A stretch of 64,000 bases of DNA, taken from assembly GCF_014610845.1 (NCBI RefSeq), contig NZ_JABTCG010000004.1, positions 1-64,000 of the forward strand. The letters are read 5' to 3'. Both the position numbers and the translations under genes were made by a program. Positions within the stretch are counted from its first letter, which is position 1. Each line of letters starts with the position of its first letter. The notes under the pieces were generated by a model. The model searched no databases, was not told where the DNA came from, and worked only from the letters and a program-made list of their open reading frames with translations. The DNA comes from Maribacter arenosus. Lineage in GTDB: Bacteria > Bacteroidota > Bacteroidia > Flavobacteriales > Flavobacteriaceae. Shown here piece after piece: positions 1 through 64,000 of this stretch.

Positions 1-2944
1 GGACTTCTTTGCCTCCAATACGTTCAACATAACCGATACCGGCGCCTCACAGACCATCACCGTCACCGTAAGGGACGATAACGGGTGCTTGGACACAACG
101 AACGTTACCATCGATCCGTTGAATACGTTTACTGCTGTTGTCAGTCAAACTACGGCAATCTCATGTGCGGGACCAGAAGAGGTTGTAATTACCGTAACCG
201 ATGATGGAAATCCTGCTAACGCATATACTTATGAACTATTGCCAATCGGAAATCCGAACGGCTCTTTAACCGGTACACCAACCAATGTGACTGCTGAATT
301 TGAATTATCCGCAGTTGGTAACTATACCTTTAGAATAACCGACACAACTACTGGATGTTATATTGACACTATACCCTACGAAATAGCACCCTATGATTTA
401 ATTGAAGTTACGGCAACAGCTGTTGACCCGGTAATTTGCTTTGGCGATGGAAATGGTTCTTTGGAAATCAATATAAGTGGTTATACAGGAACTTATGATT
501 ACGAGGTGTTTACCCAAGCCGGTGCCAGTGTTCAGATTGGTTCAGGTAATGCAACTACGGATCCGTACCTGTTCCCTATTTCAGGATTGTCTGGCGGCAA
601 TTATTATGTTAGGGTTACCGAAACGGCAGCGCCACTATGTATGGATGATACCAATATGGTCACCATAGCATCACCTGATATGCCTTTAACTGAAACTACC
701 ACTGTTCTTAGTGAAGTCTATTGTACTAATGATCAAGGTGAGATTAGGGTAAATCCAACAGGAGGATTTGCGCCTTATGATATTACCTTGACGAATATAA
801 CAACAGCAGAGGTGTATGACACCGAAGTTGATGTAATGGTCTCGGTATTTTCTGGCTTATCGGCAGGGGACTATAGCGTTACTGTTGTTGATGCGGGAGG
901 ATGTTCCATCACGAACAACTATTCAAATCTTTTGGTCATGCCAATTGCGGTTACGGCAAATGCTATTCCTTCGAATACCGCCTTAAGCTGTTATGGTGAT
1001 ACCACAGGAAACGTATCTGCGACCAATGTGGTTAATGGTAGTGGTTCGTACGAATATCAATTGAATTATTACGACACTTCCGGGACTACTATTACGTTTA
1101 CGTCTGGACAGCAAGCCAGTCCTGATTTTACGAATCTAGGAGCGGGAATCTATAGTATTACGGTTTCTGACGGATGGAATTGTGATGTTGAAACCAATCA
1201 GGTTACCATTACAGAACCAACTCTAATTGAAGCCACTTTGATTCGTACGGATCCGTTGACTTGTGCATCGGGTGTGGAGTTTGAACTTAGCGCAACGGGC
1301 GGAAGCGGAACCTATGAATATAGTTTGGACAATGTTACTTTTAGTCCAATGACGAGTAACCCTATGCCGTTACCAGAAACAGGCGTATTGGGTGCTGGAT
1401 CACATCAATATTATGTGAGGGATTTAGGAGGCGCTTGTACCTCTGTGGCCTCAAACTCGATTACTGAAAATGCAATAATGCCATTAGTCTTGACGGTTGA
1501 CACTTCTGCAGCTGTGATCAACTGTAATGGAGATGCCACTGCGGTTATTTATGCGACTGCCACAGGCGGATTGGGTAATTATCAATTTGAATTATATTCA
1601 GATCCGGCATTAACTATTGCAACTCGACTAGCTGGTCCACAAAGTTTGGGTGAGTTCACCGGTTTAACCGTTGGCACTTACTACGTGAATGTAACCAGCG
1701 AGGATTGTGTTACACCTGCCGAGGAAGTAATCATTACCCAACCAGAGCCATTGACCTATACTGAAGCTGTTGTGAATGCTAGTTGTTTTGGTGATGACAA
1801 TGGTAGTATTACCGTTACTCTTTCTGGCGGATCCGGTGGATACCAATACTCTATCTCACCGAATTTAAATCAGTTTGATACGATTAATACCTTTACTGAT
1901 TTGGCACCAGGGGATTATACGGTCATTGCACAGGATATGAATGGTTGCTTTGAACTGTTGGAATACACAATTGACCAACCTGAGATGTTACAACTATCTG
2001 CTACCTCTACGCCTGAAATTTGTATCGGTGAGGAGAATGGTACAATATCAGTAACAGTTACGGGAGGCACAGCTCCGTATAGTACAAGCTTGAACGATAA
2101 GTCGAACTTTGTACAAGACCAAATGGATTTCACGGATCTTGCCGCAGGTAGTTATTTATTGTTCGTGAGGGATGCGCAAGGATGCGAAGATAATATCATG
2201 GTTGAAGTTGCTCCTGGGCAAAACTTGAATGCTATAGTTGAACCAGTATATGAATGTACGGGTGACACCCCAGATAACTATATTTTAGTAACATTGGAAG
2301 ACCCTACGGTTTCCGGGGATGTATTGTATGCTCTGGATTCAACAGATCCTGCTGATATGCAGTTGTCTCCTGACTATACGAACATCGCGCCTGGTATGCA
2401 CTCATTGACGATTGCCCATGCTAATGGCTGTGTAAATACCATTGATTTTGAAATCCTAGGATTTGAACCATTGACCTTGGAATTGCAGAATAACAGTATT
2501 AATGAAATAACGGCAATTGCAACAGGTGGAAGTGGGGAATATACCTTTTATTTCGGAGACAGAAACAATGGCACGGATAACACCTTTATTATCAACAGAA
2601 CCGATACCTATATGGTCAGGGTAGTTGATGAAAACGGTTGTGAGGTAGTTGCCAGCATTGCAATGGAGTTCATCGATATCGAAATTCCGAACTTCTTTAC
2701 CCCTGACGGCGATCTTCAAAATGACACCTGGTTACCACTAAACATTGAGCCATACCCAGAAATACTAATTAAAATTTATGATCGTTATGGTAGAGTGGTT
2801 GAAGAGGATGTGGTCAGTAAAAATGGATGGGACGGAGTTTACCATGGCTCTGAACTACCAACTGGCGATTATTGGTATGTGATTCAACTCAATGGAGAGA
2901 ATGATGATCGCGAATTTGTAGGTCATTTTACCCTATATCGCTAA
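1..2944 (+). CDS. SprB-repeat surface protein with T9SS type B sorting domain (5' partial)
   Basis: This is the C-terminal part of a large secreted, adhesin-like protein; the frame is open from base 2, so the start lies outside the window and about 980 residues are visible. It is built from roughly nine repeats of 85-100 residues, each opening with a Cys-x-Gly-Asp/Glu-type element and followed by a Gly-Gly-x-(Gly/Ala)-x-Tyr core (for example SCFGDDNGSITVTLSGGSGG), the pattern of SprB repeats. The last ~85 residues begin with NFFTPDGDLQNDTW and contain KIYDRYGR and a PTGDYWY segment, which is the gliding-motility-type C-terminal (CHU_C, type B) signal for the type IX secretion system. Family knowledge predicts export to the cell surface. 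The next gene is a PorP/SprF-like protein, the usual partner of such type B substrates. The exact ligand or gliding role cannot be read from the sequence. Confidence 0.9.
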   Translation, partial: DFFASNTFNITDTGASQTITVTVRDDNGCLDTTNVTIDPLNTFTAVVSQTTAISCAGPEEVVITVTDDGNPANAYTYELLPIGNPNGSLTGTPTNVTAEFELSAVGNYTFRITDTTTGCYIDTIPYEIAPYDLIEVTATAVDPVICFGDGNGSLEINISGYTGTYDYEVFTQAGASVQIGSGNATTDPYLFPISGLSGGNYYVRVTETAAPLCMDDTNMVTIASPDMPLTETTTVLSEVYCTNDQGEIRVNPTGGFAPYDITLTNITTAEVYDTEVDVMVSVFSGLSAGDYSVTVVDAGGCSITNNYSNLLVMPIAVTANAIPSNTALSCYGDTTGNVSATNVVNGSGSYEYQLNYYDTSGTTITFTSGQQASPDFTNLGAGIYSITVSDGWNCDVETNQVTITEPTLIEATLIRTDPLTCASGVEFELSATGGSGTYEYSLDNVTFSPMTSNPMPLPETGVLGAGSHQYYVRDLGGACTSVASNSITENAIMPLVLTVDTSAAVINCNGDATAVIYATATGGLGNYQFELYSDPALTIATRLAGPQSLGEFTGLTVGTYYVNVTSEDCVTPAEEVIITQPEPLTYTEAVVNASCFGDDNGSITVTLSGGSGGYQYSISPNLNQFDTINTFTDLAPGDYTVIAQDMNGCFELLEYTIDQPEMLQLSATSTPEICIGEENGTISVTVTGGTAPYSTSLNDKSNFVQDQMDFTDLAAGSYLLFVRDAQGCEDNIMVEVAPGQNLNAIVEPVYECTGDTPDNYILVTLEDPTVSGDVLYALDSTDPADMQLSPDYTNIAPGMHSLTIAHANGCVNTIDFEILGFEPLTLELQNNSINEITAIATGGSGEYTFYFGDRNNGTDNTFIINRTDTYMVRVVDENGCEVVASIAMEFIDIEIPNFFTPDGDLQNDTWLPLNIEPYPEILIKIYDRYGRVVEEDVVSKNGWDGVYHGSELPTGDYWYVIQLNGENDDREFVGHFTLYR

Positions 2945-2962
2945 ACTTAACCTAAGACGATA

Positions 2963-3907
2963 ATGCGTACTAAATTATTGACATTTCTGCTCGTTGTAAG
3001 CGCTATTGCCATAAATGGCCAGGAGCTTACAATACCACAACTTTCACAGTATTTGGCAGATAACCCTTTTGTGATGTCACCTACCTATGCGGGTATAGGC
3101 GACCACGTTAAAATTCGTGTAAACGGACTAACGCAATGGGTAGGGATTAAAGATGCGCCAGACACCCAGTCCTTGGCGGCCGATATGCGTATAGGGGAAA
3201 GATCTGGGATTGGGGCTTTGTTGTATAATGATAGTAATGGGGAAACCAAACAAAGAGGGGCAAGGCTGTCGTTTGCCCATCATTTGACGTTGGATAGGTA
3301 TGATGATGAATTTCTATCCTTCGGATTGTCCTATAACTTCAACCAATTTAGGATAGATATAGAGAATTTCGATGCACTAGATCCTAGTGTTACCGACGAT
3401 AGGGCTACCACAAACCACAACTTTGACGTGGGGGTCATGTACCGCTTCGATAAATTTTATTTTAGCTTGAACGCTTCCAATTTATTGAACAAGGACCTGA
3501 CCAGGTTCAATCCTGTATTTGAGCCAAATACGTTACGTAACTATTATGCCTACACGGGGTATCGATATACCAAGAACAAAAACAGTAAATTGGAAATTGA
3601 ACCTTCTATATTCTTCCAGCTTTTCGAGAGTGATGGCAGATCGGTTACTGATTTGAACGTGAAATTCAGATGGTACGAATTTGAGGATTATTATTATATA
3701 GGCGCAACTTATCGCTTTTTAAACGATCAAATAGGGAGTCCCTTATATATCGCTCCGATTGCAGGCCTAAAGAAGAATAATTTTTACTTTGGTTACTCTT
3801 ATCAGATAATTCTAAATGAAATTTTGGGCTATAGTTCCGGTACCCATGTCGTAACATTGGGGGTAGATCTTTTTCAAGGAATCAGCAATTGTCGGTGTAC
3901 CTACTAG
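2963..3907 (+). CDS. PorP/SprF family type IX secretion system outer-membrane protein
   Basis: A 314-residue protein with a signal peptide at residues 1-19 ending INGQ, then the typical family N-terminus (QLSQYLADNPFVMSPTYAGI) and alternating beta-strand segments to a C-terminal outer-membrane barrel. PorP/SprF proteins are needed for surface delivery or attachment of type B-sorted T9SS substrates and usually lie directly downstream of the cognate giant protein, as here (18 bp gap). The pair is almost certainly one transcription unit. It is one of several paralogues expected in a flavobacterial genome, so a specific name such as SprF is not justified. Confidence 0.92.
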   Translation: MRTKLLTFLLVVSAIAINGQELTIPQLSQYLADNPFVMSPTYAGIGDHVKIRVNGLTQWVGIKDAPDTQSLAADMRIGERSGIGALLYNDSNGETKQRGARLSFAHHLTLDRYDDEFLSFGLSYNFNQFRIDIENFDALDPSVTDDRATTNHNFDVGVMYRFDKFYFSLNASNLLNKDLTRFNPVFEPNTLRNYYAYTGYRYTKNKNSKLEIEPSIFFQLFESDGRSVTDLNVKFRWYEFEDYYYIGATYRFLNDQIGSPLYIAPIAGLKKNNFYFGYSYQIILNEILGYSSGTHVVTLGVDLFQGISNCRCTY

Positions 3908-4005
3908 AAAGGTGTAAGAGGAAGGACCGCTTTGGTCATAGGTTATGGAAGTTTGGTCATAGTTAAGAAGCATAATATTAAAACCCTTTTCTCGTTAGAT
4001 CGTCT

Positions 4006-4013
4006 TAAGTTTG
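4006..4013 (+). promoter_or_regulatory. Candidate -7 element for folB
   Basis: TAAGTTTG fits the Bacteroidetes -7 consensus TAnnTTTG and lies 20 bp before the folB ATG. No good TTTG -33 element is found at 19-21 bp upstream, so this is a half-match only. Confidence 0.3.
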
Positions 4014-4033
4014 CATAAAATTATTAAAACGGA

Positions 4034-4393
4034 ATGGGAGTTATTAAATTAACCAACATTAGGACTCATGCCCATCATGGATGCCTGGCCGAGGAGAGTA
4101 TCATAGGAAGCGAATATCGCGTGGATATTTCGTTAAAATCAGATCTGAAAAAAGCTTCTGTTTCGGACAACCTTACTGATACCGTGGACTATGTACATAT
4201 CAACCATATTGTAAAAGAGGAAATGAACGTGCCTTCCAAATTATTGGAACACGTCGCCAAACGTATTATCGATCGGGTTTTTGAAGAATTGCAAAGTGTA
4301 TATAAAATAAAGGTCGCCGTTTCGAAAATAAATCCCCCAATTGGTGGTGATGTGGAAATGGTAACCGTGGTTTTAGGTTCAAAAAGATCATGA
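4034..4393 (+). CDS. folB: Dihydroneopterin aldolase
   Basis: A 119-residue cytosolic enzyme of folate synthesis that cleaves 7,8-dihydroneopterin to 6-hydroxymethyl-dihydropterin and glycolaldehyde. The sequence has the family landmarks: HHGCLAEE near residue 14-21 (substrate-binding Glu), SDNLTDTVDY around residue 46, and the C-terminal VSKINPPIGG carrying the catalytic Lys. Length is normal for FolB. It stands alone, 130 bp after the T9SS gene pair and just before tRNA-Cys, on the same strand. The ATG at 4034 gives the expected N-terminus. Confidence 0.92.
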   Translation: MGVIKLTNIRTHAHHGCLAEESIIGSEYRVDISLKSDLKKASVSDNLTDTVDYVHINHIVKEEMNVPSKLLEHVAKRIIDRVFEELQSVYKIKVAVSKINPPIGGDVEMVTVVLGSKRS

Positions 4394-4401
4394 ATAATAG
4401 T

Positions 4402-4432
4402 TTTGAAACCAAAAAATAAGGTGCTAAATTTG
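4402..4432 (+). promoter_or_regulatory. Promoter of tRNA-Cys
   Basis: TTTG at 4402-4405, a 19-bp spacer, and TAAATTTG at 4425-4432 match the Bacteroidetes housekeeping promoter exactly. The tRNA begins 12 bp further on. The -7 element sits in the centre of a perfect 7-bp inverted repeat (AAGGTGC at 4418-4424, GCACCTT at 4432-4438). Confidence 0.75.
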
Positions 4433-4443
4433 CACCTTCAAAT

Positions 4444-4514
4444 GGCATCGTGGCCGAGTGGCTAGGCACAGCTCTGCAAAAGCTTGTACAACGGTTCGAA
4501 TCCGTTCGATGCCT
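4444..4514 (+). tRNA. tRNA-Cys (GCA)
   Basis: The acceptor stem pairs GGCATCG (4444-4450) with CGATGCC (4507-4513), discriminator T at 4514. The anticodon loop CTGCAAA carries GCA at 4476-4478. The T arm has GGTTCGAATCC. No 3' CCA is encoded. The anticodon stem has one mismatch at its outer pair. Confidence 0.95.
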
Positions 4515-4518
4515 CATC

Positions 4519-4547
4519 AAAAACCCCCATATTGCAAGGGGGTTTTT
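4519..4547 (+). terminator. Intrinsic terminator after tRNA-Cys, probably bidirectional
   Basis: AAAAACCCCC (4519-4528), a 9-base loop and GGGGGTTTTT (4538-4547) form a GC-core hairpin with T tracts on both strands. It ends tRNA-Cys on the plus strand and could also end the LysE-type gene whose stop is at 4557 on the minus strand. Confidence 0.85.
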
Positions 4548-4556
4548 ATTTTGATA

Positions 4557-5231
4557 CTAATCCCTAATCTCTTCAATTTTTTCAATCCCCTTTTCAATAT
4601 TGAATTGGTCTTTGGGCAAAAAACCTTTGGTAATGAGCACCAAACCACAGATAATTAGAATAATACCCAATCCTTTCTTGATTCTGGAAATTCTTTTATA
4701 GGTGAGTTTACGCTTTAATTGTTTGGCCAATAAAATTTTAAAAATATCCGTAGTTAAATAAGCCCCAAGCATAGCCGCAAAGAATACAATAATGCGATTG
4801 GGATCGTTGTTTAAACTTGGCCCGACCACTATAATGATGCCTAACCAGAACACGAGAACACCTATATTGATGAAATTCAGTAAAAACCCTTTGACAAATA
4901 AACTTAGGTAATCATTTTTTTTTGTTCTTAAGGCCGGTTTATCCTTTTTGATTTCAGTTTTAAAATAGGTAGTGATGCCGTAGACCAACAAAATGACGCC
5001 ACCGAAAACATATAGCCCTGGTTCATTGCTCAAATTTTCCAATAATTGGAAGCTACTGAAATACGCAACGGTCAAAAAAAGGATATCGGCAAGAATAACA
5101 CCCAAGTCAAAAATCACTGCGGCCCTAAATCCTCTTACAGCGCCAGTTTCAAGAAGCACAAAAAAAACAGGGCCAATCATAAAACTTAACAAAAAGCCCA
5201 ACGGAATTGCTGCCTGAATATCGTCTAACAT
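4557..5231 (-). CDS. LysE/RhtB family amino-acid exporter
   Basis: A 224-residue inner-membrane protein with about six hydrophobic segments. The N-terminus (DIQAAIPLGFLLSFMIGPVF) is the conserved first helix with the GP motif typical of LysE/RhtB exporters, which pump amino acids or related small molecules out of the cell. It starts 7 bp downstream of the GIN-domain gene and is probably cotranscribed with it and perhaps with rnr. Substrate cannot be deduced. Confidence 0.88.
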   Translation of the reverse strand: MLDDIQAAIPLGFLLSFMIGPVFFVLLETGAVRGFRAAVIFDLGVILADILFLTVAYFSSFQLLENLSNEPGLYVFGGVILLVYGITTYFKTEIKKDKPALRTKKNDYLSLFVKGFLLNFINIGVLVFWLGIIIVVGPSLNNDPNRIIVFFAAMLGAYLTTDIFKILLAKQLKRKLTYKRISRIKKGLGIILIICGLVLITKGFLPKDQFNIEKGIEKIEEIRD

Positions 5232-5238
5232 GTGTAGC

Positions 5239-5916
5239 TTACATTCTTTTTATTATGCCTCCAAATACTGTTTTTTCGTCCATTTTTTTTGGATTACCAT
5301 AAACCAATACCTCACCACCCGCTTTAACGGAAGCTTTCACATAATCCGTGGCATGGATTTCGGCCTTTGATCCAGCATTTACATTGATAGTGGAAAACTT
5401 GGTAAGCAGGTTCTTTCCTTCATAAATTCCTCCAGTATTTATAACCACGTCTTGTAAATCGCAAGTTCCAGAACTCTTAATAATCCCACCGGTAACCGCC
5501 TTTATCAAAAGTTGCTCAACATCGGCATTGATTTCCAACTCACCTCCTTCTTGCGCCTTTAATTCCAAAACATCCTGGGATATCGCTTTTTTTGATGATA
5601 TCCTTGCGTCCTCATTGACATCGATAACCACCAACTTATCGGAGTAGTATAAATCTATGAATGTTCTATAACCACTGAAAATCTTCGTGATTTTCATTCG
5701 AATTTTCAAAACGCCCTCATTGTTGACGATAACGACATTATTTGTATTCACCCCAGTGATAACAGCTTTGTTTTCAGTGGATTGTATTAAATTTATCGAC
5801 AAACCGTCAAAAGCCTTCAATTCTGAAAATGGTTGCAGATTTTGGGTAATTCTTTCGTCTTGTGCTGATATCGCTTTACAAACAAACAAGAGCACCACAA
5901 GGCAAACCAAATTTTT
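5239..5916 (-). CDS. GIN domain (DUF2807) secreted protein
   Basis: A 225-residue protein when started at the ATG at 5916, which gives a clean signal peptide (MKNLVCLVVLLFVCKAISAQ). An upstream in-frame start at 5958 would add 14 charged residues ahead of the signal and is less likely. The rest is a beta-rich right-handed-helix-like GIN/DUF2807 domain (FDGLSINLIQS, LKAQEGGELEINADVEQ, VNAGSKAEIHATDYVKASVK), common in Bacteroidetes and of unknown function; it has been described as a putative autotransporter-adhesin head domain. Downstream of rnr by 63 bp and upstream of the exporter gene by 7 bp. Confidence 0.85.
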   Translation of the reverse strand, partial: KNLVCLVVLLFVCKAISAQDERITQNLQPFSELKAFDGLSINLIQSTENKAVITGVNTNNVVIVNNEGVLKIRMKITKIFSGYRTFIDLYYSDKLVVIDVNEDARISSKKAISQDVLELKAQEGGELEINADVEQLLIKAVTGGIIKSSGTCDLQDVVINTGGIYEGKNLLTKFSTINVNAGSKAEIHATDYVKASVKAGGEVLVYGNPKKMDEKTVFGGIIKRM

Positions 5917-5979
5917 CATTGTTTCAGTTTTTAGGTATTTTCTTACTAACTTAAACAAAATCTATTCCAAAAAACGTAT

Positions 5980-8169
5980 TTATTCGTTCTTTCCGATGAG
6001 TGTAAAGTCGAGATGGCGTTTAATAAGATCTGTACTTTTTACCATTACTACTACCTCATCCCCTAATTGATATGTTTTTTTAGTGCGTTCACCAACAAGG
6101 GCGTACTCCTTTTCATCAAAGATATAATAATCACCTTTTATATCCCGTATTCGGACCATACCTTCACACTTATTCTCTATAATCTCAACATAGATACCCC
6201 ATTCGGTGACCCCAGAGATAACCCCAATAAACTCTTGGTCTTGGTGGTCTTGCATAAACTTGATCTGCATGTATTTTATAGAATCCCTTTCTGCATTGGC
6301 AGCTAATCCTTCCATATCAGAGGAATGTTTGCATTTATCCTCATACACATCTTCTTTTGGCGATTTGCCATTGTCTAAATAATGCTGCAACAATCGATGC
6401 ACCATGACATCGGGATACCTACGGATAGGTGAGGTAAAATGGGTATAATAGTCGAAAGCCAACCCATAATGCCCTATGTTTTCAGTCGTATAAATGGCCT
6501 TACTCATACTGCGAATGGCCAATGTATCTACTAAATTCTGTTCTTTTTGACCTTTAACATCCTCTAAAAGCTGGTTTAAAGAAGCACTGATGGATTTTTT
6601 ATCCTTAAAACTAATCTTATGTCCAAACCGTGAGATAATAGCGTTTAAAGCTATTAATTTATCCTCATCGGGATCATCATGTACCCTGTATACAAAAGTT
6701 TTTTTAGGTTTTTGCCTTCCAATGAACTCAGCTACTTTACGATTGGCCAATAACATAAATTCCTCTATCAACTTATTCGCATCCTTAGCCTCTTTGAAAT
6801 ATACGCTTTCGGGTTCATTTTTCTCATTCAGATTAAAACGAACCTCTAGCTTATCAAAAGAAATGGCCCCTTGTTGCATTCTTTTGGCTCGCATTATCTT
6901 CGCTAATTTATCCAATGTTAAGGTAGCTTGTACAATCTCATCGGAAACCGTGTATGCCGAACTTCTAATGGAAATGTCACTTGGAATATTACCATTACCA
7001 TTCTCTATAATATACTGGGCCTCTTCATACGCAAAACGTTCATTGGAATCTATTACCGTTCTTCCGAACCATTGGTTTCTTATTTGTGCCTTATCGTCCA
7101 ACTCGAATATAGCTGAAAAGGTATATTTTTCTTCATTTGGACGTAATGAACAGGCATTGTTCGATAATACTTCGGGCAACATAGGTACCACACGATCTAC
7201 GAGATATACCGAGGTTGCCCTATCATAGGCTTGTTCATCTAAAACTGTATCTGGTTTTACGTAATGTGAAACATCGGCAATGTGTATACCTATTTCATAA
7301 TTTCCATTATTAAGGATTTTAAAAGAAAGGGCATCATCAAAATCCTTGGCATCCTTGGGATCTATGGTAAAAGTGAGGTCTTTTCTCATATCCCTTCTCT
7401 TTGCAATTTCCTCTGGTTTAATCGATGTATCCAACGTATTGGCATACTTTTCTACTTCATAAGGAAACTCATATGGTAATCCATATTCCGCTAAAATGGA
7501 ATGTATTTCTGTCTGATGTTCTCCTGGTTTACCCAAGACATCTGTAATTTTTCCAAAAGGGGAATCCGCATTATCTGGCCATTCGGTAATCTCAACAACC
7601 ACCTTATCCCCATCTTCAGCGCCATTGATTTTATCTTTTGGAACAAATATATCGGTGTACATTCTAAAATCGGAAGGTCTTACGAAAGCGAATGTCTTTT
7701 GCATATCAACAATACCCACGAAAGAGCTTTTTTTTCTTTCGATGATCCGAGTGATTTCCCCTTCTAACTTCTTTCCTTTTCTTCTCGGAAAAATATATAC
7801 TTCTACCGTATCTTTATGAAAAGCCTTTTTTAATTTATTGAAAGGAACGAAAACATCATCGTCAATTCCTTCTACCACGATATAGGCATTGCCCCTTCCG
7901 GTGATATCAACTCTTCCAGTGTGGTATGTTTTTGTAGAGGGTATGGCTTTGAAATGCCCCCTGGTTTCTTCCAATATCCTCTTTTTCTCTTTAAGTTCGG
8001 TAAGCCTTTTTATCAATTGATTACGTTCGTTCGCATCTATTACACCTATTCTTGCGGCTATTTGTTTATAGGTAAAGCTTTTCTCTGGTTCTTTTTCAAG
8101 TACGGTAAATATCCCTTTAGTTATCTCGTTTTTTCTATGATTTTTTGCTTTCTTTTTGTTCTTTGACAT
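5980..8169 (-). CDS. rnr: Ribonuclease R
   Basis: A 729-residue processive 3'-5' exoribonuclease that degrades structured RNA. Visible in order: an N-terminal helix-turn-helix-like region, OB/cold-shock domains (GRVDITGRGNAYIVVEG), the RNB catalytic core beginning RRDMRKDLTFTIDPKDAKDF with the metal-binding aspartates of DAKDFDDALS, and a C-terminal S1 domain (GVISGVTEWGIYVEI). Length and order are standard for RNase R; a basic N-terminal tail (KNKKKAKNHRK) is present. It is transcribed away from the AT-rich spacer shared with rpiB. Confidence 0.95.
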   Translation of the reverse strand: MSKNKKKAKNHRKNEITKGIFTVLEKEPEKSFTYKQIAARIGVIDANERNQLIKRLTELKEKKRILEETRGHFKAIPSTKTYHTGRVDITGRGNAYIVVEGIDDDVFVPFNKLKKAFHKDTVEVYIFPRRKGKKLEGEITRIIERKKSSFVGIVDMQKTFAFVRPSDFRMYTDIFVPKDKINGAEDGDKVVVEITEWPDNADSPFGKITDVLGKPGEHQTEIHSILAEYGLPYEFPYEVEKYANTLDTSIKPEEIAKRRDMRKDLTFTIDPKDAKDFDDALSFKILNNGNYEIGIHIADVSHYVKPDTVLDEQAYDRATSVYLVDRVVPMLPEVLSNNACSLRPNEEKYTFSAIFELDDKAQIRNQWFGRTVIDSNERFAYEEAQYIIENGNGNIPSDISIRSSAYTVSDEIVQATLTLDKLAKIMRAKRMQQGAISFDKLEVRFNLNEKNEPESVYFKEAKDANKLIEEFMLLANRKVAEFIGRQKPKKTFVYRVHDDPDEDKLIALNAIISRFGHKISFKDKKSISASLNQLLEDVKGQKEQNLVDTLAIRSMSKAIYTTENIGHYGLAFDYYTHFTSPIRRYPDVMVHRLLQHYLDNGKSPKEDVYEDKCKHSSDMEGLAANAERDSIKYMQIKFMQDHQDQEFIGVISGVTEWGIYVEIIENKCEGMVRIRDIKGDYYIFDEKEYALVGERTKKTYQLGDEVVVMVKSTDLIKRHLDFTLIGKNE

Positions 8170-8680
8170 TAAAAATTTTATTTGGTCGGAAAATTACAAA
8201 TTATAATCCATTAGCTATATCCCAATACCCCCTCTTATGTTTTATTTCACATTTCGAAAGGTTATCAACATATATACTATATACTATTTTTTTCTATTAT
8301 TATTTTAAAAACAAATGATGTTTATGATGGGTTGTTAATAGTGGTAATAAAAAAATCCCAAAAATATACCTTTATACCACTTAAACAGATTGTCTACATT
8401 TTATCATTCCCTTTTTCCATTCTTTATCAATGCATTACCTTTTTTATCAACGTATAGTGATAACCTATTTCAACAGTATATTTTTAATAAGTATTGGTTG
8501 ATTTATTGTTAACTATTTAGAAAATGGACTTAATAACTTGCTGTTATTTTTTTAGAAGTAAATTCTTTTCTTACCCGGTAGTTTTGTACAACAAAAAGGA
8601 ATAGTAAAAACAAAATTTAATTACTATTTTTTTCCACTTATTTGTAAACAAGTTAACAAGTAAAATAGGTGGGATAATAA

Positions 8681-8698
8681 CAATGTATAAAAATACAT
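8681..8698. repeat. Palindrome AATGTAT-N4-ATACATT, copy 1
   Basis: Seven-base perfect arms with an AAAA centre, about 100 bp before rpiB. A second palindrome with the same AATGTA/TACATT half-sites lies 61 bp downstream, so the two could be paired sites for one regulator. Confidence 0.45.
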
Positions 8699-8727
8699 TC
8701 TAAACGAATAACGTCTTTAACATACAA

Positions 8728-8759
8728 TTGTTGTGAATGGTAATGTATTTGTACATTTG
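8728..8759 (+). promoter_or_regulatory. Promoter of rpiB with overlapping palindrome
   Basis: TTG at 8728-8730, a 21-bp spacer, and TACATTTG at 8752-8759 fit the Bacteroidetes promoter pattern (the -33 box is ATTG rather than TTTG). It would give a short leader of about 15 bases. The palindrome AATGTA-N4-TACATT (8742-8757) overlaps the -7 element, a position suited to repression. Confidence 0.5.
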
Positions 8760-8781
8760 TAGTAAACCCACTCTTATAACG

Positions 8782-9213
8782 ATGAAGATTTCAATAGGTA
8801 ACGATCATGCCGGTACTGAATATAAACTAGCTATTATAGGTCTATTAAAGTCATTGAACATAGAGGTCATCAATTATGGCACCGATGGCACCGATAGTGT
8901 TGATTATGCTGATTTTATACATCCGGTTGCCAAGGATATCGAAGAAGAAAAAGTAGACTTCGGTATTATTATTTGTGGTAGTGGCAATGGTGCTGCAATG
9001 ACTGCCAATAAACATCAAAAAATTAGATGCGCCCTTTGTTGGAACAAGGAGATAGTTCAATTGGCACGTGAACACAACGATGCCAACGTGTTGAGTTTAC
9101 CGGCACGTTATATTTCCTTACCACAAGCTTTGGAAATGGTAAAGGTGTTTTTATCGACCGCGTTCGAAGGCGGTAGGCATGAACGGCGCATAGAAAAGAT
9201 ACCATGTAATTAA
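8782..9213 (+). CDS. rpiB: Ribose-5-phosphate isomerase B
   Basis: A 143-residue RpiB/LacAB-type isomerase interconverting ribose 5-phosphate and ribulose 5-phosphate in the pentose phosphate pathway. The N-terminus MKISIGNDHAGTEYK is the conserved phosphate-binding start, and IIICGSGNGAAMTANK carries the active-site region with the nucleophilic Cys. I chose the ATG at 8782: an upstream in-frame ATG at 8737 would place 15 extra residues before the conserved start and would lie upstream of the inferred transcription start. Confidence 0.93.
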   Translation: MKISIGNDHAGTEYKLAIIGLLKSLNIEVINYGTDGTDSVDYADFIHPVAKDIEEEKVDFGIIICGSGNGAAMTANKHQKIRCALCWNKEIVQLAREHNDANVLSLPARYISLPQALEMVKVFLSTAFEGGRHERRIEKIPCN

Positions 9214-9272
9214 TACATTGTTCTTATTGTATTTAAACGGATGCTTTAGCCCATCTTACCCTGTATTGACCT

Positions 9273-10184
9273 ATGGCACATAATCACCATCATTCCCATT
9301 CCCATACCGACTTAAAAGGAAAAAATTTAATCATATCCATACTTCTTAATATTCTTATTACTGTTTCCCAGGTAATAGGAGGATTGGTTTCTGGAAGTTT
9401 AGCCCTGCTATCGGATGCTCTGCATAATTTCAGTGATGTACTGTCTTTGATTGTCAGTTATATTGCAACCGTCCTTTCAAAAAAGAAAGCCTCGACCAAT
9501 AAGACCTTTGGCTACAAACGGGCCGAGATTATTGCTGCTTTTGTCAATGCCGCTACTTTGATAGTGGTTGCGATCATTTTGATAAAGGAAGCCATTGAGC
9601 GGTTTATAGAACCTATGGAAATTGAATCGAACTTGGTCATTTGGTTATCAATTCTAGGGATAGCAGCAAATGGTTTTAGTGTCTTATTATTAAAAAAGGA
9701 TGCAGGGCGCAATATGAACATGAAATCCGCCTACCTCCATTTAATGACGGATATGATGGCTTCCGTCGCCGTTTTGATTGGTGGTCTATTAATGAAATTC
9801 TATCAAATGTACTGGGTCGATGCCACATTGACCTTGGCGATTGCCCTGTATCTGATTTACATGGGCTATGATCTTTTAAAGGAATCCACAAGGGTTCTTA
9901 TGTTATTCACCCCTAACACCATACAAGTCCAACATATTGTGGAGACCATAAGTAAGATCGACTCCATTAAAAATGTGCATCATGTGCACATTTGGCAATT
10001 GAATGAAGATGAAATACATCTTGAAGCCCATATAGACTTTCTACAGGATATAAAACTTTCCGAATTCGATTTAATCCTTGACCAGATAGAGGAGGAGGTC
10101 TTTCATAAATTCGGGATAAACCATGTCAATATTCAACCTGAATTCGGCAAGTGTGATGTTAAACAAATCATTGTACAGGATTGA
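9273..10184 (+). CDS. Cation diffusion facilitator (CDF) family metal efflux protein
   Basis: A 303-residue inner-membrane antiporter of the CzcD/ZitB type that expels Zn2+ or similar divalent cations. It has a His-rich N-terminus (AHNHHHSHSHTD), six membrane segments, the metal-site motifs DALHNFSDV in helix II and HLMTDMMAS in helix V, and a cytosolic C-terminal metal-binding domain with HHVHIWQLNEDEIHLEAH. It overlaps the downstream GNAT gene region closely (the next ATG is 2 bp after the stop), so the two are cotranscribed. Metal specificity is inferred from the family, with Zn2+ most likely. Confidence 0.92.
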   Translation: MAHNHHHSHSHTDLKGKNLIISILLNILITVSQVIGGLVSGSLALLSDALHNFSDVLSLIVSYIATVLSKKKASTNKTFGYKRAEIIAAFVNAATLIVVAIILIKEAIERFIEPMEIESNLVIWLSILGIAANGFSVLLLKKDAGRNMNMKSAYLHLMTDMMASVAVLIGGLLMKFYQMYWVDATLTLAIALYLIYMGYDLLKESTRVLMLFTPNTIQVQHIVETISKIDSIKNVHHVHIWQLNEDEIHLEAHIDFLQDIKLSEFDLILDQIEEEVFHKFGINHVNIQPEFGKCDVKQIIVQD

Positions 10185-10186
10185 AG

Positions 10187-10642
10187 ATGCACATTACAAT
10201 AAAAAAGTTCGAAGCACTTACCTTGGAAGAGTTATACGCTATACTGCGACTTCGTTCTGAAGTTTTTGTAGTTGAGCAAGATTGTGTATATCAGGATTTG
10301 GATGGAAAGGATCAAAAAGCACTTCATGTTATAGGAAAAAAGGAAGGCGTCGTAATCGCTTATACACGACTATTCAAATCAGGGGATTATTTTGAACAAG
10401 CCAGTATTGGCCGTGTTGTGGTTAAAAAATCGGAACGTAAATATGGATATGGTCATGAAATCATGATCGCTTCCATAAAAGCCGTTCGAGAACACTTGAA
10501 CGAAACCACCATTAAGATATCCGCACAAACCTACCTTAAAAAATTTTACAATTCCCTCGGGTTTAAAGCGATTGGGGAGGAATATCTGGAAGATGGTATT
10601 CCGCACATCGGAATGGTGAAAAACCAATTACCAGGTTCTTAA
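10187..10642 (+). CDS. ElaA-like GNAT family N-acetyltransferase
   Basis: A 151-residue protein of the GNAT fold. The N-terminus (LYAILRLRSEVFVVEQDCVY) and the acetyl-CoA-binding stretch GRVVVKKSERKYGYGHEIM match ElaA-type acetyltransferases, whose substrate is not established. The ATG at 10187 is preferred over a TTG at 10181 that would overlap the stop of the CDF gene. The 3' end overlaps the convergent small gene by 4 bp. Confidence 0.87.
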   Translation: MHITIKKFEALTLEELYAILRLRSEVFVVEQDCVYQDLDGKDQKALHVIGKKEGVVIAYTRLFKSGDYFEQASIGRVVVKKSERKYGYGHEIMIASIKAVREHLNETTIKISAQTYLKKFYNSLGFKAIGEEYLEDGIPHIGMVKNQLPGS

Positions 10643-11019
10643 ATACGAATAGGTGATTTGTTCGAAAGGTTGATGTCCTCCAACATATTATCCGTAAACT
10701 TATAATGCCCCTTTGTTGTAATAATTCGAAAGCGATTTGATTTTAATCGGCTCAAGGTATCTAAAAACAACCACTTTGATTTTAAAAGCAACGGTTTTTC
10801 GGATTTAAGGCTTATTTCAAAAATATACTTAATCCCATTTTTTAACGCCACAATATCAGGTGTGATTTTCGTACCGCTTTCTTTACTTATATATGATTTT
10901 GGAGTTTCGTAGCCCTCCATATCAGCTTTGATATTTTCAAAACCAGTGGCTTCTAAATGATGGATTGATTTTTCCAGGAATTCTTTATTGTCTTTTTTAT
11001 CTACTTTGACCATTCTCAT
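10639..11019 (-). CDS. Conserved-looking hypothetical protein, possible nuclease-like fold
   Basis: A 126-residue basic protein without signal or membrane segment; an alternative ATG lies two codons in (11013). The central stretch TPDIVALKNGIKYIFEISLK has the strand-turn-strand shape of PD-(D/E)XK nucleases (PD, then FEI), but the lysine is not at the standard position two after the Glu, so activity is doubtful. It ends overlapping the ElaA-like gene and is preceded by a 10-bp inverted repeat. I do not recognise the family. Confidence 0.6.
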   Translation of the reverse strand: MRMVKVDKKDNKEFLEKSIHHLEATGFENIKADMEGYETPKSYISKESGTKITPDIVALKNGIKYIFEISLKSEKPLLLKSKWLFLDTLSRLKSNRFRIITTKGHYKFTDNMLEDINLSNKSPIRI

Positions 11020-11058
11020 AAAGTAAGGTAAAAATATAACAAAAACAAATTTTAAGTG

Positions 11059-11086
11059 TTGATTAACAATGTTTTATGTTAATCAA
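11059..11086. promoter_or_regulatory. 10-bp perfect inverted repeat, operator-like
   Basis: TTGATTAACA (11059-11068) and TGTTAATCAA (11077-11086) are perfect inverted copies with an 8-bp centre, 40 bp upstream of the small gene starting at 11019. There is no T tract directly after it on either strand, which argues against a terminator. Confidence 0.4.
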
Positions 11087-11190
11087 TATTGGTACTAAAA
11101 AGTAATTTTGTCGAGGTGGTACCCTTGCCAAAAACAAACCGTTTCATTTAATGACAAACCCATTGATTTTTTTGGTTCTATGCAAAAGGG

Positions 11191-13551
11191 TCAACGCACA
11201 AAAATCGTTTTTGTAAGTCGTATATCTGCCGAAGAACTACCTACCATAATTTCAAATTCCCCTGGCTCAACCTTATACTGCATGTCCTTGTCCCAGAGAC
11301 CCAATTCTTCGATAGGGATATCAAAATCCAGAGCGACAGTTTGGGAGGGCCGAAGTTCTATTTTTCTAAATTCTTTAAGGACTTTAACCGGGGTGGTCAC
11401 CGAACTTATTTTATCATTGATATACACCTGCACGACTTCTTTCCCGGTCATTTCCCCTATGTTCTTTACATTCATGGAAATATGGACGAATCCATCCACA
11501 TCCAACATCGTATCCCCAACCTTTAAATCAGAATATTCGAACTGTGTATAACTCAACCCGTGTCCGAATGGGAAAAGTGGATCCGGTGAGGAGAACACAT
11601 AATCCCTACCCGGTTTTTCTTCTGTTCCCCTTTGGTTATAAAAGCCTTTTCCAGAAGGTTTAGTATTGTAGAAAACGGGGAGGTGCCCAACACTTGTTGG
11701 AACGGTTACTGGCAGTTTCCCGGAAGGATTCACTTCCCCAAATAAAATACGGGTTAAGGCATTGCCGCCTTCCTCCCCTGGATACCAGGCCTCTACAATG
11801 GCAGGGATATGTTCTTTTTCCCAAGCAATCGAATACGCCCTCCCATGCACCATAACCAAAACGATAGGCTTTCCTGTTTCATATATCGCTTTGATCAATT
11901 CAGGTTGAACACCAGGAGGCGTCAAGGTTGTTCGATCAAACCCCTCACCGCAAGTTGCGAAATCGCCGGGAATGTCCTTTCCCCAACCGATGCCCGAAAG
12001 GGTCATACTGGTTCCGCCTATAACCAGTATCACTATATCGCTTTGTTCTGCAGCCGATACGGCAGCCGGTATATTACTAGTGTCGAGACCCGTAATGGTG
12101 CACCCTTGGGCATAATTCACCTTGATATTCCCATTAACATAATTCTTTATACCCTCTAAAAGGGTTACCCCGGAAGCATTATCCTTTGTTGCGCTGTAAT
12201 CGCCATATTGCACTTGATCGGCATTGGGCCCAATAACTGCGATTGAATTGAGTTTGGACACGTCCAAGGGCAAGAGATTGGCCTCGTTCTTTAGCAGGAT
12301 AATCGACTCTTCAGCAATTTCACGCGCTAAGGTCTTGTTTTCTTGGGTATGAATGAGATCAGACACCTTATTCGGGGCAGTATAGGGTTTATCGAATAGG
12401 CCAGCCTTGAATTTTGCGGTTAGGATGTTTTGTGCAGCCAGATCGATTAGGGAGCTATCGACTTTTCCCGTCTTAACCAATTCCGCCAATTCTGAAAACG
12501 CATATGGTTTTGGCGCCTCTAGATCAATCCCCGCCCTTATTGACTGAATGGCTGTTTCGGCCCGATTATGGGTCACCTTATGAAAGTGCTCCAACATCCA
12601 TATGGCTTCATAATCCGAAAATACATAGCCCTTAAAACCTAATTCTTTACGTAAAATATCTTTCATTAAGTATTCATCACTATGTAACGGAATCCCATTT
12701 ACTTCATTGTAAGCAGGCATTACCGCATAAATATTGGCTTCTTGAATAACTTTTTTGAACGGATATATATGTAAATCCCTTAAATCCCTGGGACCTACAT
12801 TATTTGGGCCAAGATTAATGCCGGCAATTGGTGTACTATAGGCTACAAAATGTTTTGCCGTGCACATTAGTTTGTTGTCCGGAATCCGATTTTTTGTGAC
12901 ATCAGGGTCACCCTGCATTCCTATGACAAAGGCCTTTCCCATTTCGGCCACATGGAAAGGGTCTTCCCCATAACACTCTTCAACCCTCCCGTATCTTGGA
13001 TCCCTTGCCAAATCGAACAAAGGGGATAATGCTTGGTCTACTCCGGATAGGCTTGCTTCGTGCGCAATCACCGAGCTCATTTTCTGTATCAGATCAGGAT
13101 TCCAAGTACTTCCCTGTGCAATGGCCTGTGGAAAAATAGTGGCACCAAAGGCTAATTGCCCATGCAGGCACTCTGCGATTTGTATTGCCGGTATGCCAAG
13201 TCTTGTATTATTCCTAAGATAGTTGTCAGCAGCTTCCGATAGTTTTGCGATTTGATCTACCCCTACAAACGGACTTTCCAAACAGCCGATACTTTTTCCT
13301 TGGAACAATTTTTCCAAGGAGGCAACACTCACCTCTTCGTTTTTGTCTAGCTCCAAATCAGATAGACTCATCATATTCATTTGGGAAATCTTTTCCTCTA
13401 GGGTCATTCTGCCCAAAAGGTCTTTTACCCGGAGCTCAACATCAAGGGAATTATTTTTATAGGGCAAAACATGGTTTTGCGCAAAGCAAACGGTAATCAT
13501 ACCTAAACCAAGAACCCACTTAGTGATCGATTGGATGAAAGGCATTGGCAT
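11191..13551 (-). CDS. Glycoside hydrolase family 3 beta-glucosidase-like enzyme
   Basis: A 786-residue secreted GH3 enzyme (BglX-like) that removes beta-linked sugars from oligosaccharide ends. Starting at 13551 gives a signal peptide ending VCFAQ; in-frame starts at 13569 and 13614 exist. After it come the TIM-barrel domain (LLGRMTLEEKISQMN, LMCTAKHFVAYSTP) with the nucleophile in KGYVFSDYEAI, the alpha/beta domain (LNSIAVIGPNADQVQYGDYS), and a C-terminal fibronectin-III-like domain (KEVVQVYINDKISS). This is the usual three-domain order and length. It lies alone, 300 bp downstream of the restriction-modification pair. Substrate is unknown. Confidence 0.92.
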   Translation of the reverse strand: MPMPFIQSITKWVLGLGMITVCFAQNHVLPYKNNSLDVELRVKDLLGRMTLEEKISQMNMMSLSDLELDKNEEVSVASLEKLFQGKSIGCLESPFVGVDQIAKLSEAADNYLRNNTRLGIPAIQIAECLHGQLAFGATIFPQAIAQGSTWNPDLIQKMSSVIAHEASLSGVDQALSPLFDLARDPRYGRVEECYGEDPFHVAEMGKAFVIGMQGDPDVTKNRIPDNKLMCTAKHFVAYSTPIAGINLGPNNVGPRDLRDLHIYPFKKVIQEANIYAVMPAYNEVNGIPLHSDEYLMKDILRKELGFKGYVFSDYEAIWMLEHFHKVTHNRAETAIQSIRAGIDLEAPKPYAFSELAELVKTGKVDSSLIDLAAQNILTAKFKAGLFDKPYTAPNKVSDLIHTQENKTLAREIAEESIILLKNEANLLPLDVSKLNSIAVIGPNADQVQYGDYSATKDNASGVTLLEGIKNYVNGNIKVNYAQGCTITGLDTSNIPAAVSAAEQSDIVILVIGGTSMTLSGIGWGKDIPGDFATCGEGFDRTTLTPPGVQPELIKAIYETGKPIVLVMVHGRAYSIAWEKEHIPAIVEAWYPGEEGGNALTRILFGEVNPSGKLPVTVPTSVGHLPVFYNTKPSGKGFYNQRGTEEKPGRDYVFSSPDPLFPFGHGLSYTQFEYSDLKVGDTMLDVDGFVHISMNVKNIGEMTGKEVVQVYINDKISSVTTPVKVLKEFRKIELRPSQTVALDFDIPIEELGLWDKDMQYKVEPGEFEIMVGSSSADIRLTKTIFVR

Positions 13552-13853
13552 TCTGAATTTATATCCCATGATTTCGAGAAGGTGAATTATATTGTTGAAC
13601 CGAGAATTTAGCAAGGATTAAAAGTAACGATTTATCCTTTATACGAGGCAAGGAATTATATCCGACAGCGCAACTGGCTTTTAAGATGCTTAAGTTGATG
13701 GCACCGACCCATTGGTCGGTTAATAGAATGACCAAACTTGCCTCAACAGCCTTAAAACCCATATCCGGTAGTAGTCTGTCGATTAAATACATGAATAACA
13801 CAATCTGGAATAATAACTTTAAATCGTATAGACCGGTGGGTTTGTATTATCAA

Positions 13854-14468
13854 TTATATGAAACGCTTTGCGAGGCCATTATCAATTAAAAAACCAAGTT
13901 TTAAAATCAGATTTATTGGTTTTTCGGCCTTATTATAACTAGAGCGATAAAGGTATCCCTCTGTTTTCGAATCAAGTTCCGGCACTTTTATTTTTCCATG
14001 CCTAGGCAGCGAGCCCTCTAGAAAACCCACCAAACTTTTTTGGGTAATAGTTCTGGATTTTAAAAAAGAAATAAGTTTTCCCCGGTTCACAAATGTTATT
14101 TTACAGCTAGTAAATTTATTGGGTTCATCAGAATAGATGCCTGTAATCAAAGCATAAAAATCGGTCTTCTTCGAAGCATCAAAAAGCCAGCCTTTTTTTA
14201 ACGCCCCTTTTTTTTGATAGCTAAGCTCAAAGGCAAAAGTTGGTAGATCGTCGTTCACATAATCCAATTGGGCCTTTTCATCTACCAAAAACTCTTTTTT
14301 GGTAACTCGATGGGTTAATATCAAATCAATTCCTTTAAGTTGCTTTTTTAAATCGGATATGCGTTTAAATCGATAATGATTAAGATGTTTTTTGTAAAGT
14401 GAATCCAGGAGAATCGCTAGGTGCTGTTCTTTTTGTAAATCTGTCTTAAAGTTGCTTGTCAGCCCCAC
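13854..14468 (-). CDS. Putative type II restriction endonuclease (PD-(D/E)XK)
   Basis: A 204-residue protein directly downstream of a C5-cytosine methyltransferase. Around residue 47 the sequence GIDLILTHR followed by KEFLVDEKAQLDY gives the D...(D/E)-x-K nuclease signature (Asp of GID; D-E-K). It has no signal or membrane segment. It contains no internal Met codon; its only plausible start is the GTG at 14468, three bases after the methyltransferase TAA and in the same frame, so translation is probably by termination-reinitiation or rare readthrough. Function as the cognate restriction enzyme rests on the motif plus linkage; I do not recognise a named REase family. Cleavage site is unknown. 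Confidence 0.7.
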   Translation of the reverse strand: MGLTSNFKTDLQKEQHLAILLDSLYKKHLNHYRFKRISDLKKQLKGIDLILTHRVTKKEFLVDEKAQLDYVNDDLPTFAFELSYQKKGALKKGWLFDASKKTDFYALITGIYSDEPNKFTSCKITFVNRGKLISFLKSRTITQKSLVGFLEGSLPRHGKIKVPELDSKTEGYLYRSSYNKAEKPINLILKLGFLIDNGLAKRFI

Positions 14469-14471
14469 GCC

Positions 14472-15698
14472 TTAGTTGCTGATTTTTTTGAACAAAGCCG
14501 CTCCAATTTTTTCAACTACCCCGACCACAAGGGCATTACCCATAAAAAAAGCGCGTTTTGCGTCCGAAATGCCCTCTAATTGGGTATGGTTATCAGGAAA
14601 CATGTTCAATCGTTCCAGTTCAACAGGGGTCAAACGGCGCAATCCTTTTGAAGTTTGAACCACATGCTTGAACCTCGAAGGGCTTTTGCCTCCTTCACCA
14701 GTGATAATGGTACGCGAAGCATTGTCCAAGGCATCGGGAAAGACCATAGCCCCCTCACTATAGTTGTATTCATAGCCATTTTTTGCCGTTCGCACCTCTT
14801 TTTTTGCTCCTTTTAAATATTCCCATTTTGGATATTCTTGTGAGGGAATAAAGAAATCCTTGGTTACTTCCCCATTTTGCAGCACATCGGCAAGCAGTGT
14901 TCGAGGGCCATCGTAATTCGGATGGGACTTTGCGGTAAACACCTCGTTATTGATGCTTACCCCAGTATTGGCAAAAGGAGATAACTTTTCCCCATGATTG
15001 AATTGTTCGGAAATTTCAACCAAATCCCCATCTAGGGTAAAGTGATTGTATTTTTCGAACGAATTTTGAATTGAAAAGGCATTTGCCATAGTGCCTTGTT
15101 GGGTAATCCAATCTTTTTTGTCCGCTTTTTTCAAAGATTTATATAAGGGGGTGGATTTATGATACCCCAAGAAAAATATCCGTCTTCGGCGCTGTGGCAT
15201 CCCATAATCCGCTGCATTGATAACACGCCATTCGACCGCATAGCCCAAATTGCTCAAACTTTTTAGCATAATGGCAAAATCACGCCCCCGTTGTGTTGAG
15301 GGGGATTTTAAAAGACGATCCACATTTTCAAGCAATAGATATTTGGGAGGTGTTTCTTTCTCCGATAAAATATGATGAATAGACCACCATAAGACGCCCT
15401 TTTTACCAATCAGACCTTTGGAATTCTGCAGGGTGGTAGCTACCGAATAATCCTGACAAGGAAAGCCGCCTACCAAAATATCCGCGTCCGGAATTTCAGA
15501 TATTGGCACTTCCGAAATATCGGTATTGCTATGGTTTTTGTCGCCGAAACGGGCCTCATAGACCATGGAAGCATGTTGGGTCTTTGTCGATGGCTCCCAT
15601 TGATTGGACCAAATCACCTCATAATTTCCGGATTTTTCAAGTCCCAGGCGAAAACCGCCAACACCTGCAAAAAGCTCTATGACCTTAAGTTTTTTCAT
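14472..15698 (-). CDS. C5-cytosine DNA methyltransferase (type II R-M)
   Basis: A 408-residue methyltransferase transferring methyl from AdoMet to cytosine C5. Conserved motifs are present in order: I (VIELFAGVGGFRLGLE, residues 5-20), IV (GGFPCQDYSV with the catalytic Cys near residue 80), VI (LLLENVDRLL), VIII (QRRRRIFFLGY), and IX/X at the C-terminus (RRLTPVELERLNMFPD, FFMGNALVVGVVEKI). The region between VIII and IX is the target-recognition domain. It protects DNA against the downstream nuclease and is upstream of it in one operon. The recognition sequence cannot be read from the protein. Confidence 0.93.
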   Translation of the reverse strand: MKKLKVIELFAGVGGFRLGLEKSGNYEVIWSNQWEPSTKTQHASMVYEARFGDKNHSNTDISEVPISEIPDADILVGGFPCQDYSVATTLQNSKGLIGKKGVLWWSIHHILSEKETPPKYLLLENVDRLLKSPSTQRGRDFAIMLKSLSNLGYAVEWRVINAADYGMPQRRRRIFFLGYHKSTPLYKSLKKADKKDWITQQGTMANAFSIQNSFEKYNHFTLDGDLVEISEQFNHGEKLSPFANTGVSINNEVFTAKSHPNYDGPRTLLADVLQNGEVTKDFFIPSQEYPKWEYLKGAKKEVRTAKNGYEYNYSEGAMVFPDALDNASRTIITGEGGKSPSRFKHVVQTSKGLRRLTPVELERLNMFPDNHTQLEGISDAKRAFFMGNALVVGVVEKIGAALFKKISN

Positions 15699-15817
15699 TC
15701 AGGGCGAAAATAATAAAAATAGTAGTGCGGGACATACTGCACTTGGCAACTTTGAAGGGAATGGGGTAGCAAGGAAAAACCATATTAATGGCTATTTTTA
15801 CACAAAATATGCTTGAT

Positions 15818-17011
15818 ATGAATCTGAAAAACGCTGTTTATGGTTTTTTTATAGTCCTTCTGATCAATATTTCCTGTAGGGATGGAGAAACTAAGGAAAA
15901 TACAATCCAAGAAGAGATAAATCACGTAGCATCCAAGTTCGCCCCGGACAAGCGCGTAGCGCTGTTCACTATAAACATATTAAAATATAACGAAAGGTAT
16001 GTTTTAAAAGGCGAAAGCAATCTACCCCAAGCTGTCGAAGCCTTAAAAATGAGGTTAGAGTCCAAAAACGTTGATTTTATTGATAGTATCCAGATATTGC
16101 CATCCGCAGATCTTATGGGAAAAAATCGGGGAGTCATTAAAAATTCCGTAGCTAACCTACGAAGTAATCCTAAACACGCGGCTGAATTGGCTACCCAAGC
16201 CATTCTTGGAACACCTGTAAAGGTCTATAAAAAATCGGAAAATTGGTATTTGATCCAAACGCCAGACAAGTATATCTCATGGGTAGATAGTGGAGGCGTT
16301 GAATTGATGGACTCTGTAGCGGCAAACCATTGGAAATCTTCCGAAAAGGTCATATTTACGAAAACCTACGGACATACCTATTCCGCTCCTGATAAGAATG
16401 CCCAAGTGGTTTCTGATATCGCTGCCGGAGGAATCTTAGAAAAGGTAAATGAAGTTGTAGGGTACTTTAAGGTGAAATATCCCGATGGCCGAATCGCCTA
16501 TATCGATAAGAACGAGGCAGAGGAATACGGTCAATGGTTGCAAGATTTGGATTTGACCACGGGGTCTTTGGTCGCTACTTCAAAACAACTTATGGGAGTG
16601 CCCTATCTTTGGGGCGGCACCTCGACCAAAGGCGTTGATTGTAGCGGGTTTACCAAAACCATTTATTTCCTTAATGGCCTGGTCATTCCCCGCGATGCAT
16701 CCCAACAAGTGCATACGGGCAAACCCATAGATTCAATAAAAAACTTTAAAAATCTCATTGAAGGTGATTTACTGTTTTTTGGCCAAAAAGCTACAGATTC
16801 TACCGAAGAGAAGGTAGTACATGTAGGCATGTGGATCGGTAACAATGAGTTTATCCACGCTTCTGAGATGGTTCGCGTCAGCAGTATGGACCCCAAAGCG
16901 CCTAATTTCGATGAGTGGAACCTGAACCGATATTTACGTACTCAGCGAATTCTAAAAGAAGAAGATAAAGACCTTATCAATCTGGTTCATACGCCAATTT
17001 TCAACGATTAA
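15818..17011 (+). CDS. NlpC/P60 family peptidoglycan hydrolase lipoprotein with SH3 domains
   Basis: A 397-residue protein when started at 15818, giving a lipoprotein signal (FFIVLLINISC). In-frame starts at 15788 and 15809 would add up to ten residues. After the signal come two bacterial SH3-like regions (GVIKNSVANLRSNPKHAAE; TYGHTYSAPDKNAQVVSDI) and a C-terminal NlpC/P60 cysteine-peptidase domain with the catalytic Cys in GTSTKGVDCSGFTK and His in KVVHVGMWIG. Such enzymes cut gamma-D-Glu-diaminopimelate bonds in peptidoglycan. Divergent from the R-M operon. Confidence 0.9.
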   Translation: MNLKNAVYGFFIVLLINISCRDGETKENTIQEEINHVASKFAPDKRVALFTINILKYNERYVLKGESNLPQAVEALKMRLESKNVDFIDSIQILPSADLMGKNRGVIKNSVANLRSNPKHAAELATQAILGTPVKVYKKSENWYLIQTPDKYISWVDSGGVELMDSVAANHWKSSEKVIFTKTYGHTYSAPDKNAQVVSDIAAGGILEKVNEVVGYFKVKYPDGRIAYIDKNEAEEYGQWLQDLDLTTGSLVATSKQLMGVPYLWGGTSTKGVDCSGFTKTIYFLNGLVIPRDASQQVHTGKPIDSIKNFKNLIEGDLLFFGQKATDSTEEKVVHVGMWIGNNEFIHASEMVRVSSMDPKAPNFDEWNLNRYLRTQRILKEEDKDLINLVHTPIFND

Positions 17012-17051
17012 TCTGTCTAAATTCTGTCCATAAAATCAAACCGATGCTTAT

Positions 17052-18539
17052 TTAAAACATCTTTTTCAATTCGTTTTTAGTGACCTTGCCCAGCACGTTT
17101 CGGGGCAATTCCTTTCGAAGGATGTAGTTGCGAGGTATTTTGTATGGCGGCAAATACCCTTTAAGCCATTCTGAGATTTTCCTGGTATCCAAGATGTCCA
17201 AATCGGTAACCAAACAGGCGGAAACCACTTCGCCCCATTCCAAATCGGGAAGTCCGACTACCGCACAGTCCTTAATCCCTTCATGTTTTCTAAGCGCATC
17301 CTCAATTTCCAAGGCCGATATTTTATATCCACCGGATTTGATGATATCTACACTATCGCGGCCAAGAATTTTATATAGGCCATTGTTTAACAATCCAATA
17401 TCACCCGTAATGAACCAACCGTCATCGGTAAAGGCTTTTTGGGTAGCCTCGGGATTTTGCCAGTATTCCATAAAAACACTGGGCCCCTTAAACTGGAATT
17501 CCCCCGGTTCATTTTCCCCAACAGGGTTATTGTTTGCATCAACCAAGCGTATTTCAACTGAAGGAAGGGGCAAGCCCACATGCCCCGGTCGTCGTTCCCC
17601 AAGATAGGAGTTCGATAATCCCATTCCAATTTCAGTCATACCGTAGCGTTCCAATAATGTTTGGTGGGTTATACTTCGCCATTTTTCCATGACCGATACG
17701 GGCAATGCTGCAGATCCAGAAACCATTAAACGCAATTTTGAGGCCGCATTAGACAGTAGTTGTCGATCGTCGGAAGACGCATCGTCCCAATAGGAAATCA
17801 ATTTGAAGTAGATGGTAGGCACGGCCATAAATAGCGTTAAGCGACCGGATTTTATAACCTCCCATACTTTATGGGCATCGAAAATGGGCAAGAATTCACA
17901 ACATGCCCCACACCAAAGGGCACAGCTCATTACATTGATGATTCCATGTACATGATGCATGGGTAAAACATTCAAAATATAGTCATCTTGTTGCCATTCC
18001 CATGCAGTGACCAAGGTTGTAATCTGGGCTTCGATATTCGCATGGCTGGTCACAACGCCCTTTGGTTTACTGGTGGTACCGCTGGTATAAAGTATCATAG
18101 CCCTACGAGCGGAATCAACCTCAGGCAATTCGGCGTGGTTTTCTTTAAGAAAGGTTTCTAAAGGGAGTACTGAAATACCGAGAGTCTTTTCCAACGGTTT
18201 TAAAAAATCAACAAAGTCATTATGCGCGATGACAATATCCGCTTTCGTATCTTCCATAACATACTGGATGGACGGCAATGGGTGCAACTCGCAAAGTGGA
18301 ACAGCGATTCCCCCTGCGGCCCAGATTCCCCATTGAAGGGTTGTATATTCGAATGATGGGGGCACCAAAAATGTGATCCGGGCTTCATTAAGGTCTCTTT
18401 CACCGTGTAATAGATTAGCGGCAATATATTTGGAGGAGGTAAGAAGTTGCTCGTAAGTATAGGATTTTCCGTTTGAGACTAAGGCGGTCTTGCCTTTAAA
18501 GAGCTTTGCCCTTTCAAGTAAGGTAATCATGTTTTTCAT
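17052..18539 (-). CDS. AMP-forming acyl-CoA synthetase (MatB/ACSF3-like)
   Basis: A 495-residue ANL-superfamily ligase that activates a carboxylic acid as acyl-adenylate and then acyl-CoA. The ATP-binding loop is MILYTSGTTSKPKGV near residue 148, the A5 motif ERYGMTEIGMGLSNS near residue 295, the adenosine-ribose Asp lies in DDGWFITGDIG, and the C-terminal catalytic Lys is in VLGKVTKNELKK. The RYGMTEIGM form with GHVGLPLPSV following resembles malonyl-CoA synthetase/ACSF3, but substrate choice is only inferred. Last gene of a minus-strand operon, 8 bp after the Gfo/Idh/MocA gene. Confidence 0.88.
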   Translation of the reverse strand: MKNMITLLERAKLFKGKTALVSNGKSYTYEQLLTSSKYIAANLLHGERDLNEARITFLVPPSFEYTTLQWGIWAAGGIAVPLCELHPLPSIQYVMEDTKADIVIAHNDFVDFLKPLEKTLGISVLPLETFLKENHAELPEVDSARRAMILYTSGTTSKPKGVVTSHANIEAQITTLVTAWEWQQDDYILNVLPMHHVHGIINVMSCALWCGACCEFLPIFDAHKVWEVIKSGRLTLFMAVPTIYFKLISYWDDASSDDRQLLSNAASKLRLMVSGSAALPVSVMEKWRSITHQTLLERYGMTEIGMGLSNSYLGERRPGHVGLPLPSVEIRLVDANNNPVGENEPGEFQFKGPSVFMEYWQNPEATQKAFTDDGWFITGDIGLLNNGLYKILGRDSVDIIKSGGYKISALEIEDALRKHEGIKDCAVVGLPDLEWGEVVSACLVTDLDILDTRKISEWLKGYLPPYKIPRNYILRKELPRNVLGKVTKNELKKMF

Positions 18540-18547
18540 TTAGAGGA

Positions 18548-19609
18548 TTACAGTTCAACCGTTTTCCCTGTTCGAAAAGATTCGTCCGCCGCCAAAACTA
18601 TGCGAAGGCTATTCACGGCATCTTGGAGATGATTTTCCATATCAAGATCTTCTTGAATCGTTTTCAGAAAATACATCTGTTCTAAAAGACATAGGCCGTC
18701 GTGATCGGGCTCATCGGCCGTACTGATCCATTCATCCTTTTTTACAAACCTACCTGCCGTATCCAAAGCACTGTGGTGCAATTTTAGTCCTCCGGTTTTG
18801 GTATGCCCTTCTATATCCTGTGATTCATTTACGGGGCTGTCCGAAATCGAAACCGAACCCTTTGGTCCGATGACATCCTTGATAAAAACAGCGGTTTCAC
18901 TTATCATTGGCCCCCAGCCAGCTTCGTACCAACCCACAGAACCATCTTCGAAACGCACTTGTAATTGGCCATAATTGTACATGGTGTCTGCAATTTCATC
19001 TGAAAGGTTAGCGCCAATGGCACTCACACTAACAGGAACCGATTGGGTCATTAGACACATAATATCTACATAGTGTACCCCACAATCCACTATAGGCGAC
19101 ATAGAATGCATTAATTGCTTGTGGGTATACCAATGGTCTCCATAGCTTTGTTGGTTCAGGTTCATTCGCATAACCAATGGTTTGCCAAGGGTACGGGCAA
19201 TGTCAACGAATTTGGTCCAGGCAGGATGTACCCTTAGAATATACCCGACCATCATTTTTCTATTCTTACCCATGGCCAATGCCACCAGGTCTTCAGCTTC
19301 TTCAACGGTTAAGGCCAAGGGTTTTTCCACAAAAACATGGGCATGGGCATGTAAGGCTGACCTTATATAATCGGCATGGGTGTCGGGATAGGTATTAATG
19401 GAAACGGCATCGGGTTTGGTATGCTTCAAGGCCGATTCATAGTTGCTGAACGTAGGATATCCTCCCAAGGCTTTGCTTAGCTTTTCACGGCTTTCCGGAT
19501 TTCGGCTTACGAGTCCTACGATTTCAAAACCATTCATTTGGTGATAGGCCCTGGCATGGGCGGCACCCATATTTCCGCAGCCGACGACAAGTATCTTTAG
19601 TTTTTCCAT
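18548..19609 (-). CDS. Gfo/Idh/MocA family NAD(P)-dependent oxidoreductase
   Basis: A 353-residue cytosolic sugar- or cyclitol-type dehydrogenase. The N-terminal Rossmann motif is ILVVGCGNMGAAHARAY, the family EKP motif is in HVFVEKPLALTVEEAEDLV with the catalytic Lys, and the C-terminal alpha/beta domain has YGDHWYTHKQLMHSM and DCGVHYVD with the likely catalytic His. Placed 6 bp after the PQQ dehydrogenase and 8 bp before the acyl-CoA ligase, suggesting a shared oxidative sugar-acid pathway; the substrate is unknown. Confidence 0.9.
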   Translation of the reverse strand: MEKLKILVVGCGNMGAAHARAYHQMNGFEIVGLVSRNPESREKLSKALGGYPTFSNYESALKHTKPDAVSINTYPDTHADYIRSALHAHAHVFVEKPLALTVEEAEDLVALAMGKNRKMMVGYILRVHPAWTKFVDIARTLGKPLVMRMNLNQQSYGDHWYTHKQLMHSMSPIVDCGVHYVDIMCLMTQSVPVSVSAIGANLSDEIADTMYNYGQLQVRFEDGSVGWYEAGWGPMISETAVFIKDVIGPKGSVSISDSPVNESQDIEGHTKTGGLKLHHSALDTAGRFVKKDEWISTADEPDHDGLCLLEQMYFLKTIQEDLDMENHLQDAVNSLRIVLAADESFRTGKTVEL

Positions 19610-19615
19610 TTGAGT

Positions 19616-21733
19616 TTATTTTAAGGCAAACGCAACAATCCGATTCCCTTTTACCGTTCCTAACTTTTCCCCTCCGCAAGCGATGGTAATGTATTGTTTG
19701 CCGTTGACTTCATACATAGCCGGCGTGGCGAATGCCGCTGCAGGCAGTTTATATTCCCACAGCAACTTACCGGTATATTTATCGAACACCCTGAAATAAC
19801 CAACTTTCGTGGCTCCAATAAACAACAATCCGTTCTCTGTAACGATGGGACCCCCATAATTCTCAGTTCCCGTACCCTTGCCTTCTGCCCCCAATTCCGG
19901 AGTGTCTCCAAACGGGACGGACCAAATATACTTACCGGTATTTAAATCGATGGCATGCAGGGTCCCCCATGGAGGCGAGATGCCCGGAAGGCCTTTATTA
20001 TCCAAAAATTTGTTGTATCCTGCATGTTTGTAAGGCAGGGGATAATGGTTCGATTCCCCGGATTTCACTTCCTTTCCAACATTTTCATCAAATAGAAAAT
20101 CAACCAAAGCTTCCTTTTCCTTATCTGGAATTTGGGGAAAACCGGTCATCATCCCTTTCCCATTAACGATTTGAACGGACACTTCCTCTCTGGTTTTTCT
20201 TGCCTTTATATCGATGAGTGATGGGAATCCACTGGCCGCCATGCCAGAACGGTCTACTTTATGGCAAATTACACAATTGTTGAGGTAAACTTGTTCCCCT
20301 AAAGAGATGTCTTCACTATTTCGAACTACCTCTTCCATTTGCAATATCCAGGCCATTTCGTTTGAATTCACATAAATGATGCCCTCGTACGGATTCGTTG
20401 CCGCGCCACCCCATTCGGCCGCCCCGTCGTATCCGGGCAAAAGTAAAACCGGACCTAGGCTTGGCGGCGCATATATGCGTTTATCGGACTTGGCAAGTAT
20501 TTCCTTTAATTCCTCTTTGTTTTCGGCAAACGGACTAATGTCATCTGCCGTTAACACATTCGATTGTCTTGCGAATGGCTTTGGTTCGACAGGAAAAGGT
20601 TGTGTAGGCCAGGCTTCCTCTCCTTCCAATTTTGAGGAGGGAACTGTTTTTTCGGCTATATCGAATAGGGGCTTTCCGGTTCTTCGGTCAAAAACATAGA
20701 CATATCCCTGCTTGGTCACCTGGGCTACTGCTGGAATCTTTTTTCCTTTGCGTTCAACCATCAAAAGATTTGGTGGGGCTGGGGGATCCCTATCCCAGAT
20801 ATCGTGATGGGTAAACTGAAAATGCCAGATGCGTTCCCCAGTATTCGCATCCAAAGCCAACAAACAATCCGAATATAAATTACTGCCCTTACGCATTCCG
20901 CCATAAAAATCAGGGGCCGCCGATCCCGTAGGGACATAAATAATGCCCAACCTTTTATCCAGTGCCATTCCTGCCCAATTATTCGCCGCACCCACCCACT
21001 TATTTTGGTAAGCCTTTATGTCTTTCCAAGTATCATATCCCTCCTCAGTTGGATAGGGAATCGTGTGAAATACCCATTCCAAAGCCCCGGTAATCACATT
21101 GAACGCCATGATATCCCCTCGGGCAGCATCAATATCCTCCGAAATTCGGAGCGGCATAACGATCAAATCCTTGTAAATTGTTCCAGGGGTATTTGAGATC
21201 ACAAACTTGTCTTTATCTTCCTCGGGCAAACCAGATCGGAGATCTATTTTCCCTTGATTACCAAAAGTAGATATAGGTTGGCCCGACAAGGCATCCAAAG
21301 CATACAAATCCGGACCCCTTGTAAAAAAAATGCGCCTATCATCCCCATTTTCCCAATAAGAAACCCCACGACTTGTGGAATGCCATACTTGCAATGAATC
21401 GCCGAACCGCCATATTTCCTCACCCGTTGCAGCATGTAAGGCAAAAGCACGTAAAGCGGCTGAAACCCCATAAAGCATTGTATCAATTACGATAGGATTC
21501 ATTTGCATTTGCCCCCAATCCGGAGACTCGTAAGACCAAACTACTTTTAAATCCTTTACGTTTTCCTTAGTTATTTGTGAAAGGGTGGAATAATGGCTTC
21601 GGCCCGAATCCCCTAAATAAGTCGACCAACTGGTATAGGATAGGGTCTTTGGGTTTGTATTCTCACAACTGATAAAAGAAATGAATAGAAAACTAACCGC
21701 AATCAATTTGCTTAGGGTTTTGTTGCAATGCAC
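19616..21733 (-). CDS. PQQ-dependent dehydrogenase with cytochrome c motif (lipoprotein)
   Basis: A 705-residue periplasmic or outer-membrane-anchored quinoprotein. The signal LIAVSFLFISFISC ends in a lipobox Cys. The rest is an eight-bladed propeller of the quinoprotein glucose-dehydrogenase type (DLKVVWSYESPDWGQ, HHDIWDRDPPAPPNLL, LLPGYDGAAEWGGAATNPYEG), with an inserted c-type heme site NNCVICHKVD near residue 484. Family members oxidise sugars or alcohols and pass electrons to the respiratory chain. It heads a tight run with the oxidoreductase and ligase genes. No PQQ synthesis genes are visible in the window, so the cofactor would be made elsewhere or taken up. Confidence 0.88.
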   Translation of the reverse strand: MHCNKTLSKLIAVSFLFISFISCENTNPKTLSYTSWSTYLGDSGRSHYSTLSQITKENVKDLKVVWSYESPDWGQMQMNPIVIDTMLYGVSAALRAFALHAATGEEIWRFGDSLQVWHSTSRGVSYWENGDDRRIFFTRGPDLYALDALSGQPISTFGNQGKIDLRSGLPEEDKDKFVISNTPGTIYKDLIVMPLRISEDIDAARGDIMAFNVITGALEWVFHTIPYPTEEGYDTWKDIKAYQNKWVGAANNWAGMALDKRLGIIYVPTGSAAPDFYGGMRKGSNLYSDCLLALDANTGERIWHFQFTHHDIWDRDPPAPPNLLMVERKGKKIPAVAQVTKQGYVYVFDRRTGKPLFDIAEKTVPSSKLEGEEAWPTQPFPVEPKPFARQSNVLTADDISPFAENKEELKEILAKSDKRIYAPPSLGPVLLLPGYDGAAEWGGAATNPYEGIIYVNSNEMAWILQMEEVVRNSEDISLGEQVYLNNCVICHKVDRSGMAASGFPSLIDIKARKTREEVSVQIVNGKGMMTGFPQIPDKEKEALVDFLFDENVGKEVKSGESNHYPLPYKHAGYNKFLDNKGLPGISPPWGTLHAIDLNTGKYIWSVPFGDTPELGAEGKGTGTENYGGPIVTENGLLFIGATKVGYFRVFDKYTGKLLWEYKLPAAAFATPAMYEVNGKQYITIACGGEKLGTVKGNRIVAFALK

Positions 21734-21782
21734 TTTCTGTAGCGGGATTGGTTGCCCTAAAGTTATAAAATTATATGTTGGC

Positions 21783-22658
21783 TTATCGTTGGCCGAAGTA
21801 TGTTTTTAGCAATCGTGAGACAGATGGGTAATACGATTTACCGAACAAGTTAAGATGCACTAAAAGATAATACAATTGATAGATACCCACTCGTTCCTTT
21901 TCAAGGGCTTTAATGGGAATTTGTTCACTGTAAGCGTCATAAAACCTTGAGGAAAACCCGCCAAAAAGTCTTGTCATAGCCAAATCGACCTCAGCATCCC
22001 CAAAATATACCGAAGGGTCTATTAAATAAGGGTCGCCTTGCACACCAATGAGATAGTTGCCGCCCCATAAGTCGCCATGAAGTAGCGAAGGAATGGTTTT
22101 AGGAAAGTGCATTTGGCATACGCTTTCCATCCGATTTATGGACGGAATTTCTTCTGAAGAAAGCAATTTTTCATCCCTTGCCATTTTCAATTGTGGTAAC
22201 AATCGTTCCCGTATATAAAATTGAGACCAATCGGTATAGGTTTTGTTTGATTGAGGAAGGGTTCCAATATAATTATCCATTTTCCATCCAAACGATTCCT
22301 GACCAACATAAGAATGCATTTCTGCCAATTGATGTCCAAAAGTTTCCATATCCTTTGGGTCAGGATTTTTGGGTTCTATGAATTCCATCAATAAAAAAGA
22401 GTACCCTTCGTATTTTCCACAACCCAATATTTCTGGGACCCTGATGGTTTTCGTGTGTTGAATACATTCCAATCCGGCCTTTTCAGTATAGAACATATCC
22501 AAGGCGGTATCACTGTCGTTCACCTTACAAAAGAAGCGATGAGTTTGTGTATAGATACAATAGGCATTCGAAATGTCCCCACCGGATAAAGGTTCGACCT
22601 TCTTGATCGGACAATCCAAAACCTTACGAATATGTGAATTGAAGTTAGAAGACAGCAT
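21783..22658 (-). CDS. Fructosamine kinase family protein
   Basis: A 291-residue kinase of the fructosamine/ketosamine-3-kinase fold, which phosphorylates sugar adducts on protein amines and so promotes deglycation. The catalytic loop reads LLHGDLWGGNYLI and the metal-binding segment YLIDPSVYFGDAEVDLAMT, both diagnostic; an N-terminal Gly-rich loop (PLSGGDISNAYCIY) binds ATP. It lies 49 bp upstream of the PQQ dehydrogenase on the same strand and may be the first gene of that operon. Confidence 0.9.
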   Translation of the reverse strand: MLSSNFNSHIRKVLDCPIKKVEPLSGGDISNAYCIYTQTHRFFCKVNDSDTALDMFYTEKAGLECIQHTKTIRVPEILGCGKYEGYSFLLMEFIEPKNPDPKDMETFGHQLAEMHSYVGQESFGWKMDNYIGTLPQSNKTYTDWSQFYIRERLLPQLKMARDEKLLSSEEIPSINRMESVCQMHFPKTIPSLLHGDLWGGNYLIGVQGDPYLIDPSVYFGDAEVDLAMTRLFGGFSSRFYDAYSEQIPIKALEKERVGIYQLYYLLVHLNLFGKSYYPSVSRLLKTYFGQR

Positions 22659-22980
22659 TGATTCTTGTAATATTGTAACCTTTGGCCAATACCTAATTGG
22701 ATTCCTTTTTTATATGATTCAGCAATGGATTGGTACGATGCCCGGTACTAAATTTTAGCATTTCCCAAATCCATATAAAAATAGAAAAATGTTTATCTAT
22801 ACCATCATTTGCACAACGACAGATTAAAACTAACGGTAATTCACTGGGTAAAGTCCATCTATGGATTCAAGAAATATTGAAATTCGGAATGTATAAGGCC
22901 ATATGAATTCCAAGGCCGATATTTGGAACGTATTCTATAAAATCGGATTCGGGACGTTATATCAATAAAGAGTGGTTATA
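22659..22980. other. Intergenic region without a recognisable gene
   Basis: About 320 bp between the fructosamine-kinase gene and the S41 protease gene. It contains only very short open frames (12 and 21 codons) and no convincing promoter or terminator. Confidence 0.6.
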
Positions 22981-24609
22981 CTAGTTCAATATACTAGCGT
23001 ATTTAGCAGTGTTGGCCAACAGTTCCTTTGCGGCCAGAATGGCTTCGTCATGGGTTAAATAATGTTCAAATAGCCCTTCCCTATAAAAATACCTTTTAAT
23101 AATTTCATCCTCCAACTTCTTTTTAATTTCATTATGGTACCGATCCAGGGCGATGACCTTACTTTTGTCGATTTCACTCAACAGGGATTTATAGTTCTCC
23201 TGTACCGAAGCCCCTAAAACATCATCATTTTCACCTGACATAGCTTCTTTGATGGCCTTTTCGGTTTTTGTCTCAAAAGCAAAGTCACTTTGGGCGACAA
23301 AGGTTTTGAATTCGTTGAAATCAGCATCCGAAAAAGTGAAATCGCTTAAGCTTTCAAGTGAATTTTCATAATGGTAATTCGTGGCATAGTCAAAAATAAC
23401 ATTGTTTTCTTCCAAGGCTTTCATCAAGGTATTGGTGCCAAGCTCATCGATCAAAATATCAGGCAAAACCCCTCCGCCATCTTTTACTTTACGACCATTT
23501 CTTGTTTTAAACTCGTTAAATTGGGTCTGACGAACGGCATTTCCATTTTCATCCCTATTCCAATAGTCAAGTGATTGAATACATCTACCCGATGAGGTAT
23601 AATAGCGGCTAATGGTAACTTTTAATTGGGTGCCATAGGTAAGCTTCAAAGGCCTTTGCACCAGTCCTTTTCCAAAACTCCGAGCCCCCATAATAACAGC
23701 GCGGTCCAAGTCCTGCAAGCTTCCAGAAACGATCTCACTTGCCGAGGCACTATTGCCATTGACCAAAATCACCAAAGGAATTTCCGTGTCCTCAGGTTTG
23801 TGTTTGGTCCTATATTCTGAGTTGAATTTTTTGACCTTCGATTTTGTGGTCACTATCAATTCACCTTTGGGAACGAATAGATTGGTTACATCAATGGCTT
23901 CCGACAATAACCCGCCGGGATTTCCGCGTAAGTCTAAAATAATTTTTTCAGCCCCTCTGCCTTTTAGGTCAAGAAGCGCTGCTTTTGTTTGTGAGGTGGC
24001 CTTCGCATTGAATTTTGCAAGAACGATAAACCCTGTTTTGTCATCGACCATATCATAGTAAGGTACGGCATCGACTTCTATGGCTTCACGTTTTATCGAT
24101 GTGATATGGGTCTTACCCTGTCTTTTATAGGTAATCGCTATTTCAGAATTATTCGCACCTTTAAGAAGTTCACTGGCATTGTCGTCAAAATCAGCTACAT
24201 TGATATTCCCTATTTTAATTATCTCATCACCAGCCTTTAATCCGGCCTTATCGGCTGGGTAATTCTTATAGGGCTCAATGACCAACAAACGATCATTATA
24301 TGATCGAACCAAGGCCCCGATGCCCGAGTATTCACCGGCATTGTTCATCTTATAGGCCTCTACATCCTGTTCATTCAAGAATTTGGTGTAGGGATCCAAT
24401 TCGTTCAACATGTTCTTGATCGCGGTGTCCATCAATTCAGCGGGATTGGTTTCATCCACATAGTTCATGTTGAGTTCCTTGAAAAGGGTGGTGAATATCT
24501 CAATTTGTTTGGCTATTTCGAAAAAGTCACTTTTAAAAGCACTACCAACGAATAAAAAGGTAATCGCCAAGATAGGGATCAATACCTTTTTCTTAATCAA
24601 CTTTTGCAT
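22981..24609 (-). CDS. S41 family C-terminal processing protease
   Basis: A 542-residue membrane-anchored or periplasmic protease. After an N-terminal hydrophobic anchor come a PDZ domain (YSGIGALVRSYNDRLLVI ... GLKAGDEIIKIGN) and the S41 catalytic domain with LDLRGNPGGLLSEAID, the nucleophile Ser in VNGNSASASEIVSGS and the Lys base in GARSFGKGLVQ. These Tsp/Ctp enzymes trim C-termini of envelope proteins. The ATG at 24609 overlaps the rnpA stop by 17 bp, so the two genes are translationally linked. Confidence 0.93.
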   Translation of the reverse strand: MQKLIKKKVLIPILAITFLFVGSAFKSDFFEIAKQIEIFTTLFKELNMNYVDETNPAELMDTAIKNMLNELDPYTKFLNEQDVEAYKMNNAGEYSGIGALVRSYNDRLLVIEPYKNYPADKAGLKAGDEIIKIGNINVADFDDNASELLKGANNSEIAITYKRQGKTHITSIKREAIEVDAVPYYDMVDDKTGFIVLAKFNAKATSQTKAALLDLKGRGAEKIILDLRGNPGGLLSEAIDVTNLFVPKGELIVTTKSKVKKFNSEYRTKHKPEDTEIPLVILVNGNSASASEIVSGSLQDLDRAVIMGARSFGKGLVQRPLKLTYGTQLKVTISRYYTSSGRCIQSLDYWNRDENGNAVRQTQFNEFKTRNGRKVKDGGGVLPDILIDELGTNTLMKALEENNVIFDYATNYHYENSLESLSDFTFSDADFNEFKTFVAQSDFAFETKTEKAIKEAMSGENDDVLGASVQENYKSLLSEIDKSKVIALDRYHNEIKKKLEDEIIKRYFYREGLFEHYLTHDEAILAAKELLANTAKYASILN

Positions 24610-25000
24610 TATCAATTTTTTTTAGAAATTTTTGAAGAATTGCCTTTGTACATTTATCTATCGAATCAAAACTTGGCATTTCCTTACCAAGATATAAAAT
24701 TAGAAACGCAAAGTTTCCCTCACTATTGTTAAAAACAAGATGTTTGTTTAGTCGATAAGCTTCGCGTAGCAACCTTTTTACACGGTTCCTTTTAACGGCA
24801 CTTTTAATGTTCTTTTTTGGAACGGCCACACTGGTTTTTATCCGTGCATCCATTGGGGCGTCTATAGCTAAATAGATGAGCTTCAAAGGAAATACCGTTA
24901 GGTGCTTCCCTTCGCTAAAAAGCCGTTCGATCAATTTCTTGCTTTTTAGTTTTTCTTTTTTTGGAAATGTAAAGCTGTGTTTTTCTACGCTGTCCGTCAT
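24593..25000 (-). CDS. rnpA: Ribonuclease P protein component
   Basis: A 135-residue basic protein that assists the RNase P RNA in cutting tRNA 5' leaders. The RNase P signature is clear: TSVAVPKKNIKSAVKRNRV followed by KRLLREAYR. The gene start shows the family KEKLKSKKLIERLFSEGK segment. rpmH is not found next to it, so the classic rpmH-rnpA pair is not present in this window. Its 3' end overlaps the S41 protease start. Confidence 0.95.
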   Translation of the reverse strand: MTDSVEKHSFTFPKKEKLKSKKLIERLFSEGKHLTVFPLKLIYLAIDAPMDARIKTSVAVPKKNIKSAVKRNRVKRLLREAYRLNKHLVFNNSEGNFAFLILYLGKEMPSFDSIDKCTKAILQKFLKKIDNAKVD

Positions 25001-25103
25001 TATGATATTATCCCCGAAGCGGATAATTCCCAGTTAAAAATATGCAAAAAGGCTCTTTTTGTTTTCTAGTGTAAAAGTAAAGAAAATTCATTGCATGGAT
25101 TTT

Positions 25104-25117
25104 ATGACAATTGTCAT
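25104..25117. promoter_or_regulatory. 14-bp perfect palindrome in the rnpA/GCS2 divergent spacer
   Basis: ATGACAATTGTCAT is a perfect palindrome about 80 bp before the GCS2-CBS gene and 100 bp upstream of rnpA. It is followed at once by TTGTCCACA, one base from a DnaA box. Either could be a regulator site; nothing more can be said. Confidence 0.3.
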
Positions 25118-25198
25118 TTGTCCACAGCATAAAAAGGTTCTATCTTGTATGGATTAAAATCTATTTTACAATAACTTGCAGACCTTAATACAATTGAA

Positions 25199-27049
25199 AT
25201 GGGAGAATTGAATGTTGAAAAATTAATTGGCAATCCAAATAAAGCTTTGTACTTAAAGCAGCTTATGGCTGATATCAAGGCTTTGGAACTAATGCTCGAA
25301 AACGACATGTTCGAGAAAGACATTTCAAGGATTGGGGTTGAGCAAGAGTTTTGTTTGGTGAACCAGGAATGGGAGCCGGCCAATAATGCGGATAAGATAT
25401 TGAAAAAATTAAGCGGGAGACATTTCACCTCTGAACTGGCCTTGTATAACCTTGAGATCAATTTAGAGCCTTTGGAATTTAAAGGGGAGTGCTTTTCGAA
25501 ATTGCATAAGAACTTAAACGAGCTATTGGATCAGGTTCAGGAAGTCGCCAAAGAATTTGACACTAAACTTGTACTTACGGGAATTTTACCTACGATTCAA
25601 ACAAGGCACTTGAGCCTTGATTATATGACGCCTTTAAAACGATATCAAGTATTGAACGAAGCTATTAAAGAGATTCGGAAAAATGACATTGAACTGCATA
25701 TAAAGGGTGTTGATGAGCTGAACCTTAAGCATGATTCCATTCTTTACGAAGGTTGTAATACAAGTTTCCAATCGCATTTGCAGATAGACCCTGATAATTT
25801 TGCGGATACCTATAATTGGGCACAGGCTATTGCCGGACCGATCTTGTCAATTTGCACCAACTCCCCAATGTTGATGGGACGCGAACTTTGGGAAGAATCC
25901 CGGATTGCCCTTTTTGCACAAAGCGTAGATACCAGGGCCAGTACTTTTATCCTGAACGAAAGGGAATCCAGGGTAGGTTTTGGCAATGAATGGGCCCAAG
26001 GCAGCGTAGTTGATTTCTTCAAGGATTCGGTAATTCGATTCAGAAGCTTGGTCACTTCTGATTTCAAGACCGATAGTATTACGGAATTGGAAAAAGGGAA
26101 TATTCCTAAATTAAAAGCATTGAAACTGCATAACGGGACTGTGTATAAATGGAATAGGTTATGTTATGGGACTTCAAATGGCAGGCCCCATATGCGCCTG
26201 GAAAACAGATACTTACCTTCAGGACCATCAACGGCCGATGAGATCGCAAACATGATGTTCTGGGTCGGCGTTATGAAAGGAAGGCCCAAGGAGTTCGATA
26301 ATATCCATAAAAAAATGGACTTCAAGGATGCAAAGAGCAACTTTTTCAATGCGGCCCGATATGGAATGGCCGCCCAGTTTTATTGGGGCGAAACCTTAAT
26401 ATCAAGTCATGACCTTATTTTGGATCATTTACTTCCAATGGCCTATAGGGGGTTGTATAGCATGAATGTTGCCCCAAAAGACGCAGAACATTACTTAAGG
26501 ATTATTAAACGCCGTGTACGATCGGCCAATGGATCACGATGGATGGTCGAGGCGTATAGAAAATTACAGAAAGACTTTAAGACTACAGATGCTTTAAAAA
26601 TATTGACCGCAACCATATATGAGCGGCAACAAAAAGGGTATACTGTTGATGCATGGCGATTGCCAAGGGGGGATGAGTTCAAAATCCCCAAGGAGAACAG
26701 GACAGTGGGGGAACGCATGAATATCAGGACCATTACCGCACAGGAAAATGACAGTCTTGAGCTGGTATTGCGAATGATGCAATGGAAAAACATACATCAT
26801 GTTCCTATTCTGGATAACCATATGGATTTGATCGGCCTACTAACCTGGACCGATGTTGGCAAGTATTTGGATAGTACTGAAGACCATGGGGAAAATATAA
26901 CGAACATTATGAAGCGCAAATTGGTGACCGTAACCCCAAGCACGCCTTTGGAGGAGGCCCGGAATATGATGCAAAATCATAAGATCAATTGCTTACCCGT
27001 TGTCATCGAGAAAAAGCTCGTCGGTATAATTACCTCCAAGGATTTTTAA
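25199..27049 (+). CDS. Glutamate-cysteine ligase-like (GCS2) protein fused to CBS domains
   Basis: A 616-residue cytosolic protein. Residues ~40-470 resemble the GCS2 carboxylate-amine ligase fold, with GVEQEFCLVN (metal/ATP-binding Glu residues), LEINLEPLEF and FQSHLQID. Residues ~490-616 form a CBS pair: VGERMNIRTITAQENDSLEL through GLLTWTDVGKYL, then NIMKRKLVTVTPSTPLEEA through VGIITSKDF, ending at the stop. CBS pairs normally sense adenosine nucleotides, so ligation may be energy-regulated. The actual amino-acid and amine substrates are unknown; glutathione synthesis is possible but unproven. The deacylase-like gene starts 3 bp after its stop. Confidence 0.85.
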   Translation: MGELNVEKLIGNPNKALYLKQLMADIKALELMLENDMFEKDISRIGVEQEFCLVNQEWEPANNADKILKKLSGRHFTSELALYNLEINLEPLEFKGECFSKLHKNLNELLDQVQEVAKEFDTKLVLTGILPTIQTRHLSLDYMTPLKRYQVLNEAIKEIRKNDIELHIKGVDELNLKHDSILYEGCNTSFQSHLQIDPDNFADTYNWAQAIAGPILSICTNSPMLMGRELWEESRIALFAQSVDTRASTFILNERESRVGFGNEWAQGSVVDFFKDSVIRFRSLVTSDFKTDSITELEKGNIPKLKALKLHNGTVYKWNRLCYGTSNGRPHMRLENRYLPSGPSTADEIANMMFWVGVMKGRPKEFDNIHKKMDFKDAKSNFFNAARYGMAAQFYWGETLISSHDLILDHLLPMAYRGLYSMNVAPKDAEHYLRIIKRRVRSANGSRWMVEAYRKLQKDFKTTDALKILTATIYERQQKGYTVDAWRLPRGDEFKIPKENRTVGERMNIRTITAQENDSLELVLRMMQWKNIHHVPILDNHMDLIGLLTWTDVGKYLDSTEDHGENITNIMKRKLVTVTPSTPLEEARNMMQNHKINCLPVVIEKKLVGIITSKDF

Positions 27050-27052
27050 TAT

Positions 27053-28273
27053 ATGATAGAAACCCCGAATCCAAAAATAGATGTAAGGACCAAACGTTTC
27101 ATTGGTCATATTCGAGGCAAGCATCCCGGACCTACCTTGATTTTTTTCGGAGGAATCCATGGAAACGAAAAATCCGGTGTAACCGCACTCCAAAACGTCT
27201 TCAAAGAACTGGAAAAAAAAGCCTTTACCTATCATGGTAGTGTTTATGGATTAAAGGGCAATCTCCCAGCCCTATTAAAAGGGAAAAGATATCTGGAGAA
27301 GGATTTAAATCGGATTTGGACAACGTCTAAAATCAACAGTATTAAAAGTAGGAATGAAAGTGACCTGTTAGTCGAAGAAAAGGAATTGTTAGAGATCTAT
27401 TCGCTCATCCAAAGTATTTTGGAACATGAAAGCGGCCCTTATTACTTTATCGATTACCATACGACTTCAAGCAAGACCCTACCTTTTATCACTATCAATG
27501 ATGCGCTGATCAATAGAAGGTTTTCGAGGCTTTTCCCTGTCCCCATTATTTTAGGGATAGAGGAATATTTAGAAGGGCCATTGCTAAGTTACATTAACGA
27601 AAGAGGTTATGTTTCCTTGGGATTTGAGTCTGGTCAACACACCGAGGAAATGGCCATCAAGAACAGTATTGCCTTTACTTGGTTGGCTATGGTTTATAGT
27701 GGTTTCCTGAAAAAGTCCGATATTAAGGATTTCAATAAATACTACCAGCAACTTCAAAAATCAGCGGCGAACAACTCCAATTTTTACGAAATTACATACC
27801 GCCATCCGATTGATGATATCAACGAATTCAAGATGATGGAAGGATTTAGAAGTTTTGAGGAAGTAGTTCAAGGGACCCCATTGGCCCTAGAGAAAGAGGA
27901 GTTTGTTTTAGCGGAAAAAGATGCAATTATCTTTATGCCCTTGTATCAGGAACAAGGTGAGGAGGGATTTTTCCTGATTCGAAAACTATCCATCAGGGTG
28001 CTTGTCCTCTCTACTTTTTTACGAAGAACCAGGTTTGGTTCCTTGCTGCATTTTTTACCCGGCGTTTCGTGGGCCAATAAAGAAAAAGAATCACTTCTTG
28101 TCAACACCAAAGTTGCCCAATTTTTCACAAAGCCCTTTTTCCACTTATTGGGATATAGAAACCGGGTGCTTGACAAGACTTATTTTATTATGAACAATAG
28201 GGAACTTACCGCCAAAAATGAGATGTACCAAAACTCGTGGTGGCATAGGATTATTACACGTAAAACAGACTAA
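27053..28273 (+). CDS. Succinylglutamate desuccinylase/aspartoacylase family protein
   Basis: A 406-residue M14-related zinc amidohydrolase. The zinc motif is IFFGGIHGNEKSGV near residue 35 (H-x-x-E), with the third ligand in FIDYHTTSSKTLPF and the catalytic Glu region in VSLGFESGQHTEEMA. The C-terminal ~150 residues extend past the usual catalytic core and resemble no domain I know. Family members release an acyl group from N-acyl amino acids. It is translated right after the GCS2-CBS ligase, so the two probably act on the same amide bond, one making it and one breaking it. Confidence 0.85.
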   Translation: MIETPNPKIDVRTKRFIGHIRGKHPGPTLIFFGGIHGNEKSGVTALQNVFKELEKKAFTYHGSVYGLKGNLPALLKGKRYLEKDLNRIWTTSKINSIKSRNESDLLVEEKELLEIYSLIQSILEHESGPYYFIDYHTTSSKTLPFITINDALINRRFSRLFPVPIILGIEEYLEGPLLSYINERGYVSLGFESGQHTEEMAIKNSIAFTWLAMVYSGFLKKSDIKDFNKYYQQLQKSAANNSNFYEITYRHPIDDINEFKMMEGFRSFEEVVQGTPLALEKEEFVLAEKDAIIFMPLYQEQGEEGFFLIRKLSIRVLVLSTFLRRTRFGSLLHFLPGVSWANKEKESLLVNTKVAQFFTKPFFHLLGYRNRVLDKTYFIMNNRELTAKNEMYQNSWWHRIITRKTD

Positions 28274-28295
28274 TTCACGAAAGACTTACCCAGAT

Positions 28296-30155
28296 TTAAT
28301 CCAAGGCTTGCCAGATGTTGTTTTCAAGATCAATATCAGCCATAAGTTGTGAAGGGTCTATCACGATTGCCCTTATGGTATCTATGGGTTTATCTACCAT
28401 AAAATCGAAAGAGGGGTATGCCCATGGCCAATCGGGTAAGATAGTTCTATTAATACCTGGGTACGGATTGGCTTTTTCGCCACGCATCATGCGCAATGGG
28501 GCATAATACGTTTCACGTGTACCATCATTATAAACGACCAGAATATCCAAAGGCATTGGCATTAAACCAATTCTTTCTAAAGCAACCTTAGTTCCAGTCC
28601 CCTGAGCCGTAACCTCTTTTATGCCATAATCAATGGTATTGGTTGTTTGTGTCCAATCGATTAAATACCAATCCAACTCCATTCCAGACACCTTCTCGGC
28701 AGTTCTTTTGAAATCGTTGGGCGTCGGATGTTTAAATTTAAAATCGTCGTAGTATTTTCTCAAAGATTGCATTAGTTTATCCTGTCCTATGACATATCCC
28801 AATTGGGCAATGAATACGGCTCCTTTACTATAGGCAGAGGTACTATATGCAAAATTGCTGTCATACCGGTCGGCATGGGTTGTTTGGGGCTGTTCTTGCC
28901 CGGAAAGTGCCAATCGGCGATATCCATTATACGAGTTTTCAAAAGGGTTATCATTATTCCTATCCATAATCTCGTTCATACATAAAGCGGAGATGAAAGA
29001 AGTAAATCCCTCATCCATCCACTCGTGTTTGGCCTCATTGGTGGCCAACACTTGTTGAAACCAGGAGTGTGCCAATTCGTGGGACATGACGCCGACCAAA
29101 CTACCAAATTTTCGACCTCCTGTAATCAGGGTGCTCATGGCATATTCCATACCACCATCGCCTCCATGGACTATAGAATATTGTTCATAAGGATATTCTC
29201 CAATATTTTTACTAAAGAATTCCATGGCCTCAACCGTTTTAGGCTGAAGTTTCTTCCAGTTATCTATAATTTCCGGGTCGTTTTTATAAAGGAAATGAAG
29301 TGTGGGGCCATTTTCCATTTTTAAAGTGTCATGAAGATAATCAGGATCCGCGGCCCACATAAAATCATGCACCATTGGGGCCTTAAAGTGCCAGGTAAGC
29401 GTCTTTCCTTTTGGTTTTTTGACCTTTGTTCCCGACATTTCGTACCCATGCCCTATTTCTTGGGGATTTTGAAGATACCCTGTTCCGCCAACCACATAAT
29501 CCTTATCCAGGGTCAGTTTTACGTCAAAATCACCCCAAACTCCATGGAATTCACGTGAAATGTAAGGGTCTGCATGCCATCCTTCAAAATCATATTCAGC
29601 CATTTTCGGATACCATTGGCTCATTGAGAGTGCTACCCCCTCATCATTATTGCGTCCCGAGCGACGGATTTGAACCGGAACTTGGCCCTTGAAATCCATT
29701 TTAAAAGTGGTTTTGCCCCCTATAGGAATTGGCTTGGCCAAATCAACAACCAGAATAGTGCCCTCCTCGTTATATGTTGCATTTTCACCATCCTGTGTTA
29801 AGGATTCAACATGTAAATACCCTATTTCATTTGGCAATAAAGTCGCTATTCTACTTTTACCTTCCTTCATCATCCTCCCATCGGGGTCTTTTGTACTCTG
29901 CAGGCGAATATCCATTTCGCTGCCAGGTTGAAAGGCATTGAAGAATAAGTGAAAATACACACGGGATAATTCATCTGGGGAATTGTTGGTATATATCAAA
30001 TCCTGTGTCCCTGTATATTGGTAGGTTTTAACATCCATATCAACTTCCATCGAATAGTCGACATGTTGTTGCCAGTACATCTTGGAATTTTGTGCCTGTA
30101 TGAATACCCCAAAGCCCAATAGGGCAAAATAAAGAACTGTTTTTTTCAACTGCAT
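28296..30155 (-). CDS. M1 family metallopeptidase
   Basis: A 619-residue secreted aminopeptidase-type enzyme when started at 30155, which gives the signal peptide MQLKKTVLYFALLGFGVFIQ; an in-frame ATG at 30182 would overlap the stop of the S8 gene. The zinc motif is VMSHELAHSWF with the downstream Glu ligand in HEWMDEGFTSF, and the GxMEN-equivalent exopeptidase loop reads GGDGGMEYAMSTL. The N-terminal beta domain and C-terminal region follow the M1 order. It is downstream of the S8 peptidase with a gap of 16 bp. Confidence 0.92.
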   Translation of the reverse strand: MQLKKTVLYFALLGFGVFIQAQNSKMYWQQHVDYSMEVDMDVKTYQYTGTQDLIYTNNSPDELSRVYFHLFFNAFQPGSEMDIRLQSTKDPDGRMMKEGKSRIATLLPNEIGYLHVESLTQDGENATYNEEGTILVVDLAKPIPIGGKTTFKMDFKGQVPVQIRRSGRNNDEGVALSMSQWYPKMAEYDFEGWHADPYISREFHGVWGDFDVKLTLDKDYVVGGTGYLQNPQEIGHGYEMSGTKVKKPKGKTLTWHFKAPMVHDFMWAADPDYLHDTLKMENGPTLHFLYKNDPEIIDNWKKLQPKTVEAMEFFSKNIGEYPYEQYSIVHGGDGGMEYAMSTLITGGRKFGSLVGVMSHELAHSWFQQVLATNEAKHEWMDEGFTSFISALCMNEIMDRNNDNPFENSYNGYRRLALSGQEQPQTTHADRYDSNFAYSTSAYSKGAVFIAQLGYVIGQDKLMQSLRKYYDDFKFKHPTPNDFKRTAEKVSGMELDWYLIDWTQTTNTIDYGIKEVTAQGTGTKVALERIGLMPMPLDILVVYNDGTRETYYAPLRMMRGEKANPYPGINRTILPDWPWAYPSFDFMVDKPIDTIRAIVIDPSQLMADIDLENNIWQALD

Positions 30156-30171
30156 AAAAAGGGTATGGTTT

Positions 30172-31794
30172 TTATTTTCCATGGGCCATAGTTCTGGCCA
30201 TGAGCAATGCGTTATAGGCATTTACAATTTTACCTGACTTACTTATTTTATCCAATGTACTGCTTTTGGAGGTATCTCCACCTAAAATAACAGCAGCTTT
30301 GGTACTAAGACCTGATTCAAGTATGATCTTCTTCACCTGAGGCGCGCTTAAACTAGGATATTGGGATCTAACCAAGGCCGCAACACCTGCTACCGCTGGC
30401 GAAGCCATTGATGTCCCGGGCATGAACTCATATTTATTTCGAGGTATCGTTGAATAAATATCGGTACCCGGCGCAAAAATATCGACATTAATTGCCCCGT
30501 AATTAGAGTAAGAAGCTAACATTTCTGAACCATACTCAGGGTCTAGAGCCCCAACCGTGATTACATTATCGGCAAATTCCGGACCATTGTTTATTTGGTC
30601 ATTTGGGTAATTGGGATTTTTGGGATTATCCAAATCAACACCATCGTTACCGGCGGCATGAACAATCAAAACGTCTTTGGAGGCCGCATATTTTATTGCA
30701 TCATACACCCAATCAGCATTGGGCGAAAATGATTTGCCAAAGCTACAATTAATGATCTTCGCACCATTATCAACGGCATATCGTATACCCAAGGCGATAT
30801 CCTTGTCATACTCATCGCCATTCGGCACCGCACGAATGCTCATTATTTCGACATTATTCGCAACCCCGTTGGCCCCGAGACCGTTATTTCTTTCCGCTGC
30901 AATAATACCCGCAACATGGGTGCCATGACTTTCATCTTCAACCCTATTTTGGGGATTACCGTTACCATATTTAGTGTCCATAAGGTCATAGGGATCGTCA
31001 CCCACCACTTTTCTTCCATCGAAATCAACGTTTAGGTGGTAATTCAATTGTTCTGTAAAATGTTTTATACCATCCTCCAAGTTCTCCATTAATTCAGGAA
31101 TGCTATCTGCGTAGGAGTACATCTGGGTTAGAATAGCAACATTTCTTTGCATTTCCTCGCTTTCGGCTTTAATGCCAGAAAGGTCTTTTTTGGTATAGTC
31201 TGTTTTATCCAAATGCTTTTTTACGGCAGCATCCGCATTTTTTACAGCCTGTAATATTTGTTCGTATTGTTGCTTATTGGCCAAGGCCTCGGGACGTTTT
31301 TTGTCAAGCTCGGCTTTAGCTTTGGCCTGAAAACCGGCATCACCGATTTTTAAACGAAGGATCCTCGTATACTCCAATTGCTCATTATAGGATTCACCTA
31401 ACAAGTTGTATCCATGAATATCATCGATAAAGCCATTATTGTCATCATCTATGTTGTTGCCAGGTTTTTCTTTTTTATTGGTCCATAAAACATCGTCTAA
31501 ATCTTCATGTTCAAGGTCAATACCCGAATCCAGGACAGCAACAATGACTTTGGTTCCCTTTTTATTTCCAATAATATCGCTATACGCTTTGTCAACACTC
31601 ATTCCAGGAATGGTATCTGTTATCAAATCGGCATGTCCCCAGGACTTTTTTTGACTATCGGTTAATTCGCTAACCTTAAGCGGGATCGTATCAATATTTT
31701 CGATTGGGGTGGTAACTATTGTCGTTGCCCCACAACCCATTAAGATACTTGCTGCTATCATCCCCATAACGGGCTTGTAAAATTTCTCTATCAT
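30172..31794 (-). CDS. S8 family subtilisin-like serine protease (lipoprotein)
   Basis: A 540-residue protease with lipoprotein signal (MIAASILMGC). Catalytic residues: Asp in VAVLDSGIDLEHEDL, His in ESHGTHVAGIIAAE, Ser in MPGTSMASPAVAGVAAL; the oxyanion Asn is in IVHAAGNDGVD. Between Asp and His lies an unusually long insertion of about 170 residues rich in Lys, Glu and Gln, predicted helical (AKAKAELDKKRPEALANKQQ), seen in some Bacteroidetes subtilases. Cotranscribed with the M1 peptidase, perhaps for joint degradation of extracellular protein. Confidence 0.92.
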   Translation of the reverse strand: MIEKFYKPVMGMIAASILMGCGATTIVTTPIENIDTIPLKVSELTDSQKKSWGHADLITDTIPGMSVDKAYSDIIGNKKGTKVIVAVLDSGIDLEHEDLDDVLWTNKKEKPGNNIDDDNNGFIDDIHGYNLLGESYNEQLEYTRILRLKIGDAGFQAKAKAELDKKRPEALANKQQYEQILQAVKNADAAVKKHLDKTDYTKKDLSGIKAESEEMQRNVAILTQMYSYADSIPELMENLEDGIKHFTEQLNYHLNVDFDGRKVVGDDPYDLMDTKYGNGNPQNRVEDESHGTHVAGIIAAERNNGLGANGVANNVEIMSIRAVPNGDEYDKDIALGIRYAVDNGAKIINCSFGKSFSPNADWVYDAIKYAASKDVLIVHAAGNDGVDLDNPKNPNYPNDQINNGPEFADNVITVGALDPEYGSEMLASYSNYGAINVDIFAPGTDIYSTIPRNKYEFMPGTSMASPAVAGVAALVRSQYPSLSAPQVKKIILESGLSTKAAVILGGDTSKSSTLDKISKSGKIVNAYNALLMARTMAHGK

Positions 31795-31866
31795 CTATAA
31801 ATAATTAAATTAATGTCTATATATCGTGGTTGTCAGGTAAGGAAATTCTAGGATCATTTATCACTA

Positions 31867-32727
31867 TTAATTGAATACTTCATCAAAGGTGTATATTTCG
31901 TTCAAACGCACTCCCTTGGCCGTGTTTTTAAGGGTACAGATTTGGTTTTGGGCATCATGTTCGAAGAATAGATAGTAGTTCTCGGCAACCGCCTCGTTCA
32001 TAAATATTTGTTTTTCTTCCAAACTCAATAATGGCCGTGTGTCATACCCCATGACATAAGGGACGGGTATATGGCCCACTGTCGGCACCAGATCAGCAGC
32101 AAAAACCAAGGTTTTCCCCTTATATTTAATATGGGGCAACATTTGCTTATCCGTATGTCCGTCGACAAATAATATGCCAAAGCCCAATTCTGATTTTTGT
32201 AGAAAGGAATTTTCACCTCTGGCGATAAATTTTAACTGTCCACTCTCTTGCATGGGTCTTAGGTTTTCATCCAAGAAAGAGGCCTTTTCCCGTAAATTGG
32301 GTTCGATAGCCCATTGCCAATGGTCTTCATTGGTCCAAAAGTGCGCGTTTTTGAATGCCGGTTCGTAGCCAGTCCGGTCTTTGTTCCATTGTATACTTCC
32401 ACCACAGTGGTCAAAATGAAGATGGGTCATAAAAACATCGGTGATATCATCGCGATGAAATCCGAATTTCGCTAATGATTTGTCAAGGGTGTGGTCTCCC
32501 CATTGATAGTAATACCCAAAAAATTTATCGGATTGCTTGTTTCCCATACCCGTATCGATGAGAATCAATTTTGCGCCATCCTCGATCAACAGACTACGCG
32601 CAGCCATATCGATCATATTATTACTATCGGCGGGATTGGTATTGTTCCAGATGGATTTGGGAACGACGCCGAACATAGCACCACCATCTAACTTAAAATT
32701 ACCGGTTTCAATAGGATATAATGTCAT
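31867..32727 (-). CDS. MBL fold metallo-hydrolase
   Basis: A 286-residue protein of the metallo-beta-lactamase superfamily with the zinc motif FMTHLHFDHCGGSI (HxHxDH), a further His in LFVDGHTDKQMLPH, and the final His in YLFFEHDAQNQ. There is no signal peptide, so it acts in the cytosol; the closest family type is the AHL-lactonase/glyoxalase-II-like group, but substrate is unknown. It lies 72 bp upstream of the S8 protease gene. Confidence 0.9.
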   Translation of the reverse strand: MTLYPIETGNFKLDGGAMFGVVPKSIWNNTNPADSNNMIDMAARSLLIEDGAKLILIDTGMGNKQSDKFFGYYYQWGDHTLDKSLAKFGFHRDDITDVFMTHLHFDHCGGSIQWNKDRTGYEPAFKNAHFWTNEDHWQWAIEPNLREKASFLDENLRPMQESGQLKFIARGENSFLQKSELGFGILFVDGHTDKQMLPHIKYKGKTLVFAADLVPTVGHIPVPYVMGYDTRPLLSLEEKQIFMNEAVAENYYLFFEHDAQNQICTLKNTAKGVRLNEIYTFDEVFN

Positions 32728-32746
32728 TGGAATGATGAAAAGACCG

Positions 32747-32754
32747 CAAATTTA
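32747..32754 (-). promoter_or_regulatory. Candidate -7 element for the MBL-fold gene
   Basis: On the minus strand this reads TAAATTTG, an exact TAnnTTTG match 20 bp before the ATG at 32727. No TTTG box is present at the expected -33 distance. Confidence 0.4.
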
Positions 32755-33280
32755 AGAAAAGCATGGAGTATTATTGGTCTTATGTGGTGTTTTATAACTA
32801 GTTTTTAACAAAACCACTATTGCTTTGGTGAATTCAACATCGAATAACATATGCCTATTGTCTTTTTCAGTTAATCTATTCTATTACAGATATAGGGTAT
32901 TTCATTGATCCTGAAGCACACAAATTTATTTAAAAGCCAGTTTTGGTATTTTTTTGGCGGCATAAGGCAATCCAAAATCAATTGCGGGATCCTCTAGGAG
33001 CCCTTGTCTTTTCGTAAAACAACGCTCTATTGGTTTTAACTTAGCCAACGGAAGTAATTTACGTTTAGCAAGGGGTGATGTGAATCGGTTTCATGTTTAT
33101 CCAATCCAATAATCTCGGAGTATATGAAAAACCAAATATATGGTTTTAAAAGGATGCATTTTGGTCTGCAGCTGTTTGGTATGAATGCCCAGGGTAACAT
33201 AATAATATTTAAGCAAAATGCAAGCAGCATAAATTGTAGATTAGGTAATAAAAAGGTATTTTTCGTTAAAATTTTAATGA
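32755..33280. other. Intergenic region between divergent MBL and antiporter genes
   Basis: About 525 bp with no confident gene. A 54-codon plus-strand open frame (33124-33288) overlaps the antiporter start by 8 bp but has no supporting features. The area should hold the promoters of both flanking genes. Confidence 0.5.
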
Positions 33281-35140
33281 ATGATTGAATTAGCAGGAAT
33301 CGTAATACTTGGAATCATTGCGCAATGGGTAGCTTGGCGCCTAAAATTACCGGCTATTTTACCGCTTATTTTGATAGGATTACTTGTAGGGCCTTTTGCT
33401 ACATTATTCACCGAGGACGGAAGTAAATTGATAGAGCCTATTTGGAATGGTCGAAAAGGGCTTTTCCCTGGGGAGGGCCTATATTATTTCGTTTCATTGG
33501 CTATTAGCATTATTCTTTTTGAAGGTGGATTGACCCTAAAGCGTTCTGAAATAAAGAATGTAGGACCTGTAATTACAAAATTGATCACGGTCGGTTCCTT
33601 GGTCACATTTTTTGGTGCTGGTTTATCTGCACATTATATTTTTGGGTTAAGCTGGCAAATATCATTTCTATTCTCGGCTTTGATTATAGTAACTGGGCCA
33701 ACAGTAATCACACCAATCCTAAGGAATATTCCCTTAAAGAAAGATGTTTCGGCGGTTTTAAAGTGGGAAGGCATCCTTATCGACCCCATTGGTGCATTAG
33801 TGGCGGTATTGATATTCGAGTTTATCAGTGTAGGCGAGGGTCAGGCTTATACCATGACAGCCCTGATCGATTTCGGTAAAATACTACTCTTTGGCTTTAC
33901 GTTCGGGTTTACCTTTGCACACGGGTTGGCGTTTGCTATAAAGAAAGACCTTATTCCCCACTACTTGCTTAATGTGGTTTCCTTATCGGTGGTCTTATTG
34001 GTCTTTATTGAGTCCGATATTTTTGCCCATGAGTCAGGTCTTTTGGCAGTTGTAGTTATGGGAATGGTCATTGGTAATATGGACCTACCCAATATTAAGG
34101 AACTATTATATTTTAAAGAGTCACTGAGCGTACTCCTAATCTCCATTCTTTTTATTTTGTTGGCCGCCAATATCAATATCGCTGATCTGGAGTTGATATA
34201 CAATTGGAATACCGTTGTCCTTTTTGCTATTGTTGTCTTTTTGATACGGCCTTTGGGGGTATTTCTAAGTGCATTGGGATCAAATTTAAAATTTAAAGAA
34301 AAATTGTTTATTGGTTGGGTGGGTCCACGAGGTATCGTAGCAGCTGGTATCGCCTCACTCTTTGGTTCAAAATTGATGTTGCGGGGGGAGCCTGGAGCAG
34401 AATATATAACCCCCTTGGTTTTTATGATCGTATTGGGAACGGTATTACTCAATGCCACAACAGCACGATTGTTTGCAAAGGCCGTAGGCGTATTCCTTAC
34501 AAAATCAGAAGGGATAGTTATCATTGGGGCATCAAAGATATCCCGTTTAATAGGCCATTATTTAATGAATAACGGAAGACATGTCGTCCTTATAGACAAT
34601 AATGAGACCAATATCAACAAGGCAAAAAAAATTGGCTTGGAAGCTTTTACGGCCAATATATTTTCAGACTCCCTTACCGATAATATCGAATTGAACGATG
34701 TAGGTTATTTGATGGCCCTGACAGGAAACTCGGACATCAATAAATTCGCCATCAAAAAATTCGGAAAACAATTCGGGGAAAACGGTTCTTTTCGTTTGGT
34801 GGACACCGATGAAATGATCGATCCGGAGAACAACCCTACCGAAGGCTTGTTTTCCCATACGGATGACTTCATTAAGCTTATGGAGGCGGCCAGAAAATAT
34901 CCTGCGATACATGAGATAGCATTGAATAGTCAGGAGCATTATCTAGACTTGATCAAGATTACCGAGGCCGATGAAGATATCATACCTATATTCATAAAAA
35001 CCCCTGAGGGTGAATTAAAGATCATTTCTTCCCATAGTGATCAATTCAAGGATATTAAAAATGGCTATAGCTTGGTCTATCTCGGAAAAATGTTCGACAT
35101 TGATCAGTCCGCGTTAAAAACCAAAGTCGCTGGGGAGTGA
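33281..35140 (+). CDS. Cation:proton antiporter (CPA type) with RCK/TrkA-N domain
   Basis: A 619-residue inner-membrane protein. Residues ~1-405 form about twelve membrane helices of a Na+(K+)/H+ exchanger, with FLFSALIIVTGPTVITPIL and WEGILIDPIGALVAVLIFEF holding the conserved ion-site Asp. Residues ~410-530 are a Rossmann-type TrkA-N/RCK domain (GIVIIGASKISRLIGHYLMN, VVLIDNNETNINKAKKIGL) that usually gates by nucleotide or ion binding. A fusion of NhaP-like exchanger and RCK is typical for marine bacteria coping with Na+. It converges with the glycosidase gene 7 bp downstream. Confidence 0.9.
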   Translation: MIELAGIVILGIIAQWVAWRLKLPAILPLILIGLLVGPFATLFTEDGSKLIEPIWNGRKGLFPGEGLYYFVSLAISIILFEGGLTLKRSEIKNVGPVITKLITVGSLVTFFGAGLSAHYIFGLSWQISFLFSALIIVTGPTVITPILRNIPLKKDVSAVLKWEGILIDPIGALVAVLIFEFISVGEGQAYTMTALIDFGKILLFGFTFGFTFAHGLAFAIKKDLIPHYLLNVVSLSVVLLVFIESDIFAHESGLLAVVVMGMVIGNMDLPNIKELLYFKESLSVLLISILFILLAANINIADLELIYNWNTVVLFAIVVFLIRPLGVFLSALGSNLKFKEKLFIGWVGPRGIVAAGIASLFGSKLMLRGEPGAEYITPLVFMIVLGTVLLNATTARLFAKAVGVFLTKSEGIVIIGASKISRLIGHYLMNNGRHVVLIDNNETNINKAKKIGLEAFTANIFSDSLTDNIELNDVGYLMALTGNSDINKFAIKKFGKQFGENGSFRLVDTDEMIDPENNPTEGLFSHTDDFIKLMEAARKYPAIHEIALNSQEHYLDLIKITEADEDIIPIFIKTPEGELKIISSHSDQFKDIKNGYSLVYLGKMFDIDQSALKTKVAGE

Positions 35141-35146
35141 TTCCTT

Positions 35147-36784
35147 TTATTTGGTCAAAAGCAAAACCCAAGGGCCATTATTCGGTGCCTTGAAGTTATT
35201 CTTTGTTACTTTTCCTATCTGTTTGGGGAGACCTGTTTTAGGGTCTATCCATGTATATTTCATGTTTTTCGGTAAACCTTTGATATTAAGTTCACCCCCA
35301 TTTTTTAAAAAGGAAATATAGAGTTGATCTTCTTTTACCAATAGGGGCTTACCTTCGGCCAAATCCCATCTTTTTTCGATATCGCTTATATCCAAGTTCT
35401 TGGTAATCTTGCCAATCAGGCCCACAAAGCTCGATCCCTCCAAATGCAACGCCCCATCCCAAGAAAGGGGTTGATCGGTCCAAGCTTCCCATCCTTTTTC
35501 GTCCGGTGTAATTTTCCATTGCCAAAGACTTGCGGCTCCGTAAACCACGCCCATTGTGCCCCCATGCATTAATTGCATCCATGCCTCTTCCCCCTGCCAC
35601 CAACCGAGTGCATTTTGACCATTGTCCATGCCTTCATATGTGGGTTCCCCATTGGCCACGGCCTTTATGGGTTGGTTGTCATACATTCGTTCTACCTTAT
35701 GGTATAGATGTTTAGCGTCATGTCCGGTTTGCGCCCATTGAAAGTCCAACCACTCTTCATCTTGATAGGATTTGTTGTTGTGAAAACAATGCGAACGGTC
35801 CCCACTGGCCCATGAGGCCAAATAATCATCACAAGGGTTGTAATGTATACCAACAGGTTGCTGGTAACAATCCCATTTTTGTAGCATTTCCCCACTCTCC
35901 TTAACTCCGGGATCTTTCCCGTTGTGATCTCCGGCTATGAGCCATATTGCCGGCATACTCCCATATCGTGCTAAAAGATATTTGGTATAACGTACATATT
36001 CCTGGGGGTTGATGTTGCTTCCCAATACTTGTAATCCTTTCCATCCAAAACCATGGAAAACGGGTTGATAAACCGGTACAATTTCGTAATCGATAAGAAT
36101 TTTTACCAAGGAATCATAATATTGAAAGTAGTCAACGTTCATCTTATTTATATGCCCATCCGATAAATCTGCAAAGGCCCTCTTAAAACCCAAAACGGTA
36201 TTGCGCTCGTTCGGACCTTCTGCCTTGGTGTCTGGCTGTAGGGTCATCATAAGTGCAGCATTAAACCCTTTTTGTTGTCGGTCATTGGCATAAGCATTAA
36301 CCTGTTCCTCGGTAGCCCTAAAGGGTATTGCCCATGGGGTATCGCCCACCACTAAAAAGGACTTACCGGAGTAGTGCCTAACATTTCTATGGCCCTTGGT
36401 CATCTTCAGTAGTCCATTTGAAATCAATGTATTGCTACCGGAATAGGGGATTGACCTAAAGGTTCCAGTTTGCCCGTTCAGGCCCGAATCGCTTGTATTA
36501 GAAGAAAAAGATGTCCATGTCCAGGTTTGATCATCATCGATAGGGGCGAAACGAATTTTCCAAGTATTTTCACCATCCCAGAATGCGGGCCTTATCAAGG
36601 AATCCCCTTTTTGGTTTGTAAAAGCACCCCATACTTCAACTTCGGTATAGGGATTCGCGTATTCCATTGTGGAGGATAGAGAAATCTCAACGGTGCTCCA
36701 TTGGGGAAATTCATCGGGGTTTTCCTGGCAAGATGGATAAACCCAATATAACATCAATACAGTTATTATCAATAGATTTTTCAT
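35147..36784 (-). CDS. Apiosidase-like glycoside hydrolase (DUF5060-DUF4038)
   Basis: A 545-residue secreted protein with a signal peptide of about 19 residues (LLIITVLMLYWVYPSCQ), possibly lipidated at the Cys. The N-terminal beta-sandwich (QWSTVEISLSSTMEYANPYT) fits DUF5060; residues ~130-440 form a TIM-barrel of the DUF4038/apiosidase-like type (SFLVVGDTPWAIPFRATEEQ, AIWLIAGDHNGKDPG, VANGEPTYEGMDN); the C-terminus is a collagen-binding-like beta domain. Related proteins act on plant or algal polysaccharide side chains. Orphan gene, no SusCD pair beside it. Confidence 0.85.
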   Translation of the reverse strand: MKNLLIITVLMLYWVYPSCQENPDEFPQWSTVEISLSSTMEYANPYTEVEVWGAFTNQKGDSLIRPAFWDGENTWKIRFAPIDDDQTWTWTSFSSNTSDSGLNGQTGTFRSIPYSGSNTLISNGLLKMTKGHRNVRHYSGKSFLVVGDTPWAIPFRATEEQVNAYANDRQQKGFNAALMMTLQPDTKAEGPNERNTVLGFKRAFADLSDGHINKMNVDYFQYYDSLVKILIDYEIVPVYQPVFHGFGWKGLQVLGSNINPQEYVRYTKYLLARYGSMPAIWLIAGDHNGKDPGVKESGEMLQKWDCYQQPVGIHYNPCDDYLASWASGDRSHCFHNNKSYQDEEWLDFQWAQTGHDAKHLYHKVERMYDNQPIKAVANGEPTYEGMDNGQNALGWWQGEEAWMQLMHGGTMGVVYGAASLWQWKITPDEKGWEAWTDQPLSWDGALHLEGSSFVGLIGKITKNLDISDIEKRWDLAEGKPLLVKEDQLYISFLKNGGELNIKGLPKNMKYTWIDPKTGLPKQIGKVTKNNFKAPNNGPWVLLLTK

Positions 36785-36894
36785 GGCATATTATAGGCGT
36801 TGGAGAAAGATACAAAATTTCACTAGTAGGCTTCCACCGCCTCTGTGTTCTGCAGACACTTGTTTAAAAATCTTTGATTTAAGGGCAAGGCAAC

Positions 36895-37128
36895 CTATCC
36901 TGAAAATGGTTCCGCTTGCCATATGGTCACGGTGATATCTTCAAGGTCGATTTCATAATTCTTGCCGGCCACCATGCTGAAGAAGTGGATCGAGGACTCT
37001 CTTTTTATTTTATTGGCCAGCATAGAGGTGTCTATTTCCCCACCATCCTGTCGCCATATGAAAATCGAATTTTCCTCTACTTGTATGATACGGTGTTTAG
37101 CCGTAAACTGAGCAATATAAAGTGTCAT
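36895..37128 (-). CDS. Small hypothetical protein
   Basis: A 77-residue soluble, acidic protein from the ATG at 37128 (an upstream in-frame start at 37182 would add 18 hydrophobic residues). No domain recognised. Composition is protein-like and it is on the same strand as lepA, 220 bp downstream of it. An overlapping plus-strand frame is less credible. Moderate confidence that it is a gene at all. Confidence 0.45.
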   Translation of the reverse strand: MTLYIAQFTAKHRIIQVEENSIFIWRQDGGEIDTSMLANKIKRESSIHFFSMVAGKNYEIDLEDITVTIWQAEPFSG

Positions 37129-37349
37129 TATAAGGGAAAGTTTAGTGTAAATGTAGTGTGTAATTTTGAATAAATTGTTCAAGAAACAACGCTTTATTTA
37201 TAAAGACCGATTAACAATACAATTGCCCCGACACCAATGGAACACAGGAACAGCGAAGTTTTATCGATATGGCCGATGATACGACCAGGTGCGATAGGGC
37301 AGAGAATCAGGATCGGATAAAAGGGGTACCCAGGAATTGGTTTTTGACG

Positions 37350-39146
37350 CTAGTCGTTCAGTTTAAGGACGGCCATAAACGCTTGCTGGGGAATTTCCAC
37401 ATTACCGACTTGGCGCATCCGTTTTTTTCCTTTTTTCTGCTTTTCCAGAAGTTTACGTTTACGTGAGATATCTCCTCCATAACATTTGGCGGTAACATCC
37501 TTTCGAAGGGCCTTGATCGTCTCCCTTGATATTATTTTCGCTCCTATTGCGGCCTGTATGGGAATATCAAATTGTTGCCGTGGAATAAGTTCCTTTAATT
37601 TTTCGCACATTTTCTTTCCAATATTGGCTGCATTATCGGAATGAATCAAGGCAGATAGTGCATCAACAGGCTGGGAATTCAATAAAATATCGACACGCAC
37701 CAATTTAGAGACACGCATTCCTATGGGCGTATAATCAAAAGAGGCATACCCTTTTGAAACCGTTTTTAGCCGATCGTAGAAATCAAATACAATTTCAGCC
37801 AAAGGCATATCAAAGCTCAATTCTACCCTTTCGGTAGTCAAATAAGTCTGATTGGTGATAAGTCCCCTTTTATCAATACATAACGACATAACGTTTCCAA
37901 CGAAATCGGCCTTCGTTATAATTGTGGCCTTGATGTAAGGCTCCTCTACGCGATCGATCGTTGATGGATCGGGAAGATCGGAAGGATTGTTCACGATCAA
38001 CGGAACATCCGGGTCCTTTCGTGTATACGCATGGTAACTAACGTTGGGCACGGTGGTAATGACGGTCATGTCAAATTCGCGCTCTAATCGTTCCTGGATG
38101 ATTTCCATATGCAGCATGCCCAAGAAACCGCAACGAAATCCAAAACCTAGGGCAGCACTACTTTCCGGGGTAAAAACCAAAGAGGCATCGTTAAGCTGAA
38201 GTTTTTCCATCGAGGAACGCAGCTCTTCAAAGTCTTCAGTATCCACGGGGTAGATGCCCGCGAAAACCATGGGCTTTACGTCTTCGAATCCTCCAATGGG
38301 GTTTTTGGTAGGGTTGTTCGCGTCAGTGATCGTATCCCCGACCTTCACTTCCCTAGCATCCTTGATTCCGGTTATCAAATAGCCTACATCACCAGTTTTT
38401 ATGACCTGTTTGGGATGCTGGGTTAATTTTAGGGTACCTACTTCGTCGGCGAAATAGCTTTTGTTCGTAGCGACAAATTTTATTTTCTGACCTTTTTTTA
38501 TTTCCCCATTGATGACCCTAAAATAAGTTTCCACCCCTCTAAACGGGTTGTAAACAGAGTCGAATACCAATGCCTGTAAGGGTTGGTCAGCTACACCTGT
38601 GGGAGCCGGAATGCGTTCTATAATAGCTTCAAGTATCTCCCCGATTCCAATACCGGTTTTGGCACTGGCAGGGATGACCTCGTCAGCGTCGCAACCTAAA
38701 AGGTCAACAATATCATCGGTTACTTCCTCTGGATTGGCACTGGGCAGATCTATTTTGTTCAGTATGGGAATGATCGTCAAGTCATTCTCCAATGCAAGAT
38801 ATAAATTGCTTATGGTTTGGGCCTGAATACTTTGGGCTGCATCGACCACCAAGAGGGCTCCTTCACAGGCCGCTATAGAGCGGGAAACCTCGTAGGAAAA
38901 ATCAACATGTCCCGGAGTATCGATCAGGTTTAGGGTATATTGTTCGCCTTTATAGGTATAGTCCATTTGTATGGCATGGCTTTTAATCGTAATACCACGC
39001 TCACGCTCGAGGTCCATATTATCGAGTAGTTGTTCCTTTTTTTCACGTTCCGTCACAGAACCCGTAAAATCGAGCAACCGATCGGCCAAGGTGCTTTTAC
39101 CATGGTCAATATGGGCGATAATGCAAAAGTTTCGTATGTTCTTCAA
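37350..39146 (-). CDS. lepA: Elongation factor 4 (back-translocase)
   Basis: A 598-residue translational GTPase that binds stalled ribosomes and promotes back-translocation. G-domain motifs: [15 protein letters not shown] (G1), [15 protein letters not shown] (G3), [14 protein letters not shown] (G4). The EF-G-like domains and the LepA-specific C-terminal domain follow ([20 protein letters not shown] and [15 protein letters not shown]). Length is standard. After its TAG stop the frame stays open for 49 more codons, which is noted separately. Confidence 0.97.
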
Positions 39147-39215
39147 CTACTCTTCAGATTAAATGTAAGTGATTAAGGGCCTTAAATGCTTAAAGGACAT
39201 CATCTTTTAAAAGTG

Positions 39216-39223
39216 CAAATATA
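39216..39223 (-). promoter_or_regulatory. Candidate -7 element for lepA
   Basis: On the minus strand this reads TATATTTG (TAnnTTTG), 69 bp before the lepA ATG. The -33 element is not evident, so this is tentative. Confidence 0.3.
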
Positions 39224-39365
39224 ATGTAAAATAAACCTAGGTTAATTTAAGGGATGGATTTTATGGATGGGGCCGTTTTTTAGAGGATAATCGTTGAAAC
39301 GCACATATTTTTGTAGGATAATACGGTTTATAATTGTTAAATTTACGCGCCAATCGAAAGTTTAC

Positions 39366-41780
39366 GTGAATTATCGAGTACCGACCTTAATTTTTATTAG
39401 CCTAATATCCTGTTCTTATCTCTTACGTGCCCAAGAATTTTCTATTCAAGGAAAGGTACTAAGTAGTGAAAGGGAAACCATCTGGTTGGCGAACGTGCTA
39501 TTATTAAGTCCTTTGGATACGCTCTTGATCAATGGCTCATCCTCTGACGAAAAGGGGATGTTCAAGATTACCAATGTACCACCCGGCAAATACCTTCTTA
39601 AAGCCAGTTATCTTGAAAATGAATCGGACTATTTGGAAATCGATGTGGCCTCAGATTCCGACATTGGGGAAATCTCAATCTCTAACTACGCGCAGACCTT
39701 GGATGAGGTCATCGTGTCGACCCAAAAGCCAAGGATCGAACGCAAGGTTGACCGCTTGGTGTTCAACATCGGCAATACGGCTCTATCTGACAGTGATATT
39801 TGGGAAGCCTTAAAACGGGCTCCAGGTGTTGTAGTGATCAACAACCAGCTTTCGGTGAATGGGAACAAGGATATTGGAATTATGATCAACGGAAGGAAAG
39901 TGAACCTTCCTAGGACCGATGTAATAAATCTCCTTTCCGGGACTTCTGCCAGCAATGTAGAATCGATCGAGGTAATTACCAATCCTCCCTCCAAGTATAG
40001 CGCGGAAGACGGTATGTTGATAAACATCAATATGAAGAAAAACCTTATTTCGGGATACAATGGGGCCATTTTCAATCGCTATACCCAAGGGGTTTATCCC
40101 AAACATACCCTTGGTACGGATCATTATTTCAAAGGTAAAAAAGCCAGTTTATCATTAAATTACAGTTTTAATAGGGAAAAATGGCTCACACGATATACCG
40201 ATATCACCAACTTTATTGAAGAGGGCGTGGTTACATCGACTTGGAAAGCTGATGAAAATTACATTCGTCGGCGCAAACGGCATAATTTCAATGCGTTTTT
40301 CGATTATGTTTTCGATGACCGTAACGCCTTGTCAGTATCTACCCTGAATCAATGGAACCCGAAGGTATCGAGACTTTATGATACCGAAACCCGTATCAGT
40401 GACCCCGATGGGGCCGATGTTTCCAGTTTTATCACATTGAACGATTCTGAGGAAAATCAGATTAATACGTCACTTTACCTCGATTTTGTGCATAAATTCA
40501 AAAAAAAGGGCGCTGAACTATCATTGAATACCCATTACACGTATTATGATTATGAACGTGACCAAGATCTGAATACCGAGTTCTTCGATGTAGATGGCAC
40601 CGTTTCGGATCAAGATGATTTCTTGACCAATTCCATACAGAACATTAATCTATTTAGTATACAGGGCGATTTTGTCACCCCAATGGGCACTACCTCTAAA
40701 TTAGAGACAGGCATCCGGTTCGCGGGAATCCATTCTAAGAGTTTTATTGAACAATCGGGATTCGATCGTGATCAAGCAGGGATCGATCCAACAGGGTCTG
40801 CAGAGTTCGATTATGATGAAAGTATTTTCGCAGGGTATGGCAGCTTTGATACGAAATGGGATAAATGGAACTTCAAAGCCGGACTTAGAGGGGAATATAC
40901 CTCCACAATAGGATCCTTAGATATCGACAATGCAATTAAGAAGAATGATTATTTCAAGGTTTTCCCATCCTTGTCGTTACAATATACCCCTAATAAGAAC
41001 CATGATTTCCATTATTATTATTATCGAAGGATAACCCGTCCTCGTTACAACAGTTTAAATCCGTTTCAGATTTTTCAAAGCTTCAATTCCGTTATCGAGG
41101 GCAATCCGGAGCTCTTGCCTTCTTCTCGGCACTATATGGCCGGTGGGTATACGTTAAATCGCGCCTATACGTTTGAGGCGTTCTATAAGAACCGAATGAA
41201 CAACTATCAACTTCTTGTTTTCCAGGATAACGAAAATGAGATTTTACGGTTTATCAGTTCTAATGTGGATAAGGATATTGCCTATGGTTTCAATTTTTCG
41301 ATAAGTAAGAACCTTACCAGTTTTTGGCATTTTTACTTTATGGCATCCACCTCCTACATCGAGAGTCGATTTACCGATTTGGATTCGGGGCAATTGGTCA
41401 AAAATGGGTTATGGAATACCTATATTAGGTCCAATAGCGGATTTTCGTTCTTAACCGATAAAAGTCTTAAGGCCGATATCAGCATCCTTTATTCTTCCCC
41501 CGTTATTTTGGGGAACTCAAGACAGGATGACTATTTTAAATTTGGACTTGCTTTACGCAAAACCATTTTCAATAAAAATGGAAGCATTTCCTTGGGTATC
41601 GATGATGTTTTCAATGAGGCTAGTCTATTTACTACAAGAAAGTATTTAAATCAAAACAACACCTCCTATTACAGACCGGAAAGCAGATTGCTGGTCGTGG
41701 GTTTTAGATATAACTTCGGGAATACAAAAATACGCTCTAATGAAAAGTCTAAGAATGTTGATGAGCGTGGACGTATATAA
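39366..41780 (+). CDS. Outer-membrane beta-barrel (TonB-receptor-like) protein
   Basis: An 804-residue outer-membrane protein if started at the GTG at 39366, which gives the signal peptide MNYRVPTLIFISLISCSYLLRAQ. A TTG at 39294 is possible but adds 24 residues before the signal and lies ahead of a TATTTTTG promoter-like box at 39306-39313. Domain order: a carboxypeptidase-regulatory-like beta-sandwich (SIQGKVLSSERETIWLANVL), a plug-like domain (LKRAPGVVVINNQLSVNGNK, SIEVITNPPSKYSAEDGM), then the OMP_b-brl_3 type barrel ending in an aromatic-rich strand. It is likely a TonB-linked or structural barrel; no SusD partner is adjacent. Transported ligand unknown. Confidence 0.87.
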   Translation: MNYRVPTLIFISLISCSYLLRAQEFSIQGKVLSSERETIWLANVLLLSPLDTLLINGSSSDEKGMFKITNVPPGKYLLKASYLENESDYLEIDVASDSDIGEISISNYAQTLDEVIVSTQKPRIERKVDRLVFNIGNTALSDSDIWEALKRAPGVVVINNQLSVNGNKDIGIMINGRKVNLPRTDVINLLSGTSASNVESIEVITNPPSKYSAEDGMLININMKKNLISGYNGAIFNRYTQGVYPKHTLGTDHYFKGKKASLSLNYSFNREKWLTRYTDITNFIEEGVVTSTWKADENYIRRRKRHNFNAFFDYVFDDRNALSVSTLNQWNPKVSRLYDTETRISDPDGADVSSFITLNDSEENQINTSLYLDFVHKFKKKGAELSLNTHYTYYDYERDQDLNTEFFDVDGTVSDQDDFLTNSIQNINLFSIQGDFVTPMGTTSKLETGIRFAGIHSKSFIEQSGFDRDQAGIDPTGSAEFDYDESIFAGYGSFDTKWDKWNFKAGLRGEYTSTIGSLDIDNAIKKNDYFKVFPSLSLQYTPNKNHDFHYYYYRRITRPRYNSLNPFQIFQSFNSVIEGNPELLPSSRHYMAGGYTLNRAYTFEAFYKNRMNNYQLLVFQDNENEILRFISSNVDKDIAYGFNFSISKNLTSFWHFYFMASTSYIESRFTDLDSGQLVKNGLWNTYIRSNSGFSFLTDKSLKADISILYSSPVILGNSRQDDYFKFGLALRKTIFNKNGSISLGIDDVFNEASLFTTRKYLNQNNTSYYRPESRLLVVGFRYNFGNTKIRSNEKSKNVDERGRI

Positions 41781-41814
41781 TTTTGGTCAGAATCTTGTCA
41801 TACCCCAATAGGCT

Positions 41815-42921
41815 CTAGTCTTGCCACTCTGCGATGAACAGATTGGTATCCCTTCCTCCTCCATTGTTCCGATTGCTCGAAAAAGCCAAATACCTTCCGT
41901 CATTGGAGAAAACGGGAAAGGCGTCAAATGTTTGGCCGTGGGTTACCCGCTCTAAATTCTTTCCATCGAGATCGATCAGGTATAAATTAAACGGAAATCC
42001 TTTCTCAGCCTCAAAATTACTTGAAAAAAGGATTTTTTCTCCCGAGGGATGAAAAAACGGACTCCAATTGGCATTTCCCAAGAAGGTCAATTGTTTTAGG
42101 CCACTACCATCGGCATTACAGATAAAGAGCTCCATTTCGGTCGGTTGTACGAGGCCTTGGGCCAACAGATCTTTATATTCCTTAATGGCCTCTGGAGTTT
42201 TCGGACGTGATGCCCTAAAAATAAGTTTGCTTCCATCAGGCGAGAAAAAAGCACCTCCGTCATACCCAAGTTCGTTCGTAATCTGTTTTACATCGCTTCC
42301 GTCCAAGTTCATGGTATAGAGTTCAAGATCGCCACTTCGGGTAGAGGTGAACACGATTTTATCCCCCTTAGGTGATACGGTAGCTTCCGCATCATACCCT
42401 GGTTCATTAGTCAATTGGGCAGTGATATTCCCTTTTAGGTCAGACACAAATATGTCGAAGGAATCGTAGACGGGCCAAACATATTTACCATTCTTCCGCA
42501 AAGGCACTTCAGGACATGCCGCATCTGCCAAGTGGGTAGATCCATATACAAAATGTTCGTTGTCGGGTAGAAAATAGGCACATGTGGTACGACCCATACC
42601 CGTACTTATCATAGGAGGTTTTTTATCTTTGAAGTTCTCGGTAACATCCATCAAGAACATTTGGTCGCATTGCAAACCCCAATCCTCGTTGTTCGATTGA
42701 AAAATGATTTGCTTGTCGTCAAAACTCCAATATGCTTCGGCATTGTCCCCCCCAAAAGTGATTTGGCGAATAGATTTAAAATGTTTTTCCCCATCATAGA
42801 TCAAGGTGTCCGCACCTGCCATAAGCGAGGTAGGGTTTTCCTTTTCGCCCATATCTTTTTTGGGTTCATTTTTACAATTAATGAATAGGATTACAAAGAC
42901 AAAACACAGAAAAGTTCTCAT
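41815..42921 (-). CDS. PD40/TolB-like beta-propeller lipoprotein
   Basis: A 368-residue protein from the ATG at 42921, which exposes a lipoprotein signal (FLCFVFVILFINC); a longer start at 43023 would run into the neighbouring divergent gene. It is made of WD40-like PD40 repeats (TVSPKGDKIVFTSTRSGDLE, FFSPDGSKLIFRASRPK, FHPSGEKILFSSNFEAEKGF). Such propellers are found in periplasmic Tol-type and peptidase-associated proteins; here it sits head-to-head with an M28 peptidase with only 35 bp between starts. Confidence 0.88.
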   Translation of the reverse strand: MRTFLCFVFVILFINCKNEPKKDMGEKENPTSLMAGADTLIYDGEKHFKSIRQITFGGDNAEAYWSFDDKQIIFQSNNEDWGLQCDQMFLMDVTENFKDKKPPMISTGMGRTTCAYFLPDNEHFVYGSTHLADAACPEVPLRKNGKYVWPVYDSFDIFVSDLKGNITAQLTNEPGYDAEATVSPKGDKIVFTSTRSGDLELYTMNLDGSDVKQITNELGYDGGAFFSPDGSKLIFRASRPKTPEAIKEYKDLLAQGLVQPTEMELFICNADGSGLKQLTFLGNANWSPFFHPSGEKILFSSNFEAEKGFPFNLYLIDLDGKNLERVTHGQTFDAFPVFSNDGRYLAFSSNRNNGGGRDTNLFIAEWQD

Positions 42922-42929
42922 AGGTTGTT

Positions 42930-42937
42930 TATTTTTG
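42930..42937 (+). promoter_or_regulatory. Candidate -7 element for the M28 peptidase gene
   Basis: TATTTTTG matches TAnnTTTG and ends 19 bp before the ATG at 42957. Any -33 box would lie inside the start of the divergent PD40 gene; none is obvious. Confidence 0.35.
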
Positions 42938-42956
42938 GTAAAAACTAGGTACAAAA

Positions 42957-44183
42957 ATGATAAAAAAGATAGTATTACCATTGATTTTGGTGTTAATCGT
43001 TTCCTGCAAAAAAGAAAAAACAAACGCTTTCACGCTTCAGGATGATGTCTATTTTTTGGCCAGTGACAGTCTAAAGGGTCGAGCTACAGGCTCGGCGGAG
43101 GAACTTATGGCTGCGGAATATCTTATGGGAAGAATGAAGGACTTACAATTGAATCCTGCTGGGGATTCCGGAAAATTCTATCAAACGTTTTCCTTTACAC
43201 CGAAGAAAGACCCGCATCAGGAAGTGATATATGGTCGCGGGGATAGCACTATAACAGGTACGAACGTCATCGGCTTTCTAGATAATAAGGCGGCGCATAC
43301 GGTCATCATAGGAGCCCATTATGATCATTTGGGAATGGGGGGTGCCGGTTCTTTGTATCGCGAAGGTGCCGCAATACACAATGGAGCGGACGACAATGCC
43401 AGTGGGGTAGCCGTACTCCTTCAAGTTGCCGACAGCCTTCAAAAGAAAGGCCCTAAAAGCAACAATTATCTGTTTATGGCTTTCTCTGGGGAGGAAATTG
43501 GTTTGTTGGGCAGTAATTATTTTTCCAAAAACCCTACGATCGACTTATCCGATGTTACCTATATGATCAATATGGATATGGTGGGTAGGCTCAGGGAAGA
43601 CAAAACCCTCTCGATAAGCGGCACAGGAACCGCCCCCATATGGAACCAGGTGTTGAATGCCACGAATCCAGGATTTAAATTGGTACTTAAGGAATCAGGG
43701 GTAGGGCCTTCGGACCATACGTCATTTTATTTGCAAGACATTCCGGTATTGCATTTTTTCACGGGACAACATGAGGATTATCATAAACCTTCGGATGATG
43801 CCGAAAAACTGAACTATGAAGGTATGCAGCAAATTGTAGGTTTCATCACCGATGTGATTTCCGAACTTGATGACGACCCGAAATTGACCTTTAAAAAGAC
43901 CAAGAACGAGAGCGAGGAAGTTCCTCGTTTTAAAGTGGCTTTAGGCGTGGTGCCCGATTATCTTTTCGATGGCGAGGGTATGCGGATCGACGGTGTGAGC
44001 GAAGATAAACCTGCCCAAAAAGCTGGACTTATGAAAGGTGATATTGTTGTTCAAATGGGCGATAGCACCGTCGTGGATATGATGAGCTATATGCGGGCTT
44101 TATCGGCCTTTGAAAAAGGCAATACCACCAAGGTAGTCGTAGACCGAAAAGGAGAAAAGATCACCGTAGACATTACCTTTTAA
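42957..44183 (+). CDS. M28 family zinc peptidase with PDZ domain (lipoprotein)
   Basis: A 408-residue secreted aminopeptidase-like enzyme anchored as a lipoprotein (IVLPLILVLIVSC). Metal ligands are seen in VIIGAHYDHLGMGG, NGADDNASGVAVLL, AFSGEEIGLLGS (catalytic Glu-Glu), INMDMVGRL and HFFTGQHEDYHKPSDDAEKL. A C-terminal PDZ domain (GVSEDKPAQKAGLMKGDIVV) probably guides substrates. Divergent from the PD40 lipoprotein. Confidence 0.93.
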   Translation: MIKKIVLPLILVLIVSCKKEKTNAFTLQDDVYFLASDSLKGRATGSAEELMAAEYLMGRMKDLQLNPAGDSGKFYQTFSFTPKKDPHQEVIYGRGDSTITGTNVIGFLDNKAAHTVIIGAHYDHLGMGGAGSLYREGAAIHNGADDNASGVAVLLQVADSLQKKGPKSNNYLFMAFSGEEIGLLGSNYFSKNPTIDLSDVTYMINMDMVGRLREDKTLSISGTGTAPIWNQVLNATNPGFKLVLKESGVGPSDHTSFYLQDIPVLHFFTGQHEDYHKPSDDAEKLNYEGMQQIVGFITDVISELDDDPKLTFKKTKNESEEVPRFKVALGVVPDYLFDGEGMRIDGVSEDKPAQKAGLMKGDIVVQMGDSTVVDMMSYMRALSAFEKGNTTKVVVDRKGEKITVDITF

Positions 44184-44263
44184 TTTTCCAACATGAATTT
44201 TAGGTCAATCCATTTTGAAATGGCTGTCCATGAATCTTATTTTGGATTATTGAAAGCTGTATT

Positions 44264-45697
44264 ATGAAATCTAAAACATACTTGTATATGAGAATCAATG
44301 GCATCTATTTTTTGGTATTCATATTACTTATCGCTTTTGGGTGTAAAAGTAAGTCCCAACCGGTTTCTACTACGGAAACAGCACATGGGCACCCCCATTA
44401 TTCTACGATTGGTAATATTTCCGACTATAAACTGATATTCCCTTCTAAAGTCCCAGATAGGATTATTGTCAACTTAACTGAGGATCCTGTCCATAGCTTT
44501 GCGGTCAACTGGCGTACCGACCAAGAGACCACTAAAGGATATGTTGAGATTGCAAAAGAAACCCATGGCCCTGATTTTCTTGTGGAAGGCCATATCCGGC
44601 GAATTGTGGCCAACTCCCAAATTCTCGAGAAAGGCGATACTAATGCTAAAGAACCTTTGGTCAACGCGGCCTTCCATTCCGCTGTAGTAGATAGTTTAGA
44701 GCCGGGCACTATATATGTGTATCGCGTTGGTGATGGGTCCGTGGAAGATAGTTTTTGGAGCGAGTGGTTTCAGATTGAGACCCCTAGTGCCGACGAAAAT
44801 GATCCTTTTAGTTTCATCTATTTTGGGGATGCCCAGAATAATGTAAAATCTATGTGGTCCCGGGTAATACGTAAATCCTATAAGATGATGCCAGAAGTAG
44901 ATTTTATGCTTCATGCCGGGGATCTTATCAATCATAGCGAGGCCAATCTCGAATGGGGCGAATGGTTCCATGCCGGCGGATATATCCACGCGACGGTTCC
45001 TAGCATTATGACCCCAGGAAACCATGAGTACGACAAAACGACGTTATCGACCCTTTGGAGGCCTCAGTTCAACCTCCCCAGAAACGGACCCATAGAAGCG
45101 GTTATGGAAACCTGTTATGCCCTCGATTATCAGAACATGAAATTAATTTCTATAGATGCCATTAGTTTTGAGCGCGACAGTATATCGAAGCAGGCCCAAG
45201 TGAAATGGGTAGATTCGGTTTTGGCCTCGAATACGAAAAAATGGACGGCCCTAACAATGCACTATCCCATATATTCAACAGCGGAAGGGCGTGATAATAT
45301 TGTTTTGCGAGAAGCCTTAAAACCGCTTATAGACAAATACAAGGTGGATCTGGTACTTCAGGGTCATGACCACACCTATGCAAGGGGGTATGACCAAAAC
45401 AAAGGCCAAGGTTTAACAGTAGTAGAAGATGCCGGTACAATATATGCCGTATCAGTAAGCGGACCCAAAATGTATACCTCCCAAGACCAGGATTGGATGA
45501 TAAAACGAGGAGAATACACACAATTGTTCCAAATCATCACCGTAACGAAGGACACTTTAAAATATGGTTCATATACACCCCTAGGCGGCTTGTACGACGC
45601 TTTTGACCTGATCAAGGACAAGAACGGAAAAAAGAAATTGATCAATAGGGATGCGGACATCCCCTTGCGTTTAAAAAAGGATTTTAATAAGCAATGA
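44264..45697 (+). CDS. Purple-acid-phosphatase-like metallophosphoesterase lipoprotein
   Basis: A 477-residue lipoprotein (LVFILLIAFGC); an alternative start at 44288 trims eight residues. The N-terminal fibronectin-III-like purple acid phosphatase domain (SFAVNWRTDQETTKGYVEI) is followed by the calcineurin-like catalytic domain with metal motifs FSFIYFGDAQNN, MLHAGDLINH, TPGNHEYDK, TMHYPIYS and VLQGHDHTYARG. It probably releases phosphate from organic esters outside the cell. Confidence 0.92.
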   Translation: MKSKTYLYMRINGIYFLVFILLIAFGCKSKSQPVSTTETAHGHPHYSTIGNISDYKLIFPSKVPDRIIVNLTEDPVHSFAVNWRTDQETTKGYVEIAKETHGPDFLVEGHIRRIVANSQILEKGDTNAKEPLVNAAFHSAVVDSLEPGTIYVYRVGDGSVEDSFWSEWFQIETPSADENDPFSFIYFGDAQNNVKSMWSRVIRKSYKMMPEVDFMLHAGDLINHSEANLEWGEWFHAGGYIHATVPSIMTPGNHEYDKTTLSTLWRPQFNLPRNGPIEAVMETCYALDYQNMKLISIDAISFERDSISKQAQVKWVDSVLASNTKKWTALTMHYPIYSTAEGRDNIVLREALKPLIDKYKVDLVLQGHDHTYARGYDQNKGQGLTVVEDAGTIYAVSVSGPKMYTSQDQDWMIKRGEYTQLFQIITVTKDTLKYGSYTPLGGLYDAFDLIKDKNGKKKLINRDADIPLRLKKDFNKQ

Positions 45698-45816
45698 AAG
45701 GCCCCAAGCCTTTAAGGATTATTATCCCGGGCCGAAGCATCACCTTTAAAACCACACAGTATAGTTTATAACTAAGCCATTTTGATATGGTGTGCATTCC
45801 GGCGTGTTTATTTTTT

Positions 45817-45847
45817 TTTGGATTGGGCCTCAATTCCCGTAATTTTG
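45817..45847 (+). promoter_or_regulatory. Promoter of dusB
   Basis: TTTG (45817-45820), a 19-bp spacer and TAATTTTG (45840-45847) match the Bacteroidetes promoter exactly, 17 bp before the dusB ATG. Confidence 0.75.
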
Positions 45848-45864
45848 CCATCTAAATCAATTAG

Positions 45865-46863
45865 ATGCCCAAAATCGGAGACATTGAGTTACCCGAATTC
45901 CCCTTGTTACTTGCCCCTATGGAGGACGTGAGCGACCCTCCTTTTCGTGCTTTGTGCAAAGAGCAAGGGGCCGATGTGGTGTATACCGAATTTATCTCTT
46001 CGGAGGGGTTGATCCGTGATGCGGCCAAAAGTGTCATGAAACTTGACATTTATGAAAAAGAACGCCCCGTAGGAATCCAGATTTTCGGTGCTAACCTCGA
46101 ATCGATGTTACAATCTGTTGAGATCGTGGAAAAATCCAATCCGGATATTATCGATATCAATTTTGGGTGCCCGGTAAAGAAAGTGGTCAGCAAAGGGGCC
46201 GGCGCAGGTATTTTAAAGGACATCGACCTGATGGTATCCTTGACCAAGGCCATGGTAGAACGTACCCATTTGCCTATTACCGTGAAAACACGATTGGGAT
46301 GGGACCATGATTCCATTCGGATCGTTGAGGTGGCAGAACGTTTGCAGGATGTGGGCTGTAAGGCAATTTCCATTCATGGAAGAACCCGGGTACAAATGTA
46401 TAAGGGCGTAGCGGATTGGGCTCCCATCGCTGCCGTGAAAAACAATTCACGTATGCATATCCCTATTTTTGGTAATGGGGATGTTGATACCCCAGAAGCA
46501 GCCATGAAAATGCGAAATGAATATGGTTTGGATGGCGCGATGATCGGGAGGGCCAGTATAGGCTATCCCTGGTTCTTCAAGGAAGTGAAGTATTTTTTAG
46601 CCACCGGCAAACATTTGGCCCCTCCCACTATGGAAGAAAGGGTAGAGGCTGCCCGAAGACACTTACAAATGGCCATTGATTGGAAAGGTGAGAAATTAGG
46701 GGTTTTTGAAACCCGTCGACATTACACTAATTATTTTAAAGGCATTCCCAATTTCAAAGAATATCGAATGAAAATGGTCACGAGCGATGCCGCTAGCGAT
46801 GTTTTTGATGCGTTTGATGAGGTTTTGCAAAAATTCGGGGACCATGTTTTTGAGGCCCATTAA
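45865..46863 (+). CDS. dusB: tRNA-dihydrouridine synthase B
   Basis: A 332-residue FMN enzyme that reduces uridine to dihydrouridine in the tRNA D-loop. The TIM barrel starts LLLAPMEDVSDPPFRALC; the catalytic Cys is in INFGCPVKKVVSKGAGAGIL; FMN contacts are in IFGNGDVDTPEAA and GAMIGRASIGYPWFF. Normal length. Its 3' end overlaps the convergent permease gene by 4 bp. Confidence 0.93.
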   Translation: MPKIGDIELPEFPLLLAPMEDVSDPPFRALCKEQGADVVYTEFISSEGLIRDAAKSVMKLDIYEKERPVGIQIFGANLESMLQSVEIVEKSNPDIIDINFGCPVKKVVSKGAGAGILKDIDLMVSLTKAMVERTHLPITVKTRLGWDHDSIRIVEVAERLQDVGCKAISIHGRTRVQMYKGVADWAPIAAVKNNSRMHIPIFGNGDVDTPEAAMKMRNEYGLDGAMIGRASIGYPWFFKEVKYFLATGKHLAPPTMEERVEAARRHLQMAIDWKGEKLGVFETRRHYTNYFKGIPNFKEYRMKMVTSDAASDVFDAFDEVLQKFGDHVFEAH

Positions 46864-48056
46864 GCCGAAATCAACTTTTTGGTAATTCGACTACTGGCAA
46901 TTTTCGAGGCGATGATGCCCAGTACAATAATCGTAGCCAGGACAATCAAAATATTCATCCACTGATATTCGACCGGATAGGCCAAGGTAGGGGTAATCTT
47001 CAACCAACCAAAGACGAGCTGTGACCAGATCAATAAGGAGGCCAAGAGCACTCCGATGAGGCCTCCTGCCCCTGTGACGATGACCCCCTGAACAAAATAG
47101 ATCCTTCGAAGATCTTTAATGGTGGAACCCAGACTGTAGAGGGTTTTGGAATTTTGCTGCTTATCCAAGATCATCATGATAATCGCCCCTACCACATTAA
47201 ATAGGGCAATGACCAACACCAAAGTAAAAATAAGATAGGTAGCCAGGTTTTCGGTATTCAGCATGCGATATAACGAACTGTTCTGTTCTTCACGGTTCTT
47301 TAATCGTATGGTGTTATCGAAAATCGCGGCAATTTTGGTCCGTAATTCAGCACTATCGGCATCGGGTAGCAATTTGAAGTTAATGCCTGAGACCTGTGTG
47401 GTGTCTTTTTCCAAGAGAGCCTGTACCAAAGCCAGATCGGTAAACACATATTTTTTATCCAACCCCTCTTCCACCGAATATACGCCACTAATGATCAGGG
47501 GCAGCTCATTGTAGGGCTTGGTTTGTGAAATTGAACCCTTACCCGGTTTGGGGGCAAGAACGACCAAAGGGTTTCGGGTTTGGTTAATGGTCAGCCCCAA
47601 TTTATTGGTCAACCCAATTCCGGCCACCCCTTGTTGGTCCGAGAAAAACCAATTTCCAAAAATAAGGGCACTATCGATTTCGGTGGTCGTCGTATACCCT
47701 TGGTCTACCCCTTTGATAAAGGCAAAATGATTCTTGCCCTTATGGGTAAAGGCAACCTTTTCCTCCAATTCCTTTGAAAAAGAGGCAATACCGTTAATTT
47801 GGGCCAATTTATCTTCCTGTTCAGGGGTGATGCTAAAAAACTTTCCCGTTGTCGGGGTCGCTTTAAGATCGGGGTCGAAGATAGTGGTATAGGAGAGGCT
47901 AAAGGTCTTTAATCCGGCAAAACCCGAAAGTACAATAAACAAGGATGCCGATCCAATGACGATTACAACAAACGTCACAAAGTTAATGATGTTCACTGCG
48001 TTTTGGCTGCTTTTTGAGCGCAGGTATCGTTGTGCTATGTAGAAGGGAAAATTCAA
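46860..48056 (-). CDS. ABC transporter permease, LolC/LolE (FtsX) type
   Basis: A 398-residue inner-membrane protein. It has one N-terminal helix (IINFVTFVVIVIGSASLFIV), a periplasmic MacB-like domain of ~230 residues, and three C-terminal helices (YLIFTLVLVIALFNVVGAII, GVIVTGAGGLIGVLLASLL, ILIVLATIIVLGIIAS): the FtsX layout of lipoprotein-releasing or mechanotransmitting permeases. The ATPase is not adjacent. Flavobacterial genomes often place it next to rbfA, as here (8 bp downstream). Confidence 0.9.
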   Translation of the reverse strand: MNFPFYIAQRYLRSKSSQNAVNIINFVTFVVIVIGSASLFIVLSGFAGLKTFSLSYTTIFDPDLKATPTTGKFFSITPEQEDKLAQINGIASFSKELEEKVAFTHKGKNHFAFIKGVDQGYTTTTEIDSALIFGNWFFSDQQGVAGIGLTNKLGLTINQTRNPLVVLAPKPGKGSISQTKPYNELPLIISGVYSVEEGLDKKYVFTDLALVQALLEKDTTQVSGINFKLLPDADSAELRTKIAAIFDNTIRLKNREEQNSSLYRMLNTENLATYLIFTLVLVIALFNVVGAIIMMILDKQQNSKTLYSLGSTIKDLRRIYFVQGVIVTGAGGLIGVLLASLLIWSQLVFGWLKITPTLAYPVEYQWMNILIVLATIIVLGIIASKIASSRITKKLISA

Positions 48057-48064
48057 ATCAAAGC

Positions 48065-48457
48065 CTAGGATTTTTTTCGTTTCGGAAGTAGATCTCTGTT
48101 CACTATAGGGTTTTCCTCCCCTTTTAAGGACTTTTCAATATTCTCGATATAGTCCAAGGAATCATCCAAATAGAACAAAAGTTCGGGCACCCTTCGCAGT
48201 TGGTGTTTGGTACGCTGGGACAATTCGTGTTTGATCAGGGGTTGGTTCGACCGTATACCTTCCATGAGCTCCTTGGCCTTCTTGTTCGGGAAAATACTGA
48301 GATAGACCTTGGCGATTGACAGGTCGGTGGTTACATTGACCTTGGATACTGATATCAGGACCCCGGTCAACCCCCCATCGATGGCTGCACGTTGCAAAAT
48401 ATCAACGATATCTTTTTGAATGACGCCCCCAATCTTTTTCTGTCGTTGTGTTTCCAT
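48065..48457 (-). CDS. rbfA: 30S ribosome-binding factor A
   Basis: A 130-residue KH-like protein that matures the 16S rRNA 5' end on the 30S subunit, notably in the cold. Features: QKKIGGVIQKDIVDILQRAA at the N-terminus, KVNVTTDLSIAKVYLSIFP and KHQLRRVPELLFYLDDSLDY. It is the first gene of a two-gene unit with the permease. Confidence 0.93.
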   Translation of the reverse strand: METQRQKKIGGVIQKDIVDILQRAAIDGGLTGVLISVSKVNVTTDLSIAKVYLSIFPNKKAKELMEGIRSNQPLIKHELSQRTKHQLRRVPELLFYLDDSLDYIENIEKSLKGEENPIVNRDLLPKRKKS

Positions 48458-48530
48458 AGGGCAAAAATACGCAGAATTACGGGTATAATTGATTTCAGGT
48501 TCTTTTTCACCTAAAATGGAAGCTCAATAT

Positions 48531-48561
48531 TTTGTGTAGTTCGGGTTATTACTTAAATTTG
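48531..48561 (+). promoter_or_regulatory. Promoter of tRNA-Ile2
   Basis: TTTG (48531-48534), a 19-bp spacer and TAAATTTG (48554-48561) match the Bacteroidetes promoter exactly, about 58 bp before the tRNA. Confidence 0.75.
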
Positions 48562-48619
48562 CCCTCGTTTTGGCACAAATGTCGCTATTAAACCAGATAG
48601 CGCTAAATACTGCAAAATT

Positions 48620-48693
48620 GGTCCTATAGCTCAGCTGGTTAGAGCACCTGACTCATAATCAGGGGGTCCCTGGTTCGAGCCCAGGTGGGACCA
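48620..48693 (+). tRNA. tRNA with CAT anticodon, probably tRNA-Ile2
   Basis: The acceptor stem pairs GGTCCTA (48620-48626) with TGGGACC (48686-48692); the anticodon CAT is at 48654-48656 in loop CTCATAA. The pairs C4-G69 and C5-G68 are the acceptor features that E. coli TilS uses to tell tRNA-Ile2 from elongator tRNA-Met, so the CAT wobble C is probably turned into lysidine and the tRNA reads AUA. Software that reads only the anticodon would call it tRNA-Met. No CCA is encoded. Confidence 0.85.
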
Positions 48694-48703
48694 CAAAAAT
48701 TTC

Positions 48704-48737
48704 AAAGTCCACGTTCCATAAGGAGGGTGGACTTTTT
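48704..48737 (+). terminator. Intrinsic terminator after tRNA-Ile2
   Basis: AAAGTCCAC (48704-48712) pairs with GTGGACTTT (48727-48735), followed by more T residues. Confidence 0.8.
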
Positions 48738-49009
48738 CTTTTGAGACGAACTTGCACAAAGATCGACCAAGCCTACTATAGGAAGATAGTTAAGAAAAGA
48801 ATAGGCTGGGGGACTGCCCTCGGTAATTAATAATACGCCTTCGGACACTAAAGGATGTAGTTCATCCCTTATCTCCTCATCGATTACTAGAAAAGCGGAC
48901 CTTTAGTTTATTACAAACAAGATCAGATCATTCAAGTTAATCATCTGACCATATTACCATTTAAAGGAATGTAAGGGTTACATTTCCGTTGCAAAATCTA
49001 AATACTAAA
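48738..49009. other. Intergenic region before the NTF2-like lipoprotein gene
   Basis: About 270 bp with no gene seen. A TACATTTC box (48979-48986) is one base from the -7 consensus and 23 bp before the next ATG. Confidence 0.4.
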
Positions 49010-49501
49010 ATGATGAAAAAAAACATTCGATTATTGAGCTTTTTAGCGATTATTATCTTCGCGTTCAGTGCTTGTTCCACCGCCGAAAAACCTGAACCCT
49101 TGGATATGGTGGCTGTTAAGGCTGAGATACAGGCTATGGAAGACGCCTATGCCGCTGCGGAAAAGGCCAAAGATGCCGATGCGGTTGCAGCTTATTACAG
49201 TGAAGACGCCATAAGTTATAGCCGCAATACCCAACCTGTTTCAGGTAGGGCAGCTATTAGGGACAGAATCGCAGAACGTATTGCCAATGACACTTTGGGT
49301 AATTATAATGTTTACAAAGTCGTAGACCTGTTTGCAGAAGGTAATTCCGCCGTGGAGATTGGCTCCTGGACAGAATTTAATACCGAGGGTACAGAAACCG
49401 AGAACGGATATTATATGTCGTATTTCGAGAAACGCGACGGTAAATATGAATGTGTACGCGATATGTCCCTAACTACCATGCCTGAAAAGGAAGGGATGTA
49501 A
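49010..49501 (+). CDS. NTF2-like (SnoaL/DUF4440) lipoprotein
   Basis: A 163-residue protein from the ATG at 49010 (a second ATG follows at 49013); a TTG further up would only lengthen the signal. Lipoprotein signal LLSFLAIIIFAFSAC. The mature part is a cone-shaped NTF2-like domain (MEDAYAAAEKAKDADAVAAY, AIRDRIAERIANDTL, VEIGSWTEFNTEGTETENGY), found in many Bacteroidetes proteins without a known reaction. A good terminator follows at 49539, so it is a single-gene unit. Confidence 0.88.
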   Translation: MMKKNIRLLSFLAIIIFAFSACSTAEKPEPLDMVAVKAEIQAMEDAYAAAEKAKDADAVAAYYSEDAISYSRNTQPVSGRAAIRDRIAERIANDTLGNYNVYKVVDLFAEGNSAVEIGSWTEFNTEGTETENGYYMSYFEKRDGKYECVRDMSLTTMPEKEGM

Positions 49502-49538
49502 TGGGTTAAAAGAATACCATTGTTCGACTAAACTTTTT

Positions 49539-49568
49539 GGAGCCTGCTAATTGCGGGCTCCTTTTTTG
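49539..49568 (+). terminator. Intrinsic terminator after the NTF2-like gene
   Basis: GGAGCC (49539-49544) pairs with GGCTCC (49556-49561), extended inward by TGC/GCG pairs, then a run of six T. Confidence 0.8.
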
Positions 49569-49837
49569 GTAGTCTGGGTCATTTGCAGGTGTATGTCATT
49601 ACTAGAGGAAAGAGGAAGATACCTGGGCGAAAAGCCTGTATGCCGGCAGACAGGTTTAAGCGGAGTACACCCTAGCTACCAAGAGGGCAAGGTCGCGGAA
49701 TGTCGGGAACACAAACCTATTTGGAGTACGTGCAAGGGCTGGCCAACTACACCACCACCGTAGATAATTCCGGCGGCGGGTTGGCGATTAGTTATAAAAA
49801 TAAATAAGTCGTTTCGGTTCCCAAAAAGATTCAGGAA

Positions 49838-49966
49838 TCAGGTAATAAGCTCATAAAGACCAATAATGGCCCCAAGGGCGATCAACCCCAAAATAATTTC
49901 CAAACCTACGTTCAATACCGAAAGTATGGTATTGATCACTCCATCTGTATTAAAATAAGGTTCCAT
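49838..49966 (-). CDS. Small membrane protein, 42 residues
   Basis: An ATG-to-TGA frame beginning MEPYFNTDGVINTILSVLNV and ending in a single long hydrophobic helix (GLEIILGLIALGAIIGLYEL). The polar N-terminus plus one membrane span is typical of real small membrane proteins and is unlike the neighbouring non-coding sequence. No family is recognised and no neighbour suggests a role. It is alone on the minus strand. Confidence 0.5.
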   Translation of the reverse strand: MEPYFNTDGVINTILSVLNVGLEIILGLIALGAIIGLYELIT

Positions 49967-50339
49967 AGTGTATGTATTTAAATGAACAATTTTCTTTATA
50001 ATAAGATACAAATTTGTGTGGTGAACTGCAGCAAATTTGTTGTGAAATCGCCAAAAGGTGTGGTTTGATCGCCTTTGAGCTGCATTTTATCGAGAATTTG
50101 GCGGGTACAAGTCATAGTAATGTTGGCAAGGCTACGGCTATGGTGGAGGTCTATGCGAAGGATTTTACCCTTGTAAAAGGCCAAATAATCAAGGCCTGCC
50201 TTGCTAATTTCCATGACTTTTTTCAGGCAATGTTTCTATAATAGGTGGTATCTTGCCAACTCCTTGGCGGCCTTTTCCGATGAGCGATGAGCGATCTGGT
50301 CTATACAATGAATTGTTTAACTTCTAAAGAGAAACTACG
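49967..50339. other. Region with no confidently assigned gene
   Basis: About 370 bp. Two overlapping open frames exist (minus 49996-50214, plus 50014-50241), but neither shows a domain, a signal or clear coding character, so neither is called. Confidence 0.4.
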
Positions 50340-50672
50340 ATGTCAAATGAATTTGAAAAAGGAACACTATTTTCCTTCAACAACAGTATCGCCTACGCCG
50401 ATAAGGCGGTGGTAAGCAAACACATCTTAAAAAAAGAAACCGGAAACATCTCCTTGTTCGCTTTTGACAAGGGCGAGGGCCTGAGTGAACATACCACCCC
50501 GTTCGATGCCTTGGTTTTTATTGTAGATGGCAAGGCCGATATACAAATAGCTGGGGTTTCCCATATCGTTAAAGCTGGCGAAAGCATCATCATGCCGGCC
50601 AAAGTCCCCCATGCCTTATATGCGGTAGAGCGTTTTAAAATGGTACTGACCATGTTAAAGGGTGAAAAGTAA
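50340..50672 (+). CDS. Cupin domain protein
   Basis: A 110-residue single-domain cupin. The two motifs are GEGLSEHTTPFDALVFIVDG (motif 1) and AGESIIMPAKVPHALYAVE (motif 2); motif 1 keeps one His and lacks the usual second, so metal binding may be weakened. Possible small-molecule sensor or isomerase; no substrate can be given. Confidence 0.87.
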   Translation: MSNEFEKGTLFSFNNSIAYADKAVVSKHILKKETGNISLFAFDKGEGLSEHTTPFDALVFIVDGKADIQIAGVSHIVKAGESIIMPAKVPHALYAVERFKMVLTMLKGEK

Positions 50673-50959
50673 AGGTGACTTGGGTTTTCTATGTTCACTA
50701 CATTGAACAACCGATGAAAGGACCAGGCCTTAAACCTTGTGGTGTGATCTTATTCTGGCAATAGTGGATCGATGACTTTTCATTTCGAAAGCATATTCAT
50801 CAAAAAAAAGGCGATCAATTGGAAATGCGACATATTAGGTTTTAGGCTGCTATTTTCAGCCCGATGATACAAACATTGGTTCAACAACAGCTGGACATGG
50901 TATATAACCAAACTGTGGCATTTTAATGATCGTTGTTTTTAACAAGCAATAAGGACAAT
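50673..50959. other. Intergenic region
   Basis: About 290 bp between the cupin gene and the terminator of the convergent secreted-protein gene. I see no gene, repeat or promoter in it. Confidence 0.5.
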
Positions 50960-50960
50960 A

Positions 50961-50984
50961 AAAAAACCCCTGTTTCCAGGGGTT
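50961..50984 (-). terminator. Intrinsic terminator of the minus-strand gene at 51006
   Basis: AACCCCTG (50965-50972), loop TTTC, CAGGGGTT (50977-50984). Reading on the minus strand the hairpin is followed by a T tract. Confidence 0.8.
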
Positions 50985-51005
50985 CCTTATAAAATAATTT
51001 GAAGG

Positions 51006-51776
51006 TTAATTACCGCTTAGGTTTTTGTCATATACCCAAATTTCATCCCAGCTATTATCTAATACCTGGTCATAATCAAGGATAAAGGTATCCCAGGATT
51101 CATTCCCATGGACCTTTAGAAAGGCAGCTTTGAATTTTGGGTCCTCATCATATTCTGCCCATTTCTTGCTGAATCCAACGGTGGCCAAATGCCTTCCAAG
51201 ATTACCCTGCCGGAATAGGTTATCATAAACGCCCCATGGGTTTTCCCCTTCCATGGATTTAACCGCATCGCTTATTTGTTTAAGGACGCGATCAACACTG
51301 TGGCCGTGTTCTGAATTAACTTCCCAGTATCTAACATGCAAAATAGGATAGACGGAAGAATCTGGCGTAAGCATACTTGTATTTGAAACTTTATCGTCTT
51401 GTTCCCAATATTCCCCGCTTTCTATTTTTTTGACATAGGGCATCACATTATCACGCCAATCCTCATCATGACCTCCTGCCGCAGGCCTTGTATCCAAGTC
51501 GGCAAATTTTAAAGGACCCATCATCCAAATCAATTTACCAGTATTGGGGCCAGAATTTATAGTGTATACAGTGACACTATGGGCGCCTTCACTATGATAT
51601 TTCTGGTTGTGCTTCCTCATATTTTCGCCAAATACCTTGAGTTTGGTATTATCAGGCGTTAACATAATCGATTCCCATATAGGTTCTTCCATAGTGCCTT
51701 CTTGGGCCTCTACGGTAACTAAAGCCCCAAAGACCATTGCGGTCAGGAGAGCAAATGAAAGTGTTTTTTTAAGCAT
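51006..51776 (-). CDS. Secreted protein of unknown function
   Basis: A 256-residue protein with a clear signal peptide (LLTAMVFGALVTVEAQ). The mature part is acidic and Trp/Tyr-rich with two similar halves (VTVYTINSGPNTGKLIWMMG and ATVGFSKKWAEYDEDPKFKA), which suggests a duplicated alpha-beta (dimeric alpha-beta barrel-like) fold, but no family is recognised. Monocistronic with its own terminator. Confidence 0.75.
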   Translation of the reverse strand: MLKKTLSFALLTAMVFGALVTVEAQEGTMEEPIWESIMLTPDNTKLKVFGENMRKHNQKYHSEGAHSVTVYTINSGPNTGKLIWMMGPLKFADLDTRPAAGGHDEDWRDNVMPYVKKIESGEYWEQDDKVSNTSMLTPDSSVYPILHVRYWEVNSEHGHSVDRVLKQISDAVKSMEGENPWGVYDNLFRQGNLGRHLATVGFSKKWAEYDEDPKFKAAFLKVHGNESWDTFILDYDQVLDNSWDEIWVYDKNLSGN

Positions 51777-51858
51777 TACGTTACGTTTTAAATTGTTAGA
51801 TTATTTTCCATGAAAGAACTTATTCTGCGGGGTAAACACAAACCAAAAAGGACGAAAC

Positions 51859-51975
51859 ATGGTCTATGATGTCCGAATGGCCATAAATATTTATCCAAAC
51901 CCGGCGAATGACCATGTTAAAATAAGTTTTTGGGATTCTACTGGAAGATTTTGTGCATGGGAAAAGTTCAATTAA
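51859..51975 (+). pseudogene. Stranded fragment of a T9SS type A sorting tail
   Basis: A 38-codon frame containing INIYPNPANDHVKISF and DSTGR, the hallmark of Por secretion system (type A) C-terminal tails, which normally end proteins of hundreds of residues. No body precedes it: 80 bp upstream is the start of the divergent secreted-protein gene. The last residues (CAWEKFN) no longer match a functional tail. Best read as the remnant of a deleted secreted-protein gene. Confidence 0.55.
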
Positions 51976-52270
51976 GCGATGGCCCAAATTGTTTATCCTG
52001 GGATTGTGGTAATTTCCAAACCCTCCAAAACCTCAAGCCAACTATATTAGTCCAGTACCCGCCCGATGAATGCATTTATTTTTCTCCTTTCAACTTCTTT
52101 AATCGTAATTCAACTGATGGGCACCTAAAGCTCCTACTCCTTGTAGTGCAATACATTTCGGTCGAAATACGACAAGGATCTGCTTTGTCGGGTAAAACCG
52201 TTCTTCGTCTAAAACAGGAATATACGTTCTGTTTCCATCGTACTATTGCTGCATTAAATTATTAACCCTT

Positions 52271-52378
52271 ATGATGCGAACAAGGATAAATTATATTGAG
52301 ATAGGAAAGTTTCTTATTTGTTTGGGCCTTGCCTGGATCGCTTGGATGTGCAGGTACCATACAGGCTCGGTTTTTTAA
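52271..52378 (+). CDS. Possible small protein, 35 residues
   Basis: An ATG ATG-started frame, MMRTRINYIEIGKFLICLGL then AWIAWMC and a short polar end. It has a hydrophobic stretch with Cys residues and is followed 31 bp later by an intrinsic terminator, which suggests the stretch is transcribed. No homology known to me; weak call. Confidence 0.25.
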   Translation: MMRTRINYIEIGKFLICLGLAWIAWMCRYHTGSVF

Positions 52379-52409
52379 AAGTGCTTTCGTGACAACTACT
52401 AAAGTTATC

Positions 52410-52440
52410 GGCCATTTCAATTTAGGGAATGGCCATTTTT
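52410..52440 (+). terminator. Intrinsic terminator
   Basis: GGCCATT (52410-52416) pairs with AATGGCC (52428-52434), followed by ATTTTTATTT. It ends whatever plus-strand transcript covers 52271-52378. Confidence 0.65.
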
Positions 52441-52712
52441 ATTTGAAGGTTTATTTATCCGGGCTTAGGTAAAGGAATTGAACACAAATGCCTTCATGAA
52501 TCTTCCCCAATAAAAGCGCATGAAAATGCTCTAACCTCTAAAACATGAATTCTTAGGGGTCTTATACTCAATTTGTATAATGATCTCACCAAATTATTGG
52601 GGTCTATTCTTAAAATTCTTCTGTTCGTCACAGGTCTTTGTGTAGCCATAAAAATCGACGAAAAAAATTGAATTATATGACTTTTATCATTATTTCGGTT
52701 TTTACCTTATTG

Positions 52713-52720
52713 TATTTTTG
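52713..52720 (+). promoter_or_regulatory. Candidate -7 element of the 52.9-64 kb operon
   Basis: TATTTTTG fits TAnnTTTG, the only exact match I found in the last 200 bp before the first gene of the cluster. It would leave a leader of about 175 bases. The -33 box is not convincing. Confidence 0.3.
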
Positions 52721-52902
52721 CCTTCCATAAATTAGGGTAAAACCCTACTGACTTGACTTATAATCAAAGTTAAAATATTGGATATTAGATTGTTACCAGG
52801 TCTATTGCTGTCAATTTGATGCACGATTGTTTATTATCCACAATGAATTTCGAACATTCCCTTATTGTTTAAAAGGGTTCGTTCCTATTTTAATAAAACA
52901 GC

Positions 52903-54648
52903 ATGACCGACAATCGAAAAAGAACTATCCCTACGAAAAGAAACGCCGTATTATCAGGTAAAGCATACCTTAGGGCTACTTATGTAACCAAGAATCTTCT
53001 AGTTACATTCTTAATAATAAGCTCCTTTGTAGGTTGTAATTCTGAAAATAAATCGACCGCTTCCACTCAAAAAACATCCATAAAGAAACCACCTGCTGCA
53101 AATGATGAGTTTTTTCAATCCATCGGAGAAGATATCGGTTTGGATTTTATGCATTCCATCGGAGCGGATCATATGGAGAACATTATAGAATCTGTTGGCG
53201 GTGGGGCTGCTTTTTTGGATTATGACCAAGATGGGTATATGGATATATATGTGTGTAGCGGCACTTGGGTAAAAGGGTTCAGTAAAAGTGAAAAACCAAA
53301 AAGTACAGCGACCAACCATCTGTATCGGAATAATCAGGATGGCACTTATGAAGATGTGACCCAAAAAGCTAAAGTTGGTGGCCCTTGGTATAGTATGGGG
53401 GTTACGGTTGGGGATTACGACAATGATGGCTTTCCCGATATATATGTAAGTAATAATGGGCCGAATACCTTATACAGAAATAATGGTAACGGTACTTTTT
53501 CAAATGAAACGGAGAAAGCATCGGTCGGTGGGGGCAAGTATTGCAGTGTAGGTGCCGTTTGGATGGATTATGACAATGATGGTTTTCTAGATCTTTACGT
53601 AGGGAATTACCTGAATTTCGACCCCGATTATAAATATTACTATGCGCCAGATGGCTTCCCAGGCCCCCTGGCCTATGATAGCCAACCCGATATTTTATAT
53701 CACAATAAGGGGAATGGCACTTTTGAGGACGTGACCCAAGCGATGGGAATAACAGATATCGATGGTAGGGCAATGGGCGTTGGTGCCGCGGATTATGATG
53801 ATGATGGTTTTGTTGACATTTATGTCGCAAATGACCATACGGTAAATTACCTCTGGCACAATGAGGGCGGCAAGGGATTTACAGATCGGGGTACCATGTC
53901 CGGCACTGGGTTTAGCCAATCGGGGGAGGCAACGGTAAGTATGTCGGTTGATTTCGCCGATTATAACGGGGATGGATTGTTGGATATTTTCATTTCTGAC
54001 GACAACTACTGTTCCCTTTATGAGAATTTGGGAAAGGGCGTTTTTAACGACCAATCGTACTATTCCGGTATTTCTGTGGCATCTGGCCAATTTGTAGGGT
54101 GGTCTTCCTCTTTTTTCGATTACGATAATGATGGCGATGCCGATATTTTTAAAACCAACGGAGAATTAAAACACCTATATGGCCAGGAGGATCAATTATT
54201 TGAAAATACCGAAAAAGGTAGATTCAAGGATGTATCCGTAGAGCGAAGTGGGTATTTCAAGGAAGAACATGTTGGCAGGGGAGCCTGTCTAGGGGATTAT
54301 GATAATGACGGGGATATCGATATCTATATCGTGAATTTAGATAGTATCGGTGTATTTCTACGCAATAACAAAGGGAACCAAAATAATTGGCTCACTTTGA
54401 AATTGGTCGGTAAAACCAGCAATCGGGATGGCATTGGGGCACGAATAAAACTCACATCTGGGGGTAAGGTGCAAACCACCCAGAAAAAAAGCACCACAGG
54501 ATACTTAAGCCAGAACGACCCACGGCTTCACTTCGGACTTCTAAATAACGACCTTGTTGAAAGCATCGAGATTAAATGGCCTTCAGGCAAAAACCAGGTT
54601 TTGGAACAGATCAAAGCCAACCAAATACTTACGATTGTAGAACCATAA
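52903..54648 (+). CDS. CRTAC1 family FG-GAP lipoprotein with ASPIC/UnbV domain
   Basis: A 581-residue surface or periplasmic protein. The N-terminus is long before the lipobox (LLVTFLIISSFVGC near residue 45), so a later start is possible. The body is a beta-propeller of FG-GAP/VCBS repeats with Ca2+-binding DxDxDG loops (FLDYDQDGYMDIYVCSG, GDYDNDGFPDIYVSN, ADYDDDGFVDIYVAN, DYDNDGDADIFKTNG), closed by the ASPIC/UnbV domain (DGIGARIKLTSGGKVQTTQK, LHFGLLNNDLVESIEIKWPS). Such proteins are abundant in Bacteroidota and Planctomycetes and their role is unknown. First gene of an eight-gene same-strand run; the next gene begins 10 bp on. Confidence 0.9.
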   Translation: MTDNRKRTIPTKRNAVLSGKAYLRATYVTKNLLVTFLIISSFVGCNSENKSTASTQKTSIKKPPAANDEFFQSIGEDIGLDFMHSIGADHMENIIESVGGGAAFLDYDQDGYMDIYVCSGTWVKGFSKSEKPKSTATNHLYRNNQDGTYEDVTQKAKVGGPWYSMGVTVGDYDNDGFPDIYVSNNGPNTLYRNNGNGTFSNETEKASVGGGKYCSVGAVWMDYDNDGFLDLYVGNYLNFDPDYKYYYAPDGFPGPLAYDSQPDILYHNKGNGTFEDVTQAMGITDIDGRAMGVGAADYDDDGFVDIYVANDHTVNYLWHNEGGKGFTDRGTMSGTGFSQSGEATVSMSVDFADYNGDGLLDIFISDDNYCSLYENLGKGVFNDQSYYSGISVASGQFVGWSSSFFDYDNDGDADIFKTNGELKHLYGQEDQLFENTEKGRFKDVSVERSGYFKEEHVGRGACLGDYDNDGDIDIYIVNLDSIGVFLRNNKGNQNNWLTLKLVGKTSNRDGIGARIKLTSGGKVQTTQKKSTTGYLSQNDPRLHFGLLNNDLVESIEIKWPSGKNQVLEQIKANQILTIVEP

Positions 54649-54658
54649 TAAGTTCCTA

Positions 54659-56089
54659 ATGGCTGATAATGGAATGAGACAAACCCTTTTTACGCTACTG
54701 ACCATTTTATGTTTCAGCACATTTTTTATTTCGTGCAATCAAAAGTCCAAAGAAGGCATGCTTGTTTTAACCCAAATGAAAGGGGATGTGCCAGCCGGAG
54801 ACTATACCTCCGGAAAGATGTGGAGGTATCTTCCCACGGCTAGATTGGTAACTCTTCAGCCCGATAACCCTAAAGGAACCCTTCAGGTATTGACCCCGGA
54901 CTTTTATTCGGCCTGTGGACCAAAAATAGCCTACGATGGTCGTTTTCTGCTCTTTGCAGGGCAAAAAAACGAAAATGATACTTGGCAGATTTGGGAAATG
55001 GATTTATCGAATAAAAAAACAAGACAGGTAACCGCCTCAAGTGAAAATTGTATTGATCCGGATTACTTACCAGGCAACAAATTGGTTTTTAGCAAATTAA
55101 TGGACAAGGGCACATTAAAATCAGGACATATGCTTTTTACGTGTAATCTTGATGGGTCGAAAATCAGCCAAATCACATTTGACCCAAGTACCTACTTAGC
55201 ATCCACAATATTACAAGATGGTCGCGTATTGACCATTGGAAAACAACTTTTGCCAAATGAGAAGAAGGGCGCATTTAAGGTGATGCGACCCGATGGTACC
55301 AAACAGGAATTGTTTTTTAAAGGGGACCCTACAACTAGTATACATAGCCCAGCCTGGGAGATGGGTAGCGGCAAAATCGTTTTCGCGGCCTCCAATGGGC
55401 AAAACCAAAACAGTATTATCTCTATTGATTACAATCGGCCCCTTCATAGCATGACCAATTTAACGGAAGGTTTACAAGGGGATTTTTATGGGGTCAGTAC
55501 GCTTCAGGACGAAAAACTATTGACCTCATATAGGGCAAATAAGGACAATTTATTCTCACTATATGAATTTGATGCTGAGGCCAAAACCTTAGGCAAGCCT
55601 ATATATCAAGACGAAACATACCAAATATTGGAAGCAGTTGCCATAAAAAGTCGACATAGGCCCAAAAAATTACCTAGTGAAGTTAATCCAGAGGTAGAAA
55701 CCGCATTATTGATGTGCCAGGATATCAATATTACGGCCATGGAAGATGAAGGAAACGACAAAACAGTAGAAGGGGCAACCCGATTCGAAATATTGGGAAT
55801 AGATGCTTCCTTAGGAATTTGGGATACAGAAAAGGATGGCTCTTTTTATCTAAAGATGCCAGCGGATACCCCATTTCGAATCCAAACCATCGATGGAAAC
55901 AACCAAATTGTAAATGGCCCAGGCAGTTGGCTGTATTTACGTCCCAATGAACGCAGGGGTTGTGTCGGATGCCATCAGAACAATGAGATGGCACCAAAGA
56001 ATAGGCAACCACTTGCCGTAAGGAAAGATCCCATTCAAATCGGTTTTGCAAAAAATGGAAATGATATAGAAAAGTATGTGATAGAGTAG
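54659..56089 (+). CDS. PD40/HZS-alpha-like lipoprotein with one heme-c motif
   Basis: A 476-residue lipoprotein (LTILCFSTFFISC); an alternative start at 54674 removes five residues. TolB-like propeller repeats follow (ACGPKIAYDGRFLLFAGQKN, LPGNKLVFSKLMDKG), then a C-terminal domain with LGIDASLGIWDTEKDGSFYL and, near residue 435, NERRGCVGCHQNNEMAPKN with a CxxCH heme site. This architecture resembles proteins carrying the hydrazine-synthase alpha middle domain, which are widespread outside anammox bacteria and do not imply hydrazine chemistry. It lies between the CRTAC1 and cytochrome-propeller genes. Confidence 0.8.
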   Translation: MADNGMRQTLFTLLTILCFSTFFISCNQKSKEGMLVLTQMKGDVPAGDYTSGKMWRYLPTARLVTLQPDNPKGTLQVLTPDFYSACGPKIAYDGRFLLFAGQKNENDTWQIWEMDLSNKKTRQVTASSENCIDPDYLPGNKLVFSKLMDKGTLKSGHMLFTCNLDGSKISQITFDPSTYLASTILQDGRVLTIGKQLLPNEKKGAFKVMRPDGTKQELFFKGDPTTSIHSPAWEMGSGKIVFAASNGQNQNSIISIDYNRPLHSMTNLTEGLQGDFYGVSTLQDEKLLTSYRANKDNLFSLYEFDAEAKTLGKPIYQDETYQILEAVAIKSRHRPKKLPSEVNPEVETALLMCQDINITAMEDEGNDKTVEGATRFEILGIDASLGIWDTEKDGSFYLKMPADTPFRIQTIDGNNQIVNGPGSWLYLRPNERRGCVGCHQNNEMAPKNRQPLAVRKDPIQIGFAKNGNDIEKYVIE

Positions 56090-56092
56090 GTC

Positions 56093-58129
56093 ATGAAGAA
56101 AACTAGATTATTACTATTATTCGGTGCGCTAGTCGTTCTAGGTTTGCTGATTTATTTCCCAGGACACAAATGGGCAAGAAAGCATGTAAATTATATGACG
56201 GCAGTCACAGACCATCCACTAAAATGTACTTCGTGCCATTTGAGCACCTCAAAAAACGCCTTCATTGTTAAAATGTTGAATGAGGATTATTTTTCCCCTT
56301 TCAATAGTGCCGTCTCCAAGGATGGAAGCCGTTTATATGTGGTTTCACAGGATTTGGATCAACTATTGGTCGTTGACACCAAAGAGAAAACGGTTTTAGA
56401 TCACATCATGGTGGGGGTTCACCCGCATAGCGTGATTCTTGATCAGGATAACAGCTTGGCCTATGTTAGCAATCAATGGTCAGACAATGTCTCCGTAATC
56501 GATTTGGCTACCTCAAAGGTTGTCGATACGCTCGATACAGGGAACGGTCCATCCGGATTGGTTTTAAGTGCCGACGGCCGATTTTTACATGTGGTCAATA
56601 CCTTTGGTTCCGACCTATCGATTATTGACCTAACCTCCAAGAAGGAGATCAAGCGATTGGTTACGGGCAGCGATCCGACGGGAACGGCATTGTCCCCTGA
56701 CGGCAAAACATTGATGGTAACCAGCAGAAGGGCCAGAATGGTGCCGTATGGTGAACCTTTGGTCAGTGACCTGACCCTGATCAATGATAGCACCCAGTTG
56801 ATAACTAAACATATGGATGTCGAAGAGGCCTACTTGATGGAGAATATAGCCTTTACCCCATCAGGCGATCTGGCATTGATGACGTTGATCCGACCCAAGA
56901 ATCTAGTGCCTACGGTACAAGTGGAAGGTGGTTGGATGATGACCCATGGCATTGGGGTCATCGAACAAAATGAAGATGGAAGAATCGTTCAGTTGCTGTT
57001 AGACGAACCCAATTCCTATTATTCAGACCCTTTCGATATCGTTATTTCCCCTGACGGAAAAATGGCATATGTATCAAATTCAGGGGTCGATTGCATCTCC
57101 GTGATTTCCATAGATTCCATAAGGGCTATTATAAAATCCACCTCTACAAAAAGATTGGAGACCATTGCCAATGACTTGGGAATGAGTAGTCGGTTTGTCC
57201 TTAAACGGATCAAGACCGGCGCGAACCCCAAAGGGCTTACGCTCTCCCCCGATGGTAAAAAGCTGTACATCGCAGAACAGTTAGAAGATAGGATCGGGGT
57301 TATAGATACCGAAACGCTGATCAAGGAGAAGTCTATTGATTTAGGAGGACCGGATAGGATAACAGTTGCCCGACAGGGGCGTAGGTTATTTAACAATGCC
57401 GGACATACGTTTCAGAACCAATATGCCTGCTACACCTGCCACCCCGACAACCATGAGGATGGCCTAGTGTATAACATGGCAGGGAAAGATATGGGCCGCA
57501 ATGTTACCAATACCCAATCTTTAAGGGAGATAGGGGATACACCGCCTTTTAAATGGAACGGTAAGAACCAAACCATTTATAAGCAAGATGGTATGCGATT
57601 TTCAACCGTATTGACAAGAACGGAGCAATTTAGTTACGACGATCTTGATGCCCTAGTGGCCTATATCAAAAGGGGGATAAAGTATCCTCCCAATCTGATG
57701 TACAATCCCCATGGCGAATTGTCCGAAGCACAACTTCGGGGCAGGGAATTATTCAATAGAAGTGAGGATAATTTAGGCAACGTTATTCCCGAGAACAATC
57801 GATGTATAACCTGCCATCCTCCACCATTCTATACCAATTTAAAAGCTTTCGACGTAAGCACTTTGGCGGTAACCGATGACTCCATCTTATTCGACACACC
57901 TCATCTAAACAATATCTATGCTTCAGCCCCTTATTTGCACGATGGTCGCGCAAAAACTCTGGAGGAAATTTGGACCATATATGGTCAGGATGATAAACAT
58001 GGCTATGTAAACGATATGACCAAAATGCAATTGAACGACCTGATCGAATATTTGAAATCGATTCGGGCATCAGAATATTATCAAGAGGAAGAAACCGAAC
58101 AACAGGCCTCATTTGTAAAAACCGATTAA
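56093..58129 (+). CDS. Membrane-anchored YVTN propeller fused to MauG/CCP-like cytochrome c
   Basis: A 678-residue protein anchored by an N-terminal helix (LLLLFGALVVLGLLIYF). Next comes a CxxCH heme site in PLKCTSCHLS (~residue 44), a seven-bladed YVTN/lactonase-like propeller (GVHPHSVILDQDNSLAYVSN, GNGPSGLVLSADGRFLHVVN, GSDPTGTALSPDGKTLMVTS), and a C-terminal part with two further CxxCH (YACYTCHPDNHEDG, NRCITCHPPPF) and the MauG/cytochrome-c-peroxidase signature FDTPHLNNIYASAPYLHDG. Electron transfer at the periplasmic face is a sound inference; the donor and acceptor are unknown. Only 3 bp separate it from the upstream gene. Confidence 0.88.
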   Translation: MKKTRLLLLFGALVVLGLLIYFPGHKWARKHVNYMTAVTDHPLKCTSCHLSTSKNAFIVKMLNEDYFSPFNSAVSKDGSRLYVVSQDLDQLLVVDTKEKTVLDHIMVGVHPHSVILDQDNSLAYVSNQWSDNVSVIDLATSKVVDTLDTGNGPSGLVLSADGRFLHVVNTFGSDLSIIDLTSKKEIKRLVTGSDPTGTALSPDGKTLMVTSRRARMVPYGEPLVSDLTLINDSTQLITKHMDVEEAYLMENIAFTPSGDLALMTLIRPKNLVPTVQVEGGWMMTHGIGVIEQNEDGRIVQLLLDEPNSYYSDPFDIVISPDGKMAYVSNSGVDCISVISIDSIRAIIKSTSTKRLETIANDLGMSSRFVLKRIKTGANPKGLTLSPDGKKLYIAEQLEDRIGVIDTETLIKEKSIDLGGPDRITVARQGRRLFNNAGHTFQNQYACYTCHPDNHEDGLVYNMAGKDMGRNVTNTQSLREIGDTPPFKWNGKNQTIYKQDGMRFSTVLTRTEQFSYDDLDALVAYIKRGIKYPPNLMYNPHGELSEAQLRGRELFNRSEDNLGNVIPENNRCITCHPPPFYTNLKAFDVSTLAVTDDSILFDTPHLNNIYASAPYLHDGRAKTLEEIWTIYGQDDKHGYVNDMTKMQLNDLIEYLKSIRASEYYQEEETEQQASFVKTD

Positions 58130-58140
58130 CACACATCATT

Positions 58141-59328
58141 ATGGCTAAAAAAGCATTTTTTAAAAATTCTGGATCCATTGCATCGCTACTGATTGTTTTG
58201 GTCATTGGATCCTTAGGTTTTGTACTACCCGACACATTTACTAACGACCATAAACAAAGCGTCGTGAACGCAGGGTCATCCGCAAAAAAAGAAATAGAAC
58301 CAACACGAATAAAAGCGGATAACCCTATGCCAATTTATGGCAACTGGAAAAATTTCACTTCAAAAAACGGGTTGCCGGGCGATAAGGCCTATTGTGTCAA
58401 GATAGATGGTGATAGGGTCTTGGTCGGCACGCATGAAGGTTTGGCCGTCTATCAGGACGGGAAATGGAAAACCTATACCACTGAGGACGGGCTTGCGCAT
58501 AACGGCGTTTTGGCCATAGATGTAAGCAAGCAAACCGGGGATGTGTGGTTGGGCACCATGGGCGGGTTAACAAGATGGTCGACTGGCACTTTTGAGAATT
58601 TCACCCAAATGAACAGTGGAATGCCCAATAATCTAATCTATGCCGTTACCTGCGATGGGAAGGATGTCTGGGTAGCCACAGGAGGTGGTGCCGGGCACTA
58701 TGATACCTATGCCAAAAAATGGCAGATTTTCACAGAGGAAAATGCACCGATGCACGAACCATGGACCTATGGCGTATGTGCCGGTGATGGTAAAATCTTC
58801 ATTGCCGCATGGGGAGGTGGCGTAGTGGAGTATACCAAAAAAACAAAAAAATTCAGGGATTATGTTGATCCCGATGGTAATATGGAAATCGATCTTTTCC
58901 CAGATGATGGCATTGTCCATGATATAACTACAGGCACATCTTGGTCTAACGGAATTTTATGGGTCGGCACATATTTCGGGTTGAGTCGATATGACGGTGT
59001 ACACTGGAAAGGCTATTTCGATCATGATAGCGGCTTGGCAAGCAATTTCATCAACTTTATCAAAGCATCTGGTGATGTGGTATTTATTTGCACCGACAAA
59101 GGTTTAAGCACTACGGACGGTAACAATTGGATTACCTATACAAAAAATGAAACCAATACCAATGGGAAGGCTGTATTGCTTACGGATACCCATAGTACAG
59201 AAATGACCATGACGCCCTCGATTTCCCATAATTATACCATAGGGGTCGATGTTGAGGGGGAACAAATATGGGTGGCTACCTCGAAAGGCGTTAGTCAGGG
59301 CGAATTATTAAAACAACCGTTACAGTAA
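58141..59328 (+). CDS. Reg_prop-type beta-propeller secreted protein
   Basis: A 395-residue protein with an N-terminal membrane or signal segment (GSIASLLIVLVIGSLGFVLP). The rest is a propeller of two-component-regulator-propeller type repeats (FTSKNGLPGDKAYCVKIDGD, YTTEDGLAHNGVLAIDV, VWLGTMGGLTRWSTGTFENF, VWVATGGGAGHYD). Unlike hybrid two-component sensors it has no kinase part, so it is a free-standing sensor or scaffold domain. Gap of 11 bp from the cytochrome gene. Confidence 0.82.
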   Translation: MAKKAFFKNSGSIASLLIVLVIGSLGFVLPDTFTNDHKQSVVNAGSSAKKEIEPTRIKADNPMPIYGNWKNFTSKNGLPGDKAYCVKIDGDRVLVGTHEGLAVYQDGKWKTYTTEDGLAHNGVLAIDVSKQTGDVWLGTMGGLTRWSTGTFENFTQMNSGMPNNLIYAVTCDGKDVWVATGGGAGHYDTYAKKWQIFTEENAPMHEPWTYGVCAGDGKIFIAAWGGGVVEYTKKTKKFRDYVDPDGNMEIDLFPDDGIVHDITTGTSWSNGILWVGTYFGLSRYDGVHWKGYFDHDSGLASNFINFIKASGDVVFICTDKGLSTTDGNNWITYTKNETNTNGKAVLLTDTHSTEMTMTPSISHNYTIGVDVEGEQIWVATSKGVSQGELLKQPLQ

Positions 59329-59364
59329 AAATAAAATTAAAACTAACAATTATAAAAAGAGATT

Positions 59365-59961
59365 ATGGAAAGCACAATGGAACGCAAAGGGAATAAGAAA
59401 ATGCTGATAGATCTTTCAAAACTTACAGAAGGTGAAGTGGTGGAAATGAGAAAACTTGGGATTTTAACAGAGGACCATCAAATCAGTGAAACGGTTTATC
59501 CTCCAATACATTTGGAAAGGCCTCCGATCGAAAAACATGTTGTACACGCCCCACATACGATTAACGAAGCCTACAACTATCAAAAACCATCTTCCTTTTC
59601 AAGGGCGTTACGCTTGGATCTTGGAGGGTATAAGGTATTATTGGTTTCAGGCACCGCCAGTGTAAACGAGAAAGGGCTTCCTGAACATATAGGGGACTTT
59701 AAAGCGCAATTATGGCGTACCTATGTGAATATCACGAATTTATTGGCAGCTGAAGGTATGACTTGGCACGATGTGGTACGCACAACCAACTACCTTAGGG
59801 ACATTGAAAGGGATTATGGGGAATTCAATAAGATCAGAACGTCTTTCTACACTTGGTTAGGCCTTGACCCCCTACCTGCTGCCACCGGAATCCAGGCCAG
59901 ATTATGCTGGGAAACCTTACTTGTAGAAATTGAAGTTTACGCGATCTGTAAGGCAAATTAA
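59365..59961 (+). CDS. RidA (YjgF/YER057c/UK114) family protein
   Basis: A 198-residue cytosolic protein. The C-terminal ~125 residues are the RidA fold: VLLVSGTASVNEKGLPEHIG, LWRTYVNITNLLAAEGMTWH, DVVRTTNYLRDIERDYGEFN, and the conserved Arg plus Glu in ATGIQARLCWETLLVEIEVY. Canonical members hydrolyse reactive imines; this one has an extra N-terminal ~70 residues and lies in the extended YjgF group, so the activity is unproven. It is the only protein in the run that lacks an export signal. It points to an enamine or imine intermediate in the system. Confidence 0.85.
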   Translation: MESTMERKGNKKMLIDLSKLTEGEVVEMRKLGILTEDHQISETVYPPIHLERPPIEKHVVHAPHTINEAYNYQKPSSFSRALRLDLGGYKVLLVSGTASVNEKGLPEHIGDFKAQLWRTYVNITNLLAAEGMTWHDVVRTTNYLRDIERDYGEFNKIRTSFYTWLGLDPLPAATGIQARLCWETLLVEIEVYAICKAN

Positions 59962-59972
59962 AATACGAAACC

Positions 59973-61289
59973 ATGGCGACACGTAATTATAGGTTCATTG
60001 GGTTGATTTTACTGGTTCTGATTTTTCATCCCAAGCTGGTGAATGGTCAGGATGATTTGATGTATGGCAATACACCTGACAGTATCTTTCCATATCACAA
60101 TTTTCAAAAAGCCTACAAATATCATTTTATTGAACCCATAGAGTTTTATGGTGCGGGTCGTGATAAGAAACCACCCTCGGACCTTACGGAAATCCGTATT
60201 GGCTTCTTAGGCCCATTGGAAGGCTCCCCGCTGGTACCTCTCGGCAAGCAAATGCTGAACGGATCCATGTTGGCCCTTGAGCAGGCCAATGCCAATGGAG
60301 GCTATCAAGGGATTCCATATAAGTTAATGATCCATAATGATGTCGGTCTATGGGGGGCCGCCGCGAATGAAGTGGTACAAATGGATGATGAAAAAGTATG
60401 GGCGTGGTTGGGTTCTATCGACGATATCGTTTCCCATGTTGCATTAAGGGCCACCTTAAAAATGGAAATCATGATGGTGAATACCGGGGACCCGGACCCT
60501 ACCTTTACCGAGACTAACATCCCTTGGGCCATACGCGTCATCAGTGATGATCGCCAAAGCGGATATGCCTTGGCATCCTACATTTTCAATACCATGCAAC
60601 ATGAACGTGTTGCTGTGATACGGGCGAACAACCGCTACGGTCGCGTAGGTATTATGGAGTATGCGGGGGTTGCCGTGCGAATGGGGCATCCGATGATGAT
60701 CGAAGAACGATTTGAAGTGGGGGAAACCGATTTCTCCATGCAATTGGAAAATATCAAAGAAGCTAATCCTGATGGGATCTTGATTTGGGGCAATGCCAAG
60801 GAATCGGCGTTGATTGTAAAACAGATCAGGGCCTTGGGCATGAAACAACCAATTTACGCATCCGACAGAGTGGTTTCAGCCGAGTTTTTGGAGATAGCAG
60901 GTGAAGATGCCGAATCAATTGTGAGTACATGCCAATACAATCCGAAAGCGGACAATCCCAAATTGAAGCAATTCCAATCGGATTATTTGAAACGGTTTGG
61001 AATTGAACCGGATGTTTTCGCGGCACATGCCTATGATGGAATGAACCTGATTATTGCCGCCATAAGGAAAAAGGGCCTAAATCGGGTGCTCATCCGCGAT
61101 GTCCTCACCGATTTGAAAACTTTCCAGGGATATGAAGGGGTTACTGGGGAAATACGATTGGACGAAAGTTGGAACGATATAGGGAAGATTTGGATGACCA
61201 AGGTTGAAAATGGGGAGTTCCATTACACGGCCAGTCCAACGACGCAAGAAAAAAATTACGCACGAAAAGGCAAAAGAATTAACCGTTAA
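59973..61289 (+). CDS. Type 1 periplasmic binding protein (LivJ-like), copy A
   Basis: A 438-residue secreted receptor (signal ending HPKLVNGQ) of the branched-chain amino-acid binding fold: RIGFLGPLEGSPLVPLGKQM, GSMLALEQANANGGYQGIPY, VWAWLGSIDDIVSHVALRAT, VAVIRANNRYGRVGIMEYAG, DGILIWGNAKESALIVKQI. It lacks permease and ATPase neighbours in the window, so it may act as a receptor or chaperone instead of a transporter component. Related binding proteins occur in PQQ alcohol-dehydrogenase clusters. The next gene encodes a second, divergent copy. Confidence 0.88.
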   Translation: MATRNYRFIGLILLVLIFHPKLVNGQDDLMYGNTPDSIFPYHNFQKAYKYHFIEPIEFYGAGRDKKPPSDLTEIRIGFLGPLEGSPLVPLGKQMLNGSMLALEQANANGGYQGIPYKLMIHNDVGLWGAAANEVVQMDDEKVWAWLGSIDDIVSHVALRATLKMEIMMVNTGDPDPTFTETNIPWAIRVISDDRQSGYALASYIFNTMQHERVAVIRANNRYGRVGIMEYAGVAVRMGHPMMIEERFEVGETDFSMQLENIKEANPDGILIWGNAKESALIVKQIRALGMKQPIYASDRVVSAEFLEIAGEDAESIVSTCQYNPKADNPKLKQFQSDYLKRFGIEPDVFAAHAYDGMNLIIAAIRKKGLNRVLIRDVLTDLKTFQGYEGVTGEIRLDESWNDIGKIWMTKVENGEFHYTASPTTQEKNYARKGKRINR

Positions 61290-61299
61290 GTCATGCCTT

Positions 61300-62403
61300 A
61301 TGAACAAGGTTTTTTTCCTTTGCACCGCTTTTTTTGTCCTGCTCTTTCAACCTGGCTTGGCACAACAATCGCATACCGGAAAAGTAAAAACCGTAAAAAT
61401 CGGGTTATTGGTGAACGACCAAACCAGTCGTGAAGCACAGAATGCAGCCGAATTGGCCATATTTCTTGCCAATGAAAAGGCAGGTGCGAACGGCACCCAT
61501 TTTCAATTAATTACACGATCCATGGAAGGTGCTTGGGGCACAGGCTCGAATGAAGCTGTAAACCTGGTCTTCGAAGAAAAGGTATGGGTAATCCTAGGAT
61601 CCCATGATAGTAGGAATGCGCATTTGGTAGAACAGGTTATTGCCAAGACCAAAGTGGTTTTTTTGTCAGCATGGGCCAGTGACCCTACCCTTTCCCAAGC
61701 TTTTATCCCTTGGTTCTACAACTGTGTCCCAAACGACATTCAACAAGCGGAAGTCTTGATCCAAGAAATGGTCCTAAACAGAAAAATCCAGAAAATAGCC
61801 GTAATTGTACAAGAAAATTACGATGCGGCAAAAGCGTTGAAATCCGTAAAAGACCAACTACAACGTCTTAGTCATCCTGATCCAAATGTCTCAACGTATA
61901 CCTTCTGTTCCGAACATCCACAAGCGTGCATTAAAGATATACAGGATGATGCCCATGAAGCTTTAATACTTCTAGGCGATGGGGAATCATCATGGGAGTT
62001 ATTGCACCTACTACGAAAGAAAGGATTAGGGATTCCCGTCTTTGGGACTATTTCGATGCTTGGAGCCCAAAATTTAAGACAAGTGGAATCTGAAACCCCA
62101 TTAAATTTAACAGTATTGAGTTCGGGAAACTGGATGAAATCAAATACCTTAGATTCGCAAAAAGGGCCATCAGGTTCCGTTAGTATTTCGAATGCCATAG
62201 CGGCCTATGCCTTTGATGGCACCAACGTACTTATAGACGCAATAAAATCTTCTGGGTTCAATCGGGATACATTTAACGAAACCATGGCCAAAACCAATAA
62301 AAATGGTATAACAGGGAATATCCAATTCGATAAAAACGGGAATCGGATGAATACATTAAATTTGGTAAAAATCGCGAACAACCCTATTTCCAAAAAATTT
62401 TAA
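61300..62403 (+). CDS. Type 1 periplasmic binding protein (LivJ-like), copy B
   Basis: A 367-residue protein from the ATG at 61300, which has a clean signal peptide (FFLCTAFFVLLFQPGLAQ); earlier in-frame starts lie inside copy A. Fold landmarks parallel copy A: TVKIGLLVNDQTSREAQNAA, EKVWVILGSHDSRNAHLVEQ, KIAVIVQENYDAAKALKSV, AAYAFDGTNVLIDAIKSSGF. It is shorter and quite different in sequence from copy A, so the two may recognise different ligands or form a heterodimer. Its stop abuts an in-frame ATG of the next gene region. Confidence 0.87.
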   Translation: MNKVFFLCTAFFVLLFQPGLAQQSHTGKVKTVKIGLLVNDQTSREAQNAAELAIFLANEKAGANGTHFQLITRSMEGAWGTGSNEAVNLVFEEKVWVILGSHDSRNAHLVEQVIAKTKVVFLSAWASDPTLSQAFIPWFYNCVPNDIQQAEVLIQEMVLNRKIQKIAVIVQENYDAAKALKSVKDQLQRLSHPDPNVSTYTFCSEHPQACIKDIQDDAHEALILLGDGESSWELLHLLRKKGLGIPVFGTISMLGAQNLRQVESETPLNLTVLSSGNWMKSNTLDSQKGPSGSVSISNAIAAYAFDGTNVLIDAIKSSGFNRDTFNETMAKTNKNGITGNIQFDKNGNRMNTLNLVKIANNPISKKF

Positions 62404-62439
62404 ATGCCGACACCTTCCTCTTTCTTAAACTTTCATTCC

Positions 62440-64000
62440 ATGAAACGCACTTGTATTTTTCTCTCACTATTTCTGATTGCCATCATCTTTTCGAGGTGTA
62501 AGGAAACCGCAGAGGAAATTAAGGAAAAAGAAATAGAAATGATTTCCACCCAAACCATGGGCCTTGCCTATCTGGAATTGTTCAAACTTGAAGAGGCTGA
62601 AGAATCGTTTATAAAATACATATCGCTAGCCCCCGACAGGAAAATGGGATATGCAAATTTGGGATTGGTTTATCTACGAATGGGCAAGTATGCAGAAGCC
62701 GAGGAACAGCTCTTAAAGGCCATAGACATAGATGCCAAAGATGCGGATATCAATTTGATTTTGGCCACCGTTTATCAAATGAACGAACAGAAAGACAAAG
62801 CGATCTCTATCTTGAACCGTTCGCTTGATTTTGACCCTGAGCACGAAAAATCATTATACATGCTCTCGGAGATATACGTTTCGGAAGGAGATGACGCCTT
62901 CCAAAGTAAAAGAAAGAAATGTTTGATTGATTTGGTACGAAAGGCACCTGACAATATTGTTCCCATTTTGGAATTGACCGCCATTTATATACGTAATTCG
63001 GAGGCAGATAAGGCCATTGAGCAATTGGAAACCATAAAAAAACGGTTCCCCGAGTTTCCGAAAGAGGCGGTTGATTACTATAGTGATACGATTGACTTTT
63101 TAAGAATACCCGATGCGGAAAAGGCGTTGACCTCATTTATGATTTTTCATAACTATTTAAAGGTGACTTTCCCTTATCAAGGCGGAATCAAGGAATTAAA
63201 AGGGTCCCAAGGTTCGTTGATTGGCCTTCCCTTGATTACCTATGACCTGAATCATTCAGCCCTTAAAGATGATAATACATCCATTCTGGAGGTCATTAAG
63301 TTTACCGATGCCACAAGTGCAGTCGGTTTAGACGCCGTTCCGATATTCGAAAACCATTCCGATCTCGAGAAACAATACATAACACATGTAACTGCTGCAG
63401 ATTACGATAGTGATGGCGATTTGGATATCTATGTAGGAAGTTACAATACCGAAAACGAAACCTATGAACATTTTCTTTTCAACAATGATCTAAGTCTGTT
63501 TTGGGATATTTCAATGGATGTTGGAATTACCCATTCCGGAAAGGAATCATCGGCAGTTTTTACCGACTACGACAATGATGGCTTCCTTGACCTTTATGTG
63601 GTAAAAGAAGGAGGCAATATTCTTTATAAAAATGCTGGGGAAGGAAAGTTCAATGATGTTACCAAAGAAGCATTATTGGATGCCGAACGGGAAAGTACAA
63701 ATGCACTGTTTCTTGATTTAGACCATGATGGGGACTTGGATATTTTCGAGACCGGGCCTGGACCAAACTATGTCTTTCGCAACAATGGTGATGGTACTTT
63801 TGTAGAACAAGCTGAAAAAATGGGATTGGCCGGAAGTGCTATCAAGGGTAACGATGCAGCCTTTGGGGATTTTGATGATGACGGGGATATAGATCTTTTC
63901 GTAGCCAATGATAATGCAGCGAACAACCTATATACCAATCAAAGACAAGGTGTATTCAATGATATTTCCCAAAACAACCTACCTGCCAATAACAAGGGAA
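62440..64000 (+). CDS. TPR plus FG-GAP (CRTAC1-like) lipoprotein, 3' partial
   Basis: The frame is open to the right edge, about 520 residues seen. The ATG at 62440 gives a lipoprotein signal (LFLIAIIFSRC); an in-frame ATG at 62404, immediately after the preceding stop, would add twelve residues. Residues ~30-200 are TPR repeats (GLAYLELFKLEEAEESFIKY, GYANLGLVYLRMGKYAEAEE, NLILATVYQMNEQKDKAISI). Then FG-GAP repeats with Ca2+-type loops (TAADYDSDGDLDIYVGSYN, TDYDNDGFLDLYVVKEGG, LDLDHDGDLDIFETGPG, GDFDDDGDIDLFVANDN). An ASPIC/UnbV domain probably follows outside the window. It mirrors the CRTAC1 protein that opens the cluster. Confidence 0.88.
   Translation, partial: MKRTCIFLSLFLIAIIFSRCKETAEEIKEKEIEMISTQTMGLAYLELFKLEEAEESFIKYISLAPDRKMGYANLGLVYLRMGKYAEAEEQLLKAIDIDAKDADINLILATVYQMNEQKDKAISILNRSLDFDPEHEKSLYMLSEIYVSEGDDAFQSKRKKCLIDLVRKAPDNIVPILELTAIYIRNSEADKAIEQLETIKKRFPEFPKEAVDYYSDTIDFLRIPDAEKALTSFMIFHNYLKVTFPYQGGIKELKGSQGSLIGLPLITYDLNHSALKDDNTSILEVIKFTDATSAVGLDAVPIFENHSDLEKQYITHVTAADYDSDGDLDIYVGSYNTENETYEHFLFNNDLSLFWDISMDVGITHSGKESSAVFTDYDNDGFLDLYVVKEGGNILYKNAGEGKFNDVTKEALLDAERESTNALFLDLDHDGDLDIFETGPGPNYVFRNNGDGTFVEQAEKMGLAGSAIKGNDAAFGDFDDDGDIDLFVANDNAANNLYTNQRQGVFNDISQNNLPANNKG

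Follow-up and report, generated by a model that had tools for sequence, protein, structure and literature searches.

What is made, sensed or oxidised by the tightly packed genes, most of them for exported proteins, that close a 64,000-nucleotide stretch of DNA from the marine bacterium Maribacter arenosus (contig NZ_JABTCG010000004.1; the whole stretch is hereafter the window)? The initial annotation saw in them a single redox or sensing assembly at the cell surface that handles an amine or an imine-forming compound. The analysis presented here leads to another answer: the products of genes 2 and 3 are homologous to the complete hydrazine synthase (HZS) complex, and the operon that contains them probably makes a compound and oxidises it outside the cytoplasm. 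Hydrazine synthase is the anammox enzyme that enables the conversion of ammonium to nitrogen gas. According to the text of Hagglund et al. 2025 (PMC12758564), it was until recently believed to be without relatives.

The ORF read-out confirmed eight consecutive plus-strand genes in the window (Table 1), and their order, motifs and spacing had been correctly described, with intergenic gaps of 3–36 bp when BP2 and the last window gene are taken to begin at inner ATGs. The eight genes are real, but the unit does not end with them: it runs beyond 64 kb to position 69972 with three further genes (CRTAC1b, AsnL and a radical SAM enzyme, rSAM), giving an operon-like run of 11 genes, or 12 with the DAHP synthase present in many relatives. 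The Pfam domains of genes 1–8 are FG-GAP and UnbV_ASPIC, HZS_alpha, a YVTN-type propeller with CCP_MauG, Reg_prop, Ribonuc_L-PSP, Peripla_BP_6 (twice) and TPR with FG-GAP and ASPIC. As had been noted, seven of the eight carry an export signal or lipobox at the N-terminus (judged by eye), the exception being the RidA-fold protein; over the whole operon, signals are likewise lacking, by eye, in AsnL, rSAM and DAHP synthase and present in the remaining proteins.

Table 1. Genes of the Maribacter arenosus operon and heme-related sites of its HZS-like subunits
Feature	Position	Strand	Evidence or remark
CRTa, CRTAC1-type FG-GAP/ASPIC-UnbV lipoprotein, operon gene 1	52903..54648	+	FG-GAP_3 3.8e-55, UnbV_ASPIC 3.8e-22 (Pfam); lipobox by eye
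HzsA-like lipoprotein, beta-propeller and HZS-alpha middle domain	54659..56089	+	PF18582 1.6e-16; NF052339 (alpha) 1.1e-22; lipoprotein by eye
AlphaI-type heme site CVGCH, HzsA residues 435-439	55961..55975	+	
HzsBC-like beta-gamma fusion	56093..58129	+	NF052342 (beta-gamma fusion) 1.8e-70, NF052340 3.7e-61, NF052341 9.7e-27; N-terminal membrane anchor by eye
Extra N-terminal heme site CTSCH, HzsBC residues 45-49	56225..56239	+	58/60 homologues; other two gapped there
GammaI-type heme site CYTCH, HzsBC residues 446-450	57428..57442	+	60/60
Trp488 of HzsBC, aligned with gammaHis144 of HZS	57554..57556	+	W in 60/60
GammaII-type heme site CITCH, HzsBC residues 571-575	57803..57817	+	60/60
RegP, exported Reg_prop beta-propeller protein	58141..59328	+	Reg_prop 1.5e-5 (Pfam); export by eye
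RidA-fold protein	59365..59961	+	Ribonuc_L-PSP 6.2e-14; TIGR04444 1.6e-5
BP1, exported LivJ-type binding protein	59973..61289	+	Peripla_BP_6 3.4e-43; export by eye
BP2, exported LivJ-type binding protein	61300..62403	+	Peripla_BP_6 2e-22; ATG at 61300 from sequence; export by eye
TPR + FG-GAP + ASPIC lipoprotein, 1202 aa	62404..64000 in window, on to contig 66012	+	Domain profiles
CRTAC1b (CRTb)	contig 66009-67673		Beyond window
AsnL, asparagine-synthetase-like	contig 67698-69026		Beyond window
rSAM, radical SAM enzyme, RaSEA-like	contig 69019-69972		Beyond window

Homology to HZS alpha, beta and gamma is supported by profile, sequence and fold. In profile searches, HzsA matched chain A of PDB 5c2v at 2.9e-36, and HzsBC matched chains B and C at 1.8e-58 and 3e-23. 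The structure model of HzsA (pLDDT 85) has 5c2v_A as its top PDB fold (E 1.1e-23, TMq 0.77), the next protein being TolB at 2.7e-11, and the propeller model of HzsBC has 5c2v_B (6.3e-28). A single-sequence search with the gene 3 propeller placed the archaeal S-layer YVTN propeller 1l0q (1.4e-53) ahead of 5c2v_B (1.3e-47), but HZS-beta ranks first both by profile and by fold. The gamma domain is poorly modelled (mostly pLDDT <50), so that its site is read from sequence alone. The heme counts first given, one CxxCH in HzsA and three in HzsBC, hold for 54/54 full-length relatives of the former and 58/60 of the latter (the remaining two carry two), whereas the description of gene 3 as a YVTN propeller fused to a MauG-like protein proves too generic.

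Homologues of HZS need not be hydrazine synthases, and HzsA–HzsBC is in all likelihood not one of the anammox type. All four NCBIfam equivalog cut-offs are missed (79.7 versus 800, 207.2 versus 560, 93.8 versus 625 and 238 versus 1250 bits). The second, bis-His heme motif (alphaII) is absent from HzsA in 54/54 full-length relatives, and none of these 54 has a Tyr within eight residues after CxxCH that could correspond to alphaTyr591, a heme ligand in HZS (PMC12607021, PMC12758564). In the gamma domain, gammaHis144 is replaced by Trp in all 60 relatives, at the site where MauG and cytochrome c peroxidase (CCP) have their catalytic Trp according to PMC12758564, and no Cys is found in the stretch after Trp488 (0/60) as a counterpart of gammaCys165. 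The missing Tyr and the Trp replacement thus argue that this is probably no true hydrazine synthase. The HAO-type multiheme domain PF13447 was found in only 1 of 33 HZS-carrier genome handles, in a search that had no positive control. Hagglund et al. 2025 likewise judge, in the text of PMC12758564, that clades I–III of HZS homologues are not genuine N–N (or N–O) bond formers.

That the HZS-family operon is conserved can be held with near certainty. In 68 Bacteroidota loci the order CRTAC1–HzsA–HzsBC–Reg_prop–(RidA)–BP1–(DAHP synthase)–BP2–TPR/FG-GAP–CRTAC1–AsnL–rSAM recurs as far as the flanks reach, and it is kept in records of Flavobacteriaceae, Bacteroidales, Chitinophagaceae and Prolixibacteraceae while flanking genes vary. 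Eight operon families recur in 35–66 of these loci, and no family from outside the operon in more than 15. AsnL (12 loci) and rSAM (4 loci) score low since they are sited past the end of most loci. Where flanks suffice, CRTa is in place in 48/50 loci, RegP downstream of HzsBC in 59/59, RidA in 38/54, BP1 in 50/50, BP2 in 42/43, the TPR/FG-GAP lipoprotein in 39/41 and CRTb in 33/39. The genes thus stay together in other Bacteroidota, and the separation by which the initial annotation would have been refuted is not observed.

The enzymes joined to this core point to synthesis, and we rather favour the view that the operon is a biosynthetic pathway. Of the 49 loci in which both binding proteins are visible, 34 have DAHP synthase between them, and all 34 copies are confirmed by 64–100% identity to that of locus L016. 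The L016 copy gives 1.5e-132 against NF006421, aligned over model positions 71–336 of 338 (it starts after the model's N-terminal part), and passes TIGR01361 (394.6 versus 267.75 bits). Of 26 genome handles, which stand for 25 genomes because G057 and G110 have identical coordinates, 15 contain a copy above this cut-off, and in every case its coordinates, checked by hand, agree with the operon; in a sixteenth, G118, the gene is split. All 26 handles have a second, weaker-scoring copy elsewhere. A chorismate-derived product is possible, though this is a tentative reading: DAHP synthase is absent from the M. arenosus operon and from 15/49 loci showing BP1 and BP2, it occurs without RidA in 10 loci and RidA without it in 12, and the chorismate link is therefore not universal.

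AsnL is an ATP-pyrophosphatase of the asparagine-synthetase type with the SxGxDS PP-loop present as SAGIDS in 10/10 sequences; none of the 10 has, within its first 20 residues, the glutaminase Cys of asparagine synthetase B, which implies that its nucleophile is not derived from glutamine by the usual route. The radical SAM motif CxxxCxxC is present in 14/14. AsnL occurs in 6 of 99 related genomes, the same six that have a PF18582 match in an open frame of 475–493 aa. The pair is found apart from the operon in loci L121 (genome G119) and L124 (G113), and rSAM has no match in G108 and only a 67-residue fragment in G117. In 18 of 19 Bacteroidota stretches that have AsnL but are free of HZS genes, AsnL and rSAM stand in the operon's order (55–62% and 40–55% identical to the Maribacter copies) before a third gene, a flavin halogenase/monooxygenase (FMO), all three sharing a strand. 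No FMO was found in 31 of the 33 HZS-carrier genome handles. This cassette suggests that the HZS-like complex probably took over the oxidising step in most carriers. In the AsnL tree, the HZS-labelled sequences form one clade for 18/19 rows (support 100/99), but AsnL of L031, in whose genome no FMO was found, groups among the FMO type, and three carriers (G240, G446 and G469) have FMO-type AsnL, with FMO too in G240 and G469; in G446 it may merely be cut off, since the AsnL stretch hits the contig end after rSAM. The HZS part is thus not a strict replacement of FMO.

The best explanation, held tentatively and at somewhat less than even odds, is a biosynthetic pathway in which the periplasmic HZS-family enzyme carries out the oxidation. 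DAHP synthase would boost flux through the shikimate pathway, AsnL would activate a carboxylate and join it to an amine, and rSAM would rearrange or cleave the adduct. The product would then leave the cytoplasm to be oxidised by HzsA–HzsBC, whose gamma site may act like a di-heme peroxidase (Trp for His144) and supply the alphaI-type heme with a reactive intermediate or radical. BP1 and BP2 may serve as receptors or chaperones that bind product or precursor, and the FG-GAP/TPR lipoproteins may form a scaffold. A bolder, rather improbable extension would place HZS as the anammox branch of a larger family of paired-heme tailoring enzymes. Its Bacteroidota members would serve a secreted natural-product pathway, whose cytoplasmic ligase/radical-SAM pair, supplied by a dedicated DAHP synthase in many species, would make a shikimate-derived amide or amine; on this, periplasmic HzsA–HzsBC would form an N–N, N–O or N–C bond by the two-site logic of HZS, with the intermediate made at gammaI and condensation at alphaI.

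The substrate and context first assigned to the assembly do not hold up, whereas its mostly extracytoplasmic location, redox hemes and unity do. The amine or imine was deduced from RidA, but the position of the catalytic Arg (which we take to be Arg105 of E. coli RidA, the position being taken from alignments) is Ser in 28 and Ala in 11 of 39 full-length operon proteins and Arg in none, and RidA is missing from 16/54 loci. The similarity of this protein to chorismatases (FkbO/Hyg5) is weak, and it is not assigned to them, as TIGR04444 gave 24.4 bits against a cut-off of 325 over profile positions 176–262 of 311 only. The expected PQQ-dehydrogenase context is not seen, no dehydrogenase being visible by eye either within the operon or over the 18 kb past the window. 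Nor is a transport-type context of the LivJ-type proteins supported: LivH/LivM-type permeases (PF02653, BPD_transp_2) have no match in the whole genome, a weak result since, with the control matched in 12/14 genomes, the Bacteroides control was also without a match. The top solved relative of BP1 is 3td9 (1.8e-27), and PDB relatives of both proteins are mostly branched-chain amino-acid binders, so that an aromatic ligand is not indicated. The sole PQQ-dehydrogenase-like gene seen lies at 19616–21733, about 31 kb from the operon.

Other explanations must be weighed against the biosynthetic one. HzsA–HzsBC could work in the periplasm as a di-heme, CCP-like peroxidase or redox branch, consuming peroxide or NO to protect the cell or to support respiration, with AsnL, rSAM and RidA maturing or regulating it and no metabolite secreted. 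The MauG/CCP-like Trp488, the CCP_MauG match, a PYLHDG-type motif (H616 in 59/60) and, by eye, a membrane anchor with an extra N-terminal heme resembling an electron entry speak for this view. It is nevertheless unlikely, since it leaves the operon DAHP synthase and the AsnL–rSAM–FMO module unexplained, and the alphaI-type heme subunit is invariant (54/54). Plain peroxidases are not known to need such a subunit.

Radical SAM and FAD enzymes are jointly used for quinone cofactors, for example in QHNDH, and the gamma domain is related to MauG/MbnH (NCBIfam). HzsA–HzsBC might accordingly oxidise residues of CRTAC1, Reg_prop or a binding protein into a protein-bound cofactor, with rSAM and AsnL acting on the same partner; the match of FMO to QhpG (3.2e-19) fits this maturation. 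It appears improbable, as the gaps between the eleven genes (≤36 bp) have no space for a precursor peptide gene, a negative that covers intergenic gaps only (small ORFs of ≥20 aa flank the operon, two after rSAM and eleven around the region preceding CRTa), the top NCBIfam match of rSAM is RaSEA (TIGR01210, 114.6 bits against a cut-off of 212.15) with no SPASM or QhpD match at E 0.01, and DAHP synthase is again left aside.

Genuine N–N (or N–O) bond formation, yielding hydrazine or a substituted hydrazine from NO or hydroxylamine plus an amine as nucleophile for AsnL, would account for the retention of all three HZS subunit homologues with their alphaI and gammaI heme motifs and for an AsnL nucleophile of unusual origin. 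The lost residues and alphaII motif, the scarcity of PF13447 and the published verdict make it very improbable; moreover, hydrazine made by the exported HzsA–HzsBC would have to re-enter the cell to meet AsnL, which has no export signal.

Equally doubtful, and very unlikely, is a ligand-sensing or uptake assembly in which the propellers and binding proteins serve as detectors for a compound outside the cell. Two LivJ-type proteins without a permease match, SusC/SusD after BP1 in G240, and families resembling response regulators (15/68 loci) and sensors (13/68), both judged by eye, would suit it, but two-component genes occur in a minority of loci (a lower bound, many loci being short), none is seen by eye beside the Maribacter operon, and the biosynthetic enzymes have no role. 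That unrelated units are neighbours by chance is hardly credible: the promoter scan (27 promoter-like sites versus 32.4 in shuffles) cannot show a single transcript, but the idea is largely refuted by the recurrence of operon families over outside ones and by an order kept across four Bacteroidota groups while flanks change.

The conserved operon matters beyond this genus. Maribacter is culturable and carries it whole, offering a route to the wider chemistry of the HZS family and hence to the origin of anammox, and hzs searches of metagenomes at low thresholds could misread its genes as anammox. Its biosynthetic half, missing from the clade III description in the text of PMC12758564, is a testable lead to substrate and product.

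Compared with anammox HzsABC (PDB 5C2V), the operon proteins share a homologous alpha subunit (propeller plus alphaI heme domain), a seven-bladed beta propeller, a di-heme gamma domain and export; they differ in the losses listed above, in the extra N-terminal heme and in the alpha gene preceding beta-gamma. The beta-gamma fusion is as in Scalindua HZS, according to PMC12758564. MauG and bacterial di-heme CCPs resemble HzsBC in the two-heme domain, with its pair of CxxCH motifs, and in the site of the catalytic Trp (60/60), but HzsBC joins this domain to a YVTN propeller in one chain and is partnered by an HZS-alpha-like heme protein. HzsABC-like genes of Phycisphaerae UBA1845 and KSB1 MAGs, described in the text of PMC10732223, belong to other phyla; in Phycisphaerae, offered there as possible novel anammox bacteria, hzsA-like lies directly upstream of fused hzsBC-like, and the passages on them make no mention of the operon's neighbour genes. 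The initial annotation knew of no described system of this composition, but clade III, published in December 2025 (PMC12758564), comprises the HZS-like core together with an upstream CRTAC1 and two binding proteins. By its described features (CRTAC1 preceding alpha, alpha preceding beta-gamma, a single additional heme motif, absence of alphaII and two ABC substrate-binding proteins downstream), the present operon is very probably clade III. The passages on that clade propose no function and name no taxa, RegP, RidA, DAHP synthase, TPR/FG-GAP protein, AsnL or rSAM, the word 'asparagine' being absent from the main text.

Genes 2 and 3 of the operon (HzsA-like and HzsBC-like) are relatives of hydrazine synthase (HZS). 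Gene 2 matches the families PF18582 (1.6e-16) and NF052339 (1.1e-22) and gene 3 the beta-gamma fusion model NF052342 (1.8e-70), with the NCBIfam scores of both lying far below the equivalog cut-offs. Against the HZS structure 5c2v (chains A, B and C for alpha, beta and gamma), gene 2 is aligned to 5c2v_A at 3.3e-17 as a single sequence and 2.9e-36 as a profile, residues 65-406 of gene 3 to 5c2v_B at 1.3e-47 and 1.8e-58, and gene 3 to 5c2v_C at 3.4e-20 and 3e-23, respectively. In the single-sequence search with gene 3, the archaeal S-layer YVTN propeller 1l0q ranks ahead of 5c2v_B (1.4e-53), but its match consists of several repeated pieces, whereas that of 5c2v_B is one piece across the whole beta propeller. 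The profile search places 5c2v_B first for the gene 3 propeller, as does the fold of its model (6.3e-28, with 1l0q second at 7.3e-21). For the AlphaFold model of gene 2 (pLDDT 85.3), the top fold is 5c2v_A (E 1.1e-23, TMq 0.77) and the next protein TolB (2.7e-11). The gamma domain of gene 3 (residues 437-678) has pLDDT values nearly all <50 or little above, a model too poor for fold use.

Reading of the open frames in this genome (4.17 Mb, 24 contigs) recovered the eight plus-strand genes as described in the initial annotation, which had also proposed reading on beyond 64 kb; the genes found there extend the operon by a CRTAC1-type protein (CRTb), an asparagine-synthetase-like protein (AsnL) and a radical SAM protein (rSAM), joined to the TPR/FG-GAP lipoprotein (TPRFG) by overlaps or short gaps. 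Profiles of AsnL and rSAM found no solved relatives in the PDB at E 0.01. Between 51700 and 64000, 27 sigma-70-type promoters were found versus 32.4 expected. The Bacteroidota-type promoter pattern occurs five times in the window versus 4.28 expected, in no case within or just before the operon.

Genes at and beyond the end of the window, and three further genes observed within it
Feature	Coordinates	Strand	Evidence or remark
TPRFG, TPR/FG-GAP/ASPIC lipoprotein, 1202 aa, last window gene	ends 66012	+	ORF reading past window
CRTb, second CRTAC1-type protein	66009-67673	+	next after TPRFG
AsnL	67698-69026	+	PF00733 1.4e-10
rSAM	69019-69972	+	TIGR01210 5.2e-33, under the model's cut-off
256-aa protein with signal-like N-terminus	51006-51776	-	divergent, upstream of operon; no Pfam match at E 0.01
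PQQ-dehydrogenase-like protein with CxxCH	19616-21733	-	adjoins Gfo/Idh-like and acyl-CoA-synthetase-like genes (by eye)
DNA cytosine methyltransferase-like gene	13854-15698	-	with small, possibly restriction-related neighbour (by eye)

A scan of genome contigs with gene 3 yielded 71 loci, 68 from Bacteroidota and three from Gemmatimonadetes. The Bacteroidota loci show 55-77% best-segment identity to gene 3 and belong, by record title, to Flavobacteriaceae, Bacteroidales, Chitinophagaceae, Prolixibacteraceae and others, including the same genus (L011, Maribacter polysiphoniae; L012, M. luteus; L048, M. aquimaris). L011 and L012 show the operon as far as AsnL, and L108 holds the AsnL-rSAM pair of M. 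polysiphoniae. In the Gemmatimonadetes loci (L079, L080 and L081), the propeller part alone is matched, at about 33-37% identity; these are distant YVTN propeller relatives of gene 3, and the stretches examined gave no matches for the other operon genes. Many of the 68 loci are short contigs, and per-gene counts use those with enough flank. HzsA stands immediately upstream of HzsBC in 60 of 62 loci; the first CRTAC1-type protein (CRTa) is found in 48/50, the Reg_prop propeller (RegP) in 59/59, the RidA-fold protein in 38/54, the binding proteins BP1 and BP2 in 50/50 and 42/43, TPRFG in 39/41 and CRTb in 33/39. As a background control, every ORF of at least 120 aa in the 68 loci was clustered, which merges CRTa with CRTb and BP1 with BP2 into one family each: eight operon families recur in 35-66 of the 68 loci, and the commonest outside family in 15. 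AsnL appears there in 12 loci (two clusters) and rSAM in four, low counts due to the position of both past the end of most loci. The AsnL-rSAM pair directly closes the operon in 13 downstream stretches (L108-L118, L122 and L123), stands ahead of CRTa in L036, L050 and L055, lies upstream on the opposite strand in L031, and is apart from the operon in stretches L121 and L124. At the genome level, rSAM is present in 24 of 25 genomes, G117 having a 67-residue piece only. The commonest outside families, flanking the operon genes in 13-15 loci out of 68, are response-regulator-like and sensor-kinase-like genes (by eye; e.g. L027:66-785 and L039:5151-6647, also L116 and L117), possibly regulators in Bacteroidales.

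The system is rare but linked. Among 99 relatives, PF18582 is found in eight and AsnL in six, the latter being exactly those with the PF18582 match inside a 475-493-aa open frame. In the other two the match lies inside frames of 1087-1095 aa, which are a different HZS-alpha-containing family; these come from the genus of the window (L009 and L010, in genomes G002 and G007), and AsnL was not found there. A phylum-wide search of 392 genomes gave at least five matches to gene 3 at 1e-30 (four strong and one at 27%), in a scan that scored at most three first-look candidates per genome and may undercount weak matches. AsnL gave 25 matches at 1e-20, covering all four strong gene 3 genomes.

PMC12607021 and PMC12758564 give roles for alphaTyr591, gammaHis144 and gammaCys165. 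Exactly one CxxCH is present in each of 54 full-length HzsA-like proteins, and in none of the 54 is it followed by a Tyr within eight residues. Among 60 HzsBC-like proteins, all have Trp488 and both C-terminal heme motifs, 58 have an extra N-terminal heme, and Cys is absent throughout from the stretch following Trp488. This Trp aligns opposite gammaHis144 in the profile alignment to 5c2v_C, the numbering of gammaHis144 relying on an offset derived by hand from gammaHis106. On the Tyr591 gap and the Trp, the Bacteroidota counts agree with PMC12758564, which reports both in clades I-III and judges the homologues not to be hydrazine producers. Retention of both heme motifs, alphaI and gammaI, nevertheless makes a two-site enzyme with a chemistry other than that of HZS likely. 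Anammox metabolism is rejected mainly on the active-site residues; PF13447 was found in one of 33 HZS-carrier genome handles (G121), by a search that gave no positives among 14 control genomes.

A DAHP synthase is encoded between BP1 and BP2 in 34 of the 49 loci showing both, and was confirmed in 34/34. Its length is 285-308 aa (185 aa in L074, where it is split), and the copy tested spans positions 71-336 of NF006421, lacking the first 70, which we take to be the feedback-regulation part. In 15 of 26 genome handles (25 genomes, G057 and G110 having identical coordinates) the TIGR01361 cut-off is passed by copies at coordinates fitting the operon, and all 26 have another, weaker copy elsewhere. 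The M. arenosus operon has no DAHP synthase, and the two other matches in its genome fall under the cut-off.

Where present, the RidA-fold protein shows 71-88% best-segment identity. It had been read as a sign of imine chemistry, a reading that falls with the catalytic Arg, replaced by Ser or Ala in 39/39; a role as imine deaminase is rejected on the same ground. Its similarity to chorismatases (5ag3 and 5a3k) is weak, and it might conceivably act as one. In 19 genomes searched for RidA, those without an operon copy gave none or weak or short matches. BP1 and BP2 are of the LivJ type. Because a BPD_transp_2 (LivH/LivM-type) permease was not found in the genome (nor in the Bacteroides control), ABC import through them is rejected, and they likely have a binding role without this type of import.

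The phylum scan located 24 further AsnL places, 19 of which were read. In 18 of these HZS-free stretches (L158-L174 and L176), AsnL, rSAM and a flavin enzyme (FMO) lie on one strand, in some cases with an extra gene between AsnL and rSAM; in the 19th (L177) the contig ends after rSAM. For the flavin enzyme, hits were obtained to the tryptophan halogenase family PF04820 (1.1e-14) and to CmlS and QhpG. This conserved cassette, for which no paper was found among the open-licence PMC literature, resembles a compact gene cluster for biosynthesis. Two genomes that share a genus have, near AsnL-rSAM, genes that presumably resemble eboA, eboB and eboC (L171:158-3338, in reversed-strand coordinates, and L177:695-3729). 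A flavin halogenase as the missing partner of HZS carriers was rejected, since 31 of the 33 handles, with G057 and G110 taken separately, gave no match to it; the two carriers with FMO are G240, where it adjoins an AsnL-rSAM pair located away from the HZS operon, and G469. In G240, a SusC/SusD pair is next after BP1 (L175:12522-17066). The AsnL tree has 19 rows that come from HZS loci or from carrier genomes (L112 and L181 represent one genome). Of these, 18 group in a single clade with support 100/99, and only L031 falls among the FMO-type rows. AsnL of carriers G240, G446 and G469, labelled FMO-type beforehand, is also placed with those rows. This grouping indicates that the cassette probably entered the HZS operon once, other carriers retaining the FMO-type pair elsewhere.

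The mechanism, beyond gene content, predicted localisation and residues, is one that we infer. The hzsA of PMC12153308, assigned to a Planctomycetota MAG, is not relevant here. As far as the open-licence PMC literature shows, the novelties are the full 11-12-gene operon with its boundaries, the phylum-wide gene order, the membership of DAHP synthase, RidA, AsnL and rSAM, and the AsnL-rSAM-FMO counterpart. No publication on the full gene set was found among the main texts of that literature. The initial view that no described system has this composition is not supported, the core having been described. That HZS relatives might form a broad family acting on other substrates had been proposed earlier (PMC10732223, Oslofjord), and clade III of PMC12758564 matches the core found here, namely the HZS-like genes together with CRTAC1 and two binding proteins.
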